This document shows positions 1 to 64,000 of a stretch of 64,000 bases of DNA, piece by piece. The notes below the pieces were generated by a model. That model saw nothing but the letters and a program-made list of their open reading frames with translations. It ran no database searches and was not told the DNA's origin. The translations under genes were made by a program, and so were the position numbers. Positions within the stretch are counted from its first letter, which is position 1. Every line of letters begins with the position of its first letter. This DNA comes from Micromonospora echinospora (GTDB lineage: Bacteria; Actinomycetota; Actinomycetes; Mycobacteriales; Micromonosporaceae): NCBI RefSeq assembly GCF_014203425.1, contig NZ_JACHJC010000001.1, forward strand, positions 2,418,001 through 2,482,000. The letters are read 5' to 3'.

Positions 1-2
1 AG

Positions 3-197
3 ATCGTGCGGCTGGTGGAGCGGATCGGCGGGCACCTCACGGCGCAGCCGGACGGCCGGCTGCGCCGTGACGAGGTGCCCGACCTGCTCGCCGCGCTCTA
101 CGGCCTGGACGCGGTGCTGCGCCTGCACCTGGCGCAGGAGGAGGAGGACTACTTCTCGCTCAACCCGGAGGAGGGCTCCACCGCGTCCGGCCGCTGA
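3..197 (+). CDS. Hemerythrin-like domain protein, C-terminal end (partial)
   Basis: Only the last 64 codons are present; the reading frame is open to the left edge, so the start lies outside the window. The final helix carries a His followed by an acidic run (HLAQEEEDYF), as in the last metal-binding helix of HHE/hemerythrin-like domains, which bind a di-iron centre and oxygen or nitric oxide. The gene ends 6 bases before the convergent universal stress protein gene. Company with two stress proteins and a phosphoketolase fits a redox or low-oxygen role. The family call rests on one helix, so it is tentative. Confidence 0.5.
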   Translation: MVRLVERIGGHLTAQPDGRLRRDEVPDLLAALYGLDAVLRLHLAQEEEDYFSLNPEEGSTASGR

Positions 198-203
198 GGG
201 CGG

Positions 204-1067
204 TCAGCGCTCGCGTACCACGGCTACCGGGCAGTGCGAGTGCTGGATGAGCTGCTGACTGACCGAGCCGAGCAGCATGCCCCGCAACCCGCCCCGGCCC
301 CGGCTGCCGACCACCACGAGCTGCGCCGACCGGCTCGCCTCCACCAGCAGCGCCGACGGGCTGCCGGGGACGGCCTCGACCTCCACCGGCACGTCGGGGA
401 AGCTCTCCCGCCAGGTGACCAGCTCCGCCTCGGCGGCGGCCCGCTCGGCGGCGGCGGTCTCCTCCGGGTCGAAGTCCGGCGACACCCACCTGTCGCCGGG
501 CGGCTCCCAGACCCGCAGCACCCGCAGCGGCACGTCCCGCTGGGCGGCCCGCTCGACCGCGAAGCCGAGCGCCCGCAGCGCCGTTTCCGAGCCGTCCGAG
601 CCGACCACCACCGGCCCGGACGTGGCGGGCTGACCGTCGCGGACCACCACCACCGGGCAGTGGGCGTGCGCGGTGACCGAGACCGCCGTGGAGCCGGCGA
701 GCAGCCCGCCGAAGCCGCCGTGGCCCCGGCTGCCGAGCACCAGCATCCCGGCCTCGGCGGAGCGCTCCTGCAGCACCAGCGCGGGCGGGCCGTCGAACAC
801 CTCGCCGTGCACGGTGAGGCCGGGCCGGTCGGCGGCGGCGTCCGCCGCCGCCCTGCGGACCAGTTCCTCGACCTGCCGGCGGGCGGCCTCGTCCGGCCAC
901 ACCCCCGGGGCCACCCCGGGACCGATCCAGCCGGTCACCGTCAGCCACTCGAAGACGTACGCCAGCCGCACCGGCCGGCCCGAGCGGCCCGCCTCGTCCA
1001 GCGCCCAGTTCAGGGCGACAGCCGCGTCAGCGGAGCCGTCGTACCCGACGAGGATCTCCTCCTTCAT
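204..1067 (-). CDS. Universal stress protein, two tandem USP domains
   Basis: 287-residue cytoplasmic protein made of two USP domains. The first starts at [12 protein letters not shown] and the second at VVVGSDGSE near residue 143. Both carry the nucleotide-binding pattern G-x2-G-x9-G-(S/T): [19 protein letters not shown] in the first and [19 protein letters not shown] in the second, so ATP binding is likely. The ATG at 1067 is preferred because TAAGGAG lies just upstream. It overlaps the phosphoketolase stop in ATGA, so the two genes are translationally coupled. Such proteins accompany dormancy and hypoxia responses in actinobacteria; the exact role here is inferred. Confidence 0.93.
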
Positions 1068-3466
1068 TCGCCACTCCTTACCGCCGGATCGTTCTCGCGG
1101 ACCCAGCGCCACTCGGCGACCCGGGGATCGTCCTCGCCGTGGCGCCGGGTGTAGTCGCGGCAGGACTGGCGGGCGTCCACCATGTCCTGACGCAGGTGCG
1201 CGGCCCTCGACCGCAGCCCCGGCACCCGGTCGATCACGTCGATGACCAGGTGGAAGCGGTCCAGGTCGTTGAGCATCACCATGTCGAACGGCGTCGTGGT
1301 GGTGCCCTCCTCCTTGTAGCCGCGGACGTGCAGGTTCTCATGGTTGGTGCGCCGGTAGGTGAGCCGGTGGATCAGCCACGGGTAGCCGTGGTAGGCGAAG
1401 ATGACCGGCTTGTCGCGGGTGAAGATGGTGTCGAACTCGTTGTCCGGCAGGCCGTGCGGGTGCTCCGACGGCGGCTGCAGGCGCATCAGGTCGACCACGT
1501 TGACCACCCGCACCTTCAGGTTCGGCAGGTGCCGGCGCAGCAGATCGGCCGCGGCGAGCGTCTCCAGCGTCGGCACGTCGCCGGCGCAGGCGAGCACCAC
1601 GTCCGGCTCGGCGCCGTCGTCGCTGCTGGCCCAGTCCCAGATGCCCAGGCCGCGGCGGCAGTGCTGGACCGCCTCGTCCATGGTCAGCCAGTTCGGCGCG
1701 GGCTGCTTGCCGGCCACCACCACGTTGATGTACTGCCGGCTGCGCAGGCAGTGATCCATGGTGGACAGCAGCGTGTTGCCGTCCGGCGGCAGGTAGACGC
1801 GGACCACTTCGGCCTTCTTGTTCATCACGTGGTCGATGAAGCCCGGGTCCTGGTGCGAGAAGCCGTTGTGGTCCTGCCGCCACACGTGGCTGGACAGCAG
1901 GTAGTTCAGCGAGGCCACCGGCTCCCGCCACGGGATGTGCCGGGTCACCTTGAGCCACTTGGCGTGCTGGTTGACCATCGAGTCGACGATGTGGATGAAC
2001 GCCTCGTAGCTGGTGAAGATGCCGTGCCGGCCGGTCAGCAGGTAGCCCTCCAGCCAGCCCTGGCACAGGTGCTCGGAGAGCACCTCCATCACCCGGCCGT
2101 CGGGGGAGAGGTGGTCGTCGCCGGGGACCTCCGCGCCGACGAACGCCCGGTCGGTCACCTCGAACGCCGCGCCGAGCCGGTTCGAGGCGACCTCGTCCGG
2201 GCCGAACAGACGAAACGTCTCGGGGTTGCGCGCGATCACGTCGCGTACCCAGGGGCCGAGCACGCCCGTCGCGCCGGCCATCGGCTCGCCCGGCGTCGGT
2301 ACGTCGACCGCGTAGTCGCGGAAGTCGGGCAGCTCCAGGTTGCGCAGCAGCCGGCCGCCGTTGGCCACCGGGTTCGCGCTCATCCGGCGGTCACCCGTCG
2401 GCGGCTGCCCGGCCACCTCGGCGACCGGCCCGCCGGTGGCGTCGAACAGCTCCTCCGGGCGGTAGCTGCGCAGCCAGCGCTCCAGCTCGGCCAGGTGCTC
2501 CGGGTTGTCCCGGACCTTGGAGATCGGCACCTGGTGGGCGCGGAACGTGCCCTCGACCTGCTTGCCGTCGACCCGGGACGGGCCGGTCCAGCCCTTCGGC
2601 GTGCGCAGGATGATCATCGGCCAGCGGGGGCGTTCCACGCGCCCGCCGGAACGGGCGCGGCGCTGGATCTCACCGATCTCGTCGACCGCCCGGTCCAGCG
2701 TGGCGGCGAGCAGCTGGTGCACGGTCCCCGGGTCGTCGCCCTCCACCACGTACGGCTGGTAGCCGAAGCCGCGCATCATGTCCCGCAGATCCTCGCCGGG
2801 GATCCGGTCCAGTACGGTCGGGTTGGCGATCTTGTAGCCGTTGAGGTGCAGGATCGGCAGCACCGCGCCGTCGCGGGCCGGGTTGAGGAACACGTTCGAC
2901 AGCCAGCTCCCGGCCAGCGGGCCGGTCTCCGCCTCGCCGTCGCCGATCACGCAGGCCACCAGCAGGTCCGGATTGTCGAACGCGGCGCCGTACGCGTGGC
3001 TCAGCGCGTACCCCAGCTCGCCGCCCTCGTGGATCGAACCCGGCACCTCCGGCGCCACGTGGCTCGGGATGCCGCCCGGGAAGGAGAACTGGCGGAACAG
3101 CCGCTGCATGCCGGTCTCGTCGCGGGGGATGTGGTGGTACAGCTCGCTGTAGGTGCCCTCCAGCCAGGTGTTGGCGACCAGCGCCGGGCCGCCGTGGCCG
3201 GGGCCGGTGACGAAGATGGCGGACAGGTCCCGGTCGACGATGACCCGGTTGAGGTGTGTGTAGAGCAGGTTGAGCCCAGGGCTGGTGCCCCAGTGGCCCA
3301 GCAGGCGCGGCTTGACGTGCTCGGGTCTGAGCGGTTCGCGCAGCAGCGGATTGTCGAGCAGGTAGATCTGGCCGACGGTCAGGTAGTTCGCCGCGCGCCA
3401 GTAGGCGTCCAGCCGACGCAACTCTTCCTCGGTCAGGGGGCTGTGCAGGTTCACCGCGGTGTCCAT
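1064..3466 (-). CDS. xfp: Xylulose-5-phosphate/fructose-6-phosphate phosphoketolase
   Basis: 800-residue thiamine-diphosphate enzyme that cleaves xylulose-5-phosphate (and usually fructose-6-phosphate) with phosphate to acetyl-phosphate plus glyceraldehyde-3-phosphate (or erythrose-4-phosphate). The length is usual for the family. Recognisable blocks are [19 protein letters not shown] and [19 protein letters not shown]. Next comes the cofactor stretch [14 protein letters not shown] followed by NGYKIANP, and then late motifs such as [15 protein letters not shown]. It overlaps the downstream stress-protein gene by 4 bases. The route offers acetyl-phosphate and ATP without full glycolysis, which suits oxygen-limited or stationary cells. 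A DosR-like palindrome lies upstream. Confidence 0.97.
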
Positions 3467-3566
3467 GCTGTCTCAGCCTCTCGTGGCTCGGGGTCGGCCG
3501 CCACTCGGGGACCACATTTTCTTCCCCGGCGCGTCCAGCTTCGCCCCTGCCCGGAGTCGCCGGTCA

Positions 3567-3580
3567 GGGCCGTAGGTCCC
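3567..3580 (-). promoter_or_regulatory. Candidate DosR/DevR-type operator upstream of the phosphoketolase gene
   Basis: On the minus strand the site reads GGGACCTACGGCCC, an imperfect palindrome (GGGAC, four bases, GGCCC) about 100 bases before the phosphoketolase start. Dormancy-regulator boxes in mycobacteria and streptomycetes have a GGGAC-n4-GTCCC type core; one position differs here. The genes it would serve, phosphoketolase and universal stress proteins, are typical of that regulon. This is inference from spacing and resemblance only. Confidence 0.3.
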
Positions 3581-3594
3581 GCCTCGCGCGGGCG

Positions 3595-4425
3595 TCACGA
3601 TCCGTCCTCGTCGCCCGGCCTGAGCCCTCGTACGACGATCAGCGGGGCCGGCGAATGGTAGAGCAGGGACTGGCTGACCGCGCCCAGAGTGGACGTCACC
3701 GGCCCGTCGCCCCGCGCGGCGACCACCGCGAGCTGCGCCGCGCGGGACCGGTCGAGCAGGACGGACTTCGGCTCACCGTGGACGGTGAGGCAGTCGGCGG
3801 TGACCCGGGGATGCCGGGCCGCGTGCCGGTTCACCGCCTCCTCCAGCAGTCCGTCGTCGCCGTCGCCGCACTCGGGCTCGATCACCCGGACGGCGAGCAG
3901 GCGCGCGCCGCGGCTCTCGGCGCAGTCGAAGGCGTACCCGAGAGCGGCGCGGGAACTGGACGACCCGTCGAAGCCGACGATCAACGGTCCGGGCGGGGCC
4001 GGCTCGACGCGGCCGATCAGCACCGGGCAACCGGCCCGGGCGGCCACCTCGACGGCCGGCGTGTCGGTCGGTACGCCTTTGGGTCGGGTCGACATGCCGC
4101 CGTCACCGAGCGCGACCAGGAACGCGGTGTCGGCGGCCCGCAGCAGCGCCTCGACCGGTGAGCCCTCGACGATCTCACCGCTGACCGGCACCTCCGGCGC
4201 GCACTCGGCGGCCGCCTGGCCGGCGGTCTCCAGCAGGTTCTCCGCGTCCGTGCGGCTACCGCCGGCCGGGGCGGGCCCGGGCGTCGCGGCCCAGTTGAAC
4301 GCGTGCAGCAGGTGCAGCGGCAGGTGGTGGGCGGCGGCCTCGGCGGCAGCAGTGCGGACCACCGCCAGATCCTCCGCCGACCGGCCCACGCCGACCACCA
4401 CCGAACCGTGGCTGGGTGCGGCCAC
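3595..4425 (-). CDS. Universal stress protein, two USP domains
   Basis: 276-residue protein with two USP-type halves, starting SVVVGVGRSAEDLAVV and, near residue 137, PLIVGFDGSSSSRAALGYA. The second half keeps a G-rich nucleotide-binding end (VVAARGDGPVTSTLGAVSQSLL), weaker than in the paralogue at 204-1067; the first half has largely lost it. The start is a GTG with GGGGAGG upstream. The gene lies upstream of the phosphoketolase on the same strand, 128 bases away, with the candidate DosR-like site between them. Probably cytoplasmic and stress-induced. Confidence 0.9.
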   Translation of the reverse strand: MAAPSHGSVVVGVGRSAEDLAVVRTAAAEAAAHHLPLHLLHAFNWAATPGPAPAGGSRTDAENLLETAGQAAAECAPEVPVSGEIVEGSPVEALLRAADTAFLVALGDGGMSTRPKGVPTDTPAVEVAARAGCPVLIGRVEPAPPGPLIVGFDGSSSSRAALGYAFDCAESRGARLLAVRVIEPECGDGDDGLLEEAVNRHAARHPRVTADCLTVHGEPKSVLLDRSRAAQLAVVAARGDGPVTSTLGAVSQSLLYHSPAPLIVVRGLRPGDEDGS

Positions 4426-4508
4426 CCCGGCTCACCTCCCCGACCCCGCTTTTCACTCACCGTAGTCGCGGGACCGGGTGCGCCGGACCGGGTCGGCGGA
4501 ACTGGCGG

Positions 4509-5309
4509 TCAGCGCGGGGCGGGCAGGGTGGGATGGACGCGCAGGACGACGGCTGTGGCGTTGTCCTCGCCGCCCTCGTCGAGGCTGGCGGCGAGCAGAG
4601 CCTCGGTGGTCCGCGCCGGGTCGCGCCGGGTGGCGAGCAGGTCGCGCAGCCGGTGGTAGCCGAGCTGGTCGCTGATCCCGTCGGTGCACAGCAGCCAGGT
4701 GTCGCCCCGGCGCAGTGGCACGGCGAGCAGGTCCGGCTCGGGCCGGTCCGGGTGCCCGACGTAGCGCAGCAGCTGGTAGCGGGCCCGGGCCGCCTCCGGC
4801 GAGTCCGGCGGCCACCAGCCGTGCAGCAGGCCGAGCCAGGCCATGGTGTGGTCGACAGTCACCAGCTCCAGCAGCCCGTCGCGCAGCCGGTAGGCCCGCG
4901 AGTCGCCGAGCTGGACCAGCCAGCCCTGTTCGCCGTCGGGCTGGACCACGAGCGCGGTGAGCGTGCATCCGGTCAGGCCGGACTGCGCCGCCCCGGCCTG
5001 GCGTACCCGCCGCTGGGTCTCGGCGACGGCGGCCCGCAGCCCGGCGGGGCCGACGGTGGGCCAGTCGGCGCGGACCTGCGCCACGAACGTCTCGGCCGCG
5101 GTCGTGCCGGCGATCCGGCTGCCCTCGCCGTCGCCCATGCCGTCGCAGACCACCGCCAGTGGCAGCTCCGGGTCGACGTGCAGCACGTCGTAGTTCTCCG
5201 GGTAGCGGTGCCCGACCACGCCGCCCCCGGCGATCTCCAGGGTGAGGCGGCCGGCGGTGAGCCGGCACGAGGGCTCGACCGGCCGGTCCAGCGGACGGCG
5301 GCGGAACAC
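4509..5309 (-). CDS. PP2C-family protein phosphatase
   Basis: 266-residue metal-dependent Ser/Thr phosphatase. Family motifs appear in order: VVCDGMGDGEGS (Asp56 and Gly57 for metal), GDSRAYRL (145 onward), TDGISD (near 209) and GEDNATAVVL (near 247), covering the metal ligands of PP2C. There is no membrane segment or extra domain, so it is a soluble stand-alone phosphatase that would reverse Ser/Thr kinase signalling. No kinase gene is adjacent. The gene is divergent from the HTH/Clp pair; the 97 bases between hold the two operators described separately. Confidence 0.92.
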   Translation of the reverse strand: MFRRRPLDRPVEPSCRLTAGRLTLEIAGGGVVGHRYPENYDVLHVDPELPLAVVCDGMGDGEGSRIAGTTAAETFVAQVRADWPTVGPAGLRAAVAETQRRVRQAGAAQSGLTGCTLTALVVQPDGEQGWLVQLGDSRAYRLRDGLLELVTVDHTMAWLGLLHGWWPPDSPEAARARYQLLRYVGHPDRPEPDLLAVPLRRGDTWLLCTDGISDQLGYHRLRDLLATRRDPARTTEALLAASLDEGGEDNATAVVLRVHPTLPAPR

Positions 5310-5358
5310 CAGCGGACCGTAACACCGCCGCGGGCCGGGGATGGTAGGCCACGACGAG

Positions 5359-5376
5359 TGTCAACCAGGGTTGACA
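5359..5376. promoter_or_regulatory. Palindromic operator 1 of the HTH/ClpN pair
   Basis: TGTCAACCAGGGTTGACA is a perfect 8+8 inverted repeat with a 2-base centre. The next operator, 28 bases downstream, repeats its outer half-sites (TGTCAA...TTGACA). Two matched sites, one touching the start codon of a small HTH gene, point to autoregulation. The site also lies about 50 bases upstream of the PP2C phosphatase start and could affect that gene. Confidence 0.6.
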
Positions 5377-5377
5377 A

Positions 5378-5413
5378 GACTCATGCTGTCAACCTACATT
5401 GACAGCATGAGTC
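5378..5413. promoter_or_regulatory. Palindromic operator 2 overlapping the HTH gene start
   Basis: A perfect 15-base inverted repeat, GACTCATGCTGTCAA (5378-5392) and TTGACAGCATGAGTC (5399-5413), with a 6-base centre. It contains a second TGTCAA-n6-TTGACA core at 5387-5404. The right arm includes the ATG (5407) of the HTH gene, so a protein bound here would block transcription start and possibly translation through an RNA hairpin. The symmetry is read directly; the regulator is inferred to be the adjacent HTH protein. Confidence 0.65.
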
Positions 5414-5643
5414 AAGCGACGGAACTCGCGGCGGCGGCCGGCAGCACCGACCCCAAGGTCGGCCTGCGCGCCGTGCTCGCCCTGCGCCGGCTGCTCGAAC
5501 GGCTCGAGGTGATCCAGGTGGACAACGCCCGGCGACAGGGCTGGTCCTGGCAGGAGATCGCCGACGCCCTCGAGGTCAGCCGGCAGGCGGTCCACAAGAA
5601 GCACGCCGGGCGACCGGCGGTACGCGACAGCTGGGAGGCGTGA
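5407..5643 (+). CDS. Small helix-turn-helix regulator paired with a ClpC N-domain protein
   Basis: 78 residues. The second half is a helix-turn-helix (WSWQEIADALEVSRQAVHKKH, residues 46-66) and the first half is helical, probably for dimerisation. The ATG at 5407 is chosen over an in-frame start at 5341 because the region before it is occupied by the two palindromic operators. No ribosome site separates the palindrome from the ATG, so the message may be leaderless or very short-leadered. The stop overlaps the next start (TGATG), giving a two-gene operon with the ClpN protein. Likely an autorepressor; the signal is unknown. Confidence 0.85.
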   Translation: MSQATELAAAAGSTDPKVGLRAVLALRRLLERLEVIQVDNARRQGWSWQEIADALEVSRQAVHKKHAGRPAVRDSWEA

Positions 5644-6218
5644 TGTTCGAACGATTCACCGACCGGGCCCGCACCGTGGTGCGCCACGCGCTCGACGAGG
5701 CCCGCGCCGAGGGGCGGCGGCCGGTCGGCACCGAGCACCTGCTGCTCGGCGTACTGGCCGACCGCGACAGCCTGGCCGCCCGGCTGCTGGCGGCCGGCGG
5801 CATCGAGGCCGACGCCCTGCGCGCCGCGCTGGCCCGCCACGCCGCGCGGGGCGTGGACGGGCTCGGTGAGGCGGACGCCGCGGCGCTGCGCGAGATCGGC
5901 ATCGACCTCGCCGCGATCGTGTCCCGGATCGAGGAGTCCTTCGGCCCCGACGCGCTGCGCGAGGCGACGCCGCGTCCGCGCCGGTGGTGGCGTCGCGGGA
6001 CGGACCACGGCACGTTCTCGCCCCGGGCGAAGAAGGCGCTGGAGCTGTCGCTGCGCGAGGCGCTGCGGCTGCGCCACCGGCACATCGGCACCGAACACAT
6101 CCTGCTCGGCCTGCTGCGCGAGGGAAACGGCCTGGCCGCGGTGGTGCTGACCGAGGCCGGCGCGGACATCGACGACCTGCGCCGCCGCATCGACGCGGCG
6201 CTGCGCGAGGCCGCCTGA
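5643..6218 (+). CDS. Stand-alone double ClpC N-terminal domain protein
   Basis: 191 residues containing two Clp_N repeats and nothing else. Repeat 1 is about residues 3-63 (FTDRARTVVRHALDEA, then GTEHLLLGVL). Repeat 2 is about 125-188 (FSPRAKKALELSLREA, then GTEHILLGLL). A basic tryptophan-containing linker joins them. There is no AAA+ ATPase domain, so it cannot unfold proteins. In full ClpC this domain binds adaptors, substrates and Clp-directed antibiotics. Mycobacterial ClpC2 is a known ATPase-less relative reported to buffer such antibiotics. A decoy or adaptor role is inferred by analogy. The preceding HTH gene probably controls it. Confidence 0.88.
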   Translation: MFERFTDRARTVVRHALDEARAEGRRPVGTEHLLLGVLADRDSLAARLLAAGGIEADALRAALARHAARGVDGLGEADAAALREIGIDLAAIVSRIEESFGPDALREATPRPRRWWRRGTDHGTFSPRAKKALELSLREALRLRHRHIGTEHILLGLLREGNGLAAVVLTEAGADIDDLRRRIDAALREAA

Positions 6219-6227
6219 GGCCACCGG

Positions 6228-6240
6228 AGGTTTCAAACCT
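6228..6240. promoter_or_regulatory. Palindrome in the promoter region of the lipid-kinase gene
   Basis: AGGTTTCAAACCT is a perfect 6+6 inverted repeat around a single base, 70 bases before the diacylglycerol-kinase-like start and 10 bases after the ClpN stop. It is AT-rich compared with its surroundings and could be an operator. It is too short to be a convincing terminator. Confidence 0.3.
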
Positions 6241-6309
6241 GTTTGCGGTCCTCGCAACGTCCCGCTGCGCCGGGTCGCCGTCACGCCCCGTGTCCTGCAC
6301 ACTGACGCC

Positions 6310-7317
6310 GTGGACGGTGCAGACGACAAGCGCCCGGTGAACGCGGAGAACCGCACCCCGCGCTCGGCAGTGGTGGTCAACCCGGTCAAGGTGACGGACC
6401 TGGAGGAGTTCCGCCGCACCGTGGACGGCGCGCTCGCCGCCGCCGGGTGGCCGGCCCCGACCTGGTACGAGACGACAGTCGAGGACCCGGGCCGCGGGCA
6501 GGCGGAACAGGCCGTCAAGGCGGGCGCGGAGGTCGTCTTCGCCTGCGGCGGCGACGGCACGGTGATGGCCTGCGTGACCGCGCTGGCCGGCACCGACGTG
6601 GCGCTCGCGGTGCTGCCCCAGGGCACCGGAAACCTGCTCGCCGCCAACCTCGGCCTCTCCGGCGAACTGGCCGCCGGGCTCCAGGTCGCCGTCGAGCGCG
6701 GGATGCGCCGCCTCGACGTCGGCGTGGTCGGCGACCAGTGCTTCGCGGTGATGGCCGGGATGGGCTTCGACGCCCAGATGCTCGACTCCACCTCCGAGAC
6801 CACCAAAAAGCGGATCGGCTGGCCGGCGTACGTGGTGGGCGCCGCCCGGCACCTGCGGGACCGGCCGATGCGGGTCTCGGTGCGCATCGACGGCAAGCCG
6901 CCGCTGCGCCGCCGGGCCCGCTCGGTCCTGGTCGCGAACGTCGGGCGCCTGCAGGGCGGGGTACGCCTGCTCACCGACGCCGAGCCGGACGACGGCTGGC
7001 TCGACGTGGCGGTGCTGACGCCGCGCACGCTGGGCCACTGGCTCGCCATGGGCTGGGCGGTGCTGCGCCGACGCGACCGAGTCCCCGGGATGGAGGTGTT
7101 CCGGGCCCGCTCGGTCGAGATCACCAGCACCCGGGCACAGCCCCGGCAGCTCGACGGCGACCTGATCGAGCCGGGCCGGTCGCTGAAGGCCACCATCCGC
7201 CCCGAGTCGCTCTGGCTCTGCGTACCGCGCCCGGAGGAGCACCCCGACCTGGCGGAGGACGCCGACGCGGTCGGCGAGCGCGGCGAGCACCTGGTCGAGG
7301 AGGCCCGCCGTGAGTAG
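6310..7317 (+). CDS. Diacylglycerol/sphingosine kinase-family lipid kinase
   Basis: 335-residue soluble or membrane-peripheral lipid kinase of the DAGK catalytic family. The ATP-binding signature is VFACGGDGTVMACV (GGDGT at 80-84), followed by VLPQGTGNLLAANLGL (PQGTGN at 103-108). The C-terminal beta-sandwich half, with LDVAVLTP and QLDGD, completes the fold. The GTG at 6310 is used; about 17 residues precede the first strand (SAVVVNPVK). Its last 8 bases overlap the BrkB-like gene. A membrane protein, PAP2 phosphatase and phosphodiesterase-like enzyme follow, suggesting a lipid-phosphate block. The substrate cannot be told from sequence. Confidence 0.9.
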   Translation: MDGADDKRPVNAENRTPRSAVVVNPVKVTDLEEFRRTVDGALAAAGWPAPTWYETTVEDPGRGQAEQAVKAGAEVVFACGGDGTVMACVTALAGTDVALAVLPQGTGNLLAANLGLSGELAAGLQVAVERGMRRLDVGVVGDQCFAVMAGMGFDAQMLDSTSETTKKRIGWPAYVVGAARHLRDRPMRVSVRIDGKPPLRRRARSVLVANVGRLQGGVRLLTDAEPDDGWLDVAVLTPRTLGHWLAMGWAVLRRRDRVPGMEVFRARSVEITSTRAQPRQLDGDLIEPGRSLKATIRPESLWLCVPRPEEHPDLAEDADAVGERGEHLVEEARRE

Positions 7318-8311
7318 CACCAAGCTGGTTCCCGAGACCCGGTTGATGACCGAGAACGAGCTGTCCGCCGACGACGCCTGGCACACGCTGCGCCGGCACG
7401 GCGGCTGGTGCCTGCTGCGGGACGCGTTCGTCCGGTTCCGCTACGGCGACGGCTTCAGCCACTCCCGGGCGCTGGGGTTCCAGCTCTGCCTGGCGGTGGT
7501 GCCGTTCCTGATCGCGCTCACCGGCCTGATCACCGACCTGGGCGTGGACGAGGGCGGCAAGGTCGTCGCCGACACCGTACTGGCCATCACGCCCGGCCAG
7601 AGCGAAGCCATGGTGCAGCAACTGCTGACCGACAGCGAGCGCAGCGAGAGCGCCGGTGAGCTGGCGCTGACCCTCGGCCTGCTCACCGGGCTGGTCGCGC
7701 TGACCACCACGATGGCGCAGATCGAGCGGGGCGCGAACCGGATCTACGGCGTCGAGCGGGACCGCCCGGCGCTGGGCAAGTACCTGCGCGCCACGGTCCT
7801 CGCGGTGGTCGCCGGCGTGCCCGCGCTGGCCGGCTTCCTCATCCTGGTCGGCGGCCGGGCGATGGGCGAGTCGGTACGGCGGCACTACGAGTGGGGCGAC
7901 GTCGCGATGGCCGGCTGGGACGTGATCCGCTGGCCGCTGAGCCTCGGCCTGACAGTGCTCGCCGTGGCGGTGCTGTTCCGGCACGCGCCGCGACGCCGGC
8001 AGCCCGGCCTGTCCTGGCTCGTCTTCGGCGCGGCCATCGCCATCGCGATCTGGTGGCTGGCCAGCCTGCTGCTGGCCGCCTACGTGAAGTACAGCGGCGG
8101 ATTCGGCCAGACCTACGGCGCGCTGACCGGCATGATGGCCCTGTTGCTCTGGGCCAACCTCACCGGGATGGCGCTCTTCGGCGGGCTGGCCTTCGCCGCC
8201 CAGCTGGAGGCGATGCGCATCGGCGTGGACGAGCCGGCCCAGCCGGATCTGTGGCAGCCGGAGGCGCACCGTGAGGACCTGTTCGACACCGGTGAGATGA
8301 CCTCGCTCTGA
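7310..8311 (+). CDS. YihY/BrkB-family integral membrane protein
   Basis: 333 residues with about six hydrophobic helices. The family region begins FRYGDGFSHSRALGFQLCLAVVPFLIALTGL, a broken amphipathic stretch seen in YihY/BrkB (formerly called RNase BN) proteins. It continues through LGLLTGLVALTTTMAQIERGANRIYGVERDRP to a late YGALTGMMALLLWANLTGMALFGG. Its molecular function is not established. The GTG start overlaps the lipid-kinase gene by 8 bases, so the two are co-translated. The C-terminal 30 residues are polar and probably cytoplasmic. Confidence 0.88.
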   Translation: MSSTKLVPETRLMTENELSADDAWHTLRRHGGWCLLRDAFVRFRYGDGFSHSRALGFQLCLAVVPFLIALTGLITDLGVDEGGKVVADTVLAITPGQSEAMVQQLLTDSERSESAGELALTLGLLTGLVALTTTMAQIERGANRIYGVERDRPALGKYLRATVLAVVAGVPALAGFLILVGGRAMGESVRRHYEWGDVAMAGWDVIRWPLSLGLTVLAVAVLFRHAPRRRQPGLSWLVFGAAIAIAIWWLASLLLAAYVKYSGGFGQTYGALTGMMALLLWANLTGMALFGGLAFAAQLEAMRIGVDEPAQPDLWQPEAHREDLFDTGEMTSL

Positions 8312-8388
8312 CGCCGCGCCGGTCCGGCGTGTACGAGTCACGCGGATCGGGTACAGCGCGCCTCGCAGAGGAACGAGGGAGGTGCGGT

Positions 8389-9879
8389 GTGACCGCGGTC
8401 AAGGAAGCCGGGCGCCGGCCGCTGAGCCATTTCGCCGAGCGGAGCCTGGTGGGTCTGCTCGCCGTGGCCGGTGCGGGAGTCGGGTTCGGGCTGCTCCTGA
8501 TGCTCGTCCGGTTCCGCTGGAGCCCGTTGCGCGACGCCGACCATGCGGTGGCCGAGTGGTTCAACGACCTGGTGGCGCCGCACGGCCCGCTGGTCACCGT
8601 GCTCCAGGCGATCACCGACCTGGGCGGCCGGCCGGTGCTGATCTGGCTGGTCACCATCGCGGTGGTGGGCCTGCTGATCCGCCGCCAGTCCCGGCTGGCG
8701 GTCTACCTGATCGTCACCGGCGTGGGCGGGCTGATCCTCGACCCGTCGCTCAAGGCGCTCGTCGGACGGCTGCGCCCGGTGGTGGACGTCCCGATCGCCG
8801 CCGCCCCGGGCAACAGCTTCCCCAGCGGCCACGCGCTCGGCTCGTTCGTCGCGTACGGGGCGCTGCTGCTGGTGTTCCTGCCGGCCATGTCGCCGCGCTG
8901 GCGCAAGCCCGCCATCGCCATCGCCGCCGTGCTGGTCTTCCTGGTCGGGCTGACCCGGATCGCGCTGGGCGTCCACTTCGTCTCGGACGTGATCGGCGGC
9001 TGGCTGCTCGGCGCGGCCTGGCTCGGTGTCACCGCGTACGCCTTCCGGCTGTGGCGGCGCGAGCGCGGCCGGCCGGTGCCGCCGCTGCGCGAGGGCCTGG
9101 AGCCGGAGGCGGGCGAGGAGCTGGCGCTCGCGCCGGACGAGGAGAAGGTGCTGGAGCACCCCCGCTCCGCGGTGGCTGAGCTGCTCGTCGGCTGGGTGCT
9201 CGTCTTCGGCGCGCTCTACGCGTTCGGCATGTTCGTCAGCTACCACGCCAAGGGCACGTTCTTCGACACGCTCGACACGAAGGTGCCGCGCTGGTTCGCC
9301 GAGCGGCACACCGATCTGCTCACCGACGTGAGCTGGTGGTGGAGCAAGTTCGGCGACACCCACGCGATCCTGCTGGTGTCGCTGGTGTTCTGCCCGATCG
9401 TGCTGGCCCTGTGGCGGCGCTGGCGGCCGGTGCTGTTCGTGGTGCTGGCGATGTTCGGCGAGCTGAGCCTGTTCCTGGCCAGCGCCCGGGTGGTGGACCG
9501 GCCCCGGCCGCCGGTGGACAACCTGGACGGGCAGATGCCCACCTCGTCGTTCCCGTCCGGGCACATCGCGGCGACCATCTGCCTCTGGGCGGCCATGGCG
9601 ATCATCGTGTTCCCGCGTACCGACAGGTGGTGGCGGTGGCTGTTCGTGGGCATGGCCGTGCTGATGCCGGTCGGAGTGGCCACCTCCCGGATGTACCGGG
9701 GCATGCACCACCCGACGGACTTCATGGGCGCGATCCTGCTCGGCGCGCTCTGGCTGTCGCTGTTGTACTGGGTGATCAAGCCGAACGCCGACGTGGCCGA
9801 GGGCAACCAGCCGGCGATCGAGTCCGAACAGGTGGACGAGCTGGACGACGAGCTGGCCAAGGCCGCGCGGCCGGACTGA
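8389..9879 (+). CDS. Membrane phosphatase with two tandem PAP2 domains
   Basis: 496 residues from the GTG at 8389, which has GGGAGG about 6 bases upstream; an in-frame GTG at 8329 has no such signal. Two PAP2 (type 2 phosphatidic acid phosphatase) units are fused. The first has KALVGRLRP, SFPSGHALGS and TRIALGVHFVSD. The second has RVVDRPRP, SFPSGHIAAT and SRMYRGMHHPTD. Each unit keeps both catalytic His and the Asp, so both may be active. A charged linker of about 60 residues (EPEAGEELALAPDEEKVLEHP) joins them. Likely substrates are lipid phosphates or isoprenyl pyrophosphates. The downstream phosphodiesterase gene begins 4 bases later. Confidence 0.92.
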   Translation: MTAVKEAGRRPLSHFAERSLVGLLAVAGAGVGFGLLLMLVRFRWSPLRDADHAVAEWFNDLVAPHGPLVTVLQAITDLGGRPVLIWLVTIAVVGLLIRRQSRLAVYLIVTGVGGLILDPSLKALVGRLRPVVDVPIAAAPGNSFPSGHALGSFVAYGALLLVFLPAMSPRWRKPAIAIAAVLVFLVGLTRIALGVHFVSDVIGGWLLGAAWLGVTAYAFRLWRRERGRPVPPLREGLEPEAGEELALAPDEEKVLEHPRSAVAELLVGWVLVFGALYAFGMFVSYHAKGTFFDTLDTKVPRWFAERHTDLLTDVSWWWSKFGDTHAILLVSLVFCPIVLALWRRWRPVLFVVLAMFGELSLFLASARVVDRPRPPVDNLDGQMPTSSFPSGHIAATICLWAAMAIIVFPRTDRWWRWLFVGMAVLMPVGVATSRMYRGMHHPTDFMGAILLGALWLSLLYWVIKPNADVAEGNQPAIESEQVDELDDELAKAARPD

Positions 9880-9883
9880 GCCG

Positions 9884-10681
9884 ATGCTGCGGGTGATGAC
9901 CTGGAACATCCGGACCGGCGGGCGGGACGCGGGCGGCGCCGACCGCCGGGACCGGATCGTCTCGGTCGTCACCGCGCAGCGCCCCGACGTGCTGGCCCTG
10001 CAGGAGCTGCGCGGCATGGACGCCACGCTGGGCGGCCTGGCCGAGCGGCTCGGGATGGCGCCGTACCTGGCCCGGTCCTGCCTCGGCCAGCCGGTGGCGG
10101 TGCTGGTCCGCCCGCCACTGCGGGTGCTGCGCGCCGACCGGGTCCGCCGCCCGTTCCACCACGCCGCCGCCCGGGTCCGGGTGGCCACCGGCGCGGGACC
10201 GCTGACCGTGCTCAGCACGCACCTGTACCCCTACTCGGGCGGGCGGCGGCGGATGGAGGCGGACTGGCTGGCCGCCGCGCTGCGGCGTACCGGGGGAGAG
10301 CTGGCCCTGCTCGCCGGGGACCTGAACACGCTGGAGCCCACCGTCGACCACACCGCCCGGCTCGCCGGGCTGGCCACCCCGTACCGGCGGCGGCACCTGC
10401 GCCGCGACGGCCGTACCGTGGACACCCGCGCGGTGGCCCGGCTGCTCGACGCCGGGCTGGTCGACCTGTGGCCGCGCTCCGGCGGCGACGAACCCGGCGG
10501 CCGGACCGTGCCGACCCGGCACGGCGGCGCCGAGTTCGCCGGGATGCGGCTGGACTATCTGCTCGCCACGCCGGCGCTGGCCGATCGGGTACGCGCGGTG
10601 CGGGTGGTCCGCGACGGTGACGCCGACTCGGCCTCCGACCACTATCCGGTGCTGGCCGAGGTGGACCTCACGGCCGGCTGA
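9884..10681 (+). CDS. Endonuclease/exonuclease/phosphatase-family hydrolase
   Basis: 265 residues of the EEP fold (Mg-dependent phosphodiesterase: nuclease, sphingomyelinase or inositol phosphatase). Catalytic landmarks are all present: TWNIR (Asn8), QEL (Glu41), STHLY (His113), GDLN (Asp146, Asn148), MRLDYLL (Asp224) and SDHYPV (Asp252, His253). There is no signal peptide or membrane anchor. It starts 4 bases after the PAP2 gene and probably shares its message. Its 3' end overlaps the convergent GAP-type membrane gene by 14 bases. A phospholipid or phospho-sugar substrate is suggested by context only. Confidence 0.9.
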   Translation: MLRVMTWNIRTGGRDAGGADRRDRIVSVVTAQRPDVLALQELRGMDATLGGLAERLGMAPYLARSCLGQPVAVLVRPPLRVLRADRVRRPFHHAAARVRVATGAGPLTVLSTHLYPYSGGRRRMEADWLAAALRRTGGELALLAGDLNTLEPTVDHTARLAGLATPYRRRHLRRDGRTVDTRAVARLLDAGLVDLWPRSGGDEPGGRTVPTRHGGAEFAGMRLDYLLATPALADRVRAVRVVRDGDADSASDHYPVLAEVDLTAG

Positions 10682-11324
10682 ACGACGTCGACGCCAGGTC
10701 GGCCACCACGAAGGCCGCGAAGATCAGGATGACCGCCTCGCTGACCAGCCAGGAGTGCCGGTCGGTCCAGGCGCGGAAGGCCGGCAGCAGCCGTTCGGCG
10801 CGGTCGCCGAAGACCAGCAGCGTGAGCAGCGGCAGCGCCAGCAGCAGCACGGTGAGCGCCACGAACGGCAGCAGGTGCCACCAGGGGCGGCCGTGCCCGG
10901 CCATGCTGCCCGCGACCGACGCCATGACCAGCTCGTCGCTCGGCACGGCGACGGCGAGCAGCAGCCCCAGACCGAAGGCGTACGCGGGCCGGGGGTCCTG
11001 CAACCGGCGCAGCCACCCGGGCGGCCGGTCGCGCCGCCGCCTGCGGAACGTGACCACCATGAGGACGGCCAGCAGCGTCAGTACGATCCAGTCGATGAGC
11101 CGGCGGCTGCCGCCCACCCCGATGCCGTGCACGGCGGTGTGCCGCACCACCCGGAACGCCGCGTACCAGAGCGTCAGCGGCCCGAGGACGCCGACCGCCA
11201 CGCCGCCGAGGAAGGCCGCCGAGCTGCGCCGCGGGTGGTGGCCGGCGGCGAGGACGACGGCGCTGACGAGCTTCGACCCGGCGACCATCTCCAGCGCCAG
11301 CGGCAGCGCGGTCAGCAGGGGCAT
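10668..11324 (-). CDS. GAP/Sap-type integral membrane protein
   Basis: 218 residues with about six transmembrane helices and short loops. The beginning (MPLLTALPLALEMVAGSKLVSAVVLAAGHHPRRSSAAFLGG) resembles the LysE/Sap (sulfolipid-1-addressing) family of actinobacterial membrane proteins. A basic cytoplasmic loop (FRRRRRDRPPGWLRRLQDP) divides the two halves, and the second half resumes with YAFGLGLLLAVAVPSDELVMASV. Function is unknown; relatives are thought to move lipids or small amphipathic solutes. Convergent with the phosphodiesterase gene. Confidence 0.75.
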   Translation of the reverse strand: MPLLTALPLALEMVAGSKLVSAVVLAAGHHPRRSSAAFLGGVAVGVLGPLTLWYAAFRVVRHTAVHGIGVGGSRRLIDWIVLTLLAVLMVVTFRRRRRDRPPGWLRRLQDPRPAYAFGLGLLLAVAVPSDELVMASVAGSMAGHGRPWWHLLPFVALTVLLLALPLLTLLVFGDRAERLLPAFRAWTDRHSWLVSEAVILIFAAFVVADLASTSFSRP

Positions 11325-11365
11325 GCCCCATTCTGGTGCCGCCCTCGCGGACGCCGGGCCGGGTT

Positions 11366-11485
11366 CTACAGGACCAGGTTGAGCAGCACGGTGAGCACCA
11401 CCGAGGCGACGATCGAGAAGAGGATCATCAGCAGGCAGCCGAGCCCGCCCCCGGCGGGGCGGATCTCCGTGTTCCCGATACGCAT
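11366..11485 (-). CDS. 39-residue conserved-type small membrane protein
   Basis: A short reading frame starting MRIGNTEIRPAGGGLGCLLM and continuing into one hydrophobic helix that ends NLVL. It has a Gly/Pro-rich polar head of about 15 residues, a Cys at position 17, and a single membrane span. The start is 4 bases from the end of the alpha/beta-hydrolase gene, so it is probably the last gene of that operon. Codon use is normal for the genome (third-position G/C), which argues for a real gene. Similar short proteins exist in other actinobacteria as I recall; function unknown. Confidence 0.7.
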   Translation of the reverse strand: MRIGNTEIRPAGGGLGCLLMILFSIVASVVLTVLLNLVL

Positions 11486-11489
11486 GGCG

Positions 11490-12326
11490 TCAACTCCTCG
11501 TGGTGATGGTGAGCAGGTCGTGGACGGCGGCGGCGACCTGGGCGGGCGCGGTGGTGACCACGTTGTGCGCCGCGCCCGGCACCACAGCCGAGCGGGCGCC
11601 CGGCACCAGCCGGGCCACCTGGTCGCGCCAGGCGGCCGGGGCGACCGGGTCGCGGGCGCCGGTCAGCACCAGCGTCGGCGCGGTGACCCGGACCAGGTCC
11701 TCCTCGACTGCGTTGCGGACCGAGTGGGACAGCGTCGCGAACACCCGCCACGGCCGGGCGTCGGCCACGTCGCGCAGCAGGATCGGCGTCTGCCACGCCG
11801 CCTCGCGCAGCGTGTCCACCAGCCAGCGGCCGGCCAGGCCGCGCCGGGACCGGGCGGCCGGGTCGCAGGTCGGTCCGGCCAGCACCAGGGCCCGGACCAG
11901 GCCGGGGTGGCGGGCGGCGAGCGCCGCGGCCACCTCCGCGCCGAAGGAGTGGCCGAGCAGGCAGACCGGACCCAACCGGTACGCGTCGAGCCAGTCGACG
12001 AGGAACGCCACGTGCCGGTCCACGTCGTACGCGGCGCCGGGGCGCCCGGTCAGCCCGAAGCCGGGCAGGTCCGGCACGTACACCGGCAGGCGTGACGCCA
12101 GCGCGACCGCCAGCGGGGTGAGGTAGCGGTGCGACACGGCCAGGCCGTGCACCAGCACCACAGGCGGCGCGTCGGCGTCCGGGCCGGCGGCCCGGCGGGT
12201 GTGCGCCAGCAGCCCGCCGACCTGCCGGAAGTCGCTGGTCAGTCCGGCGGCCGGCCGGGGCGCGGCGAACGCGAGCCGCAGCTCGGCCCGGCTGAAGCGC
12301 CCCGGCGGGGACGACGGGACGGTCAC
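11490..12326 (-). CDS. Alpha/beta-fold hydrolase
   Basis: 278 residues, GTG start overlapping the stop of the F420 oxidoreductase gene (GTGA). Landmarks are VVLVHGLAVSHRY (oxyanion hole), the nucleophile elbow LLGHSFGAE (Ser127), the acid in LTGARDPV (Asp226) and a late GAAHNVV (His254). There is no signal peptide, so cytoplasmic. Relatives include esterases, lactonases and C-C hydrolases; the substrate is not predictable. Coupling to an F420-dependent oxidoreductase suggests two consecutive steps on one compound. Confidence 0.9.
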   Translation of the reverse strand: MTVPSSPPGRFSRAELRLAFAAPRPAAGLTSDFRQVGGLLAHTRRAAGPDADAPPVVLVHGLAVSHRYLTPLAVALASRLPVYVPDLPGFGLTGRPGAAYDVDRHVAFLVDWLDAYRLGPVCLLGHSFGAEVAAALAARHPGLVRALVLAGPTCDPAARSRRGLAGRWLVDTLREAAWQTPILLRDVADARPWRVFATLSHSVRNAVEEDLVRVTAPTLVLTGARDPVAPAAWRDQVARLVPGARSAVVPGAAHNVVTTAPAQVAAAVHDLLTITTRS

Positions 12327-13285
12327 AGCTCCCGCAGCCGGGGCAACAGCTCCTCCTGGGCCCAGTCGAGGAACATCGGCTGGTTGTCGCCGCCCACCTG
12401 GATCAGCGCGACGTGGGTGAAGCCCGCGTCGACGAACTTCTTGAACGCCTCGACGTGCCGGTTGGTGTCCGGGCCGCAGGGGACGCCCTCGGCCACGTCC
12501 TCCTCGCGCACGAACTGGGTCGCGGCGGCGAACGACTCCGGACCGGGCAGGTCGGCGTTGACCTTCCAGCCCAGGCCGAACCAGCGGAACTGGTCGTGCA
12601 CGATCTTGCGGCACTCGTCCTCGTCCGGGCCGTAGCAGATGGCCACCTGCCCGTAGCGGGGGCGGCCCGCGCCACCGGCCTCCTCGTACATGTCGATCAG
12701 GTGCGGCAGCGGGTCGGTGGCGATCATCGCGTCGGCGTACTCGGCGGCCAGCGTGGCCGACTGCCGTCCGGACGCGGCCACCGCCATCGGCACCGGCCGG
12801 TCCGGGCGGTCCCAGACGTACGCGTCGGGCACGTCGAAGTGGTTGCCGGAGAACGTCAGCGTCTCGCCGTTGAGCAGCGGCCGGATGATCTGCAGCGCCT
12901 CCTCGAACATCTCGTGCCGCTGCTGCACGTGCGGCCATCCGCCCACCACGTGCTCGTTGAGGTTCTCCCCGGCGCCGAGGCCCAGCGTGAACCGCCCGTC
13001 CGAGAGCACCCCGATGGTGCTGGCCTTCTGCGCCACCACCGCCGGGTGGTAGCGCCGGATCGGGCAGGTCACGAACGACATCAGCTCGGCCCGGCTGGTG
13101 GCGTGGGCGACCGCGCCGAGCACCGACCAGGCGTACGGGGAGTGGCCCTGGGAGTCCAGCCAGGGGTAGTAGTGGTCGGACATGACCAGGTGGTCGAAGC
13201 CGGCGGCCTCGGCGCGTACGGCGTGGTCGACCAGTTCCTTCGGGCCGGCCTGCTCGCACATCAGGGTGTAGCCGACGTTGACCAT
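12323..13285 (-). CDS. F420-dependent LLM-class oxidoreductase, G6PDH-type subfamily
   Basis: 320-residue TIM-barrel luciferase-like protein. It begins VNVGYTLMCEQAGPKELVDHAVRAEAAGFDHLVMSDHYYPW, matching the F420-dependent glucose-6-phosphate-dehydrogenase-like subfamily. TSRAELMSFVTCPIRRYHPAVVAQ and GRFTLGLGAGENLNEHV are the usual cofactor-contact stretches. Length is standard. GAAGGAGA lies upstream of the ATG at 13285. True F420-G6PDH and several anonymous relatives share this sequence pattern, so the substrate is open. It is the first gene of a three-gene unit with the hydrolase and the small membrane protein. Confidence 0.9.
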   Translation of the reverse strand: MVNVGYTLMCEQAGPKELVDHAVRAEAAGFDHLVMSDHYYPWLDSQGHSPYAWSVLGAVAHATSRAELMSFVTCPIRRYHPAVVAQKASTIGVLSDGRFTLGLGAGENLNEHVVGGWPHVQQRHEMFEEALQIIRPLLNGETLTFSGNHFDVPDAYVWDRPDRPVPMAVAASGRQSATLAAEYADAMIATDPLPHLIDMYEEAGGAGRPRYGQVAICYGPDEDECRKIVHDQFRWFGLGWKVNADLPGPESFAAATQFVREEDVAEGVPCGPDTNRHVEAFKKFVDAGFTHVALIQVGGDNQPMFLDWAQEELLPRLREL

Positions 13286-13381
13286 GGCACGTCTCCTTCC
13301 CGGGCGGATCGTCCCCGGATACCCCGCCCGGCGCGGGTCAACCCTGCTGTCCGCTTCTCCGGCCCGCCGCGCCCCGATCCC

Positions 13382-13448
13382 TTAACCGGTTCAGCGAGTG
13401 CCGCCCGCCGAGTGCCGCAGCCTCCCGGGTTGTTTCGCTTAACCGGTT
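13382..13448. promoter_or_regulatory. Two TTAACCGGTT palindromes upstream of the mannanase gene
   Basis: TTAACCGGTT occurs at 13382-13391 and again at 13439-13448, 57 bases apart; each contains the perfect palindrome AACCGGTT. They lie about 200 and 140 bases before the mannanase start, and 95-165 bases before the divergent F420 oxidoreductase start. Paired CG-centred palindromes of this kind are typical operators of LacI-family sugar regulators that control glycoside hydrolases. No LacI gene is in the window, so the regulator would act in trans. Confidence 0.45.
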
Positions 13449-13588
13449 GCCTTCCGCGATCCATCGCCATACGCTGATGCGGCGTCCGCCGGGAACCGGC
13501 GGCGGCTGCCGGGCTCAGCCGCCACCACGTCGTCACCGTCACCGCACCCCCGCTCGGGCACGGGGGAGATCTTCCCCTGAGGACAGCC

Positions 13589-14977
13589 ATGAAGAAACTG
13601 CTCTCCGTCGCGGGCGCCGCCCTGCTGACGGCCCTCGCCGCCGTCTTCGCCCTCGCGCAGCCGGCCCAAGCCGCCACCGGGTTCTCCGTCTCCAACGGGC
13701 GGCTCTACGACGCCAACGGCTCCGAGTTCGTCATGCGCGGGGTCAACCACGCGCACACCTGGTACCCGCAGCAGACCAGCTCGTTCGCCAACATCAAGGC
13801 GCTCGGCGCGAACACCGTCCGGGTGGTGCTGGCCAGCGGCGACCGCTGGACGAAGAACAGCGCCGCCGACGTGGCAAACGTGATCTCGCTGTGCAAGACC
13901 AATCGCCTGATCTGCGTGCTGGAGGTGCACGACACCACCGGGTACGGCGAGGAGGGCGCCGCCGCCACGCTGGCCAAGGCCACCGACTACTGGCTGAGCA
14001 TCGCCGACGTGCTCAAGGGCCAGGAGAAGTACGTCATCGTCAACATCGGCAACGAGCCGTTCGGCAACCAGGGCTACAGCGCCTGGACCACCGACACCTC
14101 GAACGCGATCAAGCGGCTGCGCGCCGCCGGCCTGACCCACACGATCATGGTGGACGCGCCGAACTGGGGTCAGGACTGGTCGTTCACCATGCGCGACAAC
14201 GCGAGCACCGTGTTCGCCGCCGACGCGCAGCGCAACACCGTCTTCTCGATCCACATGTACGGCGTGTTCGACACCGCCGCCGAGATCAGCGACTACCTCG
14301 GCCGGTTCCGGACCGCCGGGCTGCCCATCGTGGTCGGCGAGTTCGGCTTCAACCACTCCGACGGCAACCCGGACGAGGACGCCATCATGGCCTACAGCCA
14401 GGCCAACGGCATCGGCTACCTCGGCTGGTCGTGGAGCGGCAACGGCGGCGGCGTGGAGTACCTGGACATGACGACCGCGTTCAACCCGGCCCAGCTCACC
14501 AGTTGGGGCCAGCGGATCTTCAACGGCGCCAACGGCATCGCCGCCACATCCCGCGAGGCGTCGGTGTACGCCGGCAGCACCCCGACTGCCAGCCCGACGG
14601 TCAGCCCCACCGTCAGCCCGACGACCAGCCCGACCGTCAGCCCGACCCCGCCGCCGGCCACCACGCCCCCGCCGTCCGGTGGCTGCACCGCCACCTACAC
14701 GGTCGGCAACTCGTGGCAGGGCGGATTCCAGGGCGAGGTCAAGGTGACCGCCGGAGCCGCCGCGATCACCGGCTGGACGGTGCGCTGGACGTACGCCAAC
14801 GGCCAAACCGTCACCCAGGCGTGGAACGCGAGCGTCAGCAACAGCGGGTCCGCGTACACCGCCCGCAACGTCGACTACAACGGCCGCCTCGGCGCCGGAG
14901 CCAGCACCAGCTTCGGCTTCATCGGCACCTGGCAGGGCACCAACTCCACCCCCGCCGTTACCTGCACCCCCGCCTGA
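13589..14977 (+). CDS. Secreted beta-1,4-mannanase: GH5 catalytic domain plus CBM2
   Basis: 462 residues. A Sec signal peptide (MKKLLSVAGAALL to the AQA cut near residue 28) is followed by a GH5 domain. Its opening, FVMRGVNHAHTWYP, is characteristic of GH5 subfamily 8 mannanases. The acid/base Glu156 lies in VNIGNEPFG and the nucleophile Glu251 in VVGEFGFN. A Thr/Pro/Ser linker with TVSP repeats (about 331-365) leads to a C-terminal family-2 carbohydrate-binding module (366-462, starting CTATY) with its terminal Cys pair and aromatic residues. It acts outside the cell on mannan or galactomannan bound to cellulose. The nearby alpha-galactosidase would debranch the same polymer. Confidence 0.93.
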   Translation: MKKLLSVAGAALLTALAAVFALAQPAQAATGFSVSNGRLYDANGSEFVMRGVNHAHTWYPQQTSSFANIKALGANTVRVVLASGDRWTKNSAADVANVISLCKTNRLICVLEVHDTTGYGEEGAAATLAKATDYWLSIADVLKGQEKYVIVNIGNEPFGNQGYSAWTTDTSNAIKRLRAAGLTHTIMVDAPNWGQDWSFTMRDNASTVFAADAQRNTVFSIHMYGVFDTAAEISDYLGRFRTAGLPIVVGEFGFNHSDGNPDEDAIMAYSQANGIGYLGWSWSGNGGGVEYLDMTTAFNPAQLTSWGQRIFNGANGIAATSREASVYAGSTPTASPTVSPTVSPTTSPTVSPTPPPATTPPPSGGCTATYTVGNSWQGGFQGEVKVTAGAAAITGWTVRWTYANGQTVTQAWNASVSNSGSAYTARNVDYNGRLGAGASTSFGFIGTWQGTNSTPAVTCTPA

Positions 14978-14987
14978 CCCCCCAATA

Positions 14988-15048
14988 GGTGATCAAGGAG
15001 TTTGTGTCCCGTTCGGACGCCGGCGGTGACACAAACTCCTTGATCACC
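14988..15048. repeat. Perfect 21-base inverted repeat, terminator or REP-like element
   Basis: GGTGATCAAGGAGTTTGTGTC (14988-15008) is exactly repeated in inverse at 15028-15048, with a 19-base loop. It sits between the convergent mannanase and alpha-galactosidase genes, 11 and 15 bases from their stops. It may terminate both messages, although neither arm ends in a T run. The arms are much less GC-rich than the genome, which suggests a repetitive palindromic element. Confidence 0.75.
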
Positions 15049-15063
15049 CGGGGTGGGGCGGGG

Positions 15064-17274
15064 TCAGGCCGCGACCACCTCCAGCAGCAGGGCCTGTTCG
15101 GGGTGCAGGGCCGGTAGTTGCAGGCCGACCGACCCCAGCACCGAACCGCTCACTGTGATCCCGTCGCCGGGCCAGGCCAGCCAGCCCGGCGGGGACAGCT
15201 CCAGCAGGGCGGGTTCCGGTACCCCGGCGGGCGGTCGGACCCGGTAGCGCCGGGCCGGGTCCAGCCCTGGTAGCCGTACCGCGCCCGGCACCTGCGCCGC
15301 GGAGGTGGCGACCCGGCTGATCGCGTACACCGCATGGGAGCTGTCGTGGGCGACCACGCCGTGGGCCTGCACGGCCGGGTCCGGGTGGTCGACCCGGACC
15401 ACCCGGCCACCGTGCAGCAGCGGACGCAGCCGCTTGTGCAGCGCCACCCAGGCGGCGAGTTCGGCCCGCTCGGTCGCGTCGATCGCGGTGATGTCCCACT
15501 CGATGCCGTGGTGGCCGAACAGCGCGGTGACCGCCCGGAAGCTCAGGTCGTGCACGCGGTGCGTGGTGTGCGAGCGTTCCGGCCCGATGTGCGTGCCGAT
15601 CAGTTCCGGCGGCAGCAGCAAACCGGTCCAGCGCTGGATGGACAGCCGTTCCAGCGCGTCGTTGCAGTCGCTGGCCCAGACCCGGTCGGTACGGCGCAGG
15701 ATCTCCAGGTCCACCCGGGCGCCACCGGAGGAGCAGCTCTCGATCTCGACGTCCGGGTGCCGCGCGCGCAGCTCGTCGAGCAGCCGGTAGACCGCGAGGG
15801 TCTGCGCGTGCACCCCGGGCCGCCCGGCGTGCCCGGCCTCGGTGAGGTCGCGGTTGTGGTCCCACTTCAGGTACGCGAGCCCGTCGTGTTCGCTCAGCAC
15901 CGCGTCGAGCCGTGCGAGCAGGTACGCGTACGCGTCCGGGTGGGCCAGGTCGAGCACCTGCTGGTGCCGCCACGGTGGTGGCAGCCGGCCCGGCGCCTGG
16001 AGCACCCAGTCGGGGTGGGCGCGGAACAGGTCGGAGTCGGGGTTGACCATCTCCGGCTCCACCCAGAGCCCGAACTGCATGCCGTGCCCGCGTACGTGGT
16101 CGATCAGCGGCTGCAACCCGTCCGGCCAGACCTCGCCGTCGACCCACCAGTCGCCGAGCCCGGCTTGGTCGTGCCGCCGACCGCGGAACCAGCCGTCGTC
16201 CAGCACGAAGCGTTCCACCCCGACCTCGGCGGCCCGGTCGGCGAGCGTCCGCAGCCGGTCCAGGTCGTGGTCGAAGTAGACCGCCTCCCACACGTTCAGC
16301 GTCACCGGCCGCGGCGTGCGCGGGTGCGACGGGCGGGCCCGCAGGTGGGTGTGCAGCGCATCGCTGAGCCCGTCCAGCCCGTCGGCCGAGTGCGCCGCGT
16401 AGAGCAGGGGAGTGGCGTACTCCTCGCCCGGCCCGAGCACGATCTCGCCGGGTGCCAGCAGCTCGCCGCCGCCGAGCGTGGCCTCACCGGTGGGGCGGCG
16501 CTCGGCAGCCGTGACGTGGTCACCGCTCCAGGCGGTGTGCACCGCCCACACCTCGCCGTGCCGGAACCCGAACCCGGCGGTGCCGGCGACCAGCAGCAGA
16601 GTCGCGTCGTGGCCGGTGCGGCCGTGCCGCCCCTCACGGACCCAGGCGCCCATCGGCCACGGGTGCCGCTGCGGGGCGCGTTCCCGGCACCAGCGGCCGG
16701 TCAGGTCGAGCAGCTCGGTGGCGACCGCCGGCACCGGCAGCACCGGCGTCAGCTCGCGCAGCTCGTAGCGGCCGTCGCCGTCGTTGCGCAGCCGGTGCCG
16801 CAGCGTGAGCACGCCCGCGGCGTCCAACGTCAGCTCGACGGTCAGGCTCAGCCCGGCATCCGCGTCCGCCGCCCGCACCACCACCCGCCCCGGGGTAAGG
16901 AAGGGCCCCTTGTTAACGCCTGGTGCAGGTAAAGGGTCCCCTCCTAACAGGTCGGGCGGCGGCGCCGCGAAGTCGTCGTGCACGTCGAGGTCGATCAGGC
17001 GGAACGCCGTCGACCAGTCCCGGCCGTCGCGGTGACCGGCGAGACCGGGCCGCCCGCTCCACCCGGCGCCGGCCTCGGGCAGCAGCGACAGCACAGTGGG
17101 CGCGTCGAAGCTGCTCGGCACCACCGGCGGCACCGTGGCGTCGACGAGCGCTGGCAGGTCCCCGTCGGGCAGCGGGCCGAGGTCGGTGCCCCAGTGCACG
17201 ACCCGGGGCAGCCCCGGGCCGCGTGCGTCGAGCACCAGGCTGGTCCGCGCGCGGCGCAGGTGGACGATCGTCAT
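15064..17274 (-). CDS. Alpha-galactosidase, GH36
   Basis: 736-residue cytoplasmic glycoside hydrolase removing alpha-1,6-galactose from galacto-oligosaccharides. An N-terminal beta-sandwich precedes the TIM barrel (VTLNVWEAVYFDHDLDRL; FVLDDGWFRGRR). The nucleophile lies in YLKWDHNRDL (about residue 466) and the acid/base Asp in RVWASDCND (about 534), with the preceding CSSGGARVDLEIL. The ATG overlaps the ABC permease stop (ATGA), so it is the last gene of the sugar-import operon. About residues 109-127 are encoded by an in-frame palindromic repeat (separate entry) that is foreign to the family. Confidence 0.95.
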   Translation of the reverse strand: MTIVHLRRARTSLVLDARGPGLPRVVHWGTDLGPLPDGDLPALVDATVPPVVPSSFDAPTVLSLLPEAGAGWSGRPGLAGHRDGRDWSTAFRLIDLDVHDDFAAPPPDLLGGDPLPAPGVNKGPFLTPGRVVVRAADADAGLSLTVELTLDAAGVLTLRHRLRNDGDGRYELRELTPVLPVPAVATELLDLTGRWCRERAPQRHPWPMGAWVREGRHGRTGHDATLLLVAGTAGFGFRHGEVWAVHTAWSGDHVTAAERRPTGEATLGGGELLAPGEIVLGPGEEYATPLLYAAHSADGLDGLSDALHTHLRARPSHPRTPRPVTLNVWEAVYFDHDLDRLRTLADRAAEVGVERFVLDDGWFRGRRHDQAGLGDWWVDGEVWPDGLQPLIDHVRGHGMQFGLWVEPEMVNPDSDLFRAHPDWVLQAPGRLPPPWRHQQVLDLAHPDAYAYLLARLDAVLSEHDGLAYLKWDHNRDLTEAGHAGRPGVHAQTLAVYRLLDELRARHPDVEIESCSSGGARVDLEILRRTDRVWASDCNDALERLSIQRWTGLLLPPELIGTHIGPERSHTTHRVHDLSFRAVTALFGHHGIEWDITAIDATERAELAAWVALHKRLRPLLHGGRVVRVDHPDPAVQAHGVVAHDSSHAVYAISRVATSAAQVPGAVRLPGLDPARRYRVRPPAGVPEPALLELSPPGWLAWPGDGITVSGSVLGSVGLQLPALHPEQALLLEVVAA
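16895..16948. repeat. 54-base REP-like palindromic repeat inside the alpha-galactosidase gene
   Basis: Two related units face each other: GTAAGGAAGGGCCCCTTG followed by TTAAC (16895-16917), and GTAAAGGGTCCCCTCCTAAC (16929-16948), joined by 11 bases. Reverse-complementing the second unit aligns it with the first as GT-AGGA-GGG-CCC-TT. The 54 bases are exactly 18 codons, so the host frame stays open and the insert adds a segment like GDPLPAPGVNKGPFL to the protein. As I recall, AAGGGGCCC units flanked by TTAAC are frequent in intergenic DNA of Micromonospora-type genomes. Confidence 0.75.
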
Positions 17275-18155
17275 CCCTTGGAGGCTCCCAGCGTCAGACC
17301 CCGGACGAACTGCTTCTGGAGCAGGAAGAAGATCACCAGGGTGGGGATCGCGACCAGCACCGAACCGGCCGAGACCAGGTTGTTGTCGGTGAAGAACTCG
17401 CCGCGCAGGTTGTTCAGCGAGCTGGTGACCGGGAACTTGTCGCCGGTACGCATGAGCACTGTGGCCCAGAAGAACTCGTTGTAGATCCAGGTGACCTCCA
17501 GCGTCGCCAGCGCGGCGAGCGCCGGGCGGCACAGCGGCATCGTCACCTGCCAGTACTGCCGCCACACGTTCGCCCCGTCGACCATCGCGGCCTCGTACAG
17601 CTCGTGCGGCAGCGCCTTCATGTAGTTGCTCAGCACGAACACGCAGAAGCCGCACTGGAACGCGACGTTCACCAGGATCAGTCCCCAGTAGCTGTCGTAG
17701 AGCAGCTCCGAGTCGCTCATCCAGGCCGGCAGCGGGATCTCGGTGAACATCCGGAACAGCGGGATGAGCAGCGCCTGCTGCGGCAGCAGGTTCGCCGCGG
17801 TGAACAGGCCGAGCAGCGCGATGTTGAGCTTCCAGCTGAACCGGGCGATCACGAACGCCACGCACGAGGCGAGGAAGAGCGTGAGCAGCACCGCCGGGAC
17901 GGTGATGTAGGCCGAGTTGAGGAAGTGCTTGCCGAACTCGGCGGTACGCCACGCGGTGACGTAGTTGTCGACAGTCCAGCCGCCGAGGGACACGTAGCCG
18001 TTGGCTGCCGTGTACTCGTAGGAGCGGAACGAGGTGAGCACCGCCCACAGGATCGGGAACAGCCAGCCCACTGCGACCGTACCCAGGAACAGGTGCAGGG
18101 CGACCCGGGCGGGCCGCACGGGGCGGCGGCGGCCGGTGGAGACTGCGGCGGTCAT
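17271..18155 (-). CDS. Carbohydrate ABC transporter permease, MalG type
   Basis: 294 residues with six membrane spans. The cytoplasmic EAA loop, contacting the ATPase, reads LYEAAMVDGANVWRQYWQVTMPLCRPALA, as in MalG-type permeases. It starts inside the stop of the partner permease (ATGA) and its stop overlaps the alpha-galactosidase start. No ATPase gene is in the cluster; as is common in actinobacteria, a shared MsiK-like ATPase elsewhere would energise it. The probable cargo is galactosides or manno-oligosaccharides. Confidence 0.93.
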   Translation of the reverse strand: MTAAVSTGRRRPVRPARVALHLFLGTVAVGWLFPILWAVLTSFRSYEYTAANGYVSLGGWTVDNYVTAWRTAEFGKHFLNSAYITVPAVLLTLFLASCVAFVIARFSWKLNIALLGLFTAANLLPQQALLIPLFRMFTEIPLPAWMSDSELLYDSYWGLILVNVAFQCGFCVFVLSNYMKALPHELYEAAMVDGANVWRQYWQVTMPLCRPALAALATLEVTWIYNEFFWATVLMRTGDKFPVTSSLNNLRGEFFTDNNLVSAGSVLVAIPTLVIFFLLQKQFVRGLTLGASKG

Positions 18156-19108
18156 CGCTTGCCCTCCCGCATCACGGTCCAGAGGTAGATGGTGATGAAG
18201 ACGAGCGAGACGGCCAGCATGATCGTCGCCAGCGCGGAGCCGAAGCCGATCCGGCTGGCCTCGCCGACCACGTTCTGGGTGACCAGCGCGGAGATCAGCT
18301 CCAGCCCGTTGCGGCCCTTGTTGATGACCCAGACCAGGTCGAACGCGCGCAACGACTCGATCACTGTCACCACCAGCACGATGATGTTGATCGGCCGCAT
18401 CACCGGGAAGACGACCCGGAAGAACGTGCTGGTCTCCGAGGAGCCGTCGACCGCGGCGGCCTCCCGCAACGACGGGTCGACGCCCTTGAGGCCGGCCAGG
18501 TAGAGCAGCATGATGTAGCCGACGTGCCTCCAGCCGGCCGCCACCAGTACGGCCCAGATGTTGACGTTGGGGTCCCCGTACCAGTCGGTCTCGCCGCCGA
18601 ACACGCCGTTGAGCAGCCCCTGGTCGCGGCTGTAGATGAGCTGCCAGACGAAGCCGATGAGCGCCAGCGACAGCACCACCGGCAGGTAGAGCGCGGTCTG
18701 GTAGAAGCGGCTGCCGCGAATCTCCTTGTCGAGCAGCACGGCGAGGAACATGCCGAACGGGGTGGCCACCACGAACAGCGCGGCCAGCCAGAGCAGGTTG
18801 TTCTGCACCGCGGGGACGAACGGCGGGTAGATGTTCACCACGTCGTCGTAGTTCTTGACGCCGACCCACTCGATCTCGGAGATCGGGCCGATGCCGTCCC
18901 AGTTCGTGCCGGAGAGCAGCACCGTCGCCACCGCGGGCAGCCAGACCAGGCCGGCGACGAGCAGCAGGGGTACCAGCACCATGAGCGTGATGACCACGCG
19001 GTCGGTGCGGGACAGGAGCCGTAGCCGACGACCGCGACCACCCTTGGTGGTGGTCGCGGCCGGCGGCGGCACGGCGCGATCCGCTTGGATCAGGGGCAGG
19101 TCGGACAT
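18152..19108 (-). CDS. Carbohydrate ABC transporter permease, MalF type
   Basis: 318 residues. A basic cytoplasmic N-terminus (TTTKGGRGRRLRLLSRTDR) precedes six membrane spans, and the EAA loop reads LREAAAVDGSSETSTFFRVVFPVMRP. It forms a heteromeric channel with the MalG-type partner encoded immediately downstream with a 4-base overlap. The solute-binding lipoprotein gene lies 22 bases upstream on the same strand. The gene order SBP, MalF, MalG, hydrolase is the standard actinobacterial layout for oligosaccharide import. Confidence 0.93.
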   Translation of the reverse strand: MSDLPLIQADRAVPPPAATTTKGGRGRRLRLLSRTDRVVITLMVLVPLLLVAGLVWLPAVATVLLSGTNWDGIGPISEIEWVGVKNYDDVVNIYPPFVPAVQNNLLWLAALFVVATPFGMFLAVLLDKEIRGSRFYQTALYLPVVLSLALIGFVWQLIYSRDQGLLNGVFGGETDWYGDPNVNIWAVLVAAGWRHVGYIMLLYLAGLKGVDPSLREAAAVDGSSETSTFFRVVFPVMRPINIIVLVVTVIESLRAFDLVWVINKGRNGLELISALVTQNVVGEASRIGFGSALATIMLAVSLVFITIYLWTVMREGKR

Positions 19109-19130
19109 GATGTCCTTCCCCCTTCCGCCG

Positions 19131-20462
19131 TCAGCTGGTGAAGATCGACTTCTTCTGGTTCTCGATGCTGGTGAGCAGCCCGCTGATGTCCTTCGGGTCC
19201 TTGATGAACTGCTGCAACGCCGGGATCATCACGGTGGAGGCGAAGTCCGGCCGGGTGTCGCGATCGAGGAACTGGGCGATCTCGGTGGCGGAGCCGACCA
19301 GCTCGGCCGCCTTCTTCTGCAGCGCGGTGTAGGCGCCGGTGTTCGCGCCGCTGTTGGCGACGAGCGTGCTCGGGTCGTTCTTGACCGTGATGTCCGCCGC
19401 CTCCTTGGAGCCCAGGTACGTCAGCAGCTTCTCCGCCGCGTCCTTGGACTTCGGCTTGCGGGCCATCATGTAGCCGTCGATCGGGGCGTCCAGGGCCTTC
19501 GCGCCGATGGTGGAGTCGACCTCGGGGAACGTGAAGAAGTCCAGGTCCTCCAGGTCCGCGCCGCTGAACTGCTGGCCGACGAACAGGCCGAGCAGGTACA
19601 TGCCGCTCTTCTTCTGCTGCAGCGACTGGGCGGCCTCCTGCCAGGTGCGGCCGAGCGAGTCCGGCTGGTGCAGGGGGAGCAGCCCGGCCCAGGTGTCGAA
19701 GACCTTCTTCACCTTGTCGGAGGTCCACGCCTCCTTGCCGGCCATCAGGTCGATGTGGAACTGGTAGCCGTTGATCCGCAGGTTGAGGATGTCGAACGTG
19801 CCCATCGCCGGCCAGCCGTCCTTGTCGGCGAAGGCGATCGGGTTCAGCCCGTCCTTCTTCATCTGCGCGCCGAGCGTGTTCAGGTCGTCGAGCGTCTTGG
19901 GCACCTGGTAGCCGCGCTGCTGCCACACCGACTTGCGGTAGAAGACGGCCCACGGGTAGTACGACGCGGGCACGAAGTACTGCTTGCCGTCGTCGCCTGT
20001 GGATGCCTTCTTGAACGCCTCGGAGTAGCCGTCGAGCTTGCCCCACACGTCGCTGAGGTCGCCGGCCAGGCCCTTTGCGGCGAAGAAGCGCATCCGGTAC
20101 CCGGCGAACCAGGTGAACACGTCGTCCGGCTTGCCCTGCAGGTAGTTGTTGATGTTCTCCTGGAACGTGTTGTGGTCGACCGTGTTGATGTTGACGGTCA
20201 CCCCGGAGGACGTCTTGAAGCCGTCCATCACCTTCGCGACGACGTCCTTGGGTTTCGGGTCGGACTGGTTGGAGCCGAGCGAGACGCTCTTGGCGTCACC
20301 GCCCGATCCGGAGTCGGAGTCGCCGCAGCCGGCGAGCAGCCCGGTGCCGAGCAGCGCCCCCGCGCCGGCCGCGCCGGCGAGCAGCGAGCGCCGGTTCAGA
20401 CCGGCGACGGACGGGGGTACGAGCCGGGCGAGGTATTCGGCTTGCGAGCGGGGACGGGACAT
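19131..20462 (-). CDS. Sugar ABC transporter solute-binding lipoprotein
   Basis: 443 residues from the ATG at 20462, preceded by CAGGAGGCACC. An NRRSLLAGAAGAGALLGTGLLAGCG leader contains twin arginines and a lipobox (LAGC), so export may be Tat-dependent with lipid anchoring at the Cys. The mature part is a family-1 extracellular binding protein (for example NINTVDHNTFQENINNYLQG, VFTWFAGYRMRFFA, YQVPKTLDDLNTLGAQMKKDG). It captures oligosaccharides for the two permeases that follow. The gene heads the operon; its 279-base upstream region is shared with the divergent beta-galactosidase gene. Confidence 0.93.
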   Translation of the reverse strand: MSRPRSQAEYLARLVPPSVAGLNRRSLLAGAAGAGALLGTGLLAGCGDSDSGSGGDAKSVSLGSNQSDPKPKDVVAKVMDGFKTSSGVTVNINTVDHNTFQENINNYLQGKPDDVFTWFAGYRMRFFAAKGLAGDLSDVWGKLDGYSEAFKKASTGDDGKQYFVPASYYPWAVFYRKSVWQQRGYQVPKTLDDLNTLGAQMKKDGLNPIAFADKDGWPAMGTFDILNLRINGYQFHIDLMAGKEAWTSDKVKKVFDTWAGLLPLHQPDSLGRTWQEAAQSLQQKKSGMYLLGLFVGQQFSGADLEDLDFFTFPEVDSTIGAKALDAPIDGYMMARKPKSKDAAEKLLTYLGSKEAADITVKNDPSTLVANSGANTGAYTALQKKAAELVGSATEIAQFLDRDTRPDFASTVMIPALQQFIKDPKDISGLLTSIENQKKSIFTS

Positions 20463-20675
20463 GGTGCCTCCTGCGTGGAAGAGGTGCGCTGCGCTCATGG
20501 ACCGTGATCGTTGGCGGTGAGCGGTGTTCATGTCGGCCGCGGCAGATCCACCGAGAATCCACACGTCCGAACACAAACAGCCGGTGGCGCTTGAAGCTAC
20601 CCCTTGGCGCGGCGCTGTCAAGAGGGCAAAAAGGCGGCACCGTTGCCGGTAAGGCAGGGCAAAGAGCCGGTAATC

Positions 20676-20709
20676 GTTGGAACATCAGTCGATGTTGGAA
20701 AGTGTTGAC
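20676..20709. promoter_or_regulatory. Candidate DeoR-type operator between the importer and beta-galactosidase genes
   Basis: GTTGGAA at 20676-20682 is repeated at 20694-20700, 18 bases apart, with a third related GTTGACT at 20704. The first two also frame an inverted repeat, AACATC (20681-20686) and GATGTT (20691-20696). The site is 35-65 bases before the beta-galactosidase start in the shared 279-base divergent region. The DeoR-family regulator encoded directly after the beta-galactosidase is the natural candidate to bind. I see no other strong signal in this intergenic region. Confidence 0.4.
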
Positions 20710-20741
20710 TTGGGTGCTGTTCGGAGGCAACCTCTGCTGTC

Positions 20742-22754
20742 ATGCGGAACTGGCACGGCGAGGGCATCTGGTACGGCGCCGACTACAACCCGGAGCAGTG
20801 GCCCGAGCAGACGTGGGCCGAGGACGTCGAACTCATGCGACGGGCCGGGGTCAACCTGGTCTCGGTCGGCATCTTCTCCTGGGCGCTGCTGGAACCCGCC
20901 CCCGGCCGGTACGTCTTCGACTGGCTGGACCGGGCGATCGACCTGCTGCACGACGGCGGCATCGGCGTCGACCTGGCCACCGCCACCGCCAGCCCGCCAC
21001 CGTGGCTGGCGCACCGGCACCCGGAGACGCTGCCCCGCCGCGCCGACGGCGCGGTGCTCTGGCCCGGCGGCCGGCAGGCGTACTGCCCCAGTTCGCCGGT
21101 GTTCCGCGACCACTCGCTCGCCCTTGTCGAGGCGGTCGCCCGGCGGTACGCGCGGCACCCCGCCGTCGTGCTCTGGCACGTCTCCAACGAACTCGGCTGC
21201 CACAACGTGCACTGCTACTGCGACGTCAGCGCCGAGGCGTTCCGCGGCTGGCTGCGCGAGCGCTACGGCGACCTGGACTCGCTCAACGCGGCCTGGGGCA
21301 CCGCGTTCTGGAGCCAGCGCTACCACGACTGGGACGAGATCAACCCGCCGCGTACCGCGCCGACGTTCGCCAACCCGACGCAGCAGCTGGACTTCCTGCG
21401 GTTCTCCTCCGACGAGCAGCGCGCCCAGCTGCGCGCCGAGCGGGAACTGCTGAACCGGCTCGTCCCGCAGCCGGTCACCACGAACTTCATGATCGGCACC
21501 GGCATCAAGTACCTGGACTACCACTCCTGGGCCTCCGACGTGGACGTGGTCGCAAACGACCACTACCTCACCGCCGCCGACCCGCAGCCGCACGTCAACC
21601 TCGCGCTGGCCGCCGACCACACCCGGGGCGTCGCGGGCGGCGCGCCGTGGCTGCTGATGGAGCACTCCACCAGCGCCGTCAACTGGCAGCCCCGCAACGT
21701 GGCCAAGACGCCGGGCCAGATGCGCCGCAACAGCCTCGCCCACGTGGCGCGCGGCGCCGACGGGGTGCTGTTCTTCCAGTGGCGGGCCTCCCGGGCCGGC
21801 GCCGAGAAGTTCCACTCCGCGCTGGTCCCGCACGCCGGCCCGGACACCAAGGTGTTCCGCGAGGTCTGCCGGCTCGGCGCCGACCTGCGCGCGCTGGCGG
21901 AGGTACGCGGCAGCCACGTCGACGCCGACGTGGCGATCCTGTTCGACTACGAGGCGTGGTGGGGCGTCGAACTGGACTCCCATCCGAGCGTCGACGTCAC
22001 CTACACCGACCGGTTGTCCGCGCTGCACGGCGCGCTCTGGCGGGCCGGGGTCACCGCCGACGTGGTGCACCCCTCGGCCGACCTGTCCCGCTACCGGCTC
22101 GTCGTGGTGCCCACGCTCTACCTCACCCGCGACGCCGACGCCGACGCGCTGCGCCGGTTCGTGGAGGCCGGCGGCACCGCCCTGGTCACCTACTTCAGCG
22201 GCATCGTCGACGAGCACGACCACATCCGGCTCGGCGGCTACCCCGGCGCGTACCGCGACCTGCTCGGCGTACGCGTCGAGGAGTTCTTCCCGCTGCGGGC
22301 CGGCGAGACGGTACGCCTCGACGACGGCGCCCGCGCCGACGTGTGGACCGAGTGGCTGCACGCCGAGGGCGCCGAGGTGCTCGCCGCGTACGCCGACGGG
22401 CCCCTGCCCGGCGTGCCGGCGCTGACCCGCAACGCCGTCGGCGCGGGTGCCGCCTGGTACGTCGGCACCCGGCTCGACGACGACGCCACCGACCGGCTGG
22501 TGGCCCGGCTGCTCGCCGAGACCGGCGTCCGGCCGCCGGTGGACGCGCCGGCCGGAGTGGAGGTGGTCCGCCGCCGCTCGGCGGCGGACCGGAGCTGGCT
22601 GTTCGTGATCAACCACACCACCGAGCCGGCCCGGCTGCCGGTCACCGGCGTCGAGCTGCTCGGCGGCGCCCGCTGCGACGGCGAGCTGGAGGTGCCGGCG
22701 GGGGAGGTGGCGGTGGTCCGCGAGGAGCCCGCGCCGCCACCCGCGACCGCCTGA
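20742..22754 (+). CDS. Beta-galactosidase, GH42
   Basis: 670-residue cytoplasmic enzyme. The start, GIWYGADYNPEQWPEQTWAEDV, is the GH42 signature. The acid/base Glu150 is in WHVSNELGC and the nucleophile Glu307 in PWLLMEHSTSAVNW. Cys115 with Cys153, Cys158 and Cys160 matches the zinc-binding cluster of thermophilic GH42 enzymes. Trimerisation and C-terminal beta domains follow. It hydrolyses terminal beta-galactosides imported by the neighbouring ABC system. Divergent from the importer operon and 34 bases upstream of its likely DeoR regulator. Confidence 0.95.
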   Translation: MRNWHGEGIWYGADYNPEQWPEQTWAEDVELMRRAGVNLVSVGIFSWALLEPAPGRYVFDWLDRAIDLLHDGGIGVDLATATASPPPWLAHRHPETLPRRADGAVLWPGGRQAYCPSSPVFRDHSLALVEAVARRYARHPAVVLWHVSNELGCHNVHCYCDVSAEAFRGWLRERYGDLDSLNAAWGTAFWSQRYHDWDEINPPRTAPTFANPTQQLDFLRFSSDEQRAQLRAERELLNRLVPQPVTTNFMIGTGIKYLDYHSWASDVDVVANDHYLTAADPQPHVNLALAADHTRGVAGGAPWLLMEHSTSAVNWQPRNVAKTPGQMRRNSLAHVARGADGVLFFQWRASRAGAEKFHSALVPHAGPDTKVFREVCRLGADLRALAEVRGSHVDADVAILFDYEAWWGVELDSHPSVDVTYTDRLSALHGALWRAGVTADVVHPSADLSRYRLVVVPTLYLTRDADADALRRFVEAGGTALVTYFSGIVDEHDHIRLGGYPGAYRDLLGVRVEEFFPLRAGETVRLDDGARADVWTEWLHAEGAEVLAAYADGPLPGVPALTRNAVGAGAAWYVGTRLDDDATDRLVARLLAETGVRPPVDAPAGVEVVRRRSAADRSWLFVINHTTEPARLPVTGVELLGGARCDGELEVPAGEVAVVREEPAPPPATA

Positions 22755-22788
22755 CCGGTACCCCGCCGTGCGCGCCGAGGAGGTTTCC

Positions 22789-23565
22789 ATGCTCGCCCAG
22801 CAACGGCAGAGCGCCATCCTGGAGTTGATCCGCCAGCGTGGTGGCGTCCGGGTCAGTCACCTGGTCAGCCGCTTCGGGGTGTCCGACATGACGATCCGCC
22901 GCGACCTGGAGGTGCTGGCCGACCGCGGCCTGATCGACAAGGTGCACGGCGGCGCGACGCTGGCCGGACCCGGCTCCACGGAGGAGCCCGGCTTCGCCGC
23001 CAAGTCGGTCCGGCAGCAGGCCGAGAAACGCGCCATCGTGGAGCGTGCCGCCGGCCTGGTCGAGCCGGGGATGGCGGTCGCGCTCTCCGCCGGCACCACC
23101 ACCGCCGCGCTGGCCGCCCGGCTGGCCGAGGTACGCGGGCTCACAGTGGTCACCAACTCGATCCCGGTCGCCGACGCGCTCTACCAGAACCCCCGGACCG
23201 ACCAGACCGTCGTGCTGACCGGCGGCATCCGTACCCCCTCGGACGCGCTGACCGGACCGGTCGCCGAGGCGGCGATCGCCGCGCTCAACGTCGACCTGCT
23301 CTTCCTCGGCGTGCACGGGATGAGCCCGCGTACCGGGTTCACCACCCCGAACCTGCTGGAGGCGGCGGTGAACCGGCGGCTCATCGGCGCCGCCCGGCGG
23401 CTGGTGGTGCTCGCCGACCACACCAAGTGGGAGACGATCGGCATCGCCACGATCGCCCCGCTGGAGGAGGCCGACGTGCTCATCACCGACACCGGCCTGT
23501 TGCCGGAGGCGCGCCGGCAACTCGGTGAGCAGGTGGGCGAGCTGGTGGTGGTGCGAGCGGACTGA
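22789..23565 (+). CDS. DeoR/GlpR-family sugar-responsive regulator
   Basis: 258 residues. The N-terminal winged helix (RQSAILELIRQRGGVRVSHLVSRFGVSDMTIRRDLEVLADRG) is typical DeoR. The C-terminal sensor domain resembles isomerase/transferase folds (VALSAGTTTAALAARLA; DLLFLGVHGMSPRTGFT; VVLADHTKWE) and binds sugar phosphates in the family. The ATG at 22789 has GAGGAGG 6 bases upstream and is preferred over an in-frame GTG at 22768. It probably represses the beta-galactosidase and the divergent importer/alpha-galactosidase operon. Confidence 0.92.
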   Translation: MLAQQRQSAILELIRQRGGVRVSHLVSRFGVSDMTIRRDLEVLADRGLIDKVHGGATLAGPGSTEEPGFAAKSVRQQAEKRAIVERAAGLVEPGMAVALSAGTTTAALAARLAEVRGLTVVTNSIPVADALYQNPRTDQTVVLTGGIRTPSDALTGPVAEAAIAALNVDLLFLGVHGMSPRTGFTTPNLLEAAVNRRLIGAARRLVVLADHTKWETIGIATIAPLEEADVLITDTGLLPEARRQLGEQVGELVVVRAD

Positions 23566-23583
23566 CGGCCGGCCCGAGTGTCA

Positions 23584-24156
23584 CTAAACCGACTGAGCGT
23601 CGGCGGGATGATCAATCGCGGACTCGGTCGACGCCGGCCGGCTGCGGAGCACACCGGTGAGCAGATAGATCGAGAGGCCGGTGGCGAGGAGTCCCACCGT
23701 CCAGACGGTGCCCAGGCCGACGACGGCCCCCGCGTGCCGGTGGGTGAACGTCGGCCACAGAGTCCATCCCAGGGCCAGTACGCCGGCGCCCGGAAAGCAG
23801 ATCAGCAGAGGAATGAACCAGTCCAGGACCCGGGCCGGCCGACGATTCGCCTGCGACCAGGCTGCCCAGCCGAGTCCGCCGGGAACCCGTGGCGCGAGTT
23901 CCTCATTGATGTACCTCGTCGTCCAGCGCATTGCCGTCCGCTGTCCCACATATCTCCCGCAGAGCAGGTATGAGCTCAGCGGCACGATCAGCAGTACCGG
24001 TAGCAGGCCCGGGCTCGACAGGGCGAAAGCGACGATTGCGCTCGTCAGCGTCAACTGAAGGGCCAGGATCTGTTGTTGGAACTTCGCCCGCGAATCAATC
24101 TCCGCGCGAAGCGACTGGTACTCTGCCAACGCTCCGTGGACGTCAGAATCGGTCAC
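23584..24156 (-). CDS. Four-helix membrane protein, divergent to the STAS/GHKL/PRTase gene
   Basis: 190 residues from the GTG at 24156 (GAGAGGA upstream). A soluble helix (EYQSLRAEIDSRAKFQQQILALQ) leads into four hydrophobic spans: two near 30-68 and two near 112-165. The loop between the pairs is about 45 residues (RYVGQRTAMRWTTRYINEEL onward). The C-tail is polar. No family is recognised. It shares a 129-base divergent promoter region with the 1565-residue regulator gene and could be its membrane partner or effector, but only position supports this. It is convergent with the DeoR gene, 18 bases away. Confidence 0.7.
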   Translation of the reverse strand: MTDSDVHGALAEYQSLRAEIDSRAKFQQQILALQLTLTSAIVAFALSSPGLLPVLLIVPLSSYLLCGRYVGQRTAMRWTTRYINEELAPRVPGGLGWAAWSQANRRPARVLDWFIPLLICFPGAGVLALGWTLWPTFTHRHAGAVVGLGTVWTVGLLATGLSIYLLTGVLRSRPASTESAIDHPADAQSV

Positions 24157-24176
24157 GCCTTGTCCTCTCGACCGTA

Positions 24177-24221
24177 GTGACCGCCGTACGGTCACCACGC
24201 ACCGTTCACCGACTGGTCACC
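24177..24221. promoter_or_regulatory. Inverted and direct repeats in the divergent promoter of the novel module
   Basis: GTGACCG (24177-24183) and CGGTCAC (24189-24195) form a perfect 7-base inverted repeat with 5 bases between. Related direct repeats follow: GGTCACC at 24190, GTTCACC at 24204 and GGTCACC at 24215. They fill the space between the divergent membrane-protein gene and the large signalling gene, 20-110 bases from either start. A shared operator for both genes is the simplest reading; the regulator is unknown. Confidence 0.45.
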
Positions 24222-24285
24222 GCTTCGATTCATCCCGGTAGTGTGACGGAAAGTCTCCACGCGGGCGATCGAGCGGAGATGAGGC

Positions 24286-27200
24286 ATGATTCTCCTCAAC
24301 TTTGGCACGCGCCTCAATGCCCGGTCCTGGGCGAACGCCCTGAACGTGCGCGCCGATTTTCTCGCCGAGTCCACTCTCTCAGCGGGCAAGTTCGCAGGTC
24401 AGCGCATTGTCGTAGATCTCTCAGAAGTCGGTTTTGCCGATTTCGTGAGCCTGGGCCATCTCCTCATCTTCCTGCGGGCCGCAACCAATGCGGGCGCGCA
24501 GTTCTCGGTGGTCCCGCCCCATCCGGGGGCACTGGCGCACGAGTCTTCCGGTGATGCCGCGTCCGGCTTGCGGAGGCTGGCCCGGCGCAACTGTCAGCTG
24601 TACCTCGAGCAGACCGGCTTCCAGGCCGCCTTCACCGAATTGCGAGGGCGGGTCGATTTCGATTCCTCGCGTGATGCCCGGCTTCTCCCCATCCCCGACA
24701 GTTCGCGGACCTCGGAGGGGGACGAACTCGGGCAACTACCGAAACGGCGTCGGCGTATCCTGCCTTATCGCTGGGTGGCAGTAGAAGACGCCCGCGGCCT
24801 GACCGAGTCGGATGCGGCGTCGCGCTGGGTGGGCGACCTCAAAGACCTGGGCCTGTCCGAGGAACAAGCAGCGGCTTTCGGCACCGGAATCATCGCCGAA
24901 CTGCTGGAGAATGCGGCCGAGCATTCCTCGTTGATGGCCGACGGCCTGGATCGGCCGCAGATCCTCCTCGGTGGGGTGATCGTGCCGCCGGAGACCTACC
25001 AGGACCGTAGCGGGGACCTCGACGAGAGCCTGGGGGACCTGGTGACCACGGCGGCCGCCGTTCCCAGCCCGCTCGTGCGACTGGTCGTCGCGGACGCCGG
25101 TGTCGGCATGATCGGTGAGCTCGTGGTCGGGTCCGATCCCGGTCCGGCGACCGTGCAGCGGGCCATCCTGACCACGTTGGACCGCCGGCAGCCGGCGCGC
25201 ACACCGAACGGGTCGATCGATCACCATGCCCGAGGGCTGTGGAAGGTCGCCCGCCTCGCCCGCGGCTACCAGGGCGGTCTGCTGATCGCGTCGGGCGGTC
25301 AGGTGGTCACCCGGACGTTCGGGAGCCAGCCGAGCCACCAGGACTCGGCTCGGAGCCAGGCCGCAGCCACCGCCGGCACCCTCGTCGAATGCGCCGTGCT
25401 GCTGCACCCGGACGACCGCCGGCTCGGCGCGGAGGAGGTGGCGACACCGCCACGAACCACCGGTCGCGAGGACGGTCGCCCTGACCTGCAATGCGTGATC
25501 GCGTCGCTGCGCCGTCGCCGCGGGCTCACCGGCGCCGACCTGCGCACCGTGCGCCGGGAGTTGAGCCGTCGGCCCACCGCCACCAGCGGTCTGGTCATCG
25601 CGGTCACCACCCCGGACGGCGACGTGCGGCCCGACGACGTCGACATCGGCGCCGCGATCGCCCAGGTCCTGACGGTGGCGAACACCCAGGACGACCTCGG
25701 CATGGTGGTCCTCGCCTTCCCCGGCGTGAATCGGCAGATGATGTCCGTCGCCGTGGAGTTCCTCAACGCCGGCTGCGGGCCCCGGCCCGTCGATGTCCCG
25801 TCCGACCGGCGGTCACCGATCCTGGTGCTCGGCCCGGACAACCGGCACTTCTGGGTGGGCGGCACCGCGACCGGCCGGCAGATCCTCCGCCGCCTGTCCG
25901 GCGCGCAGCGGCCCGTGCACCTGCACGACCTGGCGGACAGTGGCAGCCCGGCCGACGTGCTGCCCGCGATCCGCGAGCTGCAGGACCGGACCGGAGCCCT
26001 GCACGCCGAGCACGACGTGCTCCGCCTGCGGATCAAGCCACAGGACGCGATGAGCGCCCTGGCGAACTACGTCGGCCAGGAACTGCGGACCGCCATCCAG
26101 GACGCCACCTCCGACGGTGTGGTCCAAGGCGTGTTCCTGACCCCGAACCTCAGGGTGACCAACCGCTGGTGCGACCTCGGGCGCGTCCTCGCGGGGCTGG
26201 ATCTCGGCGGCCTGGCCGGCTACGCGCTCGCCGCCCTGATGGAGGATCGCATCGGCCGCTTCGACCGGAAGACGGCGCCGCTCGTGGTCCGGGTCGGCGA
26301 CGCGCCCCACGCGATGGTCGCGGCGTTCGCCCGCTCGTTCACCGGCCACGACCGATACCTCAACTCGCTGGAGGACGTACGGCTGGAGCGAGCCCGCCGA
26401 GGCACGGAGGGCGCGCCCCGGGTGTTGTTGATAACCGACCTCGCGTCCAGCCGCCGGACCCTCAAGCACGCGCTGCTGGAGGTCGTCGACCGCGACATGG
26501 TGCCCGTCGCCGCCGCTGTCGCGGTCGACACCGGCGCGCACGAGGACCCCGGGGAGCCGGGCGAGGTGCTGTTCCTCAACCGCCGGATGCCGATGATCAG
26601 CCTGGCGCAGGTGGACATGAGGGTGGCGGAGCCGCCTCCGCGCACACCGGACCCGATCGACCCGGTGCTGCGCCGGCCCACCACCGGTCACCGCGTCATG
26701 CCGAGGGCGCTGGTCGACCAGGACACGTACGTCTCCGCCATGGAACGGGCGAACGCCGCCCGGCTCGGTCACATCGAACGTCCGGCCGAGCGGCACTACA
26801 CGGCGTACGTGGACCCCACTCGCCTGTTCCGGCAGCGGGACTGGGCCGAGATGGTGACCAGGCACATCACCAGGCGGGTGAAGGAGATGGACCGGGTGGC
26901 CTTCGGCGGCGCCGAGGCTCACGCGCCGGTGTGCGTTCTCTACCCGGAGGGCACTGTCGACGACCTGCCGCAGGTCGCGGCGATCGTCGCCACCGCGCTG
27001 AACCGGGCGGGCGTACCCGTCGTGGCGATGCTGGGCGTTCCCCGGGCCCCGCTCGGCGAGCGGTGGTGGTATCCGGGCTCGGTCAAGCTTCCCGCCGGGG
27101 CGCGGCATGCGGTGATCATCGACGCGGGCGCGGGCAGCACCCGCACGATCGGTCACCTGCAGCGCATTGCCACCAGTGGAGGCATCGCCGCGATCAGCGG

Positions 27201-28983
27201 TTTCCTGCTGCTCAACGGTCTTCCGCACGACGACGCGCTGGTGCTGCACCAGCCCAGCACCATTTCCCGCGCCCGGGGCGGATCCCGGCGGGAGGGAGTT
27301 CCGGTCGCCCTGCACTACGTCGCCCGGACGGCGATGAGCGGACTCGGGCGGTGGTTGTGCGACATCTGCTCGTTGCGCCGGACCTACGACGAGCTCGCCA
27401 TGCTGGTGCCGATTCCGGTCCGGCTGGAAGCGCACCGGAACTGGCTGCTGCGGCTGCTGGAGCCGCGCTCCAAGCGGTCCGCGTTCGAGGAACAGGCCAC
27501 CGACCTCTTCGGCGCCCACGTGGGCCCCAGGGACTGCACCGAGTACCTGCGCTGGCGATTCGAGCTGCGCGAGGCGAACGTGGACACCCTCCAGCGTCGT
27601 GCGGTCACCGTCAAGCTGGAGGCCGCCCGCGAGGAGACGGTGGTCAGGGATGCGCTGATCCGTCTCCTGGTCGCCGAGGCCCACTGGCTGGGTTCGGCGC
27701 CGCTGTGGTTCCCGGAGTGCAGGGACACCATCGCCGAACTGGCGCTTTCGCTGCTGACCAGCGACTCCGCGCGGTCGGACGACGCGATGCTGCGGGTGCA
27801 GGCGGTGATTCTCCTGGCCAAGGTCTCGGTGATCACGTTCGCCGACCAGCTCAGCCGGATCCTGCACGACAACCGGTACGACGAGCCGGTCGTCCTGCAG
27901 GTGATGCTCGAGGCGCTTCGCCTCGTGGCCGCCGTCCGGTCGCCGAACCGGTACTCCCGGGATCTGGTGATCAATCCGATCGTGCAGCGACTCGTGCGGC
28001 TGGAGGACGAACTGCGCGGGTACGGCTCGGACCGCGCCGAGGGGCCGTCCGTGCTGACGCCCAACCTGGTGCGCTATGTCCTCTCACACGGGCAGCGCAC
28101 CGTCGCTCCCGAACCGGCCGACCCGCAGACCGCCTGGGCCGCGCTGCGGGGCAACCGGCGTTCGGTAGCCGACCACGACTACGAGAACGCGATGTGGCGC
28201 GTCATCCAGAACGTCACGCTGGTCGGCCGGGGACGACTGCCCGAGGATCTCGACGGCATCCGGGAGGACTGGGCGGTCTGCAGCAACTTCCTCAATCTCG
28301 ACGTGCTGCCGAACATCTACCTGCTGCGTAACGCGCTGTTGACCCGTGACACCGCGGCGGGCCTGAGCAGGGACGACGCGGACCGCTTCGCGGAGGTGGT
28401 CAACACCGCGTTCGGGCGGAGCGCGGTGGACGAGACCACCGTGCAGCTGGACGCCCTGGTCGACCGGGCGAGGGCCAGCGTCGGACGAGCGCCGCACGAC
28501 GTCGACCAACTGCTCCGCGACCTGCAGTGGTGGCACGACTTCTTTCTTCCGGCCACCGGCGCCGGCATCCATCAGGTGGTCGACCGGTGTCCGACCGACC
28601 TCATGCGGGTCCTGCGCAGCACCTTCCCCGACCATCAGGTGCTGCTTCCGGCCGGCGAACGGCACTTCCAGGTCTTCTGCACCCGACGGCTCGTCAAGGA
28701 CGTGTTCACGCACATCCACATGAATGCCGCCAAGGTGCACCGGGTCGAAGGTGGCGAGCAACGTATCGAGGTCGCCGTCGAGATCCGGGACCCCGGGTTC
28801 GTGACCGTGTCGGTCCGAAACGACAGCAGCCGGCCGTCGCGTCGCGGCGGAGGGCGCGGCCTGAGCTCCCTCAAGGACGAACTCGCCGCCTTCGGCGGGC
28901 GGATCCAGCCGGTCGACCCCCCGGCGGAGTGGGCAACGTTCTGTGTCGAGGTCACGTTCGAGCGGTGGAGGCTGTCGACATGA
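24286..28983 (+). CDS. 1565-residue STAS-like / GHKL / double PRTase-like / GHKL signalling protein
   Basis: Unrecognised as a whole. Residues 1-120 look STAS-like (IVVDLSEVGFADFVSLGHLLIF). Residues 195-375 form a GHKL ATPase with N-box GIIAELLENAAEHS (Glu205, Asn209), DAGVGM (270-275) and HHARGLWKVARL. Two phosphoribosyltransferase-like stretches follow: VLLITDLASSRRTLKHAL (713-730) and AVIIDAGAGSTRTIGHLQ (942-959), both shaped like PRPP-binding loops. Residues about 1110-1250 are helical, HEAT-like. The end (1460-1565) is a second GHKL-like unit (HMNAAKVH; VRNDSS; GGGRGLSSLKDEL). No transmembrane segment or classical DHp histidine box is seen. GAGATGAGG precedes the ATG, and the stop overlaps the response-regulator gene (ATGA). 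Probably a cytoplasmic sensor or switch; output unknown. Confidence 0.8.
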   Translation: MILLNFGTRLNARSWANALNVRADFLAESTLSAGKFAGQRIVVDLSEVGFADFVSLGHLLIFLRAATNAGAQFSVVPPHPGALAHESSGDAASGLRRLARRNCQLYLEQTGFQAAFTELRGRVDFDSSRDARLLPIPDSSRTSEGDELGQLPKRRRRILPYRWVAVEDARGLTESDAASRWVGDLKDLGLSEEQAAAFGTGIIAELLENAAEHSSLMADGLDRPQILLGGVIVPPETYQDRSGDLDESLGDLVTTAAAVPSPLVRLVVADAGVGMIGELVVGSDPGPATVQRAILTTLDRRQPARTPNGSIDHHARGLWKVARLARGYQGGLLIASGGQVVTRTFGSQPSHQDSARSQAAATAGTLVECAVLLHPDDRRLGAEEVATPPRTTGREDGRPDLQCVIASLRRRRGLTGADLRTVRRELSRRPTATSGLVIAVTTPDGDVRPDDVDIGAAIAQVLTVANTQDDLGMVVLAFPGVNRQMMSVAVEFLNAGCGPRPVDVPSDRRSPILVLGPDNRHFWVGGTATGRQILRRLSGAQRPVHLHDLADSGSPADVLPAIRELQDRTGALHAEHDVLRLRIKPQDAMSALANYVGQELRTAIQDATSDGVVQGVFLTPNLRVTNRWCDLGRVLAGLDLGGLAGYALAALMEDRIGRFDRKTAPLVVRVGDAPHAMVAAFARSFTGHDRYLNSLEDVRLERARRGTEGAPRVLLITDLASSRRTLKHALLEVVDRDMVPVAAAVAVDTGAHEDPGEPGEVLFLNRRMPMISLAQVDMRVAEPPPRTPDPIDPVLRRPTTGHRVMPRALVDQDTYVSAMERANAARLGHIERPAERHYTAYVDPTRLFRQRDWAEMVTRHITRRVKEMDRVAFGGAEAHAPVCVLYPEGTVDDLPQVAAIVATALNRAGVPVVAMLGVPRAPLGERWWYPGSVKLPAGARHAVIIDAGAGSTRTIGHLQRIATSGGIAAISGFLLLNGLPHDDALVLHQPSTISRARGGSRREGVPVALHYVARTAMSGLGRWLCDICSLRRTYDELAMLVPIPVRLEAHRNWLLRLLEPRSKRSAFEEQATDLFGAHVGPRDCTEYLRWRFELREANVDTLQRRAVTVKLEAAREETVVRDALIRLLVAEAHWLGSAPLWFPECRDTIAELALSLLTSDSARSDDAMLRVQAVILLAKVSVITFADQLSRILHDNRYDEPVVLQVMLEALRLVAAVRSPNRYSRDLVINPIVQRLVRLEDELRGYGSDRAEGPSVLTPNLVRYVLSHGQRTVAPEPADPQTAWAALRGNRRSVADHDYENAMWRVIQNVTLVGRGRLPEDLDGIREDWAVCSNFLNLDVLPNIYLLRNALLTRDTAAGLSRDDADRFAEVVNTAFGRSAVDETTVQLDALVDRARASVGRAPHDVDQLLRDLQWWHDFFLPATGAGIHQVVDRCPTDLMRVLRSTFPDHQVLLPAGERHFQVFCTRRLVKDVFTHIHMNAAKVHRVEGGEQRIEVAVEIRDPGFVTVSVRNDSSRPSRRGGGRGLSSLKDELAAFGGRIQPVDPPAEWATFCVEVTFERWRLST

Positions 28984-30788
28984 CGCTGGAGATCCGAGGG
29001 CTGCTGGTCGACGACGAAGCCGGCAACACCCCCGTCATCCGCGACTCCATGAACCTGGAGTTCGAGGAGATCGGGATGAAGGTCAGCTGGACAGTCGCCT
29101 CGGACGCGACCTCTGCGCGCAAGACGATCCGGGACGAGCCGACGTTCGAGTTCGCCATCGTCGACTACGGCCTGGGTGAGGGCCAGCAGAACGGCATCGC
29201 GGTCGTGGAGGCGCTGCGGGCGCGGGGCGCGGACACCTACGTCCTCGTCATCACCGGTCTCGGAAACCACTATCCGAACTTCCGGGAGGAGGCGATCAGA
29301 GCCGGCGCGGACGAGGCGGTCATCCGGTCCATCCTCAACATGGGCCGCCAGGGCGGCATGACCTTCCGCGACCTGGCGAACAAGGTTCGTCTGCACGTGG
29401 CCCGCAAGCGTGACTTCGAAGGGCTGAAGGTCACCTTCACCGACGACGATCTCGCGCTGGAATCGACCCTGCACCAGGTCGGCAGCCCGAATCCACCAGG
29501 GGCGGACTCGGTGGCCATCGGCAAGGACATCGTGCGCAGTCTGGCCCTGGACTGCCTCGCCCCCGACTACCGGCCCGGGGCGACGGCGCTCGCCGTCGGC
29601 TACCTGGCGCCGGGGCGGTCCGGCGCGTACGTGTGCCGGGTCGATCATCAAGAGGGGCGGGCCACCACCTCGTACGTCCTGAAGATCGGACTCGACCGGC
29701 GCGCGCTCGAGTTCGAACTCGCGGCCAACAAGAAGGCGTTGCACCTGCTCGGCGCGGGTGACCTCGTCGGCTTCTCCGGTCAGATCCGCAGCCACCAGGA
29801 GTCCGGCTATCACGCCATCGCCGCGCGGCTGGCCACCGGCGCGCACACCCTGGCCGACTGGCTGGACGATGCCACCCAGGAAGAGGCGGAACACGTGGCC
29901 CGCATCCTCTTCGGATCTCAGCTGATCAAGCTGTTCGCCCCCGGGCAGCGAGAGACGAGACCGTTCGACGAATGGCTCGCCGCGACGCCGGTACTGCGCC
30001 TGCGGGTGCTCGACACGCTGACCCTGTACGGCGACATGCTGGCGACCGTGCGGGCGGAGGCAGGCGAGGCGCCCGGCGAACCGGCGGCCTGCGACATCCT
30101 CACCACCTTCGTCAACCAGGGCGTCCTGCCCGGCGGGCTGCGTCCCGAAGGGACCACGACGTACATCGACGCCTTCGGCGACCTGCACTCCACGAACGTC
30201 CTCGTGTATCCCGCCCCGGACAACCGGCCCGTGCTGGTGGACGCCTCCATGTACGGGCCGCACCACTGGGCCACTGACGCGGCCCGGCTGGTGGTGGATC
30301 TCGTCCTTTCCGTGCGGCGGGCGGGGGTGGCCTCGCTGGACTGGGCGGACACGACCGAGGTGTCGGCGTACATTGCCGGCCTGTGCCGGACCGCCAGGTC
30401 CAGACGACACGTCCCGCCGGCCGATTCGGTCGACGCCTTCATCGGTCACGTGGTCGACAACCTGCCGACGTACGTCAACGCGGAGAAGCTGCAGATGACC
30501 AGCGAACAGTGGCACTGGCAGTGGCACGCCGCGTTGGCCAAGGAGTTGATCCGCCAGGGCACCCGGGCCGGACTGCCCGCTCCGCGGGCGGCGGCGGCGC
30601 TGAGCGCCGCGGTGCGGCAGCTGACCTTCGCGGCGGACGCCTTCAGCCGGATCGACTACGCCGGCCGGACCGCTGCCGTACCGCCGCCCGCCTGCGCGGC
30701 GGCCGAGCCAGATGTCACAGTGCCCCGACCGAGAGCAGGCGGGTCCGGCGCCGAGCCGGGAACGGACGCGCAACCCCGACGGTCCTGA
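28980..30788 (+). CDS. Response regulator fused to an APH-like kinase domain
   Basis: 602 residues. Residues 1-125 are a receiver domain with Asp11/Asp12 (LLVDDEAG), the phosphoacceptor Asp62 (FAIVDYGLGEG) and Thr92 (VLVITGLG). The usual conserved Lys is Arg116 or absent. From about 175 a kinase-like fold begins: SGAYVCRV as a nucleotide loop, SYVLKIGLDRR with a candidate ATP-binding Lys, and FELAANKKA. Near 395-425 is a catalytic loop DAFGDLHSTNVLVY (Asp, His, Asn) and then VLVDASMYG with the metal Asp, as in aminoglycoside/choline kinases. The set looks catalytically complete. It is translationally coupled to the 1565-residue gene. It may be a phospho-controlled kinase, possibly of the kinase-like class found in NTP-dependent conflict systems. 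Confidence 0.8.
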   Translation: MTLEIRGLLVDDEAGNTPVIRDSMNLEFEEIGMKVSWTVASDATSARKTIRDEPTFEFAIVDYGLGEGQQNGIAVVEALRARGADTYVLVITGLGNHYPNFREEAIRAGADEAVIRSILNMGRQGGMTFRDLANKVRLHVARKRDFEGLKVTFTDDDLALESTLHQVGSPNPPGADSVAIGKDIVRSLALDCLAPDYRPGATALAVGYLAPGRSGAYVCRVDHQEGRATTSYVLKIGLDRRALEFELAANKKALHLLGAGDLVGFSGQIRSHQESGYHAIAARLATGAHTLADWLDDATQEEAEHVARILFGSQLIKLFAPGQRETRPFDEWLAATPVLRLRVLDTLTLYGDMLATVRAEAGEAPGEPAACDILTTFVNQGVLPGGLRPEGTTTYIDAFGDLHSTNVLVYPAPDNRPVLVDASMYGPHHWATDAARLVVDLVLSVRRAGVASLDWADTTEVSAYIAGLCRTARSRRHVPPADSVDAFIGHVVDNLPTYVNAEKLQMTSEQWHWQWHAALAKELIRQGTRAGLPAPRAAAALSAAVRQLTFAADAFSRIDYAGRTAAVPPPACAAAEPDVTVPRPRAGGSGAEPGTDAQPRRS

Positions 30789-30905
30789 TAGACGTGCCGG
30801 CCTTACCTGGCGCGCCTCACAGGCAGTTCTCAGTCGCGCCATTTAGGGTGCCCTGACGAAGCGTCCGACGGTCCATGTCGGAATGCCGTTCAGCGGGAGT
30901 GACCG

Positions 30906-31892
30906 ATGGTCTTCAAGAAAATGTTGAGCGCGTTCGGCGTGGGTGGCCCGAGCGTCGACACGGTGCTCACCAACCCGAACACCCGGCCCGGACTGACCCT
31001 GGACGGTCACGTCAACCTGGTCGGCGGCGACAGCCCGGCACGGATCGAGCAGATCAACCTCGGCCTGGTCACCCGCGTCGAGATCGAGAGCGGCGACCAC
31101 GACTACGCGGGCGTCATGGAGTTCCACCGGCTGCCCGTCAGCGGTGCGTTCGAGTTGGCGCCGAAGCAGCAGCTGTCGATCCCGTTCCAGATGCCGGTGC
31201 CGTGGGAGACCCCGATCACCGACGTCTACGGCCAGCGGCTGCACGGCATGACCATGGGGCTGCGTACCGAACTGGCGGTGGCCCGCGCGGTCGACAAGTC
31301 CGACCTGGACCAGGTGTCGGTGCACCCGCTGCCGGTCCACGAGCGCATCCTGGAGGCGTTCCAGGCGCTCGGCTTCCGGTTCAAGCACGCCGACCTGGAG
31401 CGGGGCCACATCTACGGCGTGCCGCAGACGCTGCCGTTCTACCAGGAGATCGAGTTCTTCGCCGCGCCGCAGTACGCGCAGACGGTCACCGAGGTCGAGC
31501 TGACGTTCGTGACCAGCCAGCAGGGCGTCGAGGTGATCCTGGAGTGCGACAAGCGGGGCGGCTTCCTCAGCCCCGGGCACGACGTCTTCGGGCGGTACTC
31601 GATCCCGCACACCGACGCCGGCCGTACCGACTGGGTGCAGGTCGTCGACGGCTGGCTGCGGGAGACCACCGGCCGTTACGGCAGCATGCGCGCCCAGGGC
31701 TTCGGCATGCCGCACGGCGGCCACGGCTACCCGGGTCAGCGCGGCTACGCCGGCCACGGGCGCCGCGGCCCGGGCATGGGCGGCGTGGTCGCGGGTGCCG
31801 CGCTGGGCGTCGCCGGCGGCCTGGTCGCCGGTGAGATGCTCGAGGGCGCCTTCGAGGGCGGCGACGACTTCGGGGACTTCGGCGAGGAGTGA
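30906..31892 (+). CDS. spo0M: Spo0M-like sporulation-control protein
   Basis: 328 residues. The first about 250 residues match the Spo0M (arrestin-like) family: MVFKKMLSAFGVGGPSVDTVL, then VEIESGDHDYAGVMEFHRLPV, then PFQMPVPWETPITDVYG. The protein is a cytoplasmic beta-sandwich linked to sporulation control and cell-envelope stress in Gram-positive bacteria. The tail (about 260-328) is Gly/His/Arg-rich and then a hydrophobic glycine stretch (GGVVAGAALGVAGGLVAGEML), ending in an acidic string. GGGAGTGACCG precedes the ATG. A strong hairpin terminator follows. Confidence 0.88.
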   Translation: MVFKKMLSAFGVGGPSVDTVLTNPNTRPGLTLDGHVNLVGGDSPARIEQINLGLVTRVEIESGDHDYAGVMEFHRLPVSGAFELAPKQQLSIPFQMPVPWETPITDVYGQRLHGMTMGLRTELAVARAVDKSDLDQVSVHPLPVHERILEAFQALGFRFKHADLERGHIYGVPQTLPFYQEIEFFAAPQYAQTVTEVELTFVTSQQGVEVILECDKRGGFLSPGHDVFGRYSIPHTDAGRTDWVQVVDGWLRETTGRYGSMRAQGFGMPHGGHGYPGQRGYAGHGRRGPGMGGVVAGAALGVAGGLVAGEMLEGAFEGGDDFGDFGEE

Positions 31893-31903
31893 GCACACGC
31901 GAC

Positions 31904-31933
31904 GACGCCCCCGGGACGGATCCCGGGGGCGTC
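31904..31933. terminator. Bidirectional hairpin terminator between spo0M and a membrane gene
   Basis: GACGCCCCCGGGA (31904-31916) pairs perfectly with TCCCGGGGGCGTC (31921-31933) around a 4-base loop. It lies 11 bases after the spo0M stop and 21 bases from the stop of the convergent membrane gene, so it probably serves both. There is no T run, as is common for actinobacterial terminators. Confidence 0.8.
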
Positions 31934-31953
31934 GCCGTTCACGCGGCGTCCGA

Positions 31954-32328
31954 TCAACGCCCGCGGCGCTCCTTGCCGGAACGGCGCGCGCTGCCCGCCT
32001 TCGACAGGCCACGGCTGACCAGGTACGCGCCGGTCAGCGCGGTCAGGTACCACCAGGCCTGGTTCGGGTTGTTGATGTTCAGGCCGTTGGCGGTGGTGCC
32101 CTTCCAGAACGCGGCGATCACGACGAGCGCGACCGCTGCGGCGTACACCCAGAACTCGGTGGTCAGGAACGCCTGCTTCGTCTCCGTACCCGGAGACGGC
32201 ATCGGCTCCCGGTGACCGTCGTGCATCGACGGCATGTGCCGGGTCGACGTGTCCTGCATGCTCGCCCGGTTCTGGGCGTCGGACATCGGCCGGTTCATCG
32301 GCCTGGTGGATGCAGCCTGCGTGCTCAT
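31954..32328 (-). CDS. Small membrane protein with His/Met-rich N-terminus
   Basis: 124 residues from an ATG with GAGGAGGACC directly upstream. The first 50 residues are polar, with repeated Met, His and Asp (ASMQDTSTRHMPSMHDGHRE). Two membrane helices follow (EFWVYAAAVALVVIAAFW; WWYLTALTGAYLVSRGL), then a basic tail (KAGSARRSGKERRGR). It resembles conserved two-span actinobacterial proteins of unknown role. The Met/His head could bind metal, but this is speculation. Confidence 0.75.
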   Translation of the reverse strand: MSTQAASTRPMNRPMSDAQNRASMQDTSTRHMPSMHDGHREPMPSPGTETKQAFLTTEFWVYAAAVALVVIAAFWKGTTANGLNINNPNQAWWYLTALTGAYLVSRGLSKAGSARRSGKERRGR

Positions 32329-32603
32329 CTGGTCCTCCTCAAGGATTTGATGAGTCGTTAACCTGCACACCCTCGCCCCGCTACCGCAGGTCGGCCACGG
32401 CGCGGTTCGCGCTCTGTGGCGGGGGCACCCTGGGTCTACCCGGGCCCGGAGACAAGCTAACCGCCGGTCGTCATCTGATGGCCGCCACGCTCCCGAACCG
32501 GACATCCGGGCACGCACCCGGCCCCCGCCGCCGGCTCCGGTTTCAGCCACCCGCCGTCGGGCACGCAACACCGATACCCCGAGAGAGCTGCGAGGTGGTT
32601 GAC

Positions 32604-33026
32604 GTGCGTGAGGACGACATGCGGCAGGACGCCGCCCGGCGGGCCGAGCAGCGGGTCGCCGGCGGCGTGTACGGCGAGGGCGCGCTGGACGAGGTCACGG
32701 TGCCGCAGACCGACGTGGAGCGGATGCGCCAGGAACTCGACCCGGACGACCCGGCGGACGTACCCGTCGACCCGACGGTGCTGCGCGACGGCGGACCGAC
32801 CCGGGGCCAGGGCGCGGTGACCACGACCGGTGGCACGGCCGGCCCGGCCAGTGTGCGCCGGGTGGCCCGGCAGCCGGAGAAGCACCCGGGCAAGGTGGCG
32901 CCGACGACCACCGGGGACGCCGGCACGGGTGGCCTGAGCACCCCGGCGGGCGGCTCCACGAGCGACAACTCGGCCACCGGCGCCCAGGTGGGCAACTTCA
33001 CCAACAACCGCCCCAACCCAGGCTGA
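32604..33026 (+). CDS. Hypothetical hydrophilic protein
   Basis: About 140 residues from the GTG at 32604, which has GAGG 8 bases upstream. A GTG at 32595 and an ATG at 32619 are also possible. The N-terminal half is charged (MRQDAARRAEQRVAGGVYGEGAL; DVERMRQELDPDDPADVPVDP). The C-terminal half is Gly/Thr/Asn-rich and probably unstructured (TTTGDAGTGGLSTPAGGSTSD). No domain is recognised. It is followed by a perfect terminator hairpin, and codon use fits a real gene. Confidence 0.65.
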   Translation: MREDDMRQDAARRAEQRVAGGVYGEGALDEVTVPQTDVERMRQELDPDDPADVPVDPTVLRDGGPTRGQGAVTTTGGTAGPASVRRVARQPEKHPGKVAPTTTGDAGTGGLSTPAGGSTSDNSATGAQVGNFTNNRPNPG

Positions 33027-33040
33027 CCGGAGGCGGCACG

Positions 33041-33077
33041 GCACGGCGGGGGCGGCCTTCGGCCGCCCCCGCCGTGC
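33041..33077 (+). terminator. Strong hairpin terminator
   Basis: GCACGGCGGGGGCGGCC (33041-33057) and GGCCGCCCCCGCCGTGC (33061-33077) form a perfect 17-base stem with a TTC loop, 15 bases after the stop of the hypothetical gene. Confidence 0.85.
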
Positions 33078-33360
33078 GACTTCTGCCACCGCCACTTCGG
33101 GGAAGTGGTGTGGTCAGGGCGGTCGTGATGTAGCAACTTCGCCGATCTGGTGCACGTGCCCGCCACTTCGGCGAACCGGCGCGAAACAGGCCGGCTGAAC
33201 ACGCGCCACCCCAGCCCACCCCAAGCCCGCACTCGCCGATCTTGCACTCCGCCCCGAAGAATGTCCGTTTGGTAGCTCTTTCCGGGGCCGCAACTCCATG
33301 ATCGCGGAGCAGGGAGGGCGGACACCGTGGGACATGAGGCAGCACGTGCTCAACCCGGTC
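33078..33360. other. Non-coding stretch with short repeats
   Basis: I find no convincing gene between the terminator at 33077 and the repeat at 33361. CCACTTC (33092-33098) and GAAGTGG (33102-33108) form a small hairpin. The 12-mer CCGCCACTTCGG at about 33089 recurs near 33157 (CCCGCCACTTCGG). Several ACTTCG-containing pieces suggest decayed copies of a repeat. Short reading frames here lack ribosome sites and normal codon use. Confidence 0.5.
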
Positions 33361-33415
33361 GATCATGAAGTTGGCGGCCGATATCGAGATCGACAATGCC
33401 GCCAACTTCATGATC
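33361..33415. repeat. Perfect 18-base inverted repeat, REP-like
   Basis: GATCATGAAGTTGGCGGC (33361-33378) is exactly inverted at 33398-33415, with a 19-base loop that itself holds CGATATCG. It ends 27 bases from the helD stop, so it could terminate helD transcription. Like the element at 14988-15048 it contains GATCA, has a 19-base loop and lacks a T run. Confidence 0.7.
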
Positions 33416-33442
33416 AACGGGGCAGAGGGGAAGGGAAGGGGG

Positions 33443-35737
33443 TTAGGGGGTGCGGAGGATGCCCAGGCGCTGGGTGGCTCTTGTCAGAGCCACGTAGAGG
33501 TCGCTGTGACCTCGTGGGGACTCGGACACGATGCGGGCCGGGTCGACCACCAGCACCGAGTCGAACTCCAGGCCCTTGGCCTGCTCGGTGGTCAGCACCA
33601 CCACCCGGTTCGCCAGCTCGGGCTGTTCGCCCACTGTCGCCTCCGGCAGCGCCGCCACGACCGCGCCGCCCAGCTCGCTCACCCGCCCGGTCGGCACCAG
33701 CACGCCGAGCCGCCCGTCACCGAGCGACGTGGCCTCCCGGGCGGTGGCCTCGACCAGCTCGGTCACGAGCCGGTCCGCCGGTACGGTCCGGTCCCAGGGC
33801 GGTACGCCGGTGGCGCGTACCGAGCGGGGTGGCCGCAGCGCCGGGTCGATCTCGGCCAGCACGTCGGCGGCGACGGCCATGATCTCGGCCGGGGTGCGGT
33901 AGCTGACGGTCAGCTCCTCCAGCCGCCACCGGTCCGCCACGTACGGCGCCAGCGCCTCGCCCCACGAGGGCGTGCCCGCGAGCGCGCCGGTCTGTGCCAC
34001 GTCCCCGACGATCGTCATGGACCGGCTGGGGCAGCGGCGCATCAGCAGCCGCCACGCCATGGGCGACAGCTCCTGCGCCTCGTCCACGATCACGTGCCCG
34101 AACGCCCAGGTGCGGTCGGCGGCGGCCCGCTGAGCGGTGGTGAGCCGGTCGGACTCCTCCTGCCGCTCGGAGAGCCGGTCGGCGTCGATCAGGTCGGTCA
34201 CGCCGAGGATCTCACCGCCGTCGGCTTCGTCCTCCACGTCGATGGAGCGGGAGCCGCGCCAGATCTCCAGCACGCCCTCGGCGTACTCGCGTTCCATCGC
34301 CCGGATGCGTTCCCGGCGCGCCACGGCGGCGCGCTCGTCCTCGCCGAGCAGTTCGGCGGCCTCGTCCAGCAGCGGCACGTCGGCGGGCGTCCACCCGCCG
34401 GGCTCGCGGTGCAGCGCGGCCCGCTCGGCGTCGGTGAGCATCGGCGCGGCGGCGGCGATCCGCTCCGGCGAGGCGTACAGGTCGGCGAGCAGGCGTTGCG
34501 GGGTGAGCACCGGCCACAGCTCGTCCAGCGCGGCCCCGATCTCCGGTTCCTCGCGCAGTTCGCGGCGGATCTCCGCGCGGTCGGCCTCGGAGAGCAGGTT
34601 CTCCCCGCCCAGCGGGTCGGCGCCGATCCGCTCGGCCACCTGGTCGGCGAGCGCGTGCACGATCTCCACGTCGAACAGGGCGCGGGCCAGGTTGTGCGGG
34701 CGGCCGGTACGGCGTACCCGGTCGCGGGCCTGGCGCACGGTCTCCGGGTCGAGCGTCAGCAGCTCCCGCTGCGGCAGTTCGATGGTGACCGGCTCGTCCG
34801 GCACCCACTGCCGGTCGCGGACGGCCGCGGCGAGCACGTCGGCGAGCACCGCGCGGCCTTTGAGCGCCGCGGTGGTGGCCGGCTCCGCGCGGCGGGCGTG
34901 CACGCCGGGGAACAGGTCGGCCTGGGTACGCAGCAGCACGCCGGTCTCGGCCAGCGTGGGCAGCACCTGGGAGATGTAGCGCAGGAACGTGGCGTTCGGG
35001 CCGACCAGCAGCACACCGCGGGTGGAGAGCTGCTGGCGGTGGGTGTAGAGCAGGTATGCGGCCCGGTGCAGCGCCACAGCGGTCTTGCCGGTGCCCGGCC
35101 CGCCCTGCACCACCATCACGCCGGGCAGGTCGGCGCGGATGATCCGGTCCTGCTCGGCCTGGATGGTCTCGACGATGTCGCGCATCCGGCCGGTACGCCC
35201 GGCGTTGAGCGCGGCGAGCAGCGACGCCTCGCCGGTCAGCTCCTCGTGGGCGGTGGGGGAGGCGGCGGCGATGTCCAGCACCTCGTCGTTGAGCCCGGTC
35301 ACCTTCCGGTCGCGGGTGCGCAGGTGACGGCGGCGGCGTACGCCCTGCGGGTTGGCGGCGGTGGCCAGGTAGAACGGCCGGGCGGCCGGGGCGCGCCAGT
35401 CCATCAGCAGCGGGTCGTAGTCGCCGGAGGAGTCGAAGATCCCGATCCGGCCGATGTAGCGGGCCGCGCCGTCGTCGCCGTCGAGGCGGCCGAAGCAGAG
35501 ACCGCTCTCCACGGCGGAGAACTGCTCGACCTGGTCGGCGTACATCGCGACTGTCGAGTCGCGCTGCGAGCGGGCCTGCTGCGTGCCGCCGGTGTGGCGC
35601 AACTCCTCGTCGAGCCGCCGGGCGGCCTGTTCCCGCATGCCGTCCAGCCGGTCGTACAGCATCGAGACGTATTCCTGCTCGCGGCCGATCTCGTCGTCCT
35701 GGCGCAGGTCAGCCGACACGTCGGAGTGCGTTGACAA
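33443..35737 (-). CDS. helD: HelD-family RNA-polymerase-recycling ATPase
   Basis: 764-residue superfamily-1 (UvrD-like) motor. The N-terminal arm is a coiled coil (EIGREQEYVSMLYDRLDGMREQAARRLDEEL) that in HelD enters the RNA polymerase secondary channel. YIGRIGIFDSSGDYDPLLMDWRAPAARPFY and the Walker A GGPGTGKTAVALHRAAY (about 212) follow, then HVIVDEAQELSPMAWRLL (Walker B) and VVLTTEQAKGLEFDSVLVVDP. Length and order match the actinobacterial class II HelD, which strips stalled polymerase from DNA and in some species protects it from rifamycins. The start is TTG with GAGGAG upstream. An AT-rich leader with a hairpin precedes it. Confidence 0.92.
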   Translation of the reverse strand: MSTHSDVSADLRQDDEIGREQEYVSMLYDRLDGMREQAARRLDEELRHTGGTQQARSQRDSTVAMYADQVEQFSAVESGLCFGRLDGDDGAARYIGRIGIFDSSGDYDPLLMDWRAPAARPFYLATAANPQGVRRRRHLRTRDRKVTGLNDEVLDIAAASPTAHEELTGEASLLAALNAGRTGRMRDIVETIQAEQDRIIRADLPGVMVVQGGPGTGKTAVALHRAAYLLYTHRQQLSTRGVLLVGPNATFLRYISQVLPTLAETGVLLRTQADLFPGVHARRAEPATTAALKGRAVLADVLAAAVRDRQWVPDEPVTIELPQRELLTLDPETVRQARDRVRRTGRPHNLARALFDVEIVHALADQVAERIGADPLGGENLLSEADRAEIRRELREEPEIGAALDELWPVLTPQRLLADLYASPERIAAAAPMLTDAERAALHREPGGWTPADVPLLDEAAELLGEDERAAVARRERIRAMEREYAEGVLEIWRGSRSIDVEDEADGGEILGVTDLIDADRLSERQEESDRLTTAQRAAADRTWAFGHVIVDEAQELSPMAWRLLMRRCPSRSMTIVGDVAQTGALAGTPSWGEALAPYVADRWRLEELTVSYRTPAEIMAVAADVLAEIDPALRPPRSVRATGVPPWDRTVPADRLVTELVEATAREATSLGDGRLGVLVPTGRVSELGGAVVAALPEATVGEQPELANRVVVLTTEQAKGLEFDSVLVVDPARIVSESPRGHSDLYVALTRATQRLGILRTP

Positions 35738-35767
35738 TCCGGCTCCTCATTGACTAAAATTGCCGCA

Positions 35768-35797
35768 GGAATGGCATTCAGAAGCCATTCCTTTTTT
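35768..35797. promoter_or_regulatory. AT-rich leader hairpin upstream of helD
   Basis: GGAATGGC (35768-35775) and GCCATTCC (35784-35791) form a perfect stem, followed on the plus strand by six T. Read on the helD strand it is a hairpin preceded by A6, located 31-70 bases before the TTG start. A minus-strand promoter may lie just upstream (TATCTT near 35814 with TTGGTC 18 bases before it). Read on the plus strand it is a textbook intrinsic terminator that would stop antisense transcripts. Such T-run terminators are rare in GC-rich actinobacteria. Confidence 0.55.
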
Positions 35798-35851
35798 GTG
35801 CCTGAACTGAGAAAGATAGCGCGTCGACCGCCACCCGACCAAGCCCGGACA

Positions 35852-35893
35852 CGACTCGGGGCCCGGTCGGCGTCCGCCGGCCGAGCCCCGAAT
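35852..35893 (-). terminator. Hairpin after the LolA-like gene
   Basis: TCGGGGC near 35854 and GCCCCGA near 35886, with further pairing of GGTCGGC and CCGGCCGA inside, make a long GC-rich imperfect hairpin 11 bases beyond the stop of the minus-strand LolA-like gene. It probably ends that message and insulates helD. Confidence 0.6.
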
Positions 35894-35903
35894 ACGGCAT
35901 GTC

Positions 35904-37025
35904 TCAGCCCTTTGCCGCCTGGTAGAGCCGCTCCGGCGTGACCAGGCCGGCGATCACCCGGCCGTCGTCGGTGAGCAGCACGCTGAACAGCTTGCCGCTG
36001 AGCAGCCGGCCGCTGCCCCAGTCGCCGCTGACCTTGGGCAGGTCACCGAGCACGCCGGCCAGCATCTGCGCGTCCGGCGCGTCCGCGCCGGGCTTCGCGC
36101 CGGGCTTGGCGTCGCCGCCCGGCGCCGCGTCGCCGATCTTGGCGACCACCACGGTGGTCCACCCGGTGCCGACGGTACGCACGTCCGGCTTCTCGGCGTC
36201 CTTCCGGTCGAACCGCTTGCCCGCCGGTCCGGGCCGCTCGCCCTCGGCGGCCTCGGTGACCTTCACGCCGGGCGGCGGGTTGAACCGGAACTGGTCGGCC
36301 TCCGGCGTGCGGAAGTCGACCTGGGTGAACGCCACCTGGAACGCGGGCTCGTCCTGGCCGTCGGCGAGCACCTGCAGGCGCAGCGGCACGTGCTCCTTCG
36401 CGTCGAGCGCGATCCGTACCTGGTGCACCAGTGAGGCCTTGTCGCGCGGGGTGAGCACCAGCTCGTACGCGTTGCGCCCGGCCACCGTCGCGGTGCGGCC
36501 GACGGTGACTGCCGTGGTCGGGTCGATCGCCTCCAGCGCCCGGTCGGTGGCGTCGGCCGGGGTGGCCGGCACGGTGGCCCGGTCCGGGGCGTCGGCCGGC
36601 AGCGTCCGGTGCGTCGCGGTGTTCTCCCGGCTGTTCCAGGTCCAGACGTCCCGCCCGTTGCGCAGGATGTCCTGCTCGCCGAGCGTGTCGACCAGGGCGA
36701 TCCGCTGCCGGTCCTCGCCGCCGTACCAGACGCGCAGCGTGTGCGTACCGGACACCAGGCCGGCCAGGTCGTTGCCGGCGGCCCGGCCGGCGAGCGCGGC
36801 GATCGGCGGCAGGCCGAGGTCGGCGCGCTGCACCACGGTGCCGGAGAGCCCGTCCAGGCGGGACGTGCGCAGGTCTTCCAGGAGCTGGGCGGCGCTGCGC
36901 GGCGGCAGCGCCGGGTCGGCGCCGGCGGCGAACGTGCCGACGGCGGCGCCACCGCCGATCACGGCGACCCCCGCGGTCACCGGGACCAGCCAGCGCAGCA
37001 CGGCGCGGTTCTTCATCACGGACAT
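35904..37025 (-). CDS. LolA-like (DUF2092-type) cell-envelope protein
   Basis: 373 residues from the ATG at 37025 (GCAGGAGGTGCACACT upstream). An uncleaved or lipid-free membrane anchor (AVLRWLVPVTAGVAVIGGGAAVGTFAAG) is followed by an extracellular LolA/LppX-like beta domain: LRTSRLDGLSGTVVQRADLGLPP, LVSGTHTLRVWYGGEDRQRIALV, DVWTWNSRENTATH and GRNAYELVLTP. These domains bind lipid or lipoprotein moieties, and here it would act outside the membrane. A Pro/Gly/Lys/Asp-rich segment interrupts the C-terminal part (about 290-320). It is divergent from a two-component system, which probably controls it. Confidence 0.8.
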   Translation of the reverse strand: MSVMKNRAVLRWLVPVTAGVAVIGGGAAVGTFAAGADPALPPRSAAQLLEDLRTSRLDGLSGTVVQRADLGLPPIAALAGRAAGNDLAGLVSGTHTLRVWYGGEDRQRIALVDTLGEQDILRNGRDVWTWNSRENTATHRTLPADAPDRATVPATPADATDRALEAIDPTTAVTVGRTATVAGRNAYELVLTPRDKASLVHQVRIALDAKEHVPLRLQVLADGQDEPAFQVAFTQVDFRTPEADQFRFNPPPGVKVTEAAEGERPGPAGKRFDRKDAEKPDVRTVGTGWTTVVVAKIGDAAPGGDAKPGAKPGADAPDAQMLAGVLGDLPKVSGDWGSGRLLSGKLFSVLLTDDGRVIAGLVTPERLYQAAKG

Positions 37026-37120
37026 AGTGTGCACCTCCTGCGCACCATGCTGCGCGATGGTCGCTGTGACCACGCTGAGGAGATCCCCTACGGGTGACCC
37101 CATGGTGGCACCCTGGACCG

Positions 37121-37777
37121 GTGCGATTGCTGGTGGTGGAGGACGAGACGCGGCTCGCGGCGGCGCTGCGCCGGGGCCTGTCGGCAGAGGGTTTCGCGGT
37201 GGACGTGGCGGCCACCGGCCCGGCCGGGCTGGACGCGGCCCGGCACGGCGAGTACGACGCGATGATCCTCGACGTCATGCTGCCCGGCCTGTCCGGCTAC
37301 GAGGTGGTGCGCCGGCTACGCGCCGAGCAGCGCTGGCTGCCGGTGCTGATGCTCTCGGCCAAGGACGGCGAGTACGACCAGGCAGACGGCCTGGACTGCG
37401 GCGCCGACGACTACCTGACCAAACCCTTCTCGTACGTGGTGCTGCTGGCCCGGCTGCGGGCGCTGCTGCGCCGCGGCGCGCCCCGCCGGCCGGCCGTGCT
37501 CACCGTCGGCGACCTGCGCCTGGACCCGGCCCGCCGCCGGGTCACCCGGGCCGACGCCGAGGTCGTGCTCACCAGCCGCGAGTACGCGCTGCTGGACTAC
37601 CTGATGCGCCGCCCCGGCGAGGTGGTCTCCAAGACCGAGCTGCTGGACCACGTCTGGGACGCCTCGGTCGACACCGCCCCGAACGCGGTGGAGGTCTACG
37701 TCGGCTACCTGCGCCGCAAGATCGGCCGGGAACGGCTGGAGACGGTACGCGGCGCGGGCTACCGGCTGGCCACGTGA
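37121..37777 (+). CDS. OmpR/PhoB-family response regulator
   Basis: 218 residues from the GTG at 37121; an ATG at 37094 would add nine residues before the first strand. The receiver has VVEDETR (Glu/Asp pair), phosphoacceptor Asp51 (ILDVMLPG), Ser79 (MLSAKD) and Lys101 (LTKPF). A winged-helix output follows (VLTVGDLRLDPARRRVTR to TVRGAGYRLAT). It overlaps the sensor-kinase gene by 4 bases (GTGA). The divergent LolA-like gene is the likely target. Confidence 0.94.
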   Translation: MRLLVVEDETRLAAALRRGLSAEGFAVDVAATGPAGLDAARHGEYDAMILDVMLPGLSGYEVVRRLRAEQRWLPVLMLSAKDGEYDQADGLDCGADDYLTKPFSYVVLLARLRALLRRGAPRRPAVLTVGDLRLDPARRRVTRADAEVVLTSREYALLDYLMRRPGEVVSKTELLDHVWDASVDTAPNAVEVYVGYLRRKIGRERLETVRGAGYRLAT

Positions 37778-39174
37778 GCTGGGTACGCGGCCCGCTGCCA
37801 CGCCTCGGCCTGCGGGCCCGGCTGCTCGCGCTCGGCGTGCTGGGGCTGGCGGTCGGGTTCGCGTTCGGCGGGACGCTGCTGGTCGGCGCGTTGGGCTGGA
37901 CGTTGCAGCGCTCGGTCGACGAGGAGGCGCTGCGCACCGCCGACGCGGTGGCGCTGCTGACGGCCGAGGACGCGCTGCCGGACCCGCTGCCGGTCGCCGG
38001 CGGGCAGCTGCGGGTGCAGGTGGTCGACGCGCAGGGCCGGATCCGAGCCGCGTCGATCGACGCGGACCGCCTCGTGCCGATGCTCGGCCCCGGCGACCTG
38101 CGGCCCGGGCAGCGGCAGCGGCTGGTGGTGGACGGGCGGCGCGTCGGCATGCCCGGCCCGGTCCGGGTGGTCACGGTGCCGGCCGGCACGCCGCAGGAGC
38201 CGCGTACGGTGCTCGTCGCCAAGTCGCTCACCGACGTACGGCACAGCCTGCGCGTGGTGCGCAACCTGCTGCTGGTGGGCTTCCCGCTGCTGGTGGCCGG
38301 GCTCGGCGTGGTGGCCTGGCGGGTGGTGGGCGCGACGTTGCGACCGGTCGAGCAGTTGCGCAGCGGCGCCGCCGAGATCACCGGGCGGGCCGGGGCGGAG
38401 CGGCTCCCGGTGCCGGCGGGGCAGGACGAGATCCACCGGCTCGCGGTCACGCTCAACGACATGCTGGACCGGCTGGCCGCGTCCCGGGACCGGCAGCGGG
38501 CGTTCGTCGCCGACGCCGCGCACGAGTTGCGCAGCCCGCTGACGAACATGCGTACCGAGCTGGAGGTGGCGCGGCGTCTCGGCGACGACACCGACTGGCC
38601 GGCGGTCGCCGACGACCTGCTCGCCGACACCGAGCGGCTCAGCCGCCTGGTGGACGACCTGCTGCTGCTGGCCCGCCTGGACGAGCAGGACGCCCGGCCG
38701 GCGCCGGTGGGCCCGGTGGAGCTGGGCGAGCTGCTGCGCGCGGTGGCGGCCCGCTATCCGTCCCCGCCGCTGCGGCTGACGCTTCCGGACGGGCCGCTGT
38801 GGGTCGAGGGGGACGCGGGGGAGCTGCGCCGGGTGCTGGTGAACCTGGTGGACAACGCGCTGCGGCACGCGCGTACCGGGGTGGACCTGGCCGTGTCCGG
38901 CCCGGACGGGGCGTACCACCTGGTCACGGTGACCGACGACGGGCCGGGCATCCCGGCGGCGGACCGGGAGCGGGTGTTCGCACGGTTCACCCGGCTGGAC
39001 GACGCGCGGGCCCGCGACGCGGGCGGCGCGGGTCTCGGCCTGGCCATCGTGCGCGAGCTGGTGCGCCGGGCCGGCGGCGCGGTGGAGCTGACCGACGCGA
39101 CGCCGGGCGCCGCCGCGCCGGGACTGCGGGCGACGGTACGACTGCCCGCGCTGGCCGAGCCGGACGCGGAGTGA
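37774..39174 (+). CDS. Sensor histidine kinase
   Basis: 466 residues. It has an N-terminal membrane span, an extracytoplasmic sensor of about 110 residues, a second span (LLLVGFPLLVAGLGVVAWRVV) and a HAMP domain. The DHp box is FVADAAHELRSPLTNMRTE (His250). The catalytic domain has N-box LVNLVDNALRHA, DDGPGIP, and GGAGLGLAIVREL. It is a complete partner for the upstream regulator. The extracellular sensor and neighbouring LolA-like gene suggest envelope or lipid sensing. Confidence 0.94.
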   Translation: MSWVRGPLPRLGLRARLLALGVLGLAVGFAFGGTLLVGALGWTLQRSVDEEALRTADAVALLTAEDALPDPLPVAGGQLRVQVVDAQGRIRAASIDADRLVPMLGPGDLRPGQRQRLVVDGRRVGMPGPVRVVTVPAGTPQEPRTVLVAKSLTDVRHSLRVVRNLLLVGFPLLVAGLGVVAWRVVGATLRPVEQLRSGAAEITGRAGAERLPVPAGQDEIHRLAVTLNDMLDRLAASRDRQRAFVADAAHELRSPLTNMRTELEVARRLGDDTDWPAVADDLLADTERLSRLVDDLLLLARLDEQDARPAPVGPVELGELLRAVAARYPSPPLRLTLPDGPLWVEGDAGELRRVLVNLVDNALRHARTGVDLAVSGPDGAYHLVTVTDDGPGIPAADRERVFARFTRLDDARARDAGGAGLGLAIVRELVRRAGGAVELTDATPGAAAPGLRATVRLPALAEPDAE

Positions 39175-39178
39175 GCGG

Positions 39179-40765
39179 TCAGCGGCGGCGCTTGGTGCAG
39201 ACCGGGCCGCTGCGGGCGACGGTGTCGGTGGACCACACGAGCGCGACGGTGAAGCAGTAGTCGGTGGTGCGGTCGAGCCCGTAGGCGATGTAGTCGGCCG
39301 AGCCGGCGGGCAGCGTGGCGAAAGTGCCCTGCGGCTGCCCGGCCCGGCCTCCGGCGACCACCACCGGTCCTTCCGCCCCGGGCGGGTACGTCCAGCTCAG
39401 CACGATGCTGTCGCGCCGGTCGGTGAGCGTGAACCTCCCGGGTGGGGTGCCCGGCGCGGCGGCTGCCGCCGTGGTGGGCGCGGGAGCGGCGGAGGTCGGC
39501 GGCGGCGCGCTGGACGCGGGCGCGCCGGTGGCCGGTGGCGGGGCGTCGCGGCCGTCGTCCACCCGGGACACCCCGGCGATCACCGCGATGGTGCCCAGCA
39601 GCAGCGCCACCACCACGCCGAGCACCACGAGCGGCAGCCAGGGCAGCGTGCGCCGCTCGGCGGCCGGTGGCCGGGGCACGTGCACCGGCAGGTAGCGCGA
39701 CGGCGGCTCGGGCGGCGCCTGCGGCACCCGGCGTACGCCGTCCGGCTCGTCGCCGGCGAGCCCGACCACTGTGGGCGGCAGCGGGTCCGCGCCGGGGCGC
39801 CACGGCTGCTCGGCCGGCTCGTCGGGCGGCCACGGGTAGTCGCCGAACCCGTCGGCGTCGTCCTCGGGCGCGGTACGCGGCGTCGGCACGTGCGCGGCCT
39901 CGGCGGCCCGGCCGGGCGGGTGGTAGAGCGGCGTGTCGACCGGTTCGTCCAGCGCGGGCGGGCTGTACGGCGGCAGGTCGTGCGGCCCTTCGGCGGGCGG
40001 GGGGACCCGCGCGGCGGGCACCACCGGCGTGGTGCGCGCGGGCGGCGGCTCGGGAGCGGGCGTGGGCGCGGGGCAGACGTGGTCCGGGTCGGCGGCGGCG
40101 CGGGCCAGCCCCGCCACCTGGGCGGCGAGCGGGTCGTCGGGGTCCAGGTGCTGGCGACACAGCTCCTCGGCGAGCGTCAGGTGCTCGTGCGAGTCGGCGT
40201 ACCGGCCGCAGTCGCGTTCCATCGCGCCGAGCTTCGCCAGCATCTTGATGCCGCTGGGATGGCCGTCGCCGTATACCTCGTGGTGCAACTCCCAGGCGTC
40301 CTGCAACCGATCGCGGGCCACCTCGCACTGGCCGCGCGCGAACTCCACGGTGGCCAGGTCGGCGTGCGCGGCGAGCACCCGCTGCGACTCCGGGCCGTCG
40401 CGGGCGGTCAGCTCGATGATGACGTCGGAGTAGAGCCGGGCGGCCCGGGCGTCGCTGCCGACCCGGTGCAGCACCGCGGCGAGCGTCGCGGCGGCGGTGA
40501 CGGTGCGCTCGTCGGAGCGGCCGTGCAGCCGGGTGGCCGCCGCGTACGCGAACGCCGCCCAGCCGCGGGCGGAGTGCGGCTCGCCGAGCGCGACGAGCAC
40601 CCGGGCCTGGAGGCCGGCCGCCTCGGCCAGTTCGGGGGAGGCGTTGCCGGGGCGGGGATCGGCGTCGCTGAGCGCGTCGGCGAGCAGCCGCTCCGCGCCG
40701 GTGAGGTCGCCTTCGGACACCAGTTGGTGCGCCTGGACGGTCAGGTCAGCGAAGCCGGAGGACAC
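39179..40765 (-). CDS. TPR protein with membrane span and extracellular Fn3-like end
   Basis: 528 residues. Residues 1-210 are helical tetratricopeptide-like repeats (LVSEGDLTGAERLLADAL; SDARAARLYSDVIIELTA; GQCEVARDRLQDAWELHHEVYG). A Pro/Ala-rich region of about 160 residues follows, then a membrane helix (LPLVVLGVVVALLLGTIAVIAG). A Thr/Ala/Pro linker leads to a C-terminal beta domain resembling fibronectin type III (SIVLSWTYPPGAEGPVVVAGG; YIAYGLDRTTDYCFTVALVW). The TPR part is cytoplasmic and the beta part outside. Function unknown. Convergent with the kinase gene, 4 bases apart. Confidence 0.75.
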   Translation of the reverse strand: MSSGFADLTVQAHQLVSEGDLTGAERLLADALSDADPRPGNASPELAEAAGLQARVLVALGEPHSARGWAAFAYAAATRLHGRSDERTVTAAATLAAVLHRVGSDARAARLYSDVIIELTARDGPESQRVLAAHADLATVEFARGQCEVARDRLQDAWELHHEVYGDGHPSGIKMLAKLGAMERDCGRYADSHEHLTLAEELCRQHLDPDDPLAAQVAGLARAAADPDHVCPAPTPAPEPPPARTTPVVPAARVPPPAEGPHDLPPYSPPALDEPVDTPLYHPPGRAAEAAHVPTPRTAPEDDADGFGDYPWPPDEPAEQPWRPGADPLPPTVVGLAGDEPDGVRRVPQAPPEPPSRYLPVHVPRPPAAERRTLPWLPLVVLGVVVALLLGTIAVIAGVSRVDDGRDAPPPATGAPASSAPPPTSAAPAPTTAAAAAPGTPPGRFTLTDRRDSIVLSWTYPPGAEGPVVVAGGRAGQPQGTFATLPAGSADYIAYGLDRTTDYCFTVALVWSTDTVARSGPVCTKRRR

Positions 40766-40813
40766 GCCCCATCGTGCTCGTCCGGCGACGGTATGTACAA
40801 GACCCGGAGTGGA

Positions 40814-41287
40814 TCAGTTTGGTCCCGAATCCGTCAAGTGGTCGGCGAGCGTCTCGCTGATCCGGCGGAGCTGGTCGACCTGGGCCGGGCTGAGCGCGTC
40901 GAACAGGTGCCGGCGTACCCCCTCGACGTGGCCGGGCGCGGCGGCGGCCAGGGTGGCGAAGCCCTCGTCGGTGAGCACGGCGATCTGCCCGCGCCGGTCG
41001 GTGGGGCAGTCCTCGCGGCGGATCCACCCGGACGCCTCCAGCCGGGCGGCGGCGTGCGAGAGCCGGCTGCGCGAGGAGCCGGTGAGCTCGGCCAGCTCGC
41101 TCATCCGCAGCCGCCGGTCCGGGGCCTCGGAGAGGCGGACCAGGATCTCGTAGTAGGCGTGCGGCATGCCCGCGTCGCGTTGCAGTTCGCGGTCGAGCGC
41201 GTCCGTCAGCGCCCGGGAGGCGGTCAGGAAGGCGCGCCAGGTCCGCTGCTCGTCGGGGGTCAGCCACCGGGTCATGACGCCCATCAT
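40814..41287 (-). CDS. MarR-family transcriptional regulator
   Basis: 157 residues. The winged helix is in the middle (RRLRMSELAELTGSSRSRLSHAAARLEASGWIRREDCPTDRRGQ), with the DxR wing motif (CPTDRRG). Flanking helices form the dimer domain. ATG codons at 41287, 41284 and 41275 are all possible. A 14-base palindrome 10 bases upstream of the first ATG suggests autoregulation and control of the divergent VOC gene. The ligand is unknown. Confidence 0.92.
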   Translation of the reverse strand: MMGVMTRWLTPDEQRTWRAFLTASRALTDALDRELQRDAGMPHAYYEILVRLSEAPDRRLRMSELAELTGSSRSRLSHAAARLEASGWIRREDCPTDRRGQIAVLTDEGFATLAAAAPGHVEGVRRHLFDALSPAQVDQLRRISETLADHLTDSGPN

Positions 41288-41297
41288 AGCGGCAATA

Positions 41298-41311
41298 GTT
41301 GAACGCTCAAC
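41298..41311. promoter_or_regulatory. MarR operator between the MarR and VOC genes
   Basis: GTTGAACGCTCAAC is an inverted repeat (GTTGA, four bases, TCAAC) in the 47-base divergent space, 24 bases before the VOC start. Size, position and TTGA half-sites fit MarR binding sites. It is also part of an unusually AT-rich patch. Confidence 0.6.
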
Positions 41312-41334
41312 AAAACCCGGGTACGGTCGGTGGC

Positions 41335-41856
41335 ATGGGCATCCACCGACTCAACCACGCCGTCCTCTACGTCAGTGACCTGGAGCGCAGCGTCGCCTTC
41401 TACCGCGACGTGCTGGGCTTCCGCCGGGTCCCGATGACGCCCGAGGGCTTCCGCGGCGCCGCGTTCCTCCAGGCGCCCGACTCCACCAACGACCACGACC
41501 TCGGCCTGTTCGAGATCGGCGCGGCGGCCGGGGCGTCCCAGGCCGGACGGGCCACCGTCGGCCTCTACCACCTGGCCTGGGAACTGGACACGCTCGACGA
41601 GTTGAGGGCCACCGCCGAGCGGCTGGCCGCTGCCGGGGCGCTGGTCGGCGCGTCCGACCACGGCACCACCAAGAGCCTCTACGGCCGCGACCCGGACGGG
41701 CTGGAGTTCGAGATCGTCTGGATCGTCCCGGCCGACCTGCTCGACGACGCCGCGCTCGCCGCGCGTACCCGCATCGGGCGGCTCGACCTGGACCGCGAGC
41801 GGCAGCGCTACGGCGGGCAGACCCGCGGCGGCGTGGGCATCTCCGTCCCGGTCTGA
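41335..41856 (+). CDS. VOC-family (glyoxalase/extradiol dioxygenase-type) protein
   Basis: 173 residues with two beta-alpha-beta-beta-beta modules. It begins LNHAVLYVSDLERSVAFYRDVLGFRRV, with His7 or His8 as a metal ligand. The second module has GLYHLAWELDTLDEL (His) and ends GRDPDGLEFEIVWI (Glu ligand), so a metal site is present. It is longer than glyoxalase I by a C-terminal helix and closer to ring-cleaving dioxygenase-like proteins. Probably controlled by the divergent MarR protein. Confidence 0.9.
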   Translation: MGIHRLNHAVLYVSDLERSVAFYRDVLGFRRVPMTPEGFRGAAFLQAPDSTNDHDLGLFEIGAAAGASQAGRATVGLYHLAWELDTLDELRATAERLAAAGALVGASDHGTTKSLYGRDPDGLEFEIVWIVPADLLDDAALAARTRIGRLDLDRERQRYGGQTRGGVGISVPV

Positions 41857-41902
41857 GCGGGGTTCACGGCCGGGCCGCCGCGCCGTGCGGTAGAAACGCA
41901 CC

Positions 41903-42805
41903 ATGTCGACCGACGCCGTCCTGCGCGAGCTGCTCGTCCGCCAGCTCGACCACTGGCTCCCCGCCGCGCTGCACCGGGCGCGGCGGGCCACGCTCGCGCT
42001 CGCGTACGCCGGAGGTGACGCCACCGGGGCGGAGGAGGCGTTGCGGGTGGTGGCCGAGTTCGCCGACCGGCTGCGGGGGCGGCGGCTGACCGTGCTGGTG
42101 GTGGCCGACGACGGCACCGACCTGGCGGTGCGGCTCGGCGCGGCCGAGGCCGCGCTGCCGGCCGACGTCGCCGTGCACCTGGTGCCCGGCGGGCCGGACC
42201 GGCTGCCGGTGGCGCTCAAGGCCGCGGGCGCGGCCGGCGCGCCGCTGCTCACAGTGGCCGACGGTGCCGAGCCGGACCCGGCCCTGCTGGCCGCCGCCGC
42301 GTCCGGCCGCCCGGCCGAGCTGCTGCTGGTCACCACGCCCGGCCGGTCGCTACGTCCGGCGCTGAGCGCCGCCGGGTTCCCGCTCGCCACCGAGGTCGAG
42401 CTGGTGCCCGAAGGAGACGGCCCGGCCCGGCTGCTCGGCTACGCCACCGGCTCCGACCGAGGGCTGGAGACGGTCAAGGAGGCGCTCTGGGCGGTCGACG
42501 AGTACGCCGGGGTGCGCTACCGCGACCCGGCCGACCCGCAGGGACGGCTGCTCGACATCTCGCTCGACCCGGAGCCCGGCCCGCTGCGCCGCGAGCTGCT
42601 GGCCGAGCTGGCCCGCTCCGGTCCGCGCCCGGTCACCGAGCTGCGCCGCTTCGCCACCACGGCGACCGTCTACCGGGCCGCCGACGCCAACCGGGCGCTG
42701 GCCTCGCTGCTCGCCTCCGGCGCGGTGACCCGCGATCCCGAGCACGGCCGGCTCGGCGGGGACGTGCTGATCAGCGCCGTCCCGCACGCTGGGTCATCTG
42801 CTTGA
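41903..42805 (+). CDS. Hypothetical protein with Rossmann-like N-half and helical/winged C-half
   Basis: 300 residues, no family recognised. The first about 150 residues alternate strands and helices (RRATLALAYAGG; RRLTVLVVADDGTDLAVRLG; VAVHLVPGG; PAELLLVTTPG) like a Rossmann or Toprim-like fold. From about 180 the sequence turns helical and winged-helix-like (RGLETVKEALWAVDEYAGVRYRDP; LRRELLAELARSGPRPVTELRRFATTATVYR). This pattern suggests a DNA-associated protein or an enzyme/regulator fusion. The 3' end overlaps the convergent potassium-channel gene by 35 bases. Confidence 0.65.
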   Translation: MSTDAVLRELLVRQLDHWLPAALHRARRATLALAYAGGDATGAEEALRVVAEFADRLRGRRLTVLVVADDGTDLAVRLGAAEAALPADVAVHLVPGGPDRLPVALKAAGAAGAPLLTVADGAEPDPALLAAAASGRPAELLLVTTPGRSLRPALSAAGFPLATEVELVPEGDGPARLLGYATGSDRGLETVKEALWAVDEYAGVRYRDPADPQGRLLDISLDPEPGPLRRELLAELARSGPRPVTELRRFATTATVYRAADANRALASLLASGAVTRDPEHGRLGGDVLISAVPHAGSSA

Positions 42806-43289
42806 CCACTATCGACGCTCCGGTGGCGACCACACCGATGCTGAACACCATCTGCGCGCACACCGCCACCCGGGCGATCTGCCCCTCGGCGTGCACGTCG
42901 CCGTAGCCGACAGTGGTGAGCGTCGCCAGCGCGAAGTAGAGCGCGTCGACCCGGGTCCGCAGACCGACGAACTCACCAGGCCGGGTGTTCGCCACCACGT
43001 AGTCGCCGAGTGCGAAGACCAGCAGCCCGGCGATCAGCGCGACCGCGAGCCGGGTCAGCGCGCGATCCTCGTCCCGGCCGGTCGGCTGGTCCTTGACGAG
43101 CTGTCGGCGGACCTGGCCGGTGACCAGGAACGCGATCACGGCCACCAGCACCACGGTGCCCGCCGAGCGCAGGAACAGCCGCAGGCCGTTCGGGTCGGCC
43201 GCGACCGGCACCAGGAAGTAGCCGACGAGCATGAGCAGGCAGGCCGCCACGGCCCGCCGTCGCATCCGCCGCAGGGACAGGTCCGCCAT
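42771..43289 (-). CDS. Two-TM-pore potassium channel
   Basis: 172 residues. Two N-terminal hydrophobic helices (AVAACLLMLVGYFLVPV; GTVVLVAVIAFLVTG) and a third (LTRLAVALIAGLLVFALGDYVV) precede the pore helix and selectivity filter ATLTTVGYGDVHAEG. The last helix (IARVAVCAQMVFSIGVVATGASIVV) lines the pore. TVGYGD is diagnostic of K+ selectivity. There is no RCK domain. The start at MADLSLRRM is chosen as the upstream in-frame sequence is Pro/Arg-rich and lacks a ribosome site. Confidence 0.88.
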   Translation of the reverse strand: MADLSLRRMRRRAVAACLLMLVGYFLVPVAADPNGLRLFLRSAGTVVLVAVIAFLVTGQVRRQLVKDQPTGRDEDRALTRLAVALIAGLLVFALGDYVVANTRPGEFVGLRTRVDALYFALATLTTVGYGDVHAEGQIARVAVCAQMVFSIGVVATGASIVVKQMTQRAGRR

Positions 43290-43400
43290 GCGGCGATTCT
43301 CCGGTCGCCGGGGCGCCGTGGTCGGCGGAACCGGAAAAGCCGGTACGGACGACGATCGGGGCGCCGGCCAGCCGCCGGCGCCCCGATTCACGTCCGGGTG

Positions 43401-43580
43401 TCAGGACGGGCTCTTGTCCTGCTTCCACGACAGCGGTCCCGGAAGGTCCACGCGGTGGGCGCGGGTGTTCGAGTTCCAGGACCAGCGGCCGATCTTGATG
43501 CTCCACGACGAGAAGCCGTTCTGGGTGAAGTGGAGGATCAGCGGCCCGTACTTCTTACGCTTGCGGAACTGGACGCCCAT
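43401..43580 (-). CDS. DUF4236-like small protein
   Basis: 59 residues from an ATG with GAAGGAGGC upstream. The beginning MGVQFRKRKKYGPLILHFTQNGFSSWSIKIGRWSWNSN, then VDLPGPLSW, follows the DUF4236 layout of basic start, beta strands and a final (L/V)PG-SW motif. Function is unknown. It stands alone between the channel gene and the sulfur operon. Confidence 0.75.
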   Translation of the reverse strand: MGVQFRKRKKYGPLILHFTQNGFSSWSIKIGRWSWNSNTRAHRVDLPGPLSWKQDKSPS

Positions 43581-43715
43581 CGGGGGTGCCTCCTTCGTCT
43601 CCCTGCCTCTGCAGTCGTCTGCATGCCTTCGCGGCATCGAACATGCCCGGATCGACGATTCGCGAAACCCTGCCCGGTCCGCTCTGGACGGTGGGGCTGC
43701 CGCCCGGCAAAATCT

Positions 43716-43730
43716 CTATCCAACGGGTAG
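43716..43730. promoter_or_regulatory. Candidate Rrf2-type operator ahead of the sulfur operon
   Basis: CTATCCAACGGGTAG is an inverted repeat (CTATCC and GGGTAG, one mismatch, 3-base centre) 115 bases before the leader peptide in an AT-rich promoter region. A cysteine-metabolism regulator of the Rrf2/CymR type, encoded at the far end of the operon, would be the expected binder. Resemblance only. Confidence 0.35.
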
Positions 43731-43844
43731 GTGTTAAGGAGTCGTAAATGCTGGTGGAGGCGGGTCGTAGCAAAGCCAGCGATGAAAGTCTCACTGAATG
43801 GAAGGGCATTGACCGGCGTGGAGAACGGTCGGCAGCATGAGGGC

Positions 43845-43922
43845 ATGTCGCAGCGGGACGAGCTTCTCCTCACCGCTCGCGTGCACGTCGACCTGGTCCG
43901 GCACGCGAGCGCGCTCTGTTGA
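43845..43922 (+). CDS. 25-residue leader peptide ending in Cys
   Basis: The peptide begins MSQRDELLLTARVHVDLVRH and ends ASALC before the stop. It belongs to the short 'putative leader peptides' found before actinobacterial sulfur-assimilation genes, which share an R-x-HVDL-x-R-x-AS-x-LC ending. The ATG is preceded by GAGGG. It ends 135 bases before the solute-binding-protein gene. Stalling at the terminal Cys codon when charged tRNA-Cys is scarce would sense cysteine supply; this mechanism is inferred for this copy. The family placement rests on the characteristic ending. Confidence 0.8.
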   Translation: MSQRDELLLTARVHVDLVRHASALC

Positions 43923-44057
43923 GCCGAGCGCTCGTCGTTCCCTCTCCGCCCGTCCGTTCCCGCAGCCGGCGCATCGTGGCCCGGCGCGGTACGGCGTGCT
44001 CCCCGGCCCCGCGCGGGCCCCCTCCACCGCATCGTGGACAGATCAGGAGACTCCGCC

Positions 44058-45086
44058 ATGCCCTCGACCCGATCACCGCGGCGTGCCCTCACCGCCGCCG
44101 TCGCCCTGCTCGCCCTCACCACCGCCACCGCGTGCGGCGCCGACGCCGCCGACGGCGCACAGACCAAGGAACTGCGCTACCAGGGTTCGGTCGGCCAGGT
44201 GACCCTCCCCGAACTCGCCGCCGACCTCGGCTACCTCGGCGACGTCACGCTCGACTGGATCGGCAACGTCACCGGCGGCCCGGCCGACATCCAGGCCACC
44301 GCCACCGGCCAGAGCGACTTCGGCGGCGCGTTCAACGGCGCGATCGTCAAGCTCCAGGCCGCGAACGCCCCGATCACCGCAGTCGTCAGCTACTACGGCT
44401 CCGACGCGCAGACGTTCCAGGGCTATTACGTGCTCGACGACAGCCCGATCCGCGGCCCGCGTGACCTGATCGGCAAGCGGGTCGGCATGAACACGCTCGG
44501 CGCGCACGCCGAGGCCGTCCTGCGTACCTGGCTGGCCCGGGGTGGCCTCACCGCCGCCGAGATCGGCAAGGTCGAGCTGGTCGCGCTGCCGCCGGTGAAC
44601 ACCGAGCAGTCGCTGCGCGCCCGGCAGATCGACGTCGCCGTGCTCGGCGGCGTGATCCGCGACAAGGCGGTCGCGAACGGCGGCATCCGCACCGTCTTCA
44701 CCGACTACGAACTGCTCGGCGCGTTCAGCGCCGGCAGCTACGTCTTCCGCGACGACTTCCTCACCCGTAACCCGGACACCGTCCGGACGTTCGTCACCGC
44801 GGTGGGCAAGGCGATCGAGTGGGCGCGCACCCAGCCGCGCGAGACGGTGGTGGCCCGGCTCAAGGCGATCATCGCCAAGCGCGGGCGCAACGAGGACACC
44901 ACGCTCGTGGAGTACTGGAAGTCCAGCGGCGTCGCCGGGACCGGCGGCCTCATCACCGACCGGGAGTTCGCCACCTGGATCGACTGGCTGGCCGACTCCG
45001 GCGAGCTCAAGGGCGAGCGGCCGAAGCCGTCCGACCTCTACACCAACCGGTTCAACGCCGCCGCGGCCACCGGCGGTGGCGCATGA
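44058..45086 (+). CDS. SsuA-like sulfonate/aromatic-sulfur ABC binding lipoprotein
   Basis: 342 residues from the ATG at 44058 (CAGGAGA upstream). Signal peptide with lipobox-like TATAC (Cys26). The body is a SsuA/TauA-type periplasmic-binding fold (LRYQGSVGQVTLPELAADLGYL; GQSDFGGAFNGAIVKLQAANAPI; LIGKRVGMNTLGAHAEAVLRTWLARGGL; RQIDVAVLGGVI). It would deliver organosulfur compounds to the permease. Its stop overlaps the ATPase start (ATGA). Confidence 0.9.
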   Translation: MPSTRSPRRALTAAVALLALTTATACGADAADGAQTKELRYQGSVGQVTLPELAADLGYLGDVTLDWIGNVTGGPADIQATATGQSDFGGAFNGAIVKLQAANAPITAVVSYYGSDAQTFQGYYVLDDSPIRGPRDLIGKRVGMNTLGAHAEAVLRTWLARGGLTAAEIGKVELVALPPVNTEQSLRARQIDVAVLGGVIRDKAVANGGIRTVFTDYELLGAFSAGSYVFRDDFLTRNPDTVRTFVTAVGKAIEWARTQPRETVVARLKAIIAKRGRNEDTTLVEYWKSSGVAGTGGLITDREFATWIDWLADSGELKGERPKPSDLYTNRFNAAAATGGGA

Positions 45087-45898
45087 GCACCGACAAAATC
45101 CGCTTCGACCGGGTGCGCAAGGTCTTCCCGGGCCGGCGTGGCGGCGGCGCGGTCACCGCGCTCGACAACCTCACCCTCGGGGTACGCCCCGGCGAGTTCC
45201 TCGTCGTCGTCGGCCCCAGCGGCTGCGGCAAGTCCACCCTGCTCGACCTGCTCGGCGGGCTGGCCACCCCGACGGCCGGGCAGGTGCTCGTCGACAGCCG
45301 CCCGGTCACCGGGCCGGGCCTGGACCGGGGCATCGTCTTCCAGCAGTACGCGCTGCTGCCCTGGCGCACCGCCGCCGGCAACGTCGCGTTCGGACTGGAG
45401 GCCAAGGGCCTGCCCCGCGCCGAGCGCGCCGACCTGGTCGCGTACCACCTCGACCTGGTCGGGCTGACCGGCTTCGCCGACCGCTACCCGCACGAGCTGT
45501 CCGGCGGCATGAAGCAGCGCGTCGCCATCGCCCGCAGTCTCGCGTACGACCCGGACGTGCTGCTGATGGACGAGCCGTTCGCCGCGCTGGACGCGCAGAC
45601 CCGCGACTCGCTCCAGGACGAGCTGGTGCGGATCTGGCAGGCCACCGGCAAGACCGTCGTGTTCATCACGCACGGCATCGACGAAGCCGTGCACCTCGGT
45701 CAGCGGGTCGCCGTGATGACGTCCCGGCCCGGCCGGATCAAGCAGGTCATCGACATCGAGCTGGGCGACCGGGAGGCCGAGGAGGACGTCCGCTCCACCG
45801 ACGCGTTCCGCCACCACCGGCACCAGATCTGGACGCTGCTGCGCGACGAGGTCCGCGCCGCGCAGTCCGCCGTACGCGAGGAGGCCCGCGTTGGTTGA
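45083..45898 (+). CDS. SsuB-like ABC transporter ATPase
   Basis: 271 residues. Walker A GPSGCGKST, Q-loop VFQQYALLPW, signature LSGGMKQRVAIARSL, Walker B VLLMDEPFAALD and H-loop VVFITHGIDEA are all intact, as in the nitrate/sulfonate/taurine importer class. It powers the neighbouring SsuC-like permease at the inner face of the membrane. Four-base overlap with the binding-protein gene and eight-base overlap with the permease gene. Confidence 0.95.
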   Translation: MSTDKIRFDRVRKVFPGRRGGGAVTALDNLTLGVRPGEFLVVVGPSGCGKSTLLDLLGGLATPTAGQVLVDSRPVTGPGLDRGIVFQQYALLPWRTAAGNVAFGLEAKGLPRAERADLVAYHLDLVGLTGFADRYPHELSGGMKQRVAIARSLAYDPDVLLMDEPFAALDAQTRDSLQDELVRIWQATGKTVVFITHGIDEAVHLGQRVAVMTSRPGRIKQVIDIELGDREAEEDVRSTDAFRHHRHQIWTLLRDEVRAAQSAVREEARVG

Positions 45899-46742
45899 CG
45901 TCGCCGCACCGCCGGCCCGGCCGGTGGCCGCCCCACCCGCCCCGGCCGTCGCGCCCCGCCGGCCCGGACGCCTGCTCGGCCTCGGCGGCCGGGCGCTGCA
46001 CCGCAGCGCCGCGCTGCTGACGCTGGCCGCGATCTGGGAGACCGCGCCCCGCGCCGGGCTGGTCGACCGGGTCTTCCTGCCGCCGCTGTCCGAGGTGCTC
46101 GCCGCCTGGTGGGAACTGCTGCGCAGCGGGCAGCTCGCCGACCACGTCGGCGCCAGCGGAACCCGGTCGCTCACCGGCTTGGCGCTCGCGGTGGTCACCG
46201 CCATTCCGCTCGGCCTGCTGATCGGCTGGTACCGGCCGCTCGCGGACCTGCTCAGCCCGCTGCTGGAGGTGTTCCGCAACACCGCCGCGCTGGCACTGCT
46301 GCCGGTCTTCGTGCTCATCCTCGGGCTCGGTGAGACCTCGAAGATCGCCCTGGTGGTCTACGCCTGCTCCTGGCCGATCCTGCTCAACACCATCGCCGGC
46401 GTGAAGGGCGTCGACCCGCTGCTGATCCGCTCGGCCCGCTCGATGGGGCTGAACCACCTGCGGCTGTTCCAGAAGGTGATCCTGCCGGCGGCCGTGCCCA
46501 CGGTGTTCACCGGCGTCCGGCTCGCCGGGGCGTACTCGATCCTGGTGCTCGTCGCCGCCGAGATGGTCGGCGCGAAGGCCGGGCTCGGCTACCTCGTGAA
46601 CTACGCGCAGTACAACTTCGCGATCCCCGACATGTACGCCGGGATCATCACCATCTCCGCCATCGGGCTGGTGGTCAACCAGCTCCTCGTCGCCGGGGAA
46701 CGTCGCTTCTCCACCTGGCGCGTCGACGTCACCACCGTCTGA
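45891..46742 (+). CDS. SsuC-like ABC transporter permease
   Basis: 283 residues, TTG start with GAGGAGG 8 bases upstream, overlapping the ATPase gene by 8 bases. Six membrane spans; the EAA loop reads LLIRSARSMGLNHLRLFQKVILPAAVPTVFTGVRL. An Ala/Pro-rich cytoplasmic head of 30 residues precedes the first helix. Family: BPD-type permease of sulfonate/nitrate/taurine importers. Confidence 0.94.
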   Translation: MVDVAAPPARPVAAPPAPAVAPRRPGRLLGLGGRALHRSAALLTLAAIWETAPRAGLVDRVFLPPLSEVLAAWWELLRSGQLADHVGASGTRSLTGLALAVVTAIPLGLLIGWYRPLADLLSPLLEVFRNTAALALLPVFVLILGLGETSKIALVVYACSWPILLNTIAGVKGVDPLLIRSARSMGLNHLRLFQKVILPAAVPTVFTGVRLAGAYSILVLVAAEMVGAKAGLGYLVNYAQYNFAIPDMYAGIITISAIGLVVNQLLVAGERRFSTWRVDVTTV

Positions 46743-46753
46743 GAGGAACCGCC

Positions 46754-48088
46754 ATGTCCCGGACCCTGCACCTCAACGCCTTCCTGATGGGTGTCGGCCA
46801 CCACGAGGCGGCCTGGCGGCACCCGCGCGCCGACCCGAGCCGCCTCGCCGACGTACGCCACTTCCAGGAACTGGCCCGTATCGCCGAGCGGGGCACGCTC
46901 GACTCGGTGTTCCTCGCCGACGGGCTCGCCGTCGGACCGGCCGTACGCCACAACATCCAGGCCGTCTTCGAGCCCATCACGCTGCTCGCCGCGATCGCCA
47001 CCGCGACCGAGCACATCGGCCTGATCGCCACCGCCTCCACCACGTACACCGAACCGTTCAACCTGGCCCGCGCGTTCGCCTCGCTGGACCACCTCAGCGG
47101 TGGCCGGGCCGGCTGGAACATCGTCACCTCCGCCCAGGCCCGGGAGGCCCGCAACTTCAACCTCGACGACCACCCGGCGCACGCCGACCGCTACCGTCGG
47201 GCCGCCGAGTACGTCGACGTGGCGATCAAGCTCTGGGACAGCTGGGAGGACGACGCGCTGGTCCTGGACACCGCCGCGGGCGTCTTCGCCGACACCGCCC
47301 GGGTGCACGAGATCGACCACGCCGGGGAGCGGTTCCGGGTCCGCGGACCGCTGAACACGCCCCGCCCGCCGCAGGGCCGGCCGCTGCTGGTGCAGGCCGG
47401 CTCGTCCGCCGACGGGATCGCGTTCGCCGCCCGGTACGCCGAGGCCGTGTTCACCGCCCAGCAGACGCTCGCCGGCGGCCAGGCGTTCTACAGCGCGTTG
47501 AAACGGGCCACCGCCGACGCCGGGCGTGATCCGGAACTGGTCAAGGTGCTGCCCGGTATCGCGCCGGTCATCGGGGGTACGGAGAAGGAGGCCCGCGACC
47601 TCGCCGACGAACTGGAGGCCCTGATCGTGCCCGAGCACGCTCTCGCCCAGCTCTCCGGCATGACCGGGCTCGACCTGACCGGGCTGCCGCTGGACGGCCC
47701 GCTGCCGGACCTGCCCGACGCCGGCGCCGTGCAGTCCCACCAGAGCCGCTACCAGCTCGTCGTCGAGCTGGCCCGGCGGGAACGGCTCACCCTGCGGCAG
47801 CTCATCGGCCGTCTCGGCGGCGGACGCGGGCACCGCGTCGTGGTCGGTACCCCGGAACAGATCGCCGACCAGATCGAGCTCTGGTTCACCCAGGGCGCCG
47901 CCGACGGCTTCAACGTCATGCCACCGCTGCTACCCGACGGACTGGAGGACTTCGTGGACCACGTCGTACCACTGCTGCGCCGGCGCGGGCTGTTCCGGTC
48001 CGCGTACACCGGGCGTACCCTGCGCGAGCACTACGGCCTGCCCCGGCCGGCCAGCGCCTACGCGACCCGTGAGCTGGTGGCGTCGTGA
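46754..48088 (+). CDS. NtaA/SnaA/DszA-family FMN-dependent monooxygenase
   Basis: 444-residue luciferase-fold enzyme of the nitrilotriacetate/pristinamycin/desulfurisation group. Family blocks are LHLNAFLMGVGHHEAAWRHP, IAERGTLDSVFLADGLAVG, HLSGGRAGWNIVTSAQAREARNF, and ADGFNVMPPLLPDGLEDFVDHVVPLLRRRGLF. It needs FMNH2 from a partner reductase, supplied by the next gene. In a sulfur operon it should cleave C-S or sulfone/sulfonate bonds of imported compounds. GAGAGGAACCGCC precedes the ATG. Confidence 0.93.
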   Translation: MSRTLHLNAFLMGVGHHEAAWRHPRADPSRLADVRHFQELARIAERGTLDSVFLADGLAVGPAVRHNIQAVFEPITLLAAIATATEHIGLIATASTTYTEPFNLARAFASLDHLSGGRAGWNIVTSAQAREARNFNLDDHPAHADRYRRAAEYVDVAIKLWDSWEDDALVLDTAAGVFADTARVHEIDHAGERFRVRGPLNTPRPPQGRPLLVQAGSSADGIAFAARYAEAVFTAQQTLAGGQAFYSALKRATADAGRDPELVKVLPGIAPVIGGTEKEARDLADELEALIVPEHALAQLSGMTGLDLTGLPLDGPLPDLPDAGAVQSHQSRYQLVVELARRERLTLRQLIGRLGGGRGHRVVVGTPEQIADQIELWFTQGAADGFNVMPPLLPDGLEDFVDHVVPLLRRRGLFRSAYTGRTLREHYGLPRPASAYATRELVAS

Positions 48089-48648
48089 CCACAGTGGACC
48101 GGCCCGGCGCCGGAACCGTCGAGCTGCGCCCGGTCGACGTCGACTCGTTCCGCGGCCTGCTGCGCCGCCAGGCGTCCACCGTCACCGTGGTCACCACCCC
48201 CGGCCTGCGCGGCAACCGGATCCGGCCGGACCTGCCGCCGGCCGGCTTCACCGCCACCTCGTTCACCTCTGTGTCGCTCGACCCGCCGCTGGTCTCGGTG
48301 TGCCTGGGCCGCGCGTCGTCGAGCTGGCCCACAGTCGAGCAGGCCGAGCACGTCGCCGTGCACCTGCTCGCCTCCGGCCAGCAGGAGATCGCGCAGATCT
48401 TCGCCACCAGCGGCATCGACCGGTTCAGCGCCCACCCGGGCTGGACCACCGGACCGTTCGGCGTGCCGCTGATCGGCGACGCGCTCGCCGTGCTGCTGTG
48501 CCGGGTGGTCCGCCGGATCGAGGCCGGCGACCACACCATCCTGCTCGGCGAGCCGCTCGCGCTCGGCGCGGGCGAGGACGGCGACCCGCTGCTGCACCAC
48601 CGGGGCAGCTACACCACCACGCTCGGCGACTGGTCCGAGGCGTGGTGA
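48085..48648 (+). CDS. Flavin reductase of the monooxygenase system
   Basis: 187 residues of the HpaC/DszD-type flavin reductase family: VDSFRGLLRRQASTVTVVTT, GFTATSFTSVSLDPPLVSVCLGR, HLLASGQQEIAQIFA, and a late GEPLALGAGEDGDPLLHHRGSY. It reduces FMN with NAD(P)H and hands it to the preceding monooxygenase. GTG start with a 4-base overlap on each side, so it is tightly coupled to its neighbours. Confidence 0.93.
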   Translation: MTTVDRPGAGTVELRPVDVDSFRGLLRRQASTVTVVTTPGLRGNRIRPDLPPAGFTATSFTSVSLDPPLVSVCLGRASSSWPTVEQAEHVAVHLLASGQQEIAQIFATSGIDRFSAHPGWTTGPFGVPLIGDALAVLLCRVVRRIEAGDHTILLGEPLALGAGEDGDPLLHHRGSYTTTLGDWSEAW

Positions 48649-49256
48649 CCGCCGCCGCCGACGAGCTGATCGCACTGGACCGGGCCGCCCAGGACCTGCT
48701 GTTCCGGGCGGCCCGCACGGCAAACGCGTTCACCGACGAGCCGGTCGGCGACGAGCAGGTCCGCGCCGTCCACGACCTGGTCCGGTACGGCCCGACAGCG
48801 ATGAACGCCCAGCCGCTGCGGGTGCTGCTGCTGCGCTCGGCGGCGGCCCGGGCGCGGCTGCTGCCCTACGTCAGCGCCGGCAACCGGGACAAGACGGCAG
48901 CCGCGCCGCTGACCGCCGTGCTCGCCGCCGACGTGAACTGGCACGACCGGCTGCCCGAGCTGTTCCCGCACCGGCCCGGCGCGCGGGACTGGTTCACCGG
49001 CGACCCGGCCGGGCGGGAGGCGCAGGCCCGGTTCAACGCCGCGCTCCAGATCGGCTACCTGCTGGTCGGGGTACGCGCCGCCGGGCTGGCCGCCGGGCCG
49101 ATGGCCGGATTCGACGCGGCCGGCGTGGAACGGGAGTTCTTCCCCGACGGGCAGCACCGGGTGCTGCTGCTGATGAACATCGGCCGCCCGGCGCCGGACG
49201 CCTGGCGGGAACGGCTGCCGCGCCTGCCCTACGAGGAGGTGGTCAGCACGCTGTGA
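48645..49256 (+). CDS. RutE/HadB-like nitroreductase
   Basis: 203 residues of the nitroreductase fold, closest in pattern to malonic-semialdehyde-reductase RutE: LLFRAARTANAFTDEPVGDEQVRAVHDLVRYGPTAMNAQPLRVLLL, GYLLVGVRAAGLAAGPMAGFDAAGVEREFF. It binds FMN and reduces small aldehydes, quinones or enones. Within this operon it may detoxify a carbonyl product of desulfurisation. Start in GTGA overlap with the flavin reductase; the stop directly abuts the convergent Rrf2 stop. Confidence 0.88.
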   Translation: MTAAADELIALDRAAQDLLFRAARTANAFTDEPVGDEQVRAVHDLVRYGPTAMNAQPLRVLLLRSAAARARLLPYVSAGNRDKTAAAPLTAVLAADVNWHDRLPELFPHRPGARDWFTGDPAGREAQARFNAALQIGYLLVGVRAAGLAAGPMAGFDAAGVEREFFPDGQHRVLLLMNIGRPAPDAWRERLPRLPYEEVVSTL

Positions 49257-49712
49257 TCAGCGCGGCTCCCACGCGTCCGGCTGGGCGGTCAGCTTGCGCA
49301 CGTGCGCCGGCAGCCGGCCGCTGACCAGCTCGTCCAGGCTCACCTCGTCGACCACCCGGCGCACCGAGGCGCGTACCGCCACCCAGAGACGGGGCAGGTT
49401 CTCCGCCGCGCCCTCGTACCGGGTCTCCTCCGGGCGCAGCCCGCGTACCCCGGCGAGCGGACCGTCGACGGCGCGCAACACGTGCCCGATGGTGATCTCG
49501 CGCGGCGGCCGGGCCAGCGTGTACCCGCCCTCGGCGCCGCGCTGGGCCCGGACGATCCCGGACCGGCGCAGGTCGGCCAGGACCGCCTCGAGGAACTTGC
49601 GGGGCATGTCCTGCTCCGCCGCGATGACCTGGGTGGACAGCAGGGTGGGGTACGCGGTGGCCAGGCTCAGGGCTGCCCGTACCGCGTAGTCGCCGCGCGC
49701 GGAGATCTGCAC
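49257..49712 (-). CDS. Rrf2-family regulator without Fe-S cysteines
   Basis: 151 residues with the Rrf2 winged helix (ISARGDYAVRAALSLATAY; MPRKFLEAVLADLRRSGIVRAQRGAEGGYTLARPPREITIGHVLRAVDGPL). It contains no Cys, so it cannot carry the Fe-S cluster of IscR or NsrR and is more like CymR, the cysteine-metabolism repressor. Its position at the end of the sulfur operon supports this. It lies 7 bases after the AraC gene and is probably co-transcribed with it. Confidence 0.9.
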   Translation of the reverse strand: MQISARGDYAVRAALSLATAYPTLLSTQVIAAEQDMPRKFLEAVLADLRRSGIVRAQRGAEGGYTLARPPREITIGHVLRAVDGPLAGVRGLRPEETRYEGAAENLPRLWVAVRASVRRVVDEVSLDELVSGRLPAHVRKLTAQPDAWEPR

Positions 49713-49719
49713 AGTGCCA

Positions 49720-50634
49720 TCATGCCTGGCCGGTGGGCGCGGGGGAGTCGGCGGGCGGCCGGGGTCGCACCAGACGGACGGGCAGCGGGCGTTCCCGGTT
49801 GGCCCGGAACGTCCCCGGGCTCACCCCGACCTCCCGGGTGAAGAAGCGGCCGAAGTTCGTCGGCTCGGGAAAACCCAGGTCACGGCCGATCCGGGCGATC
49901 GACTCGTCGGTGGCGGCGAGCAGCCGGCACGCCTGCAACGCGACCCGCTCGTCGATGACCTGCTTGGCGCTGCGCCCGGTCACCGCCAGGCAGGCCCGGG
50001 TCAGGGTACGCACCGAACAGCCCAGCTGGGCGGCGTAGTCCTCCACCCGGCGGGTGTGCCGGTAGCCGCGCTCCACCTCGCGGCACAGCCGCCGGAACGT
50101 GTCGGTCTCGGCCCGCGGCGCGGACCCCTTCTCCGGATGCGGCAGCAGGCTGAGCCGCAGCAGCAGCACCGCGAGCTGGTGCCGCAGCAGCGCCGCGGCG
50201 GGAGGCACCATCGCGTGCCGTTCCGCGTCCACAGCCAGCTGGCTGACCTCGCTGATCACCGCGTCCTCGTCCTCGCCGGCGAGCTGGCGGTGGGCGGGCA
50301 CCGCGTCCGGGTCGACGTCGAGGCCGGCCAGCGCGTCCGGCCGCCAGCTCACCACAGTCGCGTCGAGCTGCGCGCCGACGCACCGCAACACCTGACCGGG
50401 GTACGCGCGCAGCAACGTGCCGGGCCGGCATGGCACCGGCCGGAAGTCCAGCTCGGCAGTGCCGTGACCGTGGGTGACCAGGATCAGCACGTCGCGGTCG
50501 AGCAGGACCGGCCGGGGCCAGCCGGGCTCGGCGGCGAGGTCGTCGAGCGCGCCGGTGAGGATCTCGTCGGCGCCGGGGCGCGACTCCGGCGGGCCGGTGC
50601 GGGTGGCCGGGGAGGGCTGACCGGTAGTGACCAT
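49720..50634 (-). CDS. AraC-family transcriptional regulator
   Basis: 304 residues from the ATG at 50634. The C-terminal double helix-turn-helix reads YAAQLGCSVRTLTRACLAVTGRSAKQVIDERVALQACRLLAATDESIARIGRDLGFPEPTNFGRFFTREVGVSPGTFR. The N-terminal cupin-like sensor has DRDVLILVTHGHGTAELDFRPVPCRPGTLLRAYPGQV. It is divergent from the SDR gene with 151 bases between, and may control it and the following rrf2 gene. Ligand unknown. Confidence 0.9.
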   Translation of the reverse strand: MVTTGQPSPATRTGPPESRPGADEILTGALDDLAAEPGWPRPVLLDRDVLILVTHGHGTAELDFRPVPCRPGTLLRAYPGQVLRCVGAQLDATVVSWRPDALAGLDVDPDAVPAHRQLAGEDEDAVISEVSQLAVDAERHAMVPPAAALLRHQLAVLLLRLSLLPHPEKGSAPRAETDTFRRLCREVERGYRHTRRVEDYAAQLGCSVRTLTRACLAVTGRSAKQVIDERVALQACRLLAATDESIARIGRDLGFPEPTNFGRFFTREVGVSPGTFRANRERPLPVRLVRPRPPADSPAPTGQA

Positions 50635-50727
50635 CACCCCGACGGTAACCGGCCCGGCCGCACGTTGCATCTCGACGCTTCCGCCCGCACGGACCGGTCT
50701 TGTCGGCACGTACGGCGGACCGTTACG

Positions 50728-50741
50728 TTACCGATCGGTAA
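50728..50741. promoter_or_regulatory. Perfect TTACCGATCGGTAA palindrome upstream of the SDR gene
   Basis: A 14-base perfect palindrome 44 bases before the SDR start, preceded by another partial TTACG. The sequence type is that of TetR-family operators. No TetR gene is in the window, so either an unlinked TetR protein or another regulator uses it. Confidence 0.55.
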
Positions 50742-50785
50742 GCCCGGGTCGGCCGACCGGCCCCCGGCCGGGCGACGGCGATGGG

Positions 50786-51568
50786 ATGAGCATGACGGAA
50801 CTGTTCTCGGTCGACGGCAAGACGGTGCTGGTCACCGGCGGTTCGCGGGGGATCGGGCTGATGATCGCGCGGGGCTTCGTGCAGGCCGGCGCAAAGGTGA
50901 TCATCTCGTCACGCAAGGCCGACGTGTGCGAGTCGGTGGCCAAGGAACTCTCCGCCGAGGGGCACTGCGAGGCGATTCCGGCCGACCTCGGCAGCGACGC
51001 GGGCGCGCTGACGCTCGCCGAGGCTGTGCGGGAGCGCCACGACCGGCTGCACGTACTGGTGAACAACGCGGGCGCCACCTGGGGCGCGCCGCTGGAGGAG
51101 TACCCGGAGGGCGCCTTCGACAAGCTCTGGGCGGTGAACGTCAAGGCGGTCTTCCGGCTCACCACCGCGCTGCTGCCGCAGCTGCGCGCCGCGGCCGCCG
51201 CCGACGACCCGGCCCGCGTGATCAACATCGGGTCGGTCGACGGCATCCGGGTGCCGTGGATGGAGGTGTACGCGTACTCGGCCACCAAGGCGGCGGTGCA
51301 CATGCTCACCCGCAGCCTCGCCCACCAGCTCGCCGGTGAGCGGATCACCGTCAACGCGATCGCGCCCGGACCGTTCGAGAGCAAGATGATGGCGTTCGCG
51401 CTCGACGACCCGGAGTCGCGCTCGGCGATCGAGCAGCAGGTGCCGCTGGGGCGGATCGGGCGGCCCGAGGACATGGCGGGCACGGCGATCTACCTGGCGT
51501 CGCGGGCCGGCGCCTACCTGACCGGCGCGGTCATCCCGGTCGACGGTGGGATCACCACGCGCGGCTGA
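50786..51568 (+). CDS. Short-chain dehydrogenase/reductase
   Basis: 260-residue classical SDR. The NADP-binding motif is TGGSRGIG, with SSRKA after the second strand favouring NADP(H). NNAGATWG and the catalytic YSATK (Tyr, Lys), with Ser in NIGSVDG, are intact. The C-terminal end VIPVDGGITTRG is standard. The ATG at 50786 is chosen over the in-frame ATG-rich region upstream, which contains the palindromic operator. Fatty-acid, polyketide or steroid-type substrates are possible. Confidence 0.92.
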   Translation: MSMTELFSVDGKTVLVTGGSRGIGLMIARGFVQAGAKVIISSRKADVCESVAKELSAEGHCEAIPADLGSDAGALTLAEAVRERHDRLHVLVNNAGATWGAPLEEYPEGAFDKLWAVNVKAVFRLTTALLPQLRAAAAADDPARVINIGSVDGIRVPWMEVYAYSATKAAVHMLTRSLAHQLAGERITVNAIAPGPFESKMMAFALDDPESRSAIEQQVPLGRIGRPEDMAGTAIYLASRAGAYLTGAVIPVDGGITTRG

Positions 51569-51589
51569 GGCGCACCCCCGGTGAGACGG

Positions 51590-51630
51590 CCCGGGGCCGC
51601 GCGGACTCGGCAGATCCGCGCGGCCCCGGG
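51590..51630. terminator. Bidirectional hairpin terminator
   Basis: CCCGGGGCCGCGCGGA (51590-51605) pairs perfectly with TCCGCGCGGCCCCGGG (51615-51630) around a 9-base loop. It stands between the convergent SDR and SsgB-like genes, 22 and 11 bases from their stops. Confidence 0.85.
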
Positions 51631-51640
51631 TGTTGCCGTG

Positions 51641-52072
51641 TCAGCGACCGGCGAGCAGCCGGTTCACCGCGGTGTCGACGTCCAGGTGCTCGGCCTCGCG
51701 GCCGCGCGGGACGACGACGTAGGTCCGGCGCAGGAAGCGCACCAGCACGCTGCGCGGAACCTCGAACAGGGCGTTGCCGTCCGGGGACGACAGCGCGAGC
51801 GCGACGAAGTCGCCGCGCGGTGTGGCCCACGGCCAGACCCGCACATCACCGATGCCGGCCGGTTCGTCGAGCCCGGTGACCAGCAGTTCGCGTGCGAACG
51901 ACCAGCTCACCGCCTCGCCGCCGGCGGACTCGGCGTGAAACAGGACATGGACCGCATACGGGTCAGCAGGGTCGTAACGCAGACTGGCACGCACCGGCAA
52001 GGCGGTGGCGTCAGGCGCGACGAGCCTTAGCGACGTCTCGACCTCTACGGTCGTCGGTCGGATGACACTCAT
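51641..52072 (-). CDS. ssgB: SsgA-family sporulation/cell-division regulator, SsgB-like
   Basis: 143 residues. SsgA-like signature: ALPVRASLRYDPADPYAVHVLFHA, VSWSFARELLVTGLDEPAGIGDVRVWPW, and FVALALSSPDGNALFEVPRSVLVRFLRRTY. In streptomycetes SsgB recruits FtsZ to sporulation septa, and these proteins are restricted to sporulating actinobacteria. The 274 bases upstream to the next gene hold no recognisable signal beyond AT-rich patches (for example CTTTTCCCATACT). Confidence 0.9.
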   Translation of the reverse strand: MSVIRPTTVEVETSLRLVAPDATALPVRASLRYDPADPYAVHVLFHAESAGGEAVSWSFARELLVTGLDEPAGIGDVRVWPWATPRGDFVALALSSPDGNALFEVPRSVLVRFLRRTYVVVPRGREAEHLDVDTAVNRLLAGR

Positions 52073-52346
52073 GAACGTTCTCCCCCCGGCACCGCTGCGG
52101 AACGCGCGTGTCCCGCTTTTCCCATACTCAGGTGCTGCTCCTGGCTACGCTCCGCCATACGCTGACTTCACCCAGTGGTGGGAAGGGGTTCGGAAAGCCC
52201 TCGGGAACCCCTCGGCCCCACGTAGGATTTCCGGTTCCGCCCACTCCGTCGTCCCGCCCGGCAACGGGTGGTTCAGTCGTCGACTTACTCCGGTAACGTC
52301 CAGTCGTCAGCAGGGGTGACGGTCCCGCGCGACACTGGGGGTGGAA

Positions 52347-52886
52347 ATGGTCACGGGGGGCTCGTCGGTGACGTCGCGGACCAGGGGTGATTCGCCGAAA
52401 GGTGCGGCCCGAGCAGCCGAAAGTCGGGGGTACGAGGTGCCGGTGGAAGGGCGGTCGCGAGGCGCTCTCGTGGAGCAGCGCCGGCGCCGACGTGGCTGGC
52501 GGCTGCGCCTGCACACCACGCTCGAACTCATCCGCGCCAACCCCACCGGCCGCGTCGCCCTGAAGATCTTCATCGGCATTCTCGGCGCGCTCGTGGTCAC
52601 CATCGGTATCGCGCTGATCCCGCTGCCCGGCCCCGGCTGGCTGCTGGTCATCGCCGGCCTCGGCGTCTGGGCGGTGGAGTTCCACTGGGCGCGACGGCTG
52701 CTCGCGTTCACCCGCCGGCACGTCAACTCGTGGACGCGCTGGGTGAAGCGGCAGTCACTGGGGGTGCGGTTCGTGCTCGGCGCGGTCGGGCTCGTGTTCG
52801 TGTCCGTGGTGGTGTGGCTGTCGCTCAAGTACAGCCTCGGCATCGACGTCGTGGCGCAGGCGCTGCACTACCTCGCGACGCACTGA
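52347..52886 (+). CDS. TIGR02611-type actinobacterial membrane protein
   Basis: 179 residues. A basic N-terminal half (EQRRRRRGWRLRLHTTLELIRANP) leads to two membrane helices flanking the hallmark IPLPGPGWLLVIAGLGVWAVEF, then a third helix (FVLGAVGLVFVSVVVWLSL). The PLPGPGWL motif is typical of this actinobacterial family of unknown function. An ATG at 52347 with GGGGGTGG upstream is used; an in-frame GTG lies two codons earlier. Confidence 0.85.
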   Translation: MVTGGSSVTSRTRGDSPKGAARAAESRGYEVPVEGRSRGALVEQRRRRRGWRLRLHTTLELIRANPTGRVALKIFIGILGALVVTIGIALIPLPGPGWLLVIAGLGVWAVEFHWARRLLAFTRRHVNSWTRWVKRQSLGVRFVLGAVGLVFVSVVVWLSLKYSLGIDVVAQALHYLATH

Positions 52887-52896
52887 GGCCCGGTTT

Positions 52897-52924
52897 TTGG
52901 TCCGGGCTCTCGATCGGGTAGAGT
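52897..52924 (+). promoter_or_regulatory. Promoter of the tRNA-Val gene
   Basis: TTGGTC (52897-52902), a 16-base spacer and TAGAGT (52919-52924) resemble -35 and -10 boxes, 13 bases before the tRNA. A small GCCCGG/CCGGGC hairpin at 52888-52907 overlaps the -35 box and may end the preceding gene. Confidence 0.45.
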
Positions 52925-52936
52925 CATGCGCGCTGA

Positions 52937-53008
52937 GGGCGATTAGCTCAGCGGGAGAGCGCTTCGTTCACACCGAAGAGGTCACTGGTTCGATCCCAGT
53001 ATCGCCCA
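52937..53008 (+). tRNA. tRNA-Val (anticodon CAC)
   Basis: Cloverleaf read directly. The acceptor arms are GGGCGAT and ATCGCCC with discriminator A. The anticodon stem-loop is CTTCG-TTCACAC-CGAAG (anticodon CAC, Val), and the T arm contains GGTTCGATCCC. CCA is not encoded (the gene is followed by CC). Mobile elements often integrate at such 3' ends; accessory DNA begins just downstream. Confidence 0.96.
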
Positions 53009-53030
53009 CCGTAAATATTTGCAGGTAGCG

Positions 53031-53063
53031 AGCCCGTCACCGGAATCACCGGTAACGGGCTTT
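53031..53063 (+). terminator. tRNA terminator
   Basis: AGCCCGTCACCGG (53031-53043) and CCGGTAACGGGCT (53049-53061) pair with one mismatch around a 5-base loop and are followed by TTT, 22 bases after the tRNA. Confidence 0.8.
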
Positions 53064-53497
53064 CGCGTTGTTGCCCCTTAAATTGGGAGCAGATTGGGAG
53101 CAGCGCCAACCGGCGCGCGATCCTGACCTCGGAAAACGGGGCACTCCTCCACGGCCGAGCAACATGCTCGTCGATCCCCGTCAACGACGTCACGGCGGCG
53201 TACCCAGTCGACCACGGGGGCCGCTGTCCAACCGGTCGCCCACCGTCTCCTTGGGGCGGTCCCTCCACGCGAGGCCGTCCCGAACGCGTTTCCGGCTCGG
53301 AGGGACCGCGCGCCGGCAGGGTATACTTGAGGGCATCGGTGGCGCTGCGCCACCCGTTCCTCCTGTTGCCCGTGGCCCACGCCCCAGCGCGACATCGAGA
53401 GACAAGGGCTCGCAACGCTCGTCGCAGACCAAACTCACCACTGACGGGTACTCCTATCGCACCCGGCGGTGGCGGCGTGGGCGCCACCCCGGGAGAC
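53064..53497. other. Non-coding junction region beside the tRNA
   Basis: 434 bases without a convincing gene. It begins with a tandem TTGGGAGCAGA/TTGGGAGCAGC (about 53082-53103). In reverse (CTGCTCCCAATCTGCTCCC) this is the type of sequence seen at the 3' end of tyrosine-integrase genes next to tRNA attachment sites. No integrase body follows. A TATACT (53322-53327) could be a -10 box for the next gene. I see nothing else. Confidence 0.45.
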
Positions 53498-54244
53498 ATG
53501 GATACCGTCATGAGCAACAAGAATCCCAAGGCCAAGCGGCTCGCCGACGCGTACCGGCTCCGGTATGCCGAAGCGCTGAACGTGATGCGCGAGGACTCCG
53601 ACCTCGCCGAAGAGTTGGCCGAAGAGCTGGAGATTTCGCGAGCTGAGGCTACTCGCCGCATCGAGGAGCAGTACGCGGCGGCGCGGCAGCGCGCAGACGA
53701 GCGCGGGGTTTCCTTTCGCACCGCTCTCGCCGAGATTCGGTCTGAGCAGTCGCTCAACATCCAGTTCGAAGCTCTGGCCAAGGCGGCGCCCTCGGTCGAG
53801 GAGATGCTGCGGGAGGAGATTCCGGCCCTCTGCCAGCGCCTGACCGGCGAGATGATCGAGGTGCCGGGCGAGGATGATCTCTACGTCCCCGGTCTAAAGT
53901 TCAGCGAGGTCGAGCTGCCGCGCGACGTGGTCGACGAGATCTCAATCCACAACATCGACCTCGATCTGGACACGCTGGTCTGGAACCGCGCCGACGTGTA
54001 CGAGGGCGATACCCACGTCGGGACGGCAGAGGTTCGAGCGCAGGTCACGCTCGACGGGTTCATGTTCAAGCACGACACCTACGGTGAGCACGACGTGGAG
54101 GTCTGGATATTCGACTGGAACGACCAGATGTCCTACGTCGGTTTCGTCCGCGAGGTGGTCCTGGAGTTCGAGGTGACCGTGCGCCCCGGCATGGCGATCG
54201 ACAACATCGAGTTCTCGGCGGCCACCGACGGCGTGCGCCGGTGA
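53498..54244 (+). CDS. Hypothetical protein, helical N-terminus and beta-rich C-terminus
   Basis: 248 residues from the ATG at 53498 (GGGAG close upstream); an ATG at 53510 is an alternative. Residues about 15-90 are highly charged and helical (YRLRYAEALNVMREDSDLAEELAEELEISRAEATRRIEEQYAAARQRADERG), probably a coiled coil with a possible HTH. The C-terminal part (about 130-248) is beta-rich and acidic (NIDLDLDTLVWNRADVYEGDTHVG; DVEVWIFDWNDQMSYVGFVREVVLEFEV). No family recognised. A and T are used more freely than in the core genes, fitting acquired DNA. Confidence 0.7.
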   Translation: MDTVMSNKNPKAKRLADAYRLRYAEALNVMREDSDLAEELAEELEISRAEATRRIEEQYAAARQRADERGVSFRTALAEIRSEQSLNIQFEALAKAAPSVEEMLREEIPALCQRLTGEMIEVPGEDDLYVPGLKFSEVELPRDVVDEISIHNIDLDLDTLVWNRADVYEGDTHVGTAEVRAQVTLDGFMFKHDTYGEHDVEVWIFDWNDQMSYVGFVREVVLEFEVTVRPGMAIDNIEFSAATDGVRR

Positions 54245-54286
54245 ACCCGCACAGCATCTCCGGGTAACCTGGCCGGAAACGACGAA

Positions 54287-54338
54287 AAGAGGCCGCCGCC
54301 TCCGCCGGCCCGAAGGAAGGTGAAGGCGGCGGCCTCTT
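54287..54338. terminator. Bidirectional hairpin terminator
   Basis: AAGAGGCCGCCGCCT (54287-54301) pairs perfectly with AGGCGGCGGCCTCTT (54324-54338). It separates the convergent genes ending at 54244 and 54351. Read in the minus direction it is followed by TTTCG. Confidence 0.8.
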
Positions 54339-54350
54339 CGCGTGAAGGTG

Positions 54351-54839
54351 TCAGAGTCTGTTCTTGACCGTGGTGCGTACGCCGTCGTCCGTCGCGACCG
54401 CCTCACAGGTCAGGCCAACCGAGGTCGGCGTCTGGCCCAGCAGCGCCGACGTGAGGGTGTAGTTGGCGGTGCCGTTGACCGACCAGCCGTCTTCGGTCTC
54501 CCAGGTCTCCTGGAGCTCTACCCCGGTCATCGACACGAGGATGTTGTTGCCAAGGCCAGCGCGCCTCTCGGCCTCCCGCTCAATGGCGGTACGGCACTCC
54601 CGCTGCGCCTGCTCCTTGGTGAGGTCGTTGCGGCCGACGAACCACAGGGTGCCGCCGATCGCGATCGCGATCAGCAGCACGGCGGCGCCGGCGGCGGCCA
54701 AGATGAGCGGCAGCTTGCTCTTCTTCGGGGCCGGCACCGGCGTGTACGAGCCGTCGGCGGGCGGTGCCGGGTACGCATCGACGGTGGGCTGCGAGGACTC
54801 GGTGGGGGGTGGAACGTTGGAGGGTGGGGGTGTGGTCAT
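54351..54839 (-). CDS. Single-span membrane protein with Pro-rich head
   Basis: 162 residues. A Pro/Thr/Ser-rich cytoplasmic head (TPPPSNVPPPTESSQPTVDAYPAPPADG) and a KKSK stop signal precede one membrane helix (LPLILAAAGAAVLLIAIAIGGTLWFV). The outside domain of about 95 residues has two Cys (ECRTAIERE; GLTCEAVATDDG) that may form a disulfide, and NYTLTSALLGQTP. This is the common actinobacterial single-pass design; function unknown. Confidence 0.75.
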   Translation of the reverse strand: MTTPPPSNVPPPTESSQPTVDAYPAPPADGSYTPVPAPKKSKLPLILAAAGAAVLLIAIAIGGTLWFVGRNDLTKEQAQRECRTAIEREAERRAGLGNNILVSMTGVELQETWETEDGWSVNGTANYTLTSALLGQTPTSVGLTCEAVATDDGVRTTVKNRL

Positions 54840-54898
54840 CCGCGCCACCGTACCGGCGGTCGCCCGGGGCGACGACCCGAGGAACTGTCGGGTTCCGG

Positions 54899-55183
54899 TC
54901 ACTCCCGCAGGGTGGTGTGCGTCGTCACCTCGTCCAGCGCTGGATCCGTGGTGGGCATCGGCCGGGTGTCGCCGGCCGGCACGGGCGCGGTGATCTGCGT
55001 CCGCTCGAAAATGCCCAGGACGACGGGGACGAAGCTCAGCAGCACGACCTGGTCCTCGGCGCTCATCTTGAGCCCGAAGCCGACCGCAGCGGCGAGAGCG
55101 GCCTGAGCGAGACCGAGCAGCGCGGCCACCTGGCCGTCCTTGCGGGCGATGAACGCGACGGCGACACCGTCGCGGCTGCTCAC
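54899..55183 (-). CDS. Holin-like small membrane protein
   Basis: 94 residues from a GTG at 55183. The sequence RKDGQVAALLGLAQAALAAAVGFGLKMSAEDQVVLLSFVPVVLGIFERTQITAPVPAG shows two membrane helices around a short polar turn, the usual pattern of small phage or island holin-like proteins in actinobacteria. The tail is polar. No lysin gene is nearby. It overlaps the start region of a divergent decayed gene, which suggests rearrangement at its 5' side. Confidence 0.5.
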   Translation of the reverse strand: MSSRDGVAVAFIARKDGQVAALLGLAQAALAAAVGFGLKMSAEDQVVLLSFVPVVLGIFERTQITAPVPAGDTRPMPTTDPALDEVTTHTTLRE

Positions 55184-55659
55184 ACAGGTGCCCGATGCCC
55201 TCGACGGCGTCGACGACCTGGCCGAGCTGCCGCAGTGGTGCATCTACGTCGCCGAAGCCGACGGTGATGGTGTCTTCGGCGGCGTGTGGATGGACCTGGA
55301 GCACGACACCAACACCGGACGGCCCGAGCTTCGGGTGCTGCTGGACACCAATCCCGAGATGGGCCTCGCGGGGCTCCTGGCTATTCCCCTGTACCTCGAC
55401 CGCGACAACATCACCGAGGCGATCGCCAACTACATGGCGACCGCGGTCGCGAGCATCGGCCGCACCGGTGTCGACGTGCGAGGCGGCGAGCTGGACGCCA
55501 CTGGTGCCGCGCGCGTCGACGGGTACCTGGCCATTGCCCGCTACCTGGCCCGACCCGAGACGGACATCCAGAGCCTGATTGGGGCGAGCGGAGCCCCGCC
55601 GGTATCGGTCGTCGGTGAAGGACAAGGAGATCTGGCTCGTCGGCTACAGCGATGCCTGA
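55149..55659 (+). pseudogene. Decayed gene of unknown function
   Basis: A coding-like stretch begins near 55149-55188 (ALDGVDDLAELPQWCIYVAE, then GVWMDLEHDTNTGRPELRVL, then YLDRDNITEAIANYMATAVA). It reads well to about 55590 and then loses its frame. The +1 frame resumes with SSVKDKEIWLVGYSDA and a stop at 55657-55659, a natural-looking end. The start has no ribosome site and overlaps the divergent holin-like gene, so the 5' end may also be lost. No family recognised. Confidence 0.45.
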
Positions 55660-55687
55660 CGGACGCCAAACCGCGAAGGGCGGGTGG

Positions 55688-56212
55688 CTATGGCAGGCAC
55701 CGCCGGCGCCCGGCCAGAGTGGGCGGCGAGGGCGGGTCGGTGACCTGCGTGGAGTACGAACGGACCCAGGTGCGGGTGCGGCCCCTCCTTCGTGGAACTC
55801 GAAGTCCAAGCGCACGTTCACCGGCAACATGGCGTTCCAATCCAGGTACAGCACCAGGGTGTGCGCCGCCCCTGGCGCAAGGTCGGTCAGCGTGGTCGAC
55901 GGGCATACTCTCATCCGCCCCGACTCTCGTGACGAACCCGTACACGTCAGGCTGCCCGGCCGCGCTGACGATGACGGTGTCGAGTGCCGTGCCGGCCAGC
56001 AGCTTGATGGGGATCTTCCCGAACCGTTGACCGCTGATTAGGTCCACACCCTGATCGACCTGGAAGCTTGGGCCGTCGGCCTCGTCCCGGGCGTTCGACT
56101 CGCTGTCAAACTGCCGGCGAGCAAGAGCCAACTGCTTCTCGGCGGCCAGTGCCTGCCGCTCCGCGAAGTCGGCCGACTCCTTTGCGCTTTTGGCCTGGGT
56201 CCTAGCGATTAG
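55688..56212 (-). pseudogene. Gene truncated by the IS5-type insertion and frameshifted
   Basis: The minus-strand frame is open right up to the insertion-sequence end at 56213, so the 5' part was cut away. It encodes a helical stretch (TQAKSAKESADFAERQALAE) and a beta-like part (GKIPIKLLAGTALDTVIVSA, VYGFVTRVG). Near 55915 the sensible frame shifts and continues with TTLTDLAPGAAHTLVLYLDWN and PVNVRLDFEF. The 3' end is uncertain. No family recognised. The missing 5' part is not found to the right of the insertion cluster. Confidence 0.55.
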
Positions 56213-57238
56213 GCCGTGTTTGGAAGGGGTCGGCGGGTGGTTAGGTTCCGGCGTGGCGGTGATCGATAAAGGTTGAGGTCTGCGGTAGATCGGTTAGCGA
56301 CCAAGCAAACCGAAGGCCGACCGGAGACCTCGTGCCCAGCGTAGCGGCGACGAGGCGGCACGACCTCACCGACGCGCAGTGGGCGGCGCTGGAGCATGCT
56401 CTGCCTGCCAGCTCGGGTATAGGGCGGCCGCCCAAGTGGACCAAACGGCAGGTCATCGACGGGATCCGGTGGCGAGTGCGCACGGGAACTCCGTGGCGCG
56501 ACGTGCCCGAGGCGTACCCGCCCTGGCAGACCCTGCACGACTGGTTCCGGCGCTGGCAGCGCGACGGCACCTGGGCGAAGATTCTGGCCGAGTTGCAAGC
56601 TGACGCCGATGCCGCCGGGAGAATCGACTGGACGGTGAGCGTCGACTCGACGGTCAGCCGAGCGCACCAGCACGCGGCCGGCGCCCGCCGCGACGGCCAC
56701 TTGCAGGAGGAGCCGCCGGGCGGGCTGCGGACCGAGCCCGCTGATCATGGACTGGGTCGGTCCCGGGGCGGACTGACCAGCAAGACGCATCTGGCTTGCG
56801 AGCAGGGCCGCAAACCCCTGGCAATGGTGATCACCGGCGGGCAGCGCGGTGACAGCCCGCAGTTCATCCCGGTCCTGCGCAAGATCCGTGTGAAGCGGGT
56901 TGGCGGTGGCCGGCCGCGGACTCGCCCGGAGCAGGTGCTGGCCGACAAGGCGTACACCAGCAAAGGCAACCGTGGTCACCTCCGCGCTCGCGGGATCAAG
57001 GAGTGCATCCCGAGCAAAGCCGACCAGGACGCCCATCGTAAGGCCAAGGGATCCAAAGGCGGCCGACCGCCCGCGTTCAATCCGGTCGTCTACCGGCAGC
57101 GTCACGCCGTCGAGTGCGGCATCAACCAGCTCTAACAGCACCGCGCCATGGCCACCAGGTACGACTCGCCGTGCGCTACGAAGCCACCCTGACCATCGCC
57201 GCCATCAACCAGTACCTCCGAGCCTTATGAAACACGGG
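56213..57238 (+). mobile_element. IS5-family insertion sequence (defective)
   Basis: Ends GCCGTGTTTGGAAGG (left) and, reversed from the right, CCCGTGTTTCATAAGG are imperfect terminal inverted repeats. The flanks are TTAG on the left (56209-56212) and CTAG on the right (57239-57242), matching the YTAR-type target of IS5 relatives. It interrupts the decayed minus-strand gene to its left. Its only gene is a disrupted transposase. Confidence 0.75.
56332..57230 (+). pseudogene. IS5-family DDE transposase with stop codon and frameshift
   Basis: GTG start. Intact to residue 267: an N-terminal DUF4096-like part (RRHDLTDAQWAALEHALPA, GIRWRVRTGTPWRDVPEAYPPW), the first Asp in VSVDSTVSRAHQHA, the second in VLADKAYTSKGNR, and the Glu in RHAVECGINQL. 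A TAA at 57133-57135 then stops it. The canonical end (LAVRYEATLTIAAINQYLRAL, stop at 57228-57230) follows in another frame, as if about 4 bases were lost near 57163. Probably inactive. Confidence 0.85.
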
Positions 57239-57242
57239 CTAG

Positions 57243-58717
57243 TACTCCAGCCGCACTTTCGTGATTTAGAGTTTCAGCAGCTCAGCGGCATGGTCGACGT
57301 CCGGGTTATGTCGTCCGCGTAGCTGCGGATGTCGATGCTATTGGACGGATGTGTGGCTTGGTCGCACCGTCTGTCTGTTGTGGTCGATCGTACGGCGGGC
57401 AGGCTCCCGTGCTTGTGTTGATCGATGAGATCGTGGGCTGGCGGGCGGGTTTGGATGATCTGCTGGCGCGGTTCGCGCACCGTTTCGGGCGGGCGGAGCC
57501 GCGCCGGCAGGCGCTGGCGTACCTGGTCGGGTTGCTGTCGCCGTTGGCGAGCAAGAACGGCTGGACCCTCGCCGAGGCCGCCGGAGATACCACGCCGAAT
57601 CGAATGCAACGGCTACTCAACAAGTCTGCGTGGAACCCGGACGCTGTTCGCGACGACCTGTTCGCCTACGTGGCGGAACATCTCGGCCATGACGACGGGG
57701 TGTTGATTGTCGACGAGACCGGGTTCCTGAAGAAGGGGGTCAAGTCGGCTGGGGTGCAGCGTCAGTACTCGGGCACGGCCGGGCGGACGGAGAACTGCCA
57801 GCTCGGGGTGTTCCTTGCCTACGCCGGCCCGCAAGGGCGCACCCTGATCGACCGGGAGTTGTATCTGCCCCGCCGCTGGTGCGACGATCCCGCCCGCCGC
57901 ACCGAAGCCGGCATCCCCGCCAGCGTCGGGTTCGCCACGAAACCCGCGCTGGGGCTGCGGATGCTCGAACGCGCCGTCACCGCGGGCCTACCAGCGAAAT
58001 GGGTGACCGCTGACGAGGCATACGGGCAGGACTCGAAGTTCCGGACGTGGCTGCAGCAGCAGCGCATCGGTTACGTCCTGGCCGTGCCCTGCAACCAGCG
58101 GGTCCCGACCACGGTGGGCAGTTCCCGTCCGGATGTCCTCGCCGCGAACGCGCCGGCACTGGCGTGGAAGCGGCGCAGTTGCGGCGACGGCGCCAAAGGG
58201 CCGCGACTCTACGACTGGGCCGTGGCCTCCCTGCCCGGCATGGTCGACGGATACGGCCACTGGCTGCTGATCCGACGCAGCATCACCGACCCCACGGACC
58301 TGGCCTACTACCTGTGCTTCGGCCCAGCAGGCACCCAGGACGAGCAGCTGATCCGCGTAGCCGGAACCCGTTGGGCGATCGAGGAGTGTTTCCAGACCGC
58401 CAAGACCGAGGTCGGCTTGGATCACTACCAGGTGCGCCGGTACGACGCCTGGTACCGGCACATAACTCTCGTTCTGTGCGCCCACGCCTACCTCACCGTC
58501 ACCGCCACACAGGCCAAAAAGGGGGCACCGAATCCGATGACGGCCTCATTCCCCTCACCCTCGGCGAGGTCCGACGTCTCCTGGCACACCTGATCACCAC
58601 CACCCGACCCTTCGACCACATCCATCGATGGTCACGATGGCGACGACGACACCAATACCGCGCCAGAACAGCCCACTACCAGCGAAGACTCCGGCTCCAC
58701 CAGGTGCGACTGGAGTA
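57243..58717 (+). mobile_element. IS701-family insertion sequence A
   Basis: The terminal inverted repeats begin TACTCCAGCCGCAC on the left and, reversed, TACTCCAGTCGCAC on the right (one mismatch). The element is flanked exactly by CTAG on both sides (57239-57242 and 58718-58721), a clean 4-base target duplication of the kind expected for this family. It abuts the IS5-type element on its left and IS701-B on its right, sharing the CTAG tetramers with both. Confidence 0.8.
57409..58593 (+). CDS. IS701-family transposase A, frame-broken near the C-terminus
   Basis: About 394 residues in frame 0, with the start (GTG near 57409) uncertain. IS701-type blocks: LLSPLASKNGWTLAEAAGD, VLIVDETGFLKKGVKSAGVQRQYSGTAGRTENCQ, WVTADEAYGQDSKFRTWL, and RWAIEECFQTAKTEVGLDHYQVR (DDE residues). 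After an A5G5 run at about 58514-58523 frame 0 ends at 58593. The -1 frame carries the family's usual ending (DDGLIPLTLGEVRRLLAHLI to RWSRWRRRHQYRARTAHYQRR) and stops at 58721. Either a -1 programmed frameshift or a mutation. Confidence 0.85.
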   Translation: MLVLIDEIVGWRAGLDDLLARFAHRFGRAEPRRQALAYLVGLLSPLASKNGWTLAEAAGDTTPNRMQRLLNKSAWNPDAVRDDLFAYVAEHLGHDDGVLIVDETGFLKKGVKSAGVQRQYSGTAGRTENCQLGVFLAYAGPQGRTLIDRELYLPRRWCDDPARRTEAGIPASVGFATKPALGLRMLERAVTAGLPAKWVTADEAYGQDSKFRTWLQQQRIGYVLAVPCNQRVPTTVGSSRPDVLAANAPALAWKRRSCGDGAKGPRLYDWAVASLPGMVDGYGHWLLIRRSITDPTDLAYYLCFGPAGTQDEQLIRVAGTRWAIEECFQTAKTEVGLDHYQVRRYDAWYRHITLVLCAHAYLTVTATQAKKGAPNPMTASFPSPSARSDVSWHT

Positions 58718-58721
58718 CTAG

Positions 58722-60086
58722 TACTGCAACGGCAGTTGGTCGGGGGTAGCCGCGTCGTCGGTAGTGGCAAGTTCGGGCTTGGTATTGGCGTCGTCGGCGC
58801 CATCGTGACCAAGCCCAGATCCGCTCTGGTGGGTGGGTTGATCGCACTACGAGTGCGGTGAGGAGCCTTCGGATCTCCGGTACCGTGTAGCCGATCATCA
58901 TGTCGTCGCCGGGACTGGTTCCCCTTTTGCGGTAAGGGATCGGGCCACGGACAGCCAGGCGTGGGCGGCCATGGACAGGGTGATGTGGGCGTACCAGGCT
59001 CGCCAGTCGCGGACCTGGTACTCGTCGAGGCCGGCCTCGTTCTTGGCCTGTTGGAAGCACTCCTCGATCGCCCACCGGGCCCCAGCGATGCGGGCGAGGT
59101 CGAGCAGGCGGGTGCGGCGAGGTCCGTAGCAGACGTAGTAGGCGATCTCGCCGGTGCTGATGCTGCGCCGGGCGAGCAGCCAGTGCCCGCGGCCGGGCTG
59201 CCAGCCGATGCGCACCGGCACCCGCGCCCACCAATACTCGCGAGGCCCGTGGGCGCCGGCGCCGGCGGACAACCGGCACCACGCTCGGGCAGGCAGAGCG
59301 GCGATGAGCTGGTCGGCGCGGCAGATGCCCATGGTGGTGGTGATCATGTCGTCGTTGCGGCGGGTCGCGACCACATAACCCACATCCCGGTGCTCCAGCC
59401 AGACACGCAGGGCCTTCGACTGCCCGTAGGCTTCGTCCATCGTCACCCACCCCACCGGCACGTTGGCGTCCAACGCTCGAGCCAGCATCTGGCGGGCCAT
59501 CTGCACCTTCGTGGCGAACTCGACCTCGTCCGGAATGCCGGCCGCCTGACACCGGTCCCGGTCATCGGTCCACGACGCCGGAAGGTAGAGCTGCCGGTCG
59601 ATCAACGCGTGGCCCTTCGCTGAGCGGTAGGCCAAGAACACCCCGACCTGGCAGTTCTCGGTCCGCTCAGCAGTGCCGGAATACTGCCGTTGCACCCCGG
59701 CCGACCGGGTTCCCTTCTTCAGGAACCCGGTGTCGTCGACGATCAGCACACCGGCCGGGTCGCCGAGGTGCTCGATCACGTAGTCCCGCACATCGTCACG
59801 GACCGCGTCGACGTCCCAGTCCGCCCACCGCAACAACCTTTGCATCCCGTCCGGCGACACGTCCCCGGCCTGCTCAGCGAGGGTCCAACCGTTCTTGCGG
59901 CCCAAGCCGGAGACCAGCCCGCACAGGTACTGTCGCGCCCGCCACCGCGGCTCCGAGCGGCGAAACCGAGGCCCGATACGCCCGTGCAACCGGTCCAACT
60001 CGCCATGCCAACGATCGACATCAACATCCGTCACAGGCAGACCAACGAACGCGAGCCGAACTCGGTTCGTCTACTGCCGTTGCAGT
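58722..60086 (-). mobile_element. IS701-family insertion sequence B
   Basis: Perfect terminal inverted repeats TACTGCAACGGCAGT (58722-58736) and ACTGCCGTTGCAGTA (60072-60086). Flanks are CTAG on the left (shared with element A) and CTAC on the right (60087-60090). It lies in opposite orientation to element A. The transposase differs clearly from A (many substitutions along the whole length), so these are two different elements of one family, not a duplication. Confidence 0.8.
58898..60034 (-). CDS. IS701-family transposase B, frame-broken near the C-terminus
   Basis: 378 residues in frame 0: LVSGLGRKNGWTLAEQAGDVSPDGMQRLL, GVLIVDDTGFLKKGTRSAGVQRQYSGTAERTENCQ, WVTMDEAYGQSKALRVWLE, and RWAIEECFQQAKNEAGLDEYQVR. 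It ends soon after an A4G4 run (RSLTAKGEP, stop at 58898). The -1 frame carries the expected ending (DDMMIGYTVPEIRRLLTALV to WAWSRWRRRRQYQARTCHYRRR), at the same place as in transposase A. GTG or ATG start near 60034, close to the terminal repeat. Confidence 0.85.
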   Translation of the reverse strand: MTDVDVDRWHGELDRLHGRIGPRFRRSEPRWRARQYLCGLVSGLGRKNGWTLAEQAGDVSPDGMQRLLRWADWDVDAVRDDVRDYVIEHLGDPAGVLIVDDTGFLKKGTRSAGVQRQYSGTAERTENCQVGVFLAYRSAKGHALIDRQLYLPASWTDDRDRCQAAGIPDEVEFATKVQMARQMLARALDANVPVGWVTMDEAYGQSKALRVWLEHRDVGYVVATRRNDDMITTTMGICRADQLIAALPARAWCRLSAGAGAHGPREYWWARVPVRIGWQPGRGHWLLARRSISTGEIAYYVCYGPRRTRLLDLARIAGARWAIEECFQQAKNEAGLDEYQVRDWRAWYAHITLSMAAHAWLSVARSLTAKGEPVPATT

Positions 60087-60116
60087 ACTACAGAGGTTGA
60101 AGGGCCAAGGTTCGAG

Positions 60117-60707
60117 CTATCTCGGTGGTTCGGGTTCGAGGGTCATGCCGGTGCTGGCGAAGAAGCCGGCGAGGAGATCGGTCTGTTGCTGACAAGCGCG
60201 TAGCCGACGTTTGACCAGTTGGGCGAGGTGGTCGACACCGCGGGCGGCGGTGTTGGTCAGGCCGCGTTTCATCCAGCGCCAGACGCCTTCGGTGGGGTTG
60301 AGGTCCGGAGCGTAGGCGGGTAACCGGATCACGGTCAGCCACGGCCGAGTGGCGATCAGGGCGTGCATGCGGCGGCTGACGTGGGTGTTCAGGTTGTCCC
60401 AGATCAGCACTATCGGTGCCTGCAGGCGCTGGTGGGTCTGGTCGAGGAAGGCGATGTAGTCGTCCTCGCTGAAGCTACCGCGTTCGCCTGTACGACCACG
60501 GTGCAGCCGGGTTCGCCACATCAACCGGCCTCGCTGTCCGGGCTTGAGGCAGACCAGGCCAGCGATCGAGACCCGGCCGGAGCCCTTACCGGAGACCTCG
60601 ATGACCGGCGTGTGCCCGCGCCGGGCCCACGTCTTGGCCACCGGCGGTCGCATGACCTGACCTGCCTCGTCCTGGAAGCAGATCCAGGCACCTTGCGCCG
60701 CCGCTAA
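60117..60707 (-). pseudogene. IS630-family transposase, C-terminal half
   Basis: The DDE half: WICFQDEAGQVMRPPVAKTWARRG (first Asp), APIVLIWDNLNTHVSRRMH (second Asp) and LPAYAPDLNPTEGVWRWMKRGL (Glu). It lacks its own start and is severed from the N-terminal half by the IS1380-type insertion at 60708. In the rejoined element this half lies in the -1 frame relative to the N-terminal half, so the ancestor either used frameshifting or was already mutated. Confidence 0.85.
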
Positions 60708-62380
60708 CCTGGGTGATTCACCGTGATCGCCAAGATGCGCTGTTCGTCGGCGTGTAGATAAGCGGAAGTGCCTGCCCTGCAAGGGAAACTTGTGATTGCG
60801 ACATCTACAGGTTTCTCTCTGGGGGAGGCACTTCCAAGGTGCAGCTTACGGCGTGGTCGCGGGGTCTGCGGGTCACCGCGGGTGGTTCGGGTGTGGTGTC
60901 GCACGTCGGTGCGGCGTTGCTGCGGTTGCTGGCGGACCGGGCCGGGTTGACCGGGGCGTTGTCCGCGGGGCTGGCCCGCGCCGGCCGGTGGCCGGTGCAT
61001 GATCGGGGTCGGGTGCTGGTCGACCTCGCGGTGATGATCGCTGACGGTGGTGAAGCGATCGCGGACATCGACGTGCTGCGCCACCAGCGGGAGGTGTTCG
61101 GGTCGGTGGCCTCGGACACCACGGTGTGGCGGGCCCTGGACGAGATCGGCGCGGTGCAGCTGCGGCGCATCGCCAAGGCCAGGGCGAAGGTCCGCGCCCG
61201 GATGTGGCAGCTGTTCGGCGGCCCGCCGACGGCGAGGGCGGCGGGGCGGGACATCGGCGCCGGCGTGGTGGTCCTGGATGTGGATTCCACGATCGTGATC
61301 GCGCACAGCGACAAGGAAGGCGCCGCGGCCACCTACAAGCACACCTACGGCTTCCACCCGATCCTGGTCACCTGCGACAACACCGGAGAGCTGCTCGCCC
61401 TGAAGCTGCGGCCGGGCAACGCCGGCGCCAACACCGCCGCCGATCACCTCGACGTGCTCGCCCAAGCAATCGCGCAGGTCCCCGCACCGCACCGCCGGCA
61501 GCTGCTCATCCGCGGTGATTCCGCCGCGGCTACCCATGCCGTGCTCGACTGGCTCCACGAGCAGGACAGCAAGCGCGGCCGGCGGGTCGAGTACTCCCTC
61601 GGCTGGTCGATCGGCGAGGCCGAACGCACCGCCATCACCGCCCTGCCCACCCAGGCGTGGTCACCTGCGATCGACGCTGATGGTGGTGTGCGCGAGGGCG
61701 CCGCCGTCGCCGAACTGACCGGCCTGCTGCCCCTGCCCGGCTGGCCGGCCGGAATGCGGGTCATCGTCCGGCGGGAACGCCCCCACCCCGGCGCCCAACT
61801 CACCCAGTTCGAGCACCGCGACGGCTGGCGCTACACCGCCTTCGTCACCAACACCCCGACAGGAGCCTTGCAGTGGTTGGAGGCCCGCCACCGAGCCCAC
61901 GCCCGCGTCGAGGACCGGATCCGCTGCGCCAAAGACACCGGCCTTCGCCGGCTACCCTCCCGCGAATTCGCCATCAACGCCGCCTGGTGCACCGCCGCCG
62001 CGATCGCCGTCGACCTGATCGCCTGGCTGCAGCTCATCGGCCTCGACAGCGACCTGGCCAAAGCCGAACCGAAACGACTGCGCTACCGGATCCTGCACAC
62101 CGCCGCCCGCCTCGTGCACGGCCAACGCCGCCGCTGGCTACGCATCCCCACCACCTGGCCCTGGGCCGAACAGATCACCACCGCGTTCAACCAGATCACG
62201 GCCATCCCCGACCCCGGCTGACCCACTCAGCCACCGCCCCAACCACCGGAGGACCCCAGGAGACCACGCCCGCCGCCGCGACAGACGGCCCACCACCACG
62301 CCCAGAACCAAGACACATCGACAAACAGCGATCAGACGTGCCGGGCCAAAGAGGCCGCAGTCAGGCGCGAATCATCGAGG
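60708..62380 (+). mobile_element. IS1380-family insertion sequence (intact)
   Basis: Terminal repeats CCTGGGTGATTCAC (60708 onward) and, reversed from the right end at 62380, CCTCGATGATTCGC. The element is flanked by CTAA on both sides (60704-60707 and 62381-62384), a perfect 4-base target duplication inside the IS630 transposase gene. It carries one undisturbed transposase gene, so this is the youngest and probably still active element of the cluster. Confidence 0.85.
60839..62221 (+). CDS. IS1380-family DDE transposase
   Basis: 460 residues, GTG start with GGGGGAGGC about 15 bases upstream. Family features: GLTGALSAGLARAGRWPVHDRGRVLVDLAVMIADGGEAIADIDVLRHQREVFGSVASDTTVWRALDEI, VVVLDVDSTIVIAHSDKEGAAATYKHTYGFHPIL (first Asp), QLLIRGDSAAATHAVLDWL (second Asp), and HARVEDRIRCAKDTGLRRLPSREFAINAAW (Glu). 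Full length, no frame breaks. Confidence 0.93.
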   Translation: MQLTAWSRGLRVTAGGSGVVSHVGAALLRLLADRAGLTGALSAGLARAGRWPVHDRGRVLVDLAVMIADGGEAIADIDVLRHQREVFGSVASDTTVWRALDEIGAVQLRRIAKARAKVRARMWQLFGGPPTARAAGRDIGAGVVVLDVDSTIVIAHSDKEGAAATYKHTYGFHPILVTCDNTGELLALKLRPGNAGANTAADHLDVLAQAIAQVPAPHRRQLLIRGDSAAATHAVLDWLHEQDSKRGRRVEYSLGWSIGEAERTAITALPTQAWSPAIDADGGVREGAAVAELTGLLPLPGWPAGMRVIVRRERPHPGAQLTQFEHRDGWRYTAFVTNTPTGALQWLEARHRAHARVEDRIRCAKDTGLRRLPSREFAINAAWCTAAAIAVDLIAWLQLIGLDSDLAKAEPKRLRYRILHTAARLVHGQRRRWLRIPTTWPWAEQITTAFNQITAIPDPG

Positions 62381-62869
62381 CTAACCTCTTACCGACGGCC
62401 ACCGCCCGCGATGCCAGCCGGCGATCGCTTCCGGATCGCGTTCAATCGCCCGACGAGTGGGAACCTGCTGGCTGTACCCGATGCGATGCAGCAGATAGGA
62501 CACCCCACGCAGCGTGTAGGAAACGCCGAAACGACGCTCGATCACCTCGGCCGCCCGCGCGAGGGTCCAGCGGGCATCGTCCCAACCGTGCACGATCGGA
62601 CCCTCATCGAGCATCTCGGCCAGCTGTCTGCGCTGCTCAACGGAGAGTTTGCAGTCCGAACCGGCCGGCCCGGCCGACGCCAGAGCCCCCGTTCCGCCAG
62701 CAGTCCACCGCCGCCGCCACAAACGCACCGACTTCTCGGAAACCCGCAGCTCAGAAGCGATCTGCGCAGTCGGTACGGACCTCTCGAACATGGACGCGGC
62801 CTGGATCCGGACCTTCTCACGCCGAACCCGAGCTGCCGCATTCATGCCACCACCAGCCGGATACCTCAT
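62381..62869 (-). pseudogene. IS630-family transposase, N-terminal half
   Basis: The DNA-binding half: MRYPAGGGMNAAARVRREKV, FERSVPTAQIASELRVSEKSVRLWRRRWTAGG (HTH) and ARAAEVIERRFGVSYTLRGVSYLLHRIGYSQQVP (second HTH). It ends in WPSVRG and a TAG formed at the CTAA target site. Same element as the fragment at 60117-60707; the two are now 1.7 kb apart. Confidence 0.88.
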
Positions 62870-63007
62870 ACCTCCGGCCTACCGAACCCATCGACCCAGA
62901 TCACGCAGACACGCCGACGGACGTCAGCCTTTCAACCTCTGTAGTCGAGCTTTGCAGCGAACTGACCCTGTGTGGCCGTCGGTGCATCGGACCGTCATAA
63001 TCGACCC

Positions 63008-63475
63008 ATGGCACGCCCAAAGCGGAACGTCAATGTATCCGATCTCCTCGCTTCCGCGACGGTGCAGGCCGCGCACGCAACCCGAGCCGGCACTGTGCGC
63101 GCCGCTGCTATCTCCAGGGACGGCGTGGTCCGGGCCGCAAGAATCAACGCTGCTGCGGTGGCCGTCGCGGCACTGATCGGAGGAACCTGTGCGGTCGCGA
63201 GCACGGGAGTCGACGGCTACTTCTCGCTTCAAATCGCCAACGGCCCATTAACGCCGAGGCTGATCTCGCCAACCACTGCCGGCCAGGAAGATCTCTGGGA
63301 ACCTAAGTGCCTGTCAAGTGACGGCCGGATTCACCCAGCCGCGCTCGTGCCCCCGTGGACCCCTATGTCCCGGCCAGCGCAAGGAGTCAGCATCGACGGA
63401 GCATCAGCGCAAGTCATCAGCTATGTCATCTGCGCTGATTCAACAGCCGAAATCTGGGACGTCCGAAAATCATGA
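63008..63475 (+). CDS. Hypothetical membrane-anchored protein
   Basis: 155 residues from the ATG at 63008. A basic start (MARPKRNVNVSDLLASATVQ) with Ala/Arg-rich helix (AAHATRAGTVRAAAISRDGVVRAARIN) precedes one membrane helix (AAAVAVAALIGGTCAVAS), then an outer domain with two Cys (WEPKCLSSDG; YVICADSTAEIW) that could pair. No family recognised. Codon use is less GC-biased than in core genes, in keeping with the island. It starts 67 bases after the insertion-sequence cluster. Confidence 0.65.
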   Translation: MARPKRNVNVSDLLASATVQAAHATRAGTVRAAAISRDGVVRAARINAAAVAVAALIGGTCAVASTGVDGYFSLQIANGPLTPRLISPTTAGQEDLWEPKCLSSDGRIHPAALVPPWTPMSRPAQGVSIDGASAQVISYVICADSTAEIWDVRKS

Positions 63476-63547
63476 ACGACACCTTGACCCCTATGCCCGT
63501 ACGCAGAGCGATGCGCTATGCCGCTTCGATGGAGGAGGCAGGGCCGA

Positions 63548-63568
63548 GGGGGGTGTCGCACACCCCCC
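63548..63568. terminator. Hairpin in the gap after the membrane-anchored hypothetical gene
   Basis: GGGGGGTGT (63548-63556) pairs with ACACCCCCC (63560-63568) around CGC. It lies between the gene ending at 63475 and the convergent partial gene ending at 63773. The rest of this 297-base gap is GC-rich and holds no convincing gene. Confidence 0.5.
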
Positions 63569-63772
63569 CAGGGGTCACGGTCGGTAACCCTCGCGTCGAA
63601 TCGATCACGACCTCGCGACGCTCGCGGCGACGACGCGGCGTGCCGGGCGTCCGGGTCGGCAGGGCGGCCCGTCGGGGTGGTGGGCGGTGCCGGGGTGTGC
63701 CGGTATGGGGGCCAGCGTGGGGCGGGTACAGCACGGGCCGAGGTTTGATCCCCGAGGGCCCGCGTCAGTCGG

Positions 63773-64000
63773 TCACCTCTGCTCGAACCGCAGCCGGCGG
63801 CCGTGGTTGTACCGGACTCGGTACGCCTCCTGACGCGCCCGGTCCGCGGCTGCGTACATCTCATGCCAGACCCCCCGGGTCGTGGCATCCGGCCCCGGCT
63901 TCTTCAGCGCGTCCGGATGCGGGACCGCTCCCGGGTCAGCCTGACCCAGGACGCCGAGGGCTTCGTGAGCCTGGCGGAGGTGATCGGCCGGGCTGCGGTG
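63773..64000 (-). CDS. Hypothetical protein, C-terminal part (runs off the window)
   Basis: 75 codons are present; the start lies beyond the right edge. The peptide (HRSPADHLRQAHEALGVLGQ, later TTRGVWHEMYAAADRARQEA, ending RRLRFEQR) is helical and charged. Its stop is TGA at 63773-63775. Amphipathic helices and a basic tail suggest a small DNA-associated or structural protein, possibly phage- or island-encoded. No family recognised. Confidence 0.6.
   Translation of the reverse strand, partial: HRSPADHLRQAHEALGVLGQADPGAVPHPDALKKPGPDATTRGVWHEMYAAADRARQEAYRVRYNHGRRLRFEQR

Follow-up and report, generated by a model that had tools for sequence, protein, structure and literature searches.

A putative self-contained three-gene cassette in Micromonospora echinospora pairs a multidomain, histidine-kinase-like protein with a receiver fused to an APH-like kinase

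Introduction

What might a bacterium do with a protein of 1565 residues that strings together a STAS-like start, GHKL-type ATP sites and PRPP-loop-like segments, and whose gene runs directly into one for a receiver fused to an APH-like kinase? The question is raised by a locus of Micromonospora echinospora lying in the window, i.e. the whole stretch of 64,000 nucleotides analyzed here (contig NZ_JACHJC010000001.1, positions 2,418,001 to 2,482,000). An original prediction, made from the letters of the window, had proposed a two-gene signaling module; that interpretation is, as a whole, partly supported by our analysis, whose best reading is a self-contained signaling cassette of three genes, C-A-B, gained and lost as a single piece. 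The protein layout was not found among the best-ranked papers retrieved for it, in a literature coverage that includes only a minority of subscription papers.

The C-A-B unit and its distribution

Both predicted open reading frames are present, and the computed gene content and borders of the unit are as follows:

23567..30808, no strand assigned: whole cassette C+A+B, about 7.2 kb, missing as a single piece in a close relative
23584..24156, minus strand: gene C, membrane protein, 190 aa from a conserved start, divergent from A
24286..28983, plus strand: gene A, 1565 aa, multidomain, probably a soluble histidine kinase
28980..30788, plus strand: gene B, 602 aa, receiver and APH-like kinase

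B is taken to start at the conserved ATG at 28980, the mechanical open reading frame beginning earlier. A and B are real genes: there are 11 full-length A proteins, the most distant 23% identical to the window's A, and dN/dS between the window and locus L009 is about 0.20 for both. The translational coupling that had been predicted is seen throughout: the stop of A overlaps the in-frame start of B by 4 bases in 11/11 loci, reading ATGA in nine, the window's included, and GTGA in two, and the distances of A and B are correlated with an r of 0.9956 that 0 of 9999 permutations reach. The two-gene extent, in contrast, did not stand. In a close relative (locus L127, genome G417) window positions 16302-23566 (95.7%) and 30809-33075 (92.1%) are joined with 5 bp between them (blastn), and this empty site, taken together with gene C, defines a three-gene unit, so that the two-gene module was rejected. 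The product of C has hydropathy peaks, returned neither a convincing Pfam match nor a PADLOC match, and has homologs that adjoin A in 9 of the 11 loci and are missing there in the other 2.

Among 354 genomes of Micromonosporaceae, 11 carry full-length A, the window's own counted, and the two genes, whose co-inheritance the original prediction had proposed to check, go together: among 350 family genomes, B is full length in the same 11 carriers. A twelfth B match is a mere fragment, in a scar left by a deletion, with remnants of C and B lying side by side. Wide presence in the phylum was rejected, inasmuch as profile A1 gave 3 matches in 396 phylum genomes (full length at its own locus only, the other two being CA fragments) and a single A protein gave 6 matches in 296 phylum genomes, again with only its own at full length; the STAS-GHKL profile A10, searched against 198 phylum genomes, matched its own locus and two one-domain pieces. 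Spread by plasmids or viruses was likewise rejected, as neither plasmids nor viral contigs gave a match to the cassette, and two matches of A residues 1-400 to plasmids were both at chance level.

A context of the conflict type is suggested by the patchy presence of the cassette and by a full-length TmtA match (PADLOC) that lies about 1.2 kb from C at locus L042. Against it, the neighbors in the window resemble sugar-use genes, spo0M, a helicase-like protein and a TPR protein, and PADLOC, run on 20 hand-picked neighbor proteins, left 15 without a match and gave weak matches for 3 and partial helicase matches only for 1.

These surroundings bear on a somewhat unlikely explanation, namely that the cassette is an ordinary two-component system outside any conflict, reading PRPP or ppGpp for metabolism or development, in which a metabolite would be the substrate of the APH-like kinase. 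PRTase folds are used in metabolic control by PyrR and PurR, and folds of this type are matched in A; moreover, A and B are under purifying selection, the window's neighbors are mostly not defence-like and spo0M adjoins the cassette in three loci. Such a regulator is, however, hard to square with carriage by so small a fraction of the family, with clean presence and absence between close relatives, with 8 flanking contexts among 11 loci and with a scar left by deletion of the whole system, and spo0M itself is found in 41/41 genus genomes searched, only 4 of which are among the 11 cassette carriers.

Domains of protein A

The N-terminal two thirds of A comprise the following segments:

24286..24645, plus strand: STAS-like domain, about residues 1-120 (Pfam, model, alignment)
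24748..25410, plus strand: GHKL-1 domain, about residues 155-375, with N-box ELLEN, DxGxG and RGLW (motifs and model secondary structure only)
25483..25995, plus strand: alpha/beta domain, about residues 400-570 (model secondary structure)
26008..26685, plus strand: PRTase-1, about residues 575-800, loop VLLITDLASSRRT (profile and Foldseek)
26743..27330, plus strand: PRTase-2, about residues 820-1015, LGHIER motif, loop HAVIIDAGAGSTRT (motif and model)
27358..27369, plus strand: CxxC (C1025, C1028), invariant in 11/11
27418..28155, plus strand: all-helical scaffold (model)

The STAS-like start, as predicted, is recovered by the model and, at a score under the family's cut-off, by Pfam STAS_2 (E 3e-5 for the slice); F53 is invariant (11/11) and the usual phosphosite lacks a Ser. 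GHKL-1 rests on motifs and model secondary structure, since no GHKL structure was returned for it by profile search or among the 50 Foldseek matches listed, and its motif residues are well kept (E205, E208, N209, G272, G274 and G317 in 11/11, D270 in 10/11). Kinship between GHKL-1 and the C-terminal ATP-binding domain was rejected (hhalign probability 2%), and the designed helical proteins that profile search returned for A8 and A10 were put down to chance. The helical scaffold is modeled with a pLDDT, by ten-residue block, of 52 to 94, mostly above 75. No hydropathy peak of at least 1.8 is found in the window's A, in keeping with the predicted lack of a transmembrane region; A of locus L092 has two, of 1.84 and 2.05.

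For the center of A, profile matches and the structural model support a type I PRTase fold, and the two PRPP-loop-like segments of the original prediction are both recognizable. Profile matches of PRTase-1 include PyrR (E 1e-4) and HPRT (E 6e-4), while PRTase-2 has a weak one to PRPP synthetase (E 1.4), a modeled PRTase strand-helix order and H829, R832, H837, D946, G948 and T954 conserved in 11/11. The PRTase folds that Foldseek returns for the model of A score low, with a target-normalised TM-score of 0.25-0.66 for the best 13, and do not tell PRTase-1 from PRTase-2 as the matching segment. An internal duplication was rejected: hhalign of A6 against A7 aligned the overlap shared by the two slices (about residues 800-820) and gave no sign of one.

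That these domains are enzymes, making a nucleoside-like metabolite or second messenger that the kinase of B phosphorylates or is driven by, strikes us as improbable. In its favor, the loop Asp and Thr of PRTase-2 are kept in 11/11 and the partner has a kinase fold of the small-molecule type; against this, each loop has a single Asp, the usual acidic pair being changed, and a base-binding partner could not be identified. Regulatory PRTase folds, too, retain the PRPP loop, and in PurR, to judge from the titles of entries 1p4a (cPRPP) and 7rmw (ppGpp), both in the Foldseek list for A, such folds serve as sensors.

The C-terminal part of A holds two further segments:

28123..28485, plus strand: DHp-like helical region, H1297-D1298 at 28174-28179 (alignment, model, Foldseek)
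28600..28968, plus strand: CA (ATP-binding) domain (HATPase_c, DesK profile, Foldseek)

The second of the two predicted GHKL sites gives HATPase_c at E 0.0033, below cut-off, and DesK by a weak profile match (E 0.15), and its fold has 27 Foldseek matches at E <= 0.001, of which the best is MprB (5.2e-5 at 4.6 Å; entry 6blk, of 149-158 residues, aligning over some 155-160 columns at 4-5.5 Å). Structure prediction thus yields PRTase folds as well as a histidine-kinase CA fold, contrary to the outcome (no PRTase or GHKL folds) that the original prediction had named as speaking against it. N1480 and G1525 are kept in 10/11 members and G1523 in 9/11; in the G1 box Asn1512 (10/11) takes the usual place of Asp. 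The original prediction had also held that A lacks a classical DHp histidine, which is probably wrong: H1297 is His in 10/11 members (L092 has a His one column on), is followed directly by Asp in 9/11, and precedes a domain that Foldseek matches to CA domains, so that the second GHKL most likely serves a histidine kinase as its CA domain. Of the two halves of this assignment the DHp is the less secure, given that Foldseek alignments with the longer DHp-CA kinases span about 200-300 columns, in most cases at 14-25 Å, and that the model places H1297 at a break between two helices.

Protein B and joint decay of the putative relay

B is made up of two domains, as had been predicted:

28980..29369, plus strand: receiver, with D11, D12, D62 and T92, and R116 where Lys is usual
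29427..30614, plus strand: APH-like kinase, GDLHSTN at 30177-30197

Pfam gives the receiver 33.6 bits on the slice and 29.8 on whole B (cut-off 30.2), and 86 PDB sequences match it at E <= 1; of the 60 listed, most are response regulators. Acidic pocket and phosphoacceptor are kept (D11 in 11/11, D62 in 10/11, D12 in 8/11), and the conserved Lys is replaced by Arg116 in 10/11 members and by Trp in L092. In the kinase domain K235, E246, D401, H403, N406 and D421 are present in 11/11, and the nearest Pfam family, TCAD9, stays under its cut-off of 40 bits, with 36.2 on whole B and 37.4 on the slice. A TCAD9 search across 61 family genomes was judged uninformative, the 52 that match doing so mostly by short stretches near profile positions 260-340, with 3 over the cut-off. 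PADLOC gave no match for A, and its one match for B, to RdrB (E 0.028), was judged to be chance.

In L092, the sole member with a decayed CA domain, the N-box Asn, N1512 and the two glycines tabulated are gone from A, as are D62, T92 and R116 from B; the tabulated GHKL-1, PRTase, CxxC and kinase residues are intact. Donor and acceptor of the putative phosphorelay have thus decayed together, and the relay residues are dispensable in this one lineage. Phosphotransfer could be weak or absent, given the Asn in the CA G1 box and the Arg in place of the receiver Lys.

The same substitutions, the core residues retained by L092 and an uncertain DHp assignment lend something to an unlikely alternative whereby the core is the STAS-GHKL-PRTase part acting with the APH-like kinase, while the C-terminal module and receiver are a docking or scaffold pair that carries no phosphorelay. 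Retention of H1297, D1298, N1480, D62 and T92 in 10/11 members argues against it, as does L092 itself, since decay on both sides suggests that CA module and receiver had a joint function before their loss.

Discussion

The account that we tentatively favor, with belief in it falling just short of an even balance, is that of a soluble two-component cassette that senses nucleotide or DNA state and has a kinase as its output, most likely an inducible switch for stress or conflict. Phospho-signaling, the logic that the original prediction had considered likely, is consistent with a receiver in B and a histidine-kinase-like module in A. Under the favored account A would be a cytoplasmic histidine kinase whose STAS-GHKL part, alpha/beta domain, two PRTase folds and CxxC read an internal state, for which PRPP or another nucleotide, or else damaged DNA, would be candidates. 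The C-terminal module of A, with the helices around H1297 in the role of DHp, would autophosphorylate on H1297 and pass the phosphate to D62 of B, whose phosphorylated receiver would switch the APH-like kinase, the output enzyme acting on a presumed substrate. C may be a membrane partner or effector, and the switch would be turned on in stress or conflict (anti-phage, growth-arrest).

An anti-phage or defence role is plausible. A more specific form, which we regard as quite unlikely, is a new anti-phage or abortive system gated by two inputs, whereby ssDNA sensed by a CapK/VapK-like STAS-GHKL module and PRPP or (p)ppGpp sensed by the tandem PRTases would jointly license the soluble histidine kinase, and its phosphate would turn on the receiver-controlled APH-like kinase so as to arrest growth, the membrane protein serving as anchor or second effector.

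Should the favored account be true, the known reach of two-component signaling would be broadened by histidine kinases whose PRTase folds read nucleotide pools and by receivers whose target is a small-molecule-type kinase rather than transcription. If the cassette is anti-phage, it would unite in a single protein two branches of bacterial immunity, the STAS-GHKL one of CapK/VapK and the two-component one of Detocs, and would offer clear residues for testing.

Set beside known systems, the central domains of A share fold and PRPP-loop position with the type I PRTases PyrR, PurR, OPRT and HPRT, but differ in that two PRTase-like segments lie in a single kinase-like protein and in the changed acid pair of the loop. 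MprB, HK853 and DesK resemble the C-terminal part of A in the CA fold and in having a conserved His ahead of it, next to which A mostly has Asp; they differ from it in that the window's A lacks a membrane segment, has Asn in the G1 box and places about 180 residues between the His and the N-box Asn.

Detocs combines a histidine kinase with an effector enzyme that carries a receiver, and it has a TPR-kinase and a stand-alone receiver. The cassette is like it in being a small operon with a histidine kinase and a receiver-effector enzyme fusion; unlike it, the cassette, consisting of C, A and B only, lacks a stand-alone receiver and has PRTase and STAS-GHKL parts, a membrane protein and an APH-like kinase in place of the PNP effector by which PMC11249213 and PMC10952713 characterize this defensive two-component system.

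PMC7159879 places APH-like kinase and receiver domains among the effectors of NTP-dependent ternary conflict systems and finds no histidine kinase for the vWA-associated ones; the name TCAD is absent from the main text of that source. TCAD9 (PF19974) is near to the kinase of B, although B stays below the cut-off and the cassette lacks the vWA or MoxR gene of such systems.

CapK and VapK are described in PMC13373217 as STAS-GHKL kinases of bacterial immunity, the former activated by ssDNA and the latter predicted to be. As in CapK/CapS and VapKSC, a STAS domain followed by GHKL stands at the N-terminus, here that of A; its STAS, like those of CapK and VapK, lacks the usual phospho-serine, and its invariant aromatic F53 recalls W68 of CapK and F54 of VapK, where an aromatic at the STAS-GHKL groove is the residue for ssDNA, a likeness to be taken as a lead only. 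The cassette differs in holding no separate gene for a STAS substrate (CapS/VapS) and in that A goes on with PRTases and a histidine-kinase module. Our best reading is that the mechanism is closest to those of CapK/VapK and Detocs, the cassette being a member of neither.

Results

Genes A and B had been predicted to form a two-gene module, and both predicted reading frames were present in ORF calling of the window, whose genome (7.13 Mb) is a single contig. Reciprocal ORF comparison around 11 A-B pairs revealed gene C as the sole further conserved neighbour, in 9 of the 11 loci, divergent from A in eight and co-directional in L042. The A/B overlap reads ATGA in the window, as predicted, and in 11 of 11 loci the two genes share 4 bases that include an in-frame start.

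Features of the cassette (window positions)
23584-24156, minus strand: gene C, the sole match in the window's own genome
24286-28983, plus strand: gene A, reading frame of 1565 aa
25483-25995, within gene A: alpha/beta domain between the N-terminal GHKL-type domain (GHKL-1) and the first PRTase-like segment (PRTase-1), seen in the model and matched by no search
28980-30788, plus strand: gene B, 602 aa with the conserved ATG as start, upstream of which the mechanical ORF already begins

C is a small protein with several hydrophobic stretches, without a convincing Pfam match (the best, to a phage-holin family, has E 0.007 and lies below the cut-off) and without a PADLOC match; the two divergent loci, L044 and L092, have no C next to A. 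In the close relative G417 (L127), 5 bp separate the counterparts of window positions 23566 and 30809, in flanks 95.7% and 92.1% identical, so the unit that is present or absent is C-A-B. Hence the predicted pair stands, whereas the two-gene extent does not.

Distribution and genomic sites

By a profile built from five A proteins, 11 of 354 family genomes (counting that of the window) have a full-length A, and in a phylum sample of 396 genomes the window's own locus alone does. The expected co-occurrence with the receiver-kinase gene was borne out: a profile of 11 B proteins matched 12 of 350 family genomes, 11 of which are those with full-length A, and there B is full-length too. Pairwise identity among A proteins ranges from 99% to 21%, and the A and B distance matrices correlate at 0.9956, a value reached by 0 of 9999 permutations. 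The twelfth B match, in G631, covers profile positions 412-561 only; in that 12-kb locus (L135) a C piece adjoins a B piece at about 3900-4750, with no A match, the former starting at residue 61 (L089 numbering) with at most 95% identity to the C of L088, and the latter at about window residue 417 with 95% identity to the B of L043. This arrangement marks L135 as the scar of a cassette deletion in a relative.

spo0M is present in 41 genus genomes, of which 30 loci, our own included, were compared. Both flanks are joined within 235 bp and the cassette is absent in nine of the 29 other loci, two carry it (L103, L104), and the other 18 have a left flank that is different or unmatched at the junction. 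One of these 18, L106 (G635), has its left flank and spo0M separated by about 1.4 kb of different DNA, a hint that inserts other than the cassette may enter here. Flank comparison over roughly 1-10 kb places the 11 cassette loci in eight contexts, where the three spo0M-site loci count as a single context, and so do L043 and L088, whose only common flank is the left one. No cassette match was found among 72,556 plasmid records or in two scans of viral contigs.

Patchy distribution, discrete presence or absence, the scar and the several contexts would all suit a conflict or abortive (defence) role for C-A-B, as would the neighbour at L042:14630-18808 (minus strand), which lies about 1.2 kb from C and gives a full-length match to PADLOC TmtA, with its sacsin-like and NO VEIN C-terminal domains. 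However, TmtA is the only strong PADLOC match among 20 chosen neighbour proteins, 15 of which have none; the others are weak or partial (two TPR and one PDC-M05A, all weak, and helicase models matching part of window 33443-35737), and by Pfam the window neighbours comprise a melibiase, an ABC permease, a solute-binding protein, a beta-galactosidase, a DeoR regulator, Spo0M, a helicase-like protein, a TPR protein and two unnamed ones. We rate a conflict or abortive role at somewhat under an even chance. The protein at 33443-35737 (minus strand) is large and UvrD/AAA helicase-like, its N-terminal motif being set far apart from the remaining core; the models that it matches in part are those of defence helicases. 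The window's genome (G000, 7.1 Mb) has 15 NB-ARC matches at E <= 0.001.

Domain architecture of A and B

The STAS-like start of A was recovered by Pfam STAS_2 (E 3e-5 on the slice, below the family cut-off); F53 is invariant and position 54 is Val, Gly or Thr, so that against the canonical STAS motif DSSG the phospho-serine position reads as replaced. Of the two GHKL-type sites proposed, the C-terminal one is upheld by matches to the ATP-binding (CA) fold, whereas GHKL-1 is upheld by its motifs (N-box ELLEN, DxGxG, RGLW) and not by the profile search, which had no GHKL structure among its matches.

The PRTase-like segments are likewise supported. At PRTase-1, a profile search with residues 400-820 hits PyrR (E 1e-4) and HPRT (E 6e-4), and an AlphaFold2 model of residues 1-1046 (11 sequences, mean pLDDT 72.5, pTM 0.67) has 13 PDB matches at E <= 0.001 (target-normalised TM-scores 0.25-0.66), assigned to the whole model in a listing that does not tell PRTase-1 from PRTase-2: nine orotate PRTase/OMP synthase chains, one UMP synthase, one PurR and two HP1257 (hypothetical by title, presumably orotate PRTase). 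PRTase-2 is recognised by its own loop, the invariant H829, R832, H837, D946, G948 and T954, and the strand-helix order of a PRTase in the model; its profile match to PRPP synthetase is weak (E 1.4). Inside this region a sub-threshold similarity to DUF4192 (E 2.3e-4; window 26899-27072, A residues about 872-929) could mean that DUF4192 is a PRTase relative. A CxxC following PRTase-2 is invariant.

A classical DHp histidine had been thought absent, probably wrongly: the model of residues 1036-1565 (mean pLDDT 80.7, pTM 0.58) shows a helical scaffold, then helices around H1297, then the CA domain. The model has 27 PDB matches at E <= 0.001, whose titles name histidine kinases or light sensors based on such kinases (4gcz probably being one of these), the best match being a 149-residue MprB chain at 4.6 A. 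A DHp around H1297 is likely, though longer DHp-CA kinases align loosely with the model (mostly 14-25 A) and the helix is broken at this residue.

On the slice, the predicted receiver of B reaches 33.6 bits, above its cut-off of 30.2. Its kinase part is APH-like, nearest to TCAD9 and below the TCAD9 cut-off, and looks active, a prediction made because K235, E246, D401, H403, N406 and D421 are conserved in 11 of 11 proteins.

Discussion

We consider it rather probable that A and B follow phosphorelay logic, whereby the STAS-GHKL and PRTase parts of A would sense internal state, A would autophosphorylate at H1297, the phosphate would pass to D62 of B, and the phosphorylated receiver would switch the kinase of B, with C acting at the membrane. 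The A of L092 (G548) has lost CA residues (the N-box Asn is a gap; N1512 to T, G1523 to A, G1525 to T) and its HD pair reads RHTE, the His persisting one column on; its B has lost receiver residues (D62 to N, T92 to R, R116 to W). Nothing is lost at this locus from the residues of GHKL-1 and the PRTases, the CxxC or the tabulated kinase residues. In L044, the closest relative of L092 (35% identity in A), the CA and receiver sides are both kept. Joint loss of phosphate donor and acceptor would be the pattern expected of a dedicated pair, albeit in a single lineage and with no statistic attached, and L092 also tells us that loss of the relay need not end the core output.

The cassette is a two-component system in logic, its sensor half and effector combined in a way not known to us; since the logic is known and this combination was not found among the matches listed in our literature searches, we regard it as a variant of two-component logic rather than a new kind. 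Known proteins bear on the sensor half. PurR structures among the model matches are titled with cPRPP (1p4a) and ppGpp (7rmw), and thus, by title, a PRTase fold of A's type binds both ligands. PMC13373217 describes CapK and VapK as acting in bacterial immunity: the STAS-GHKL kinase CapK responds to ssDNA as its activator, VapK is predicted to do so, and W68 of CapK and F54 of VapK are needed where ssDNA is predicted to bind. F53 of A may point to that same site.
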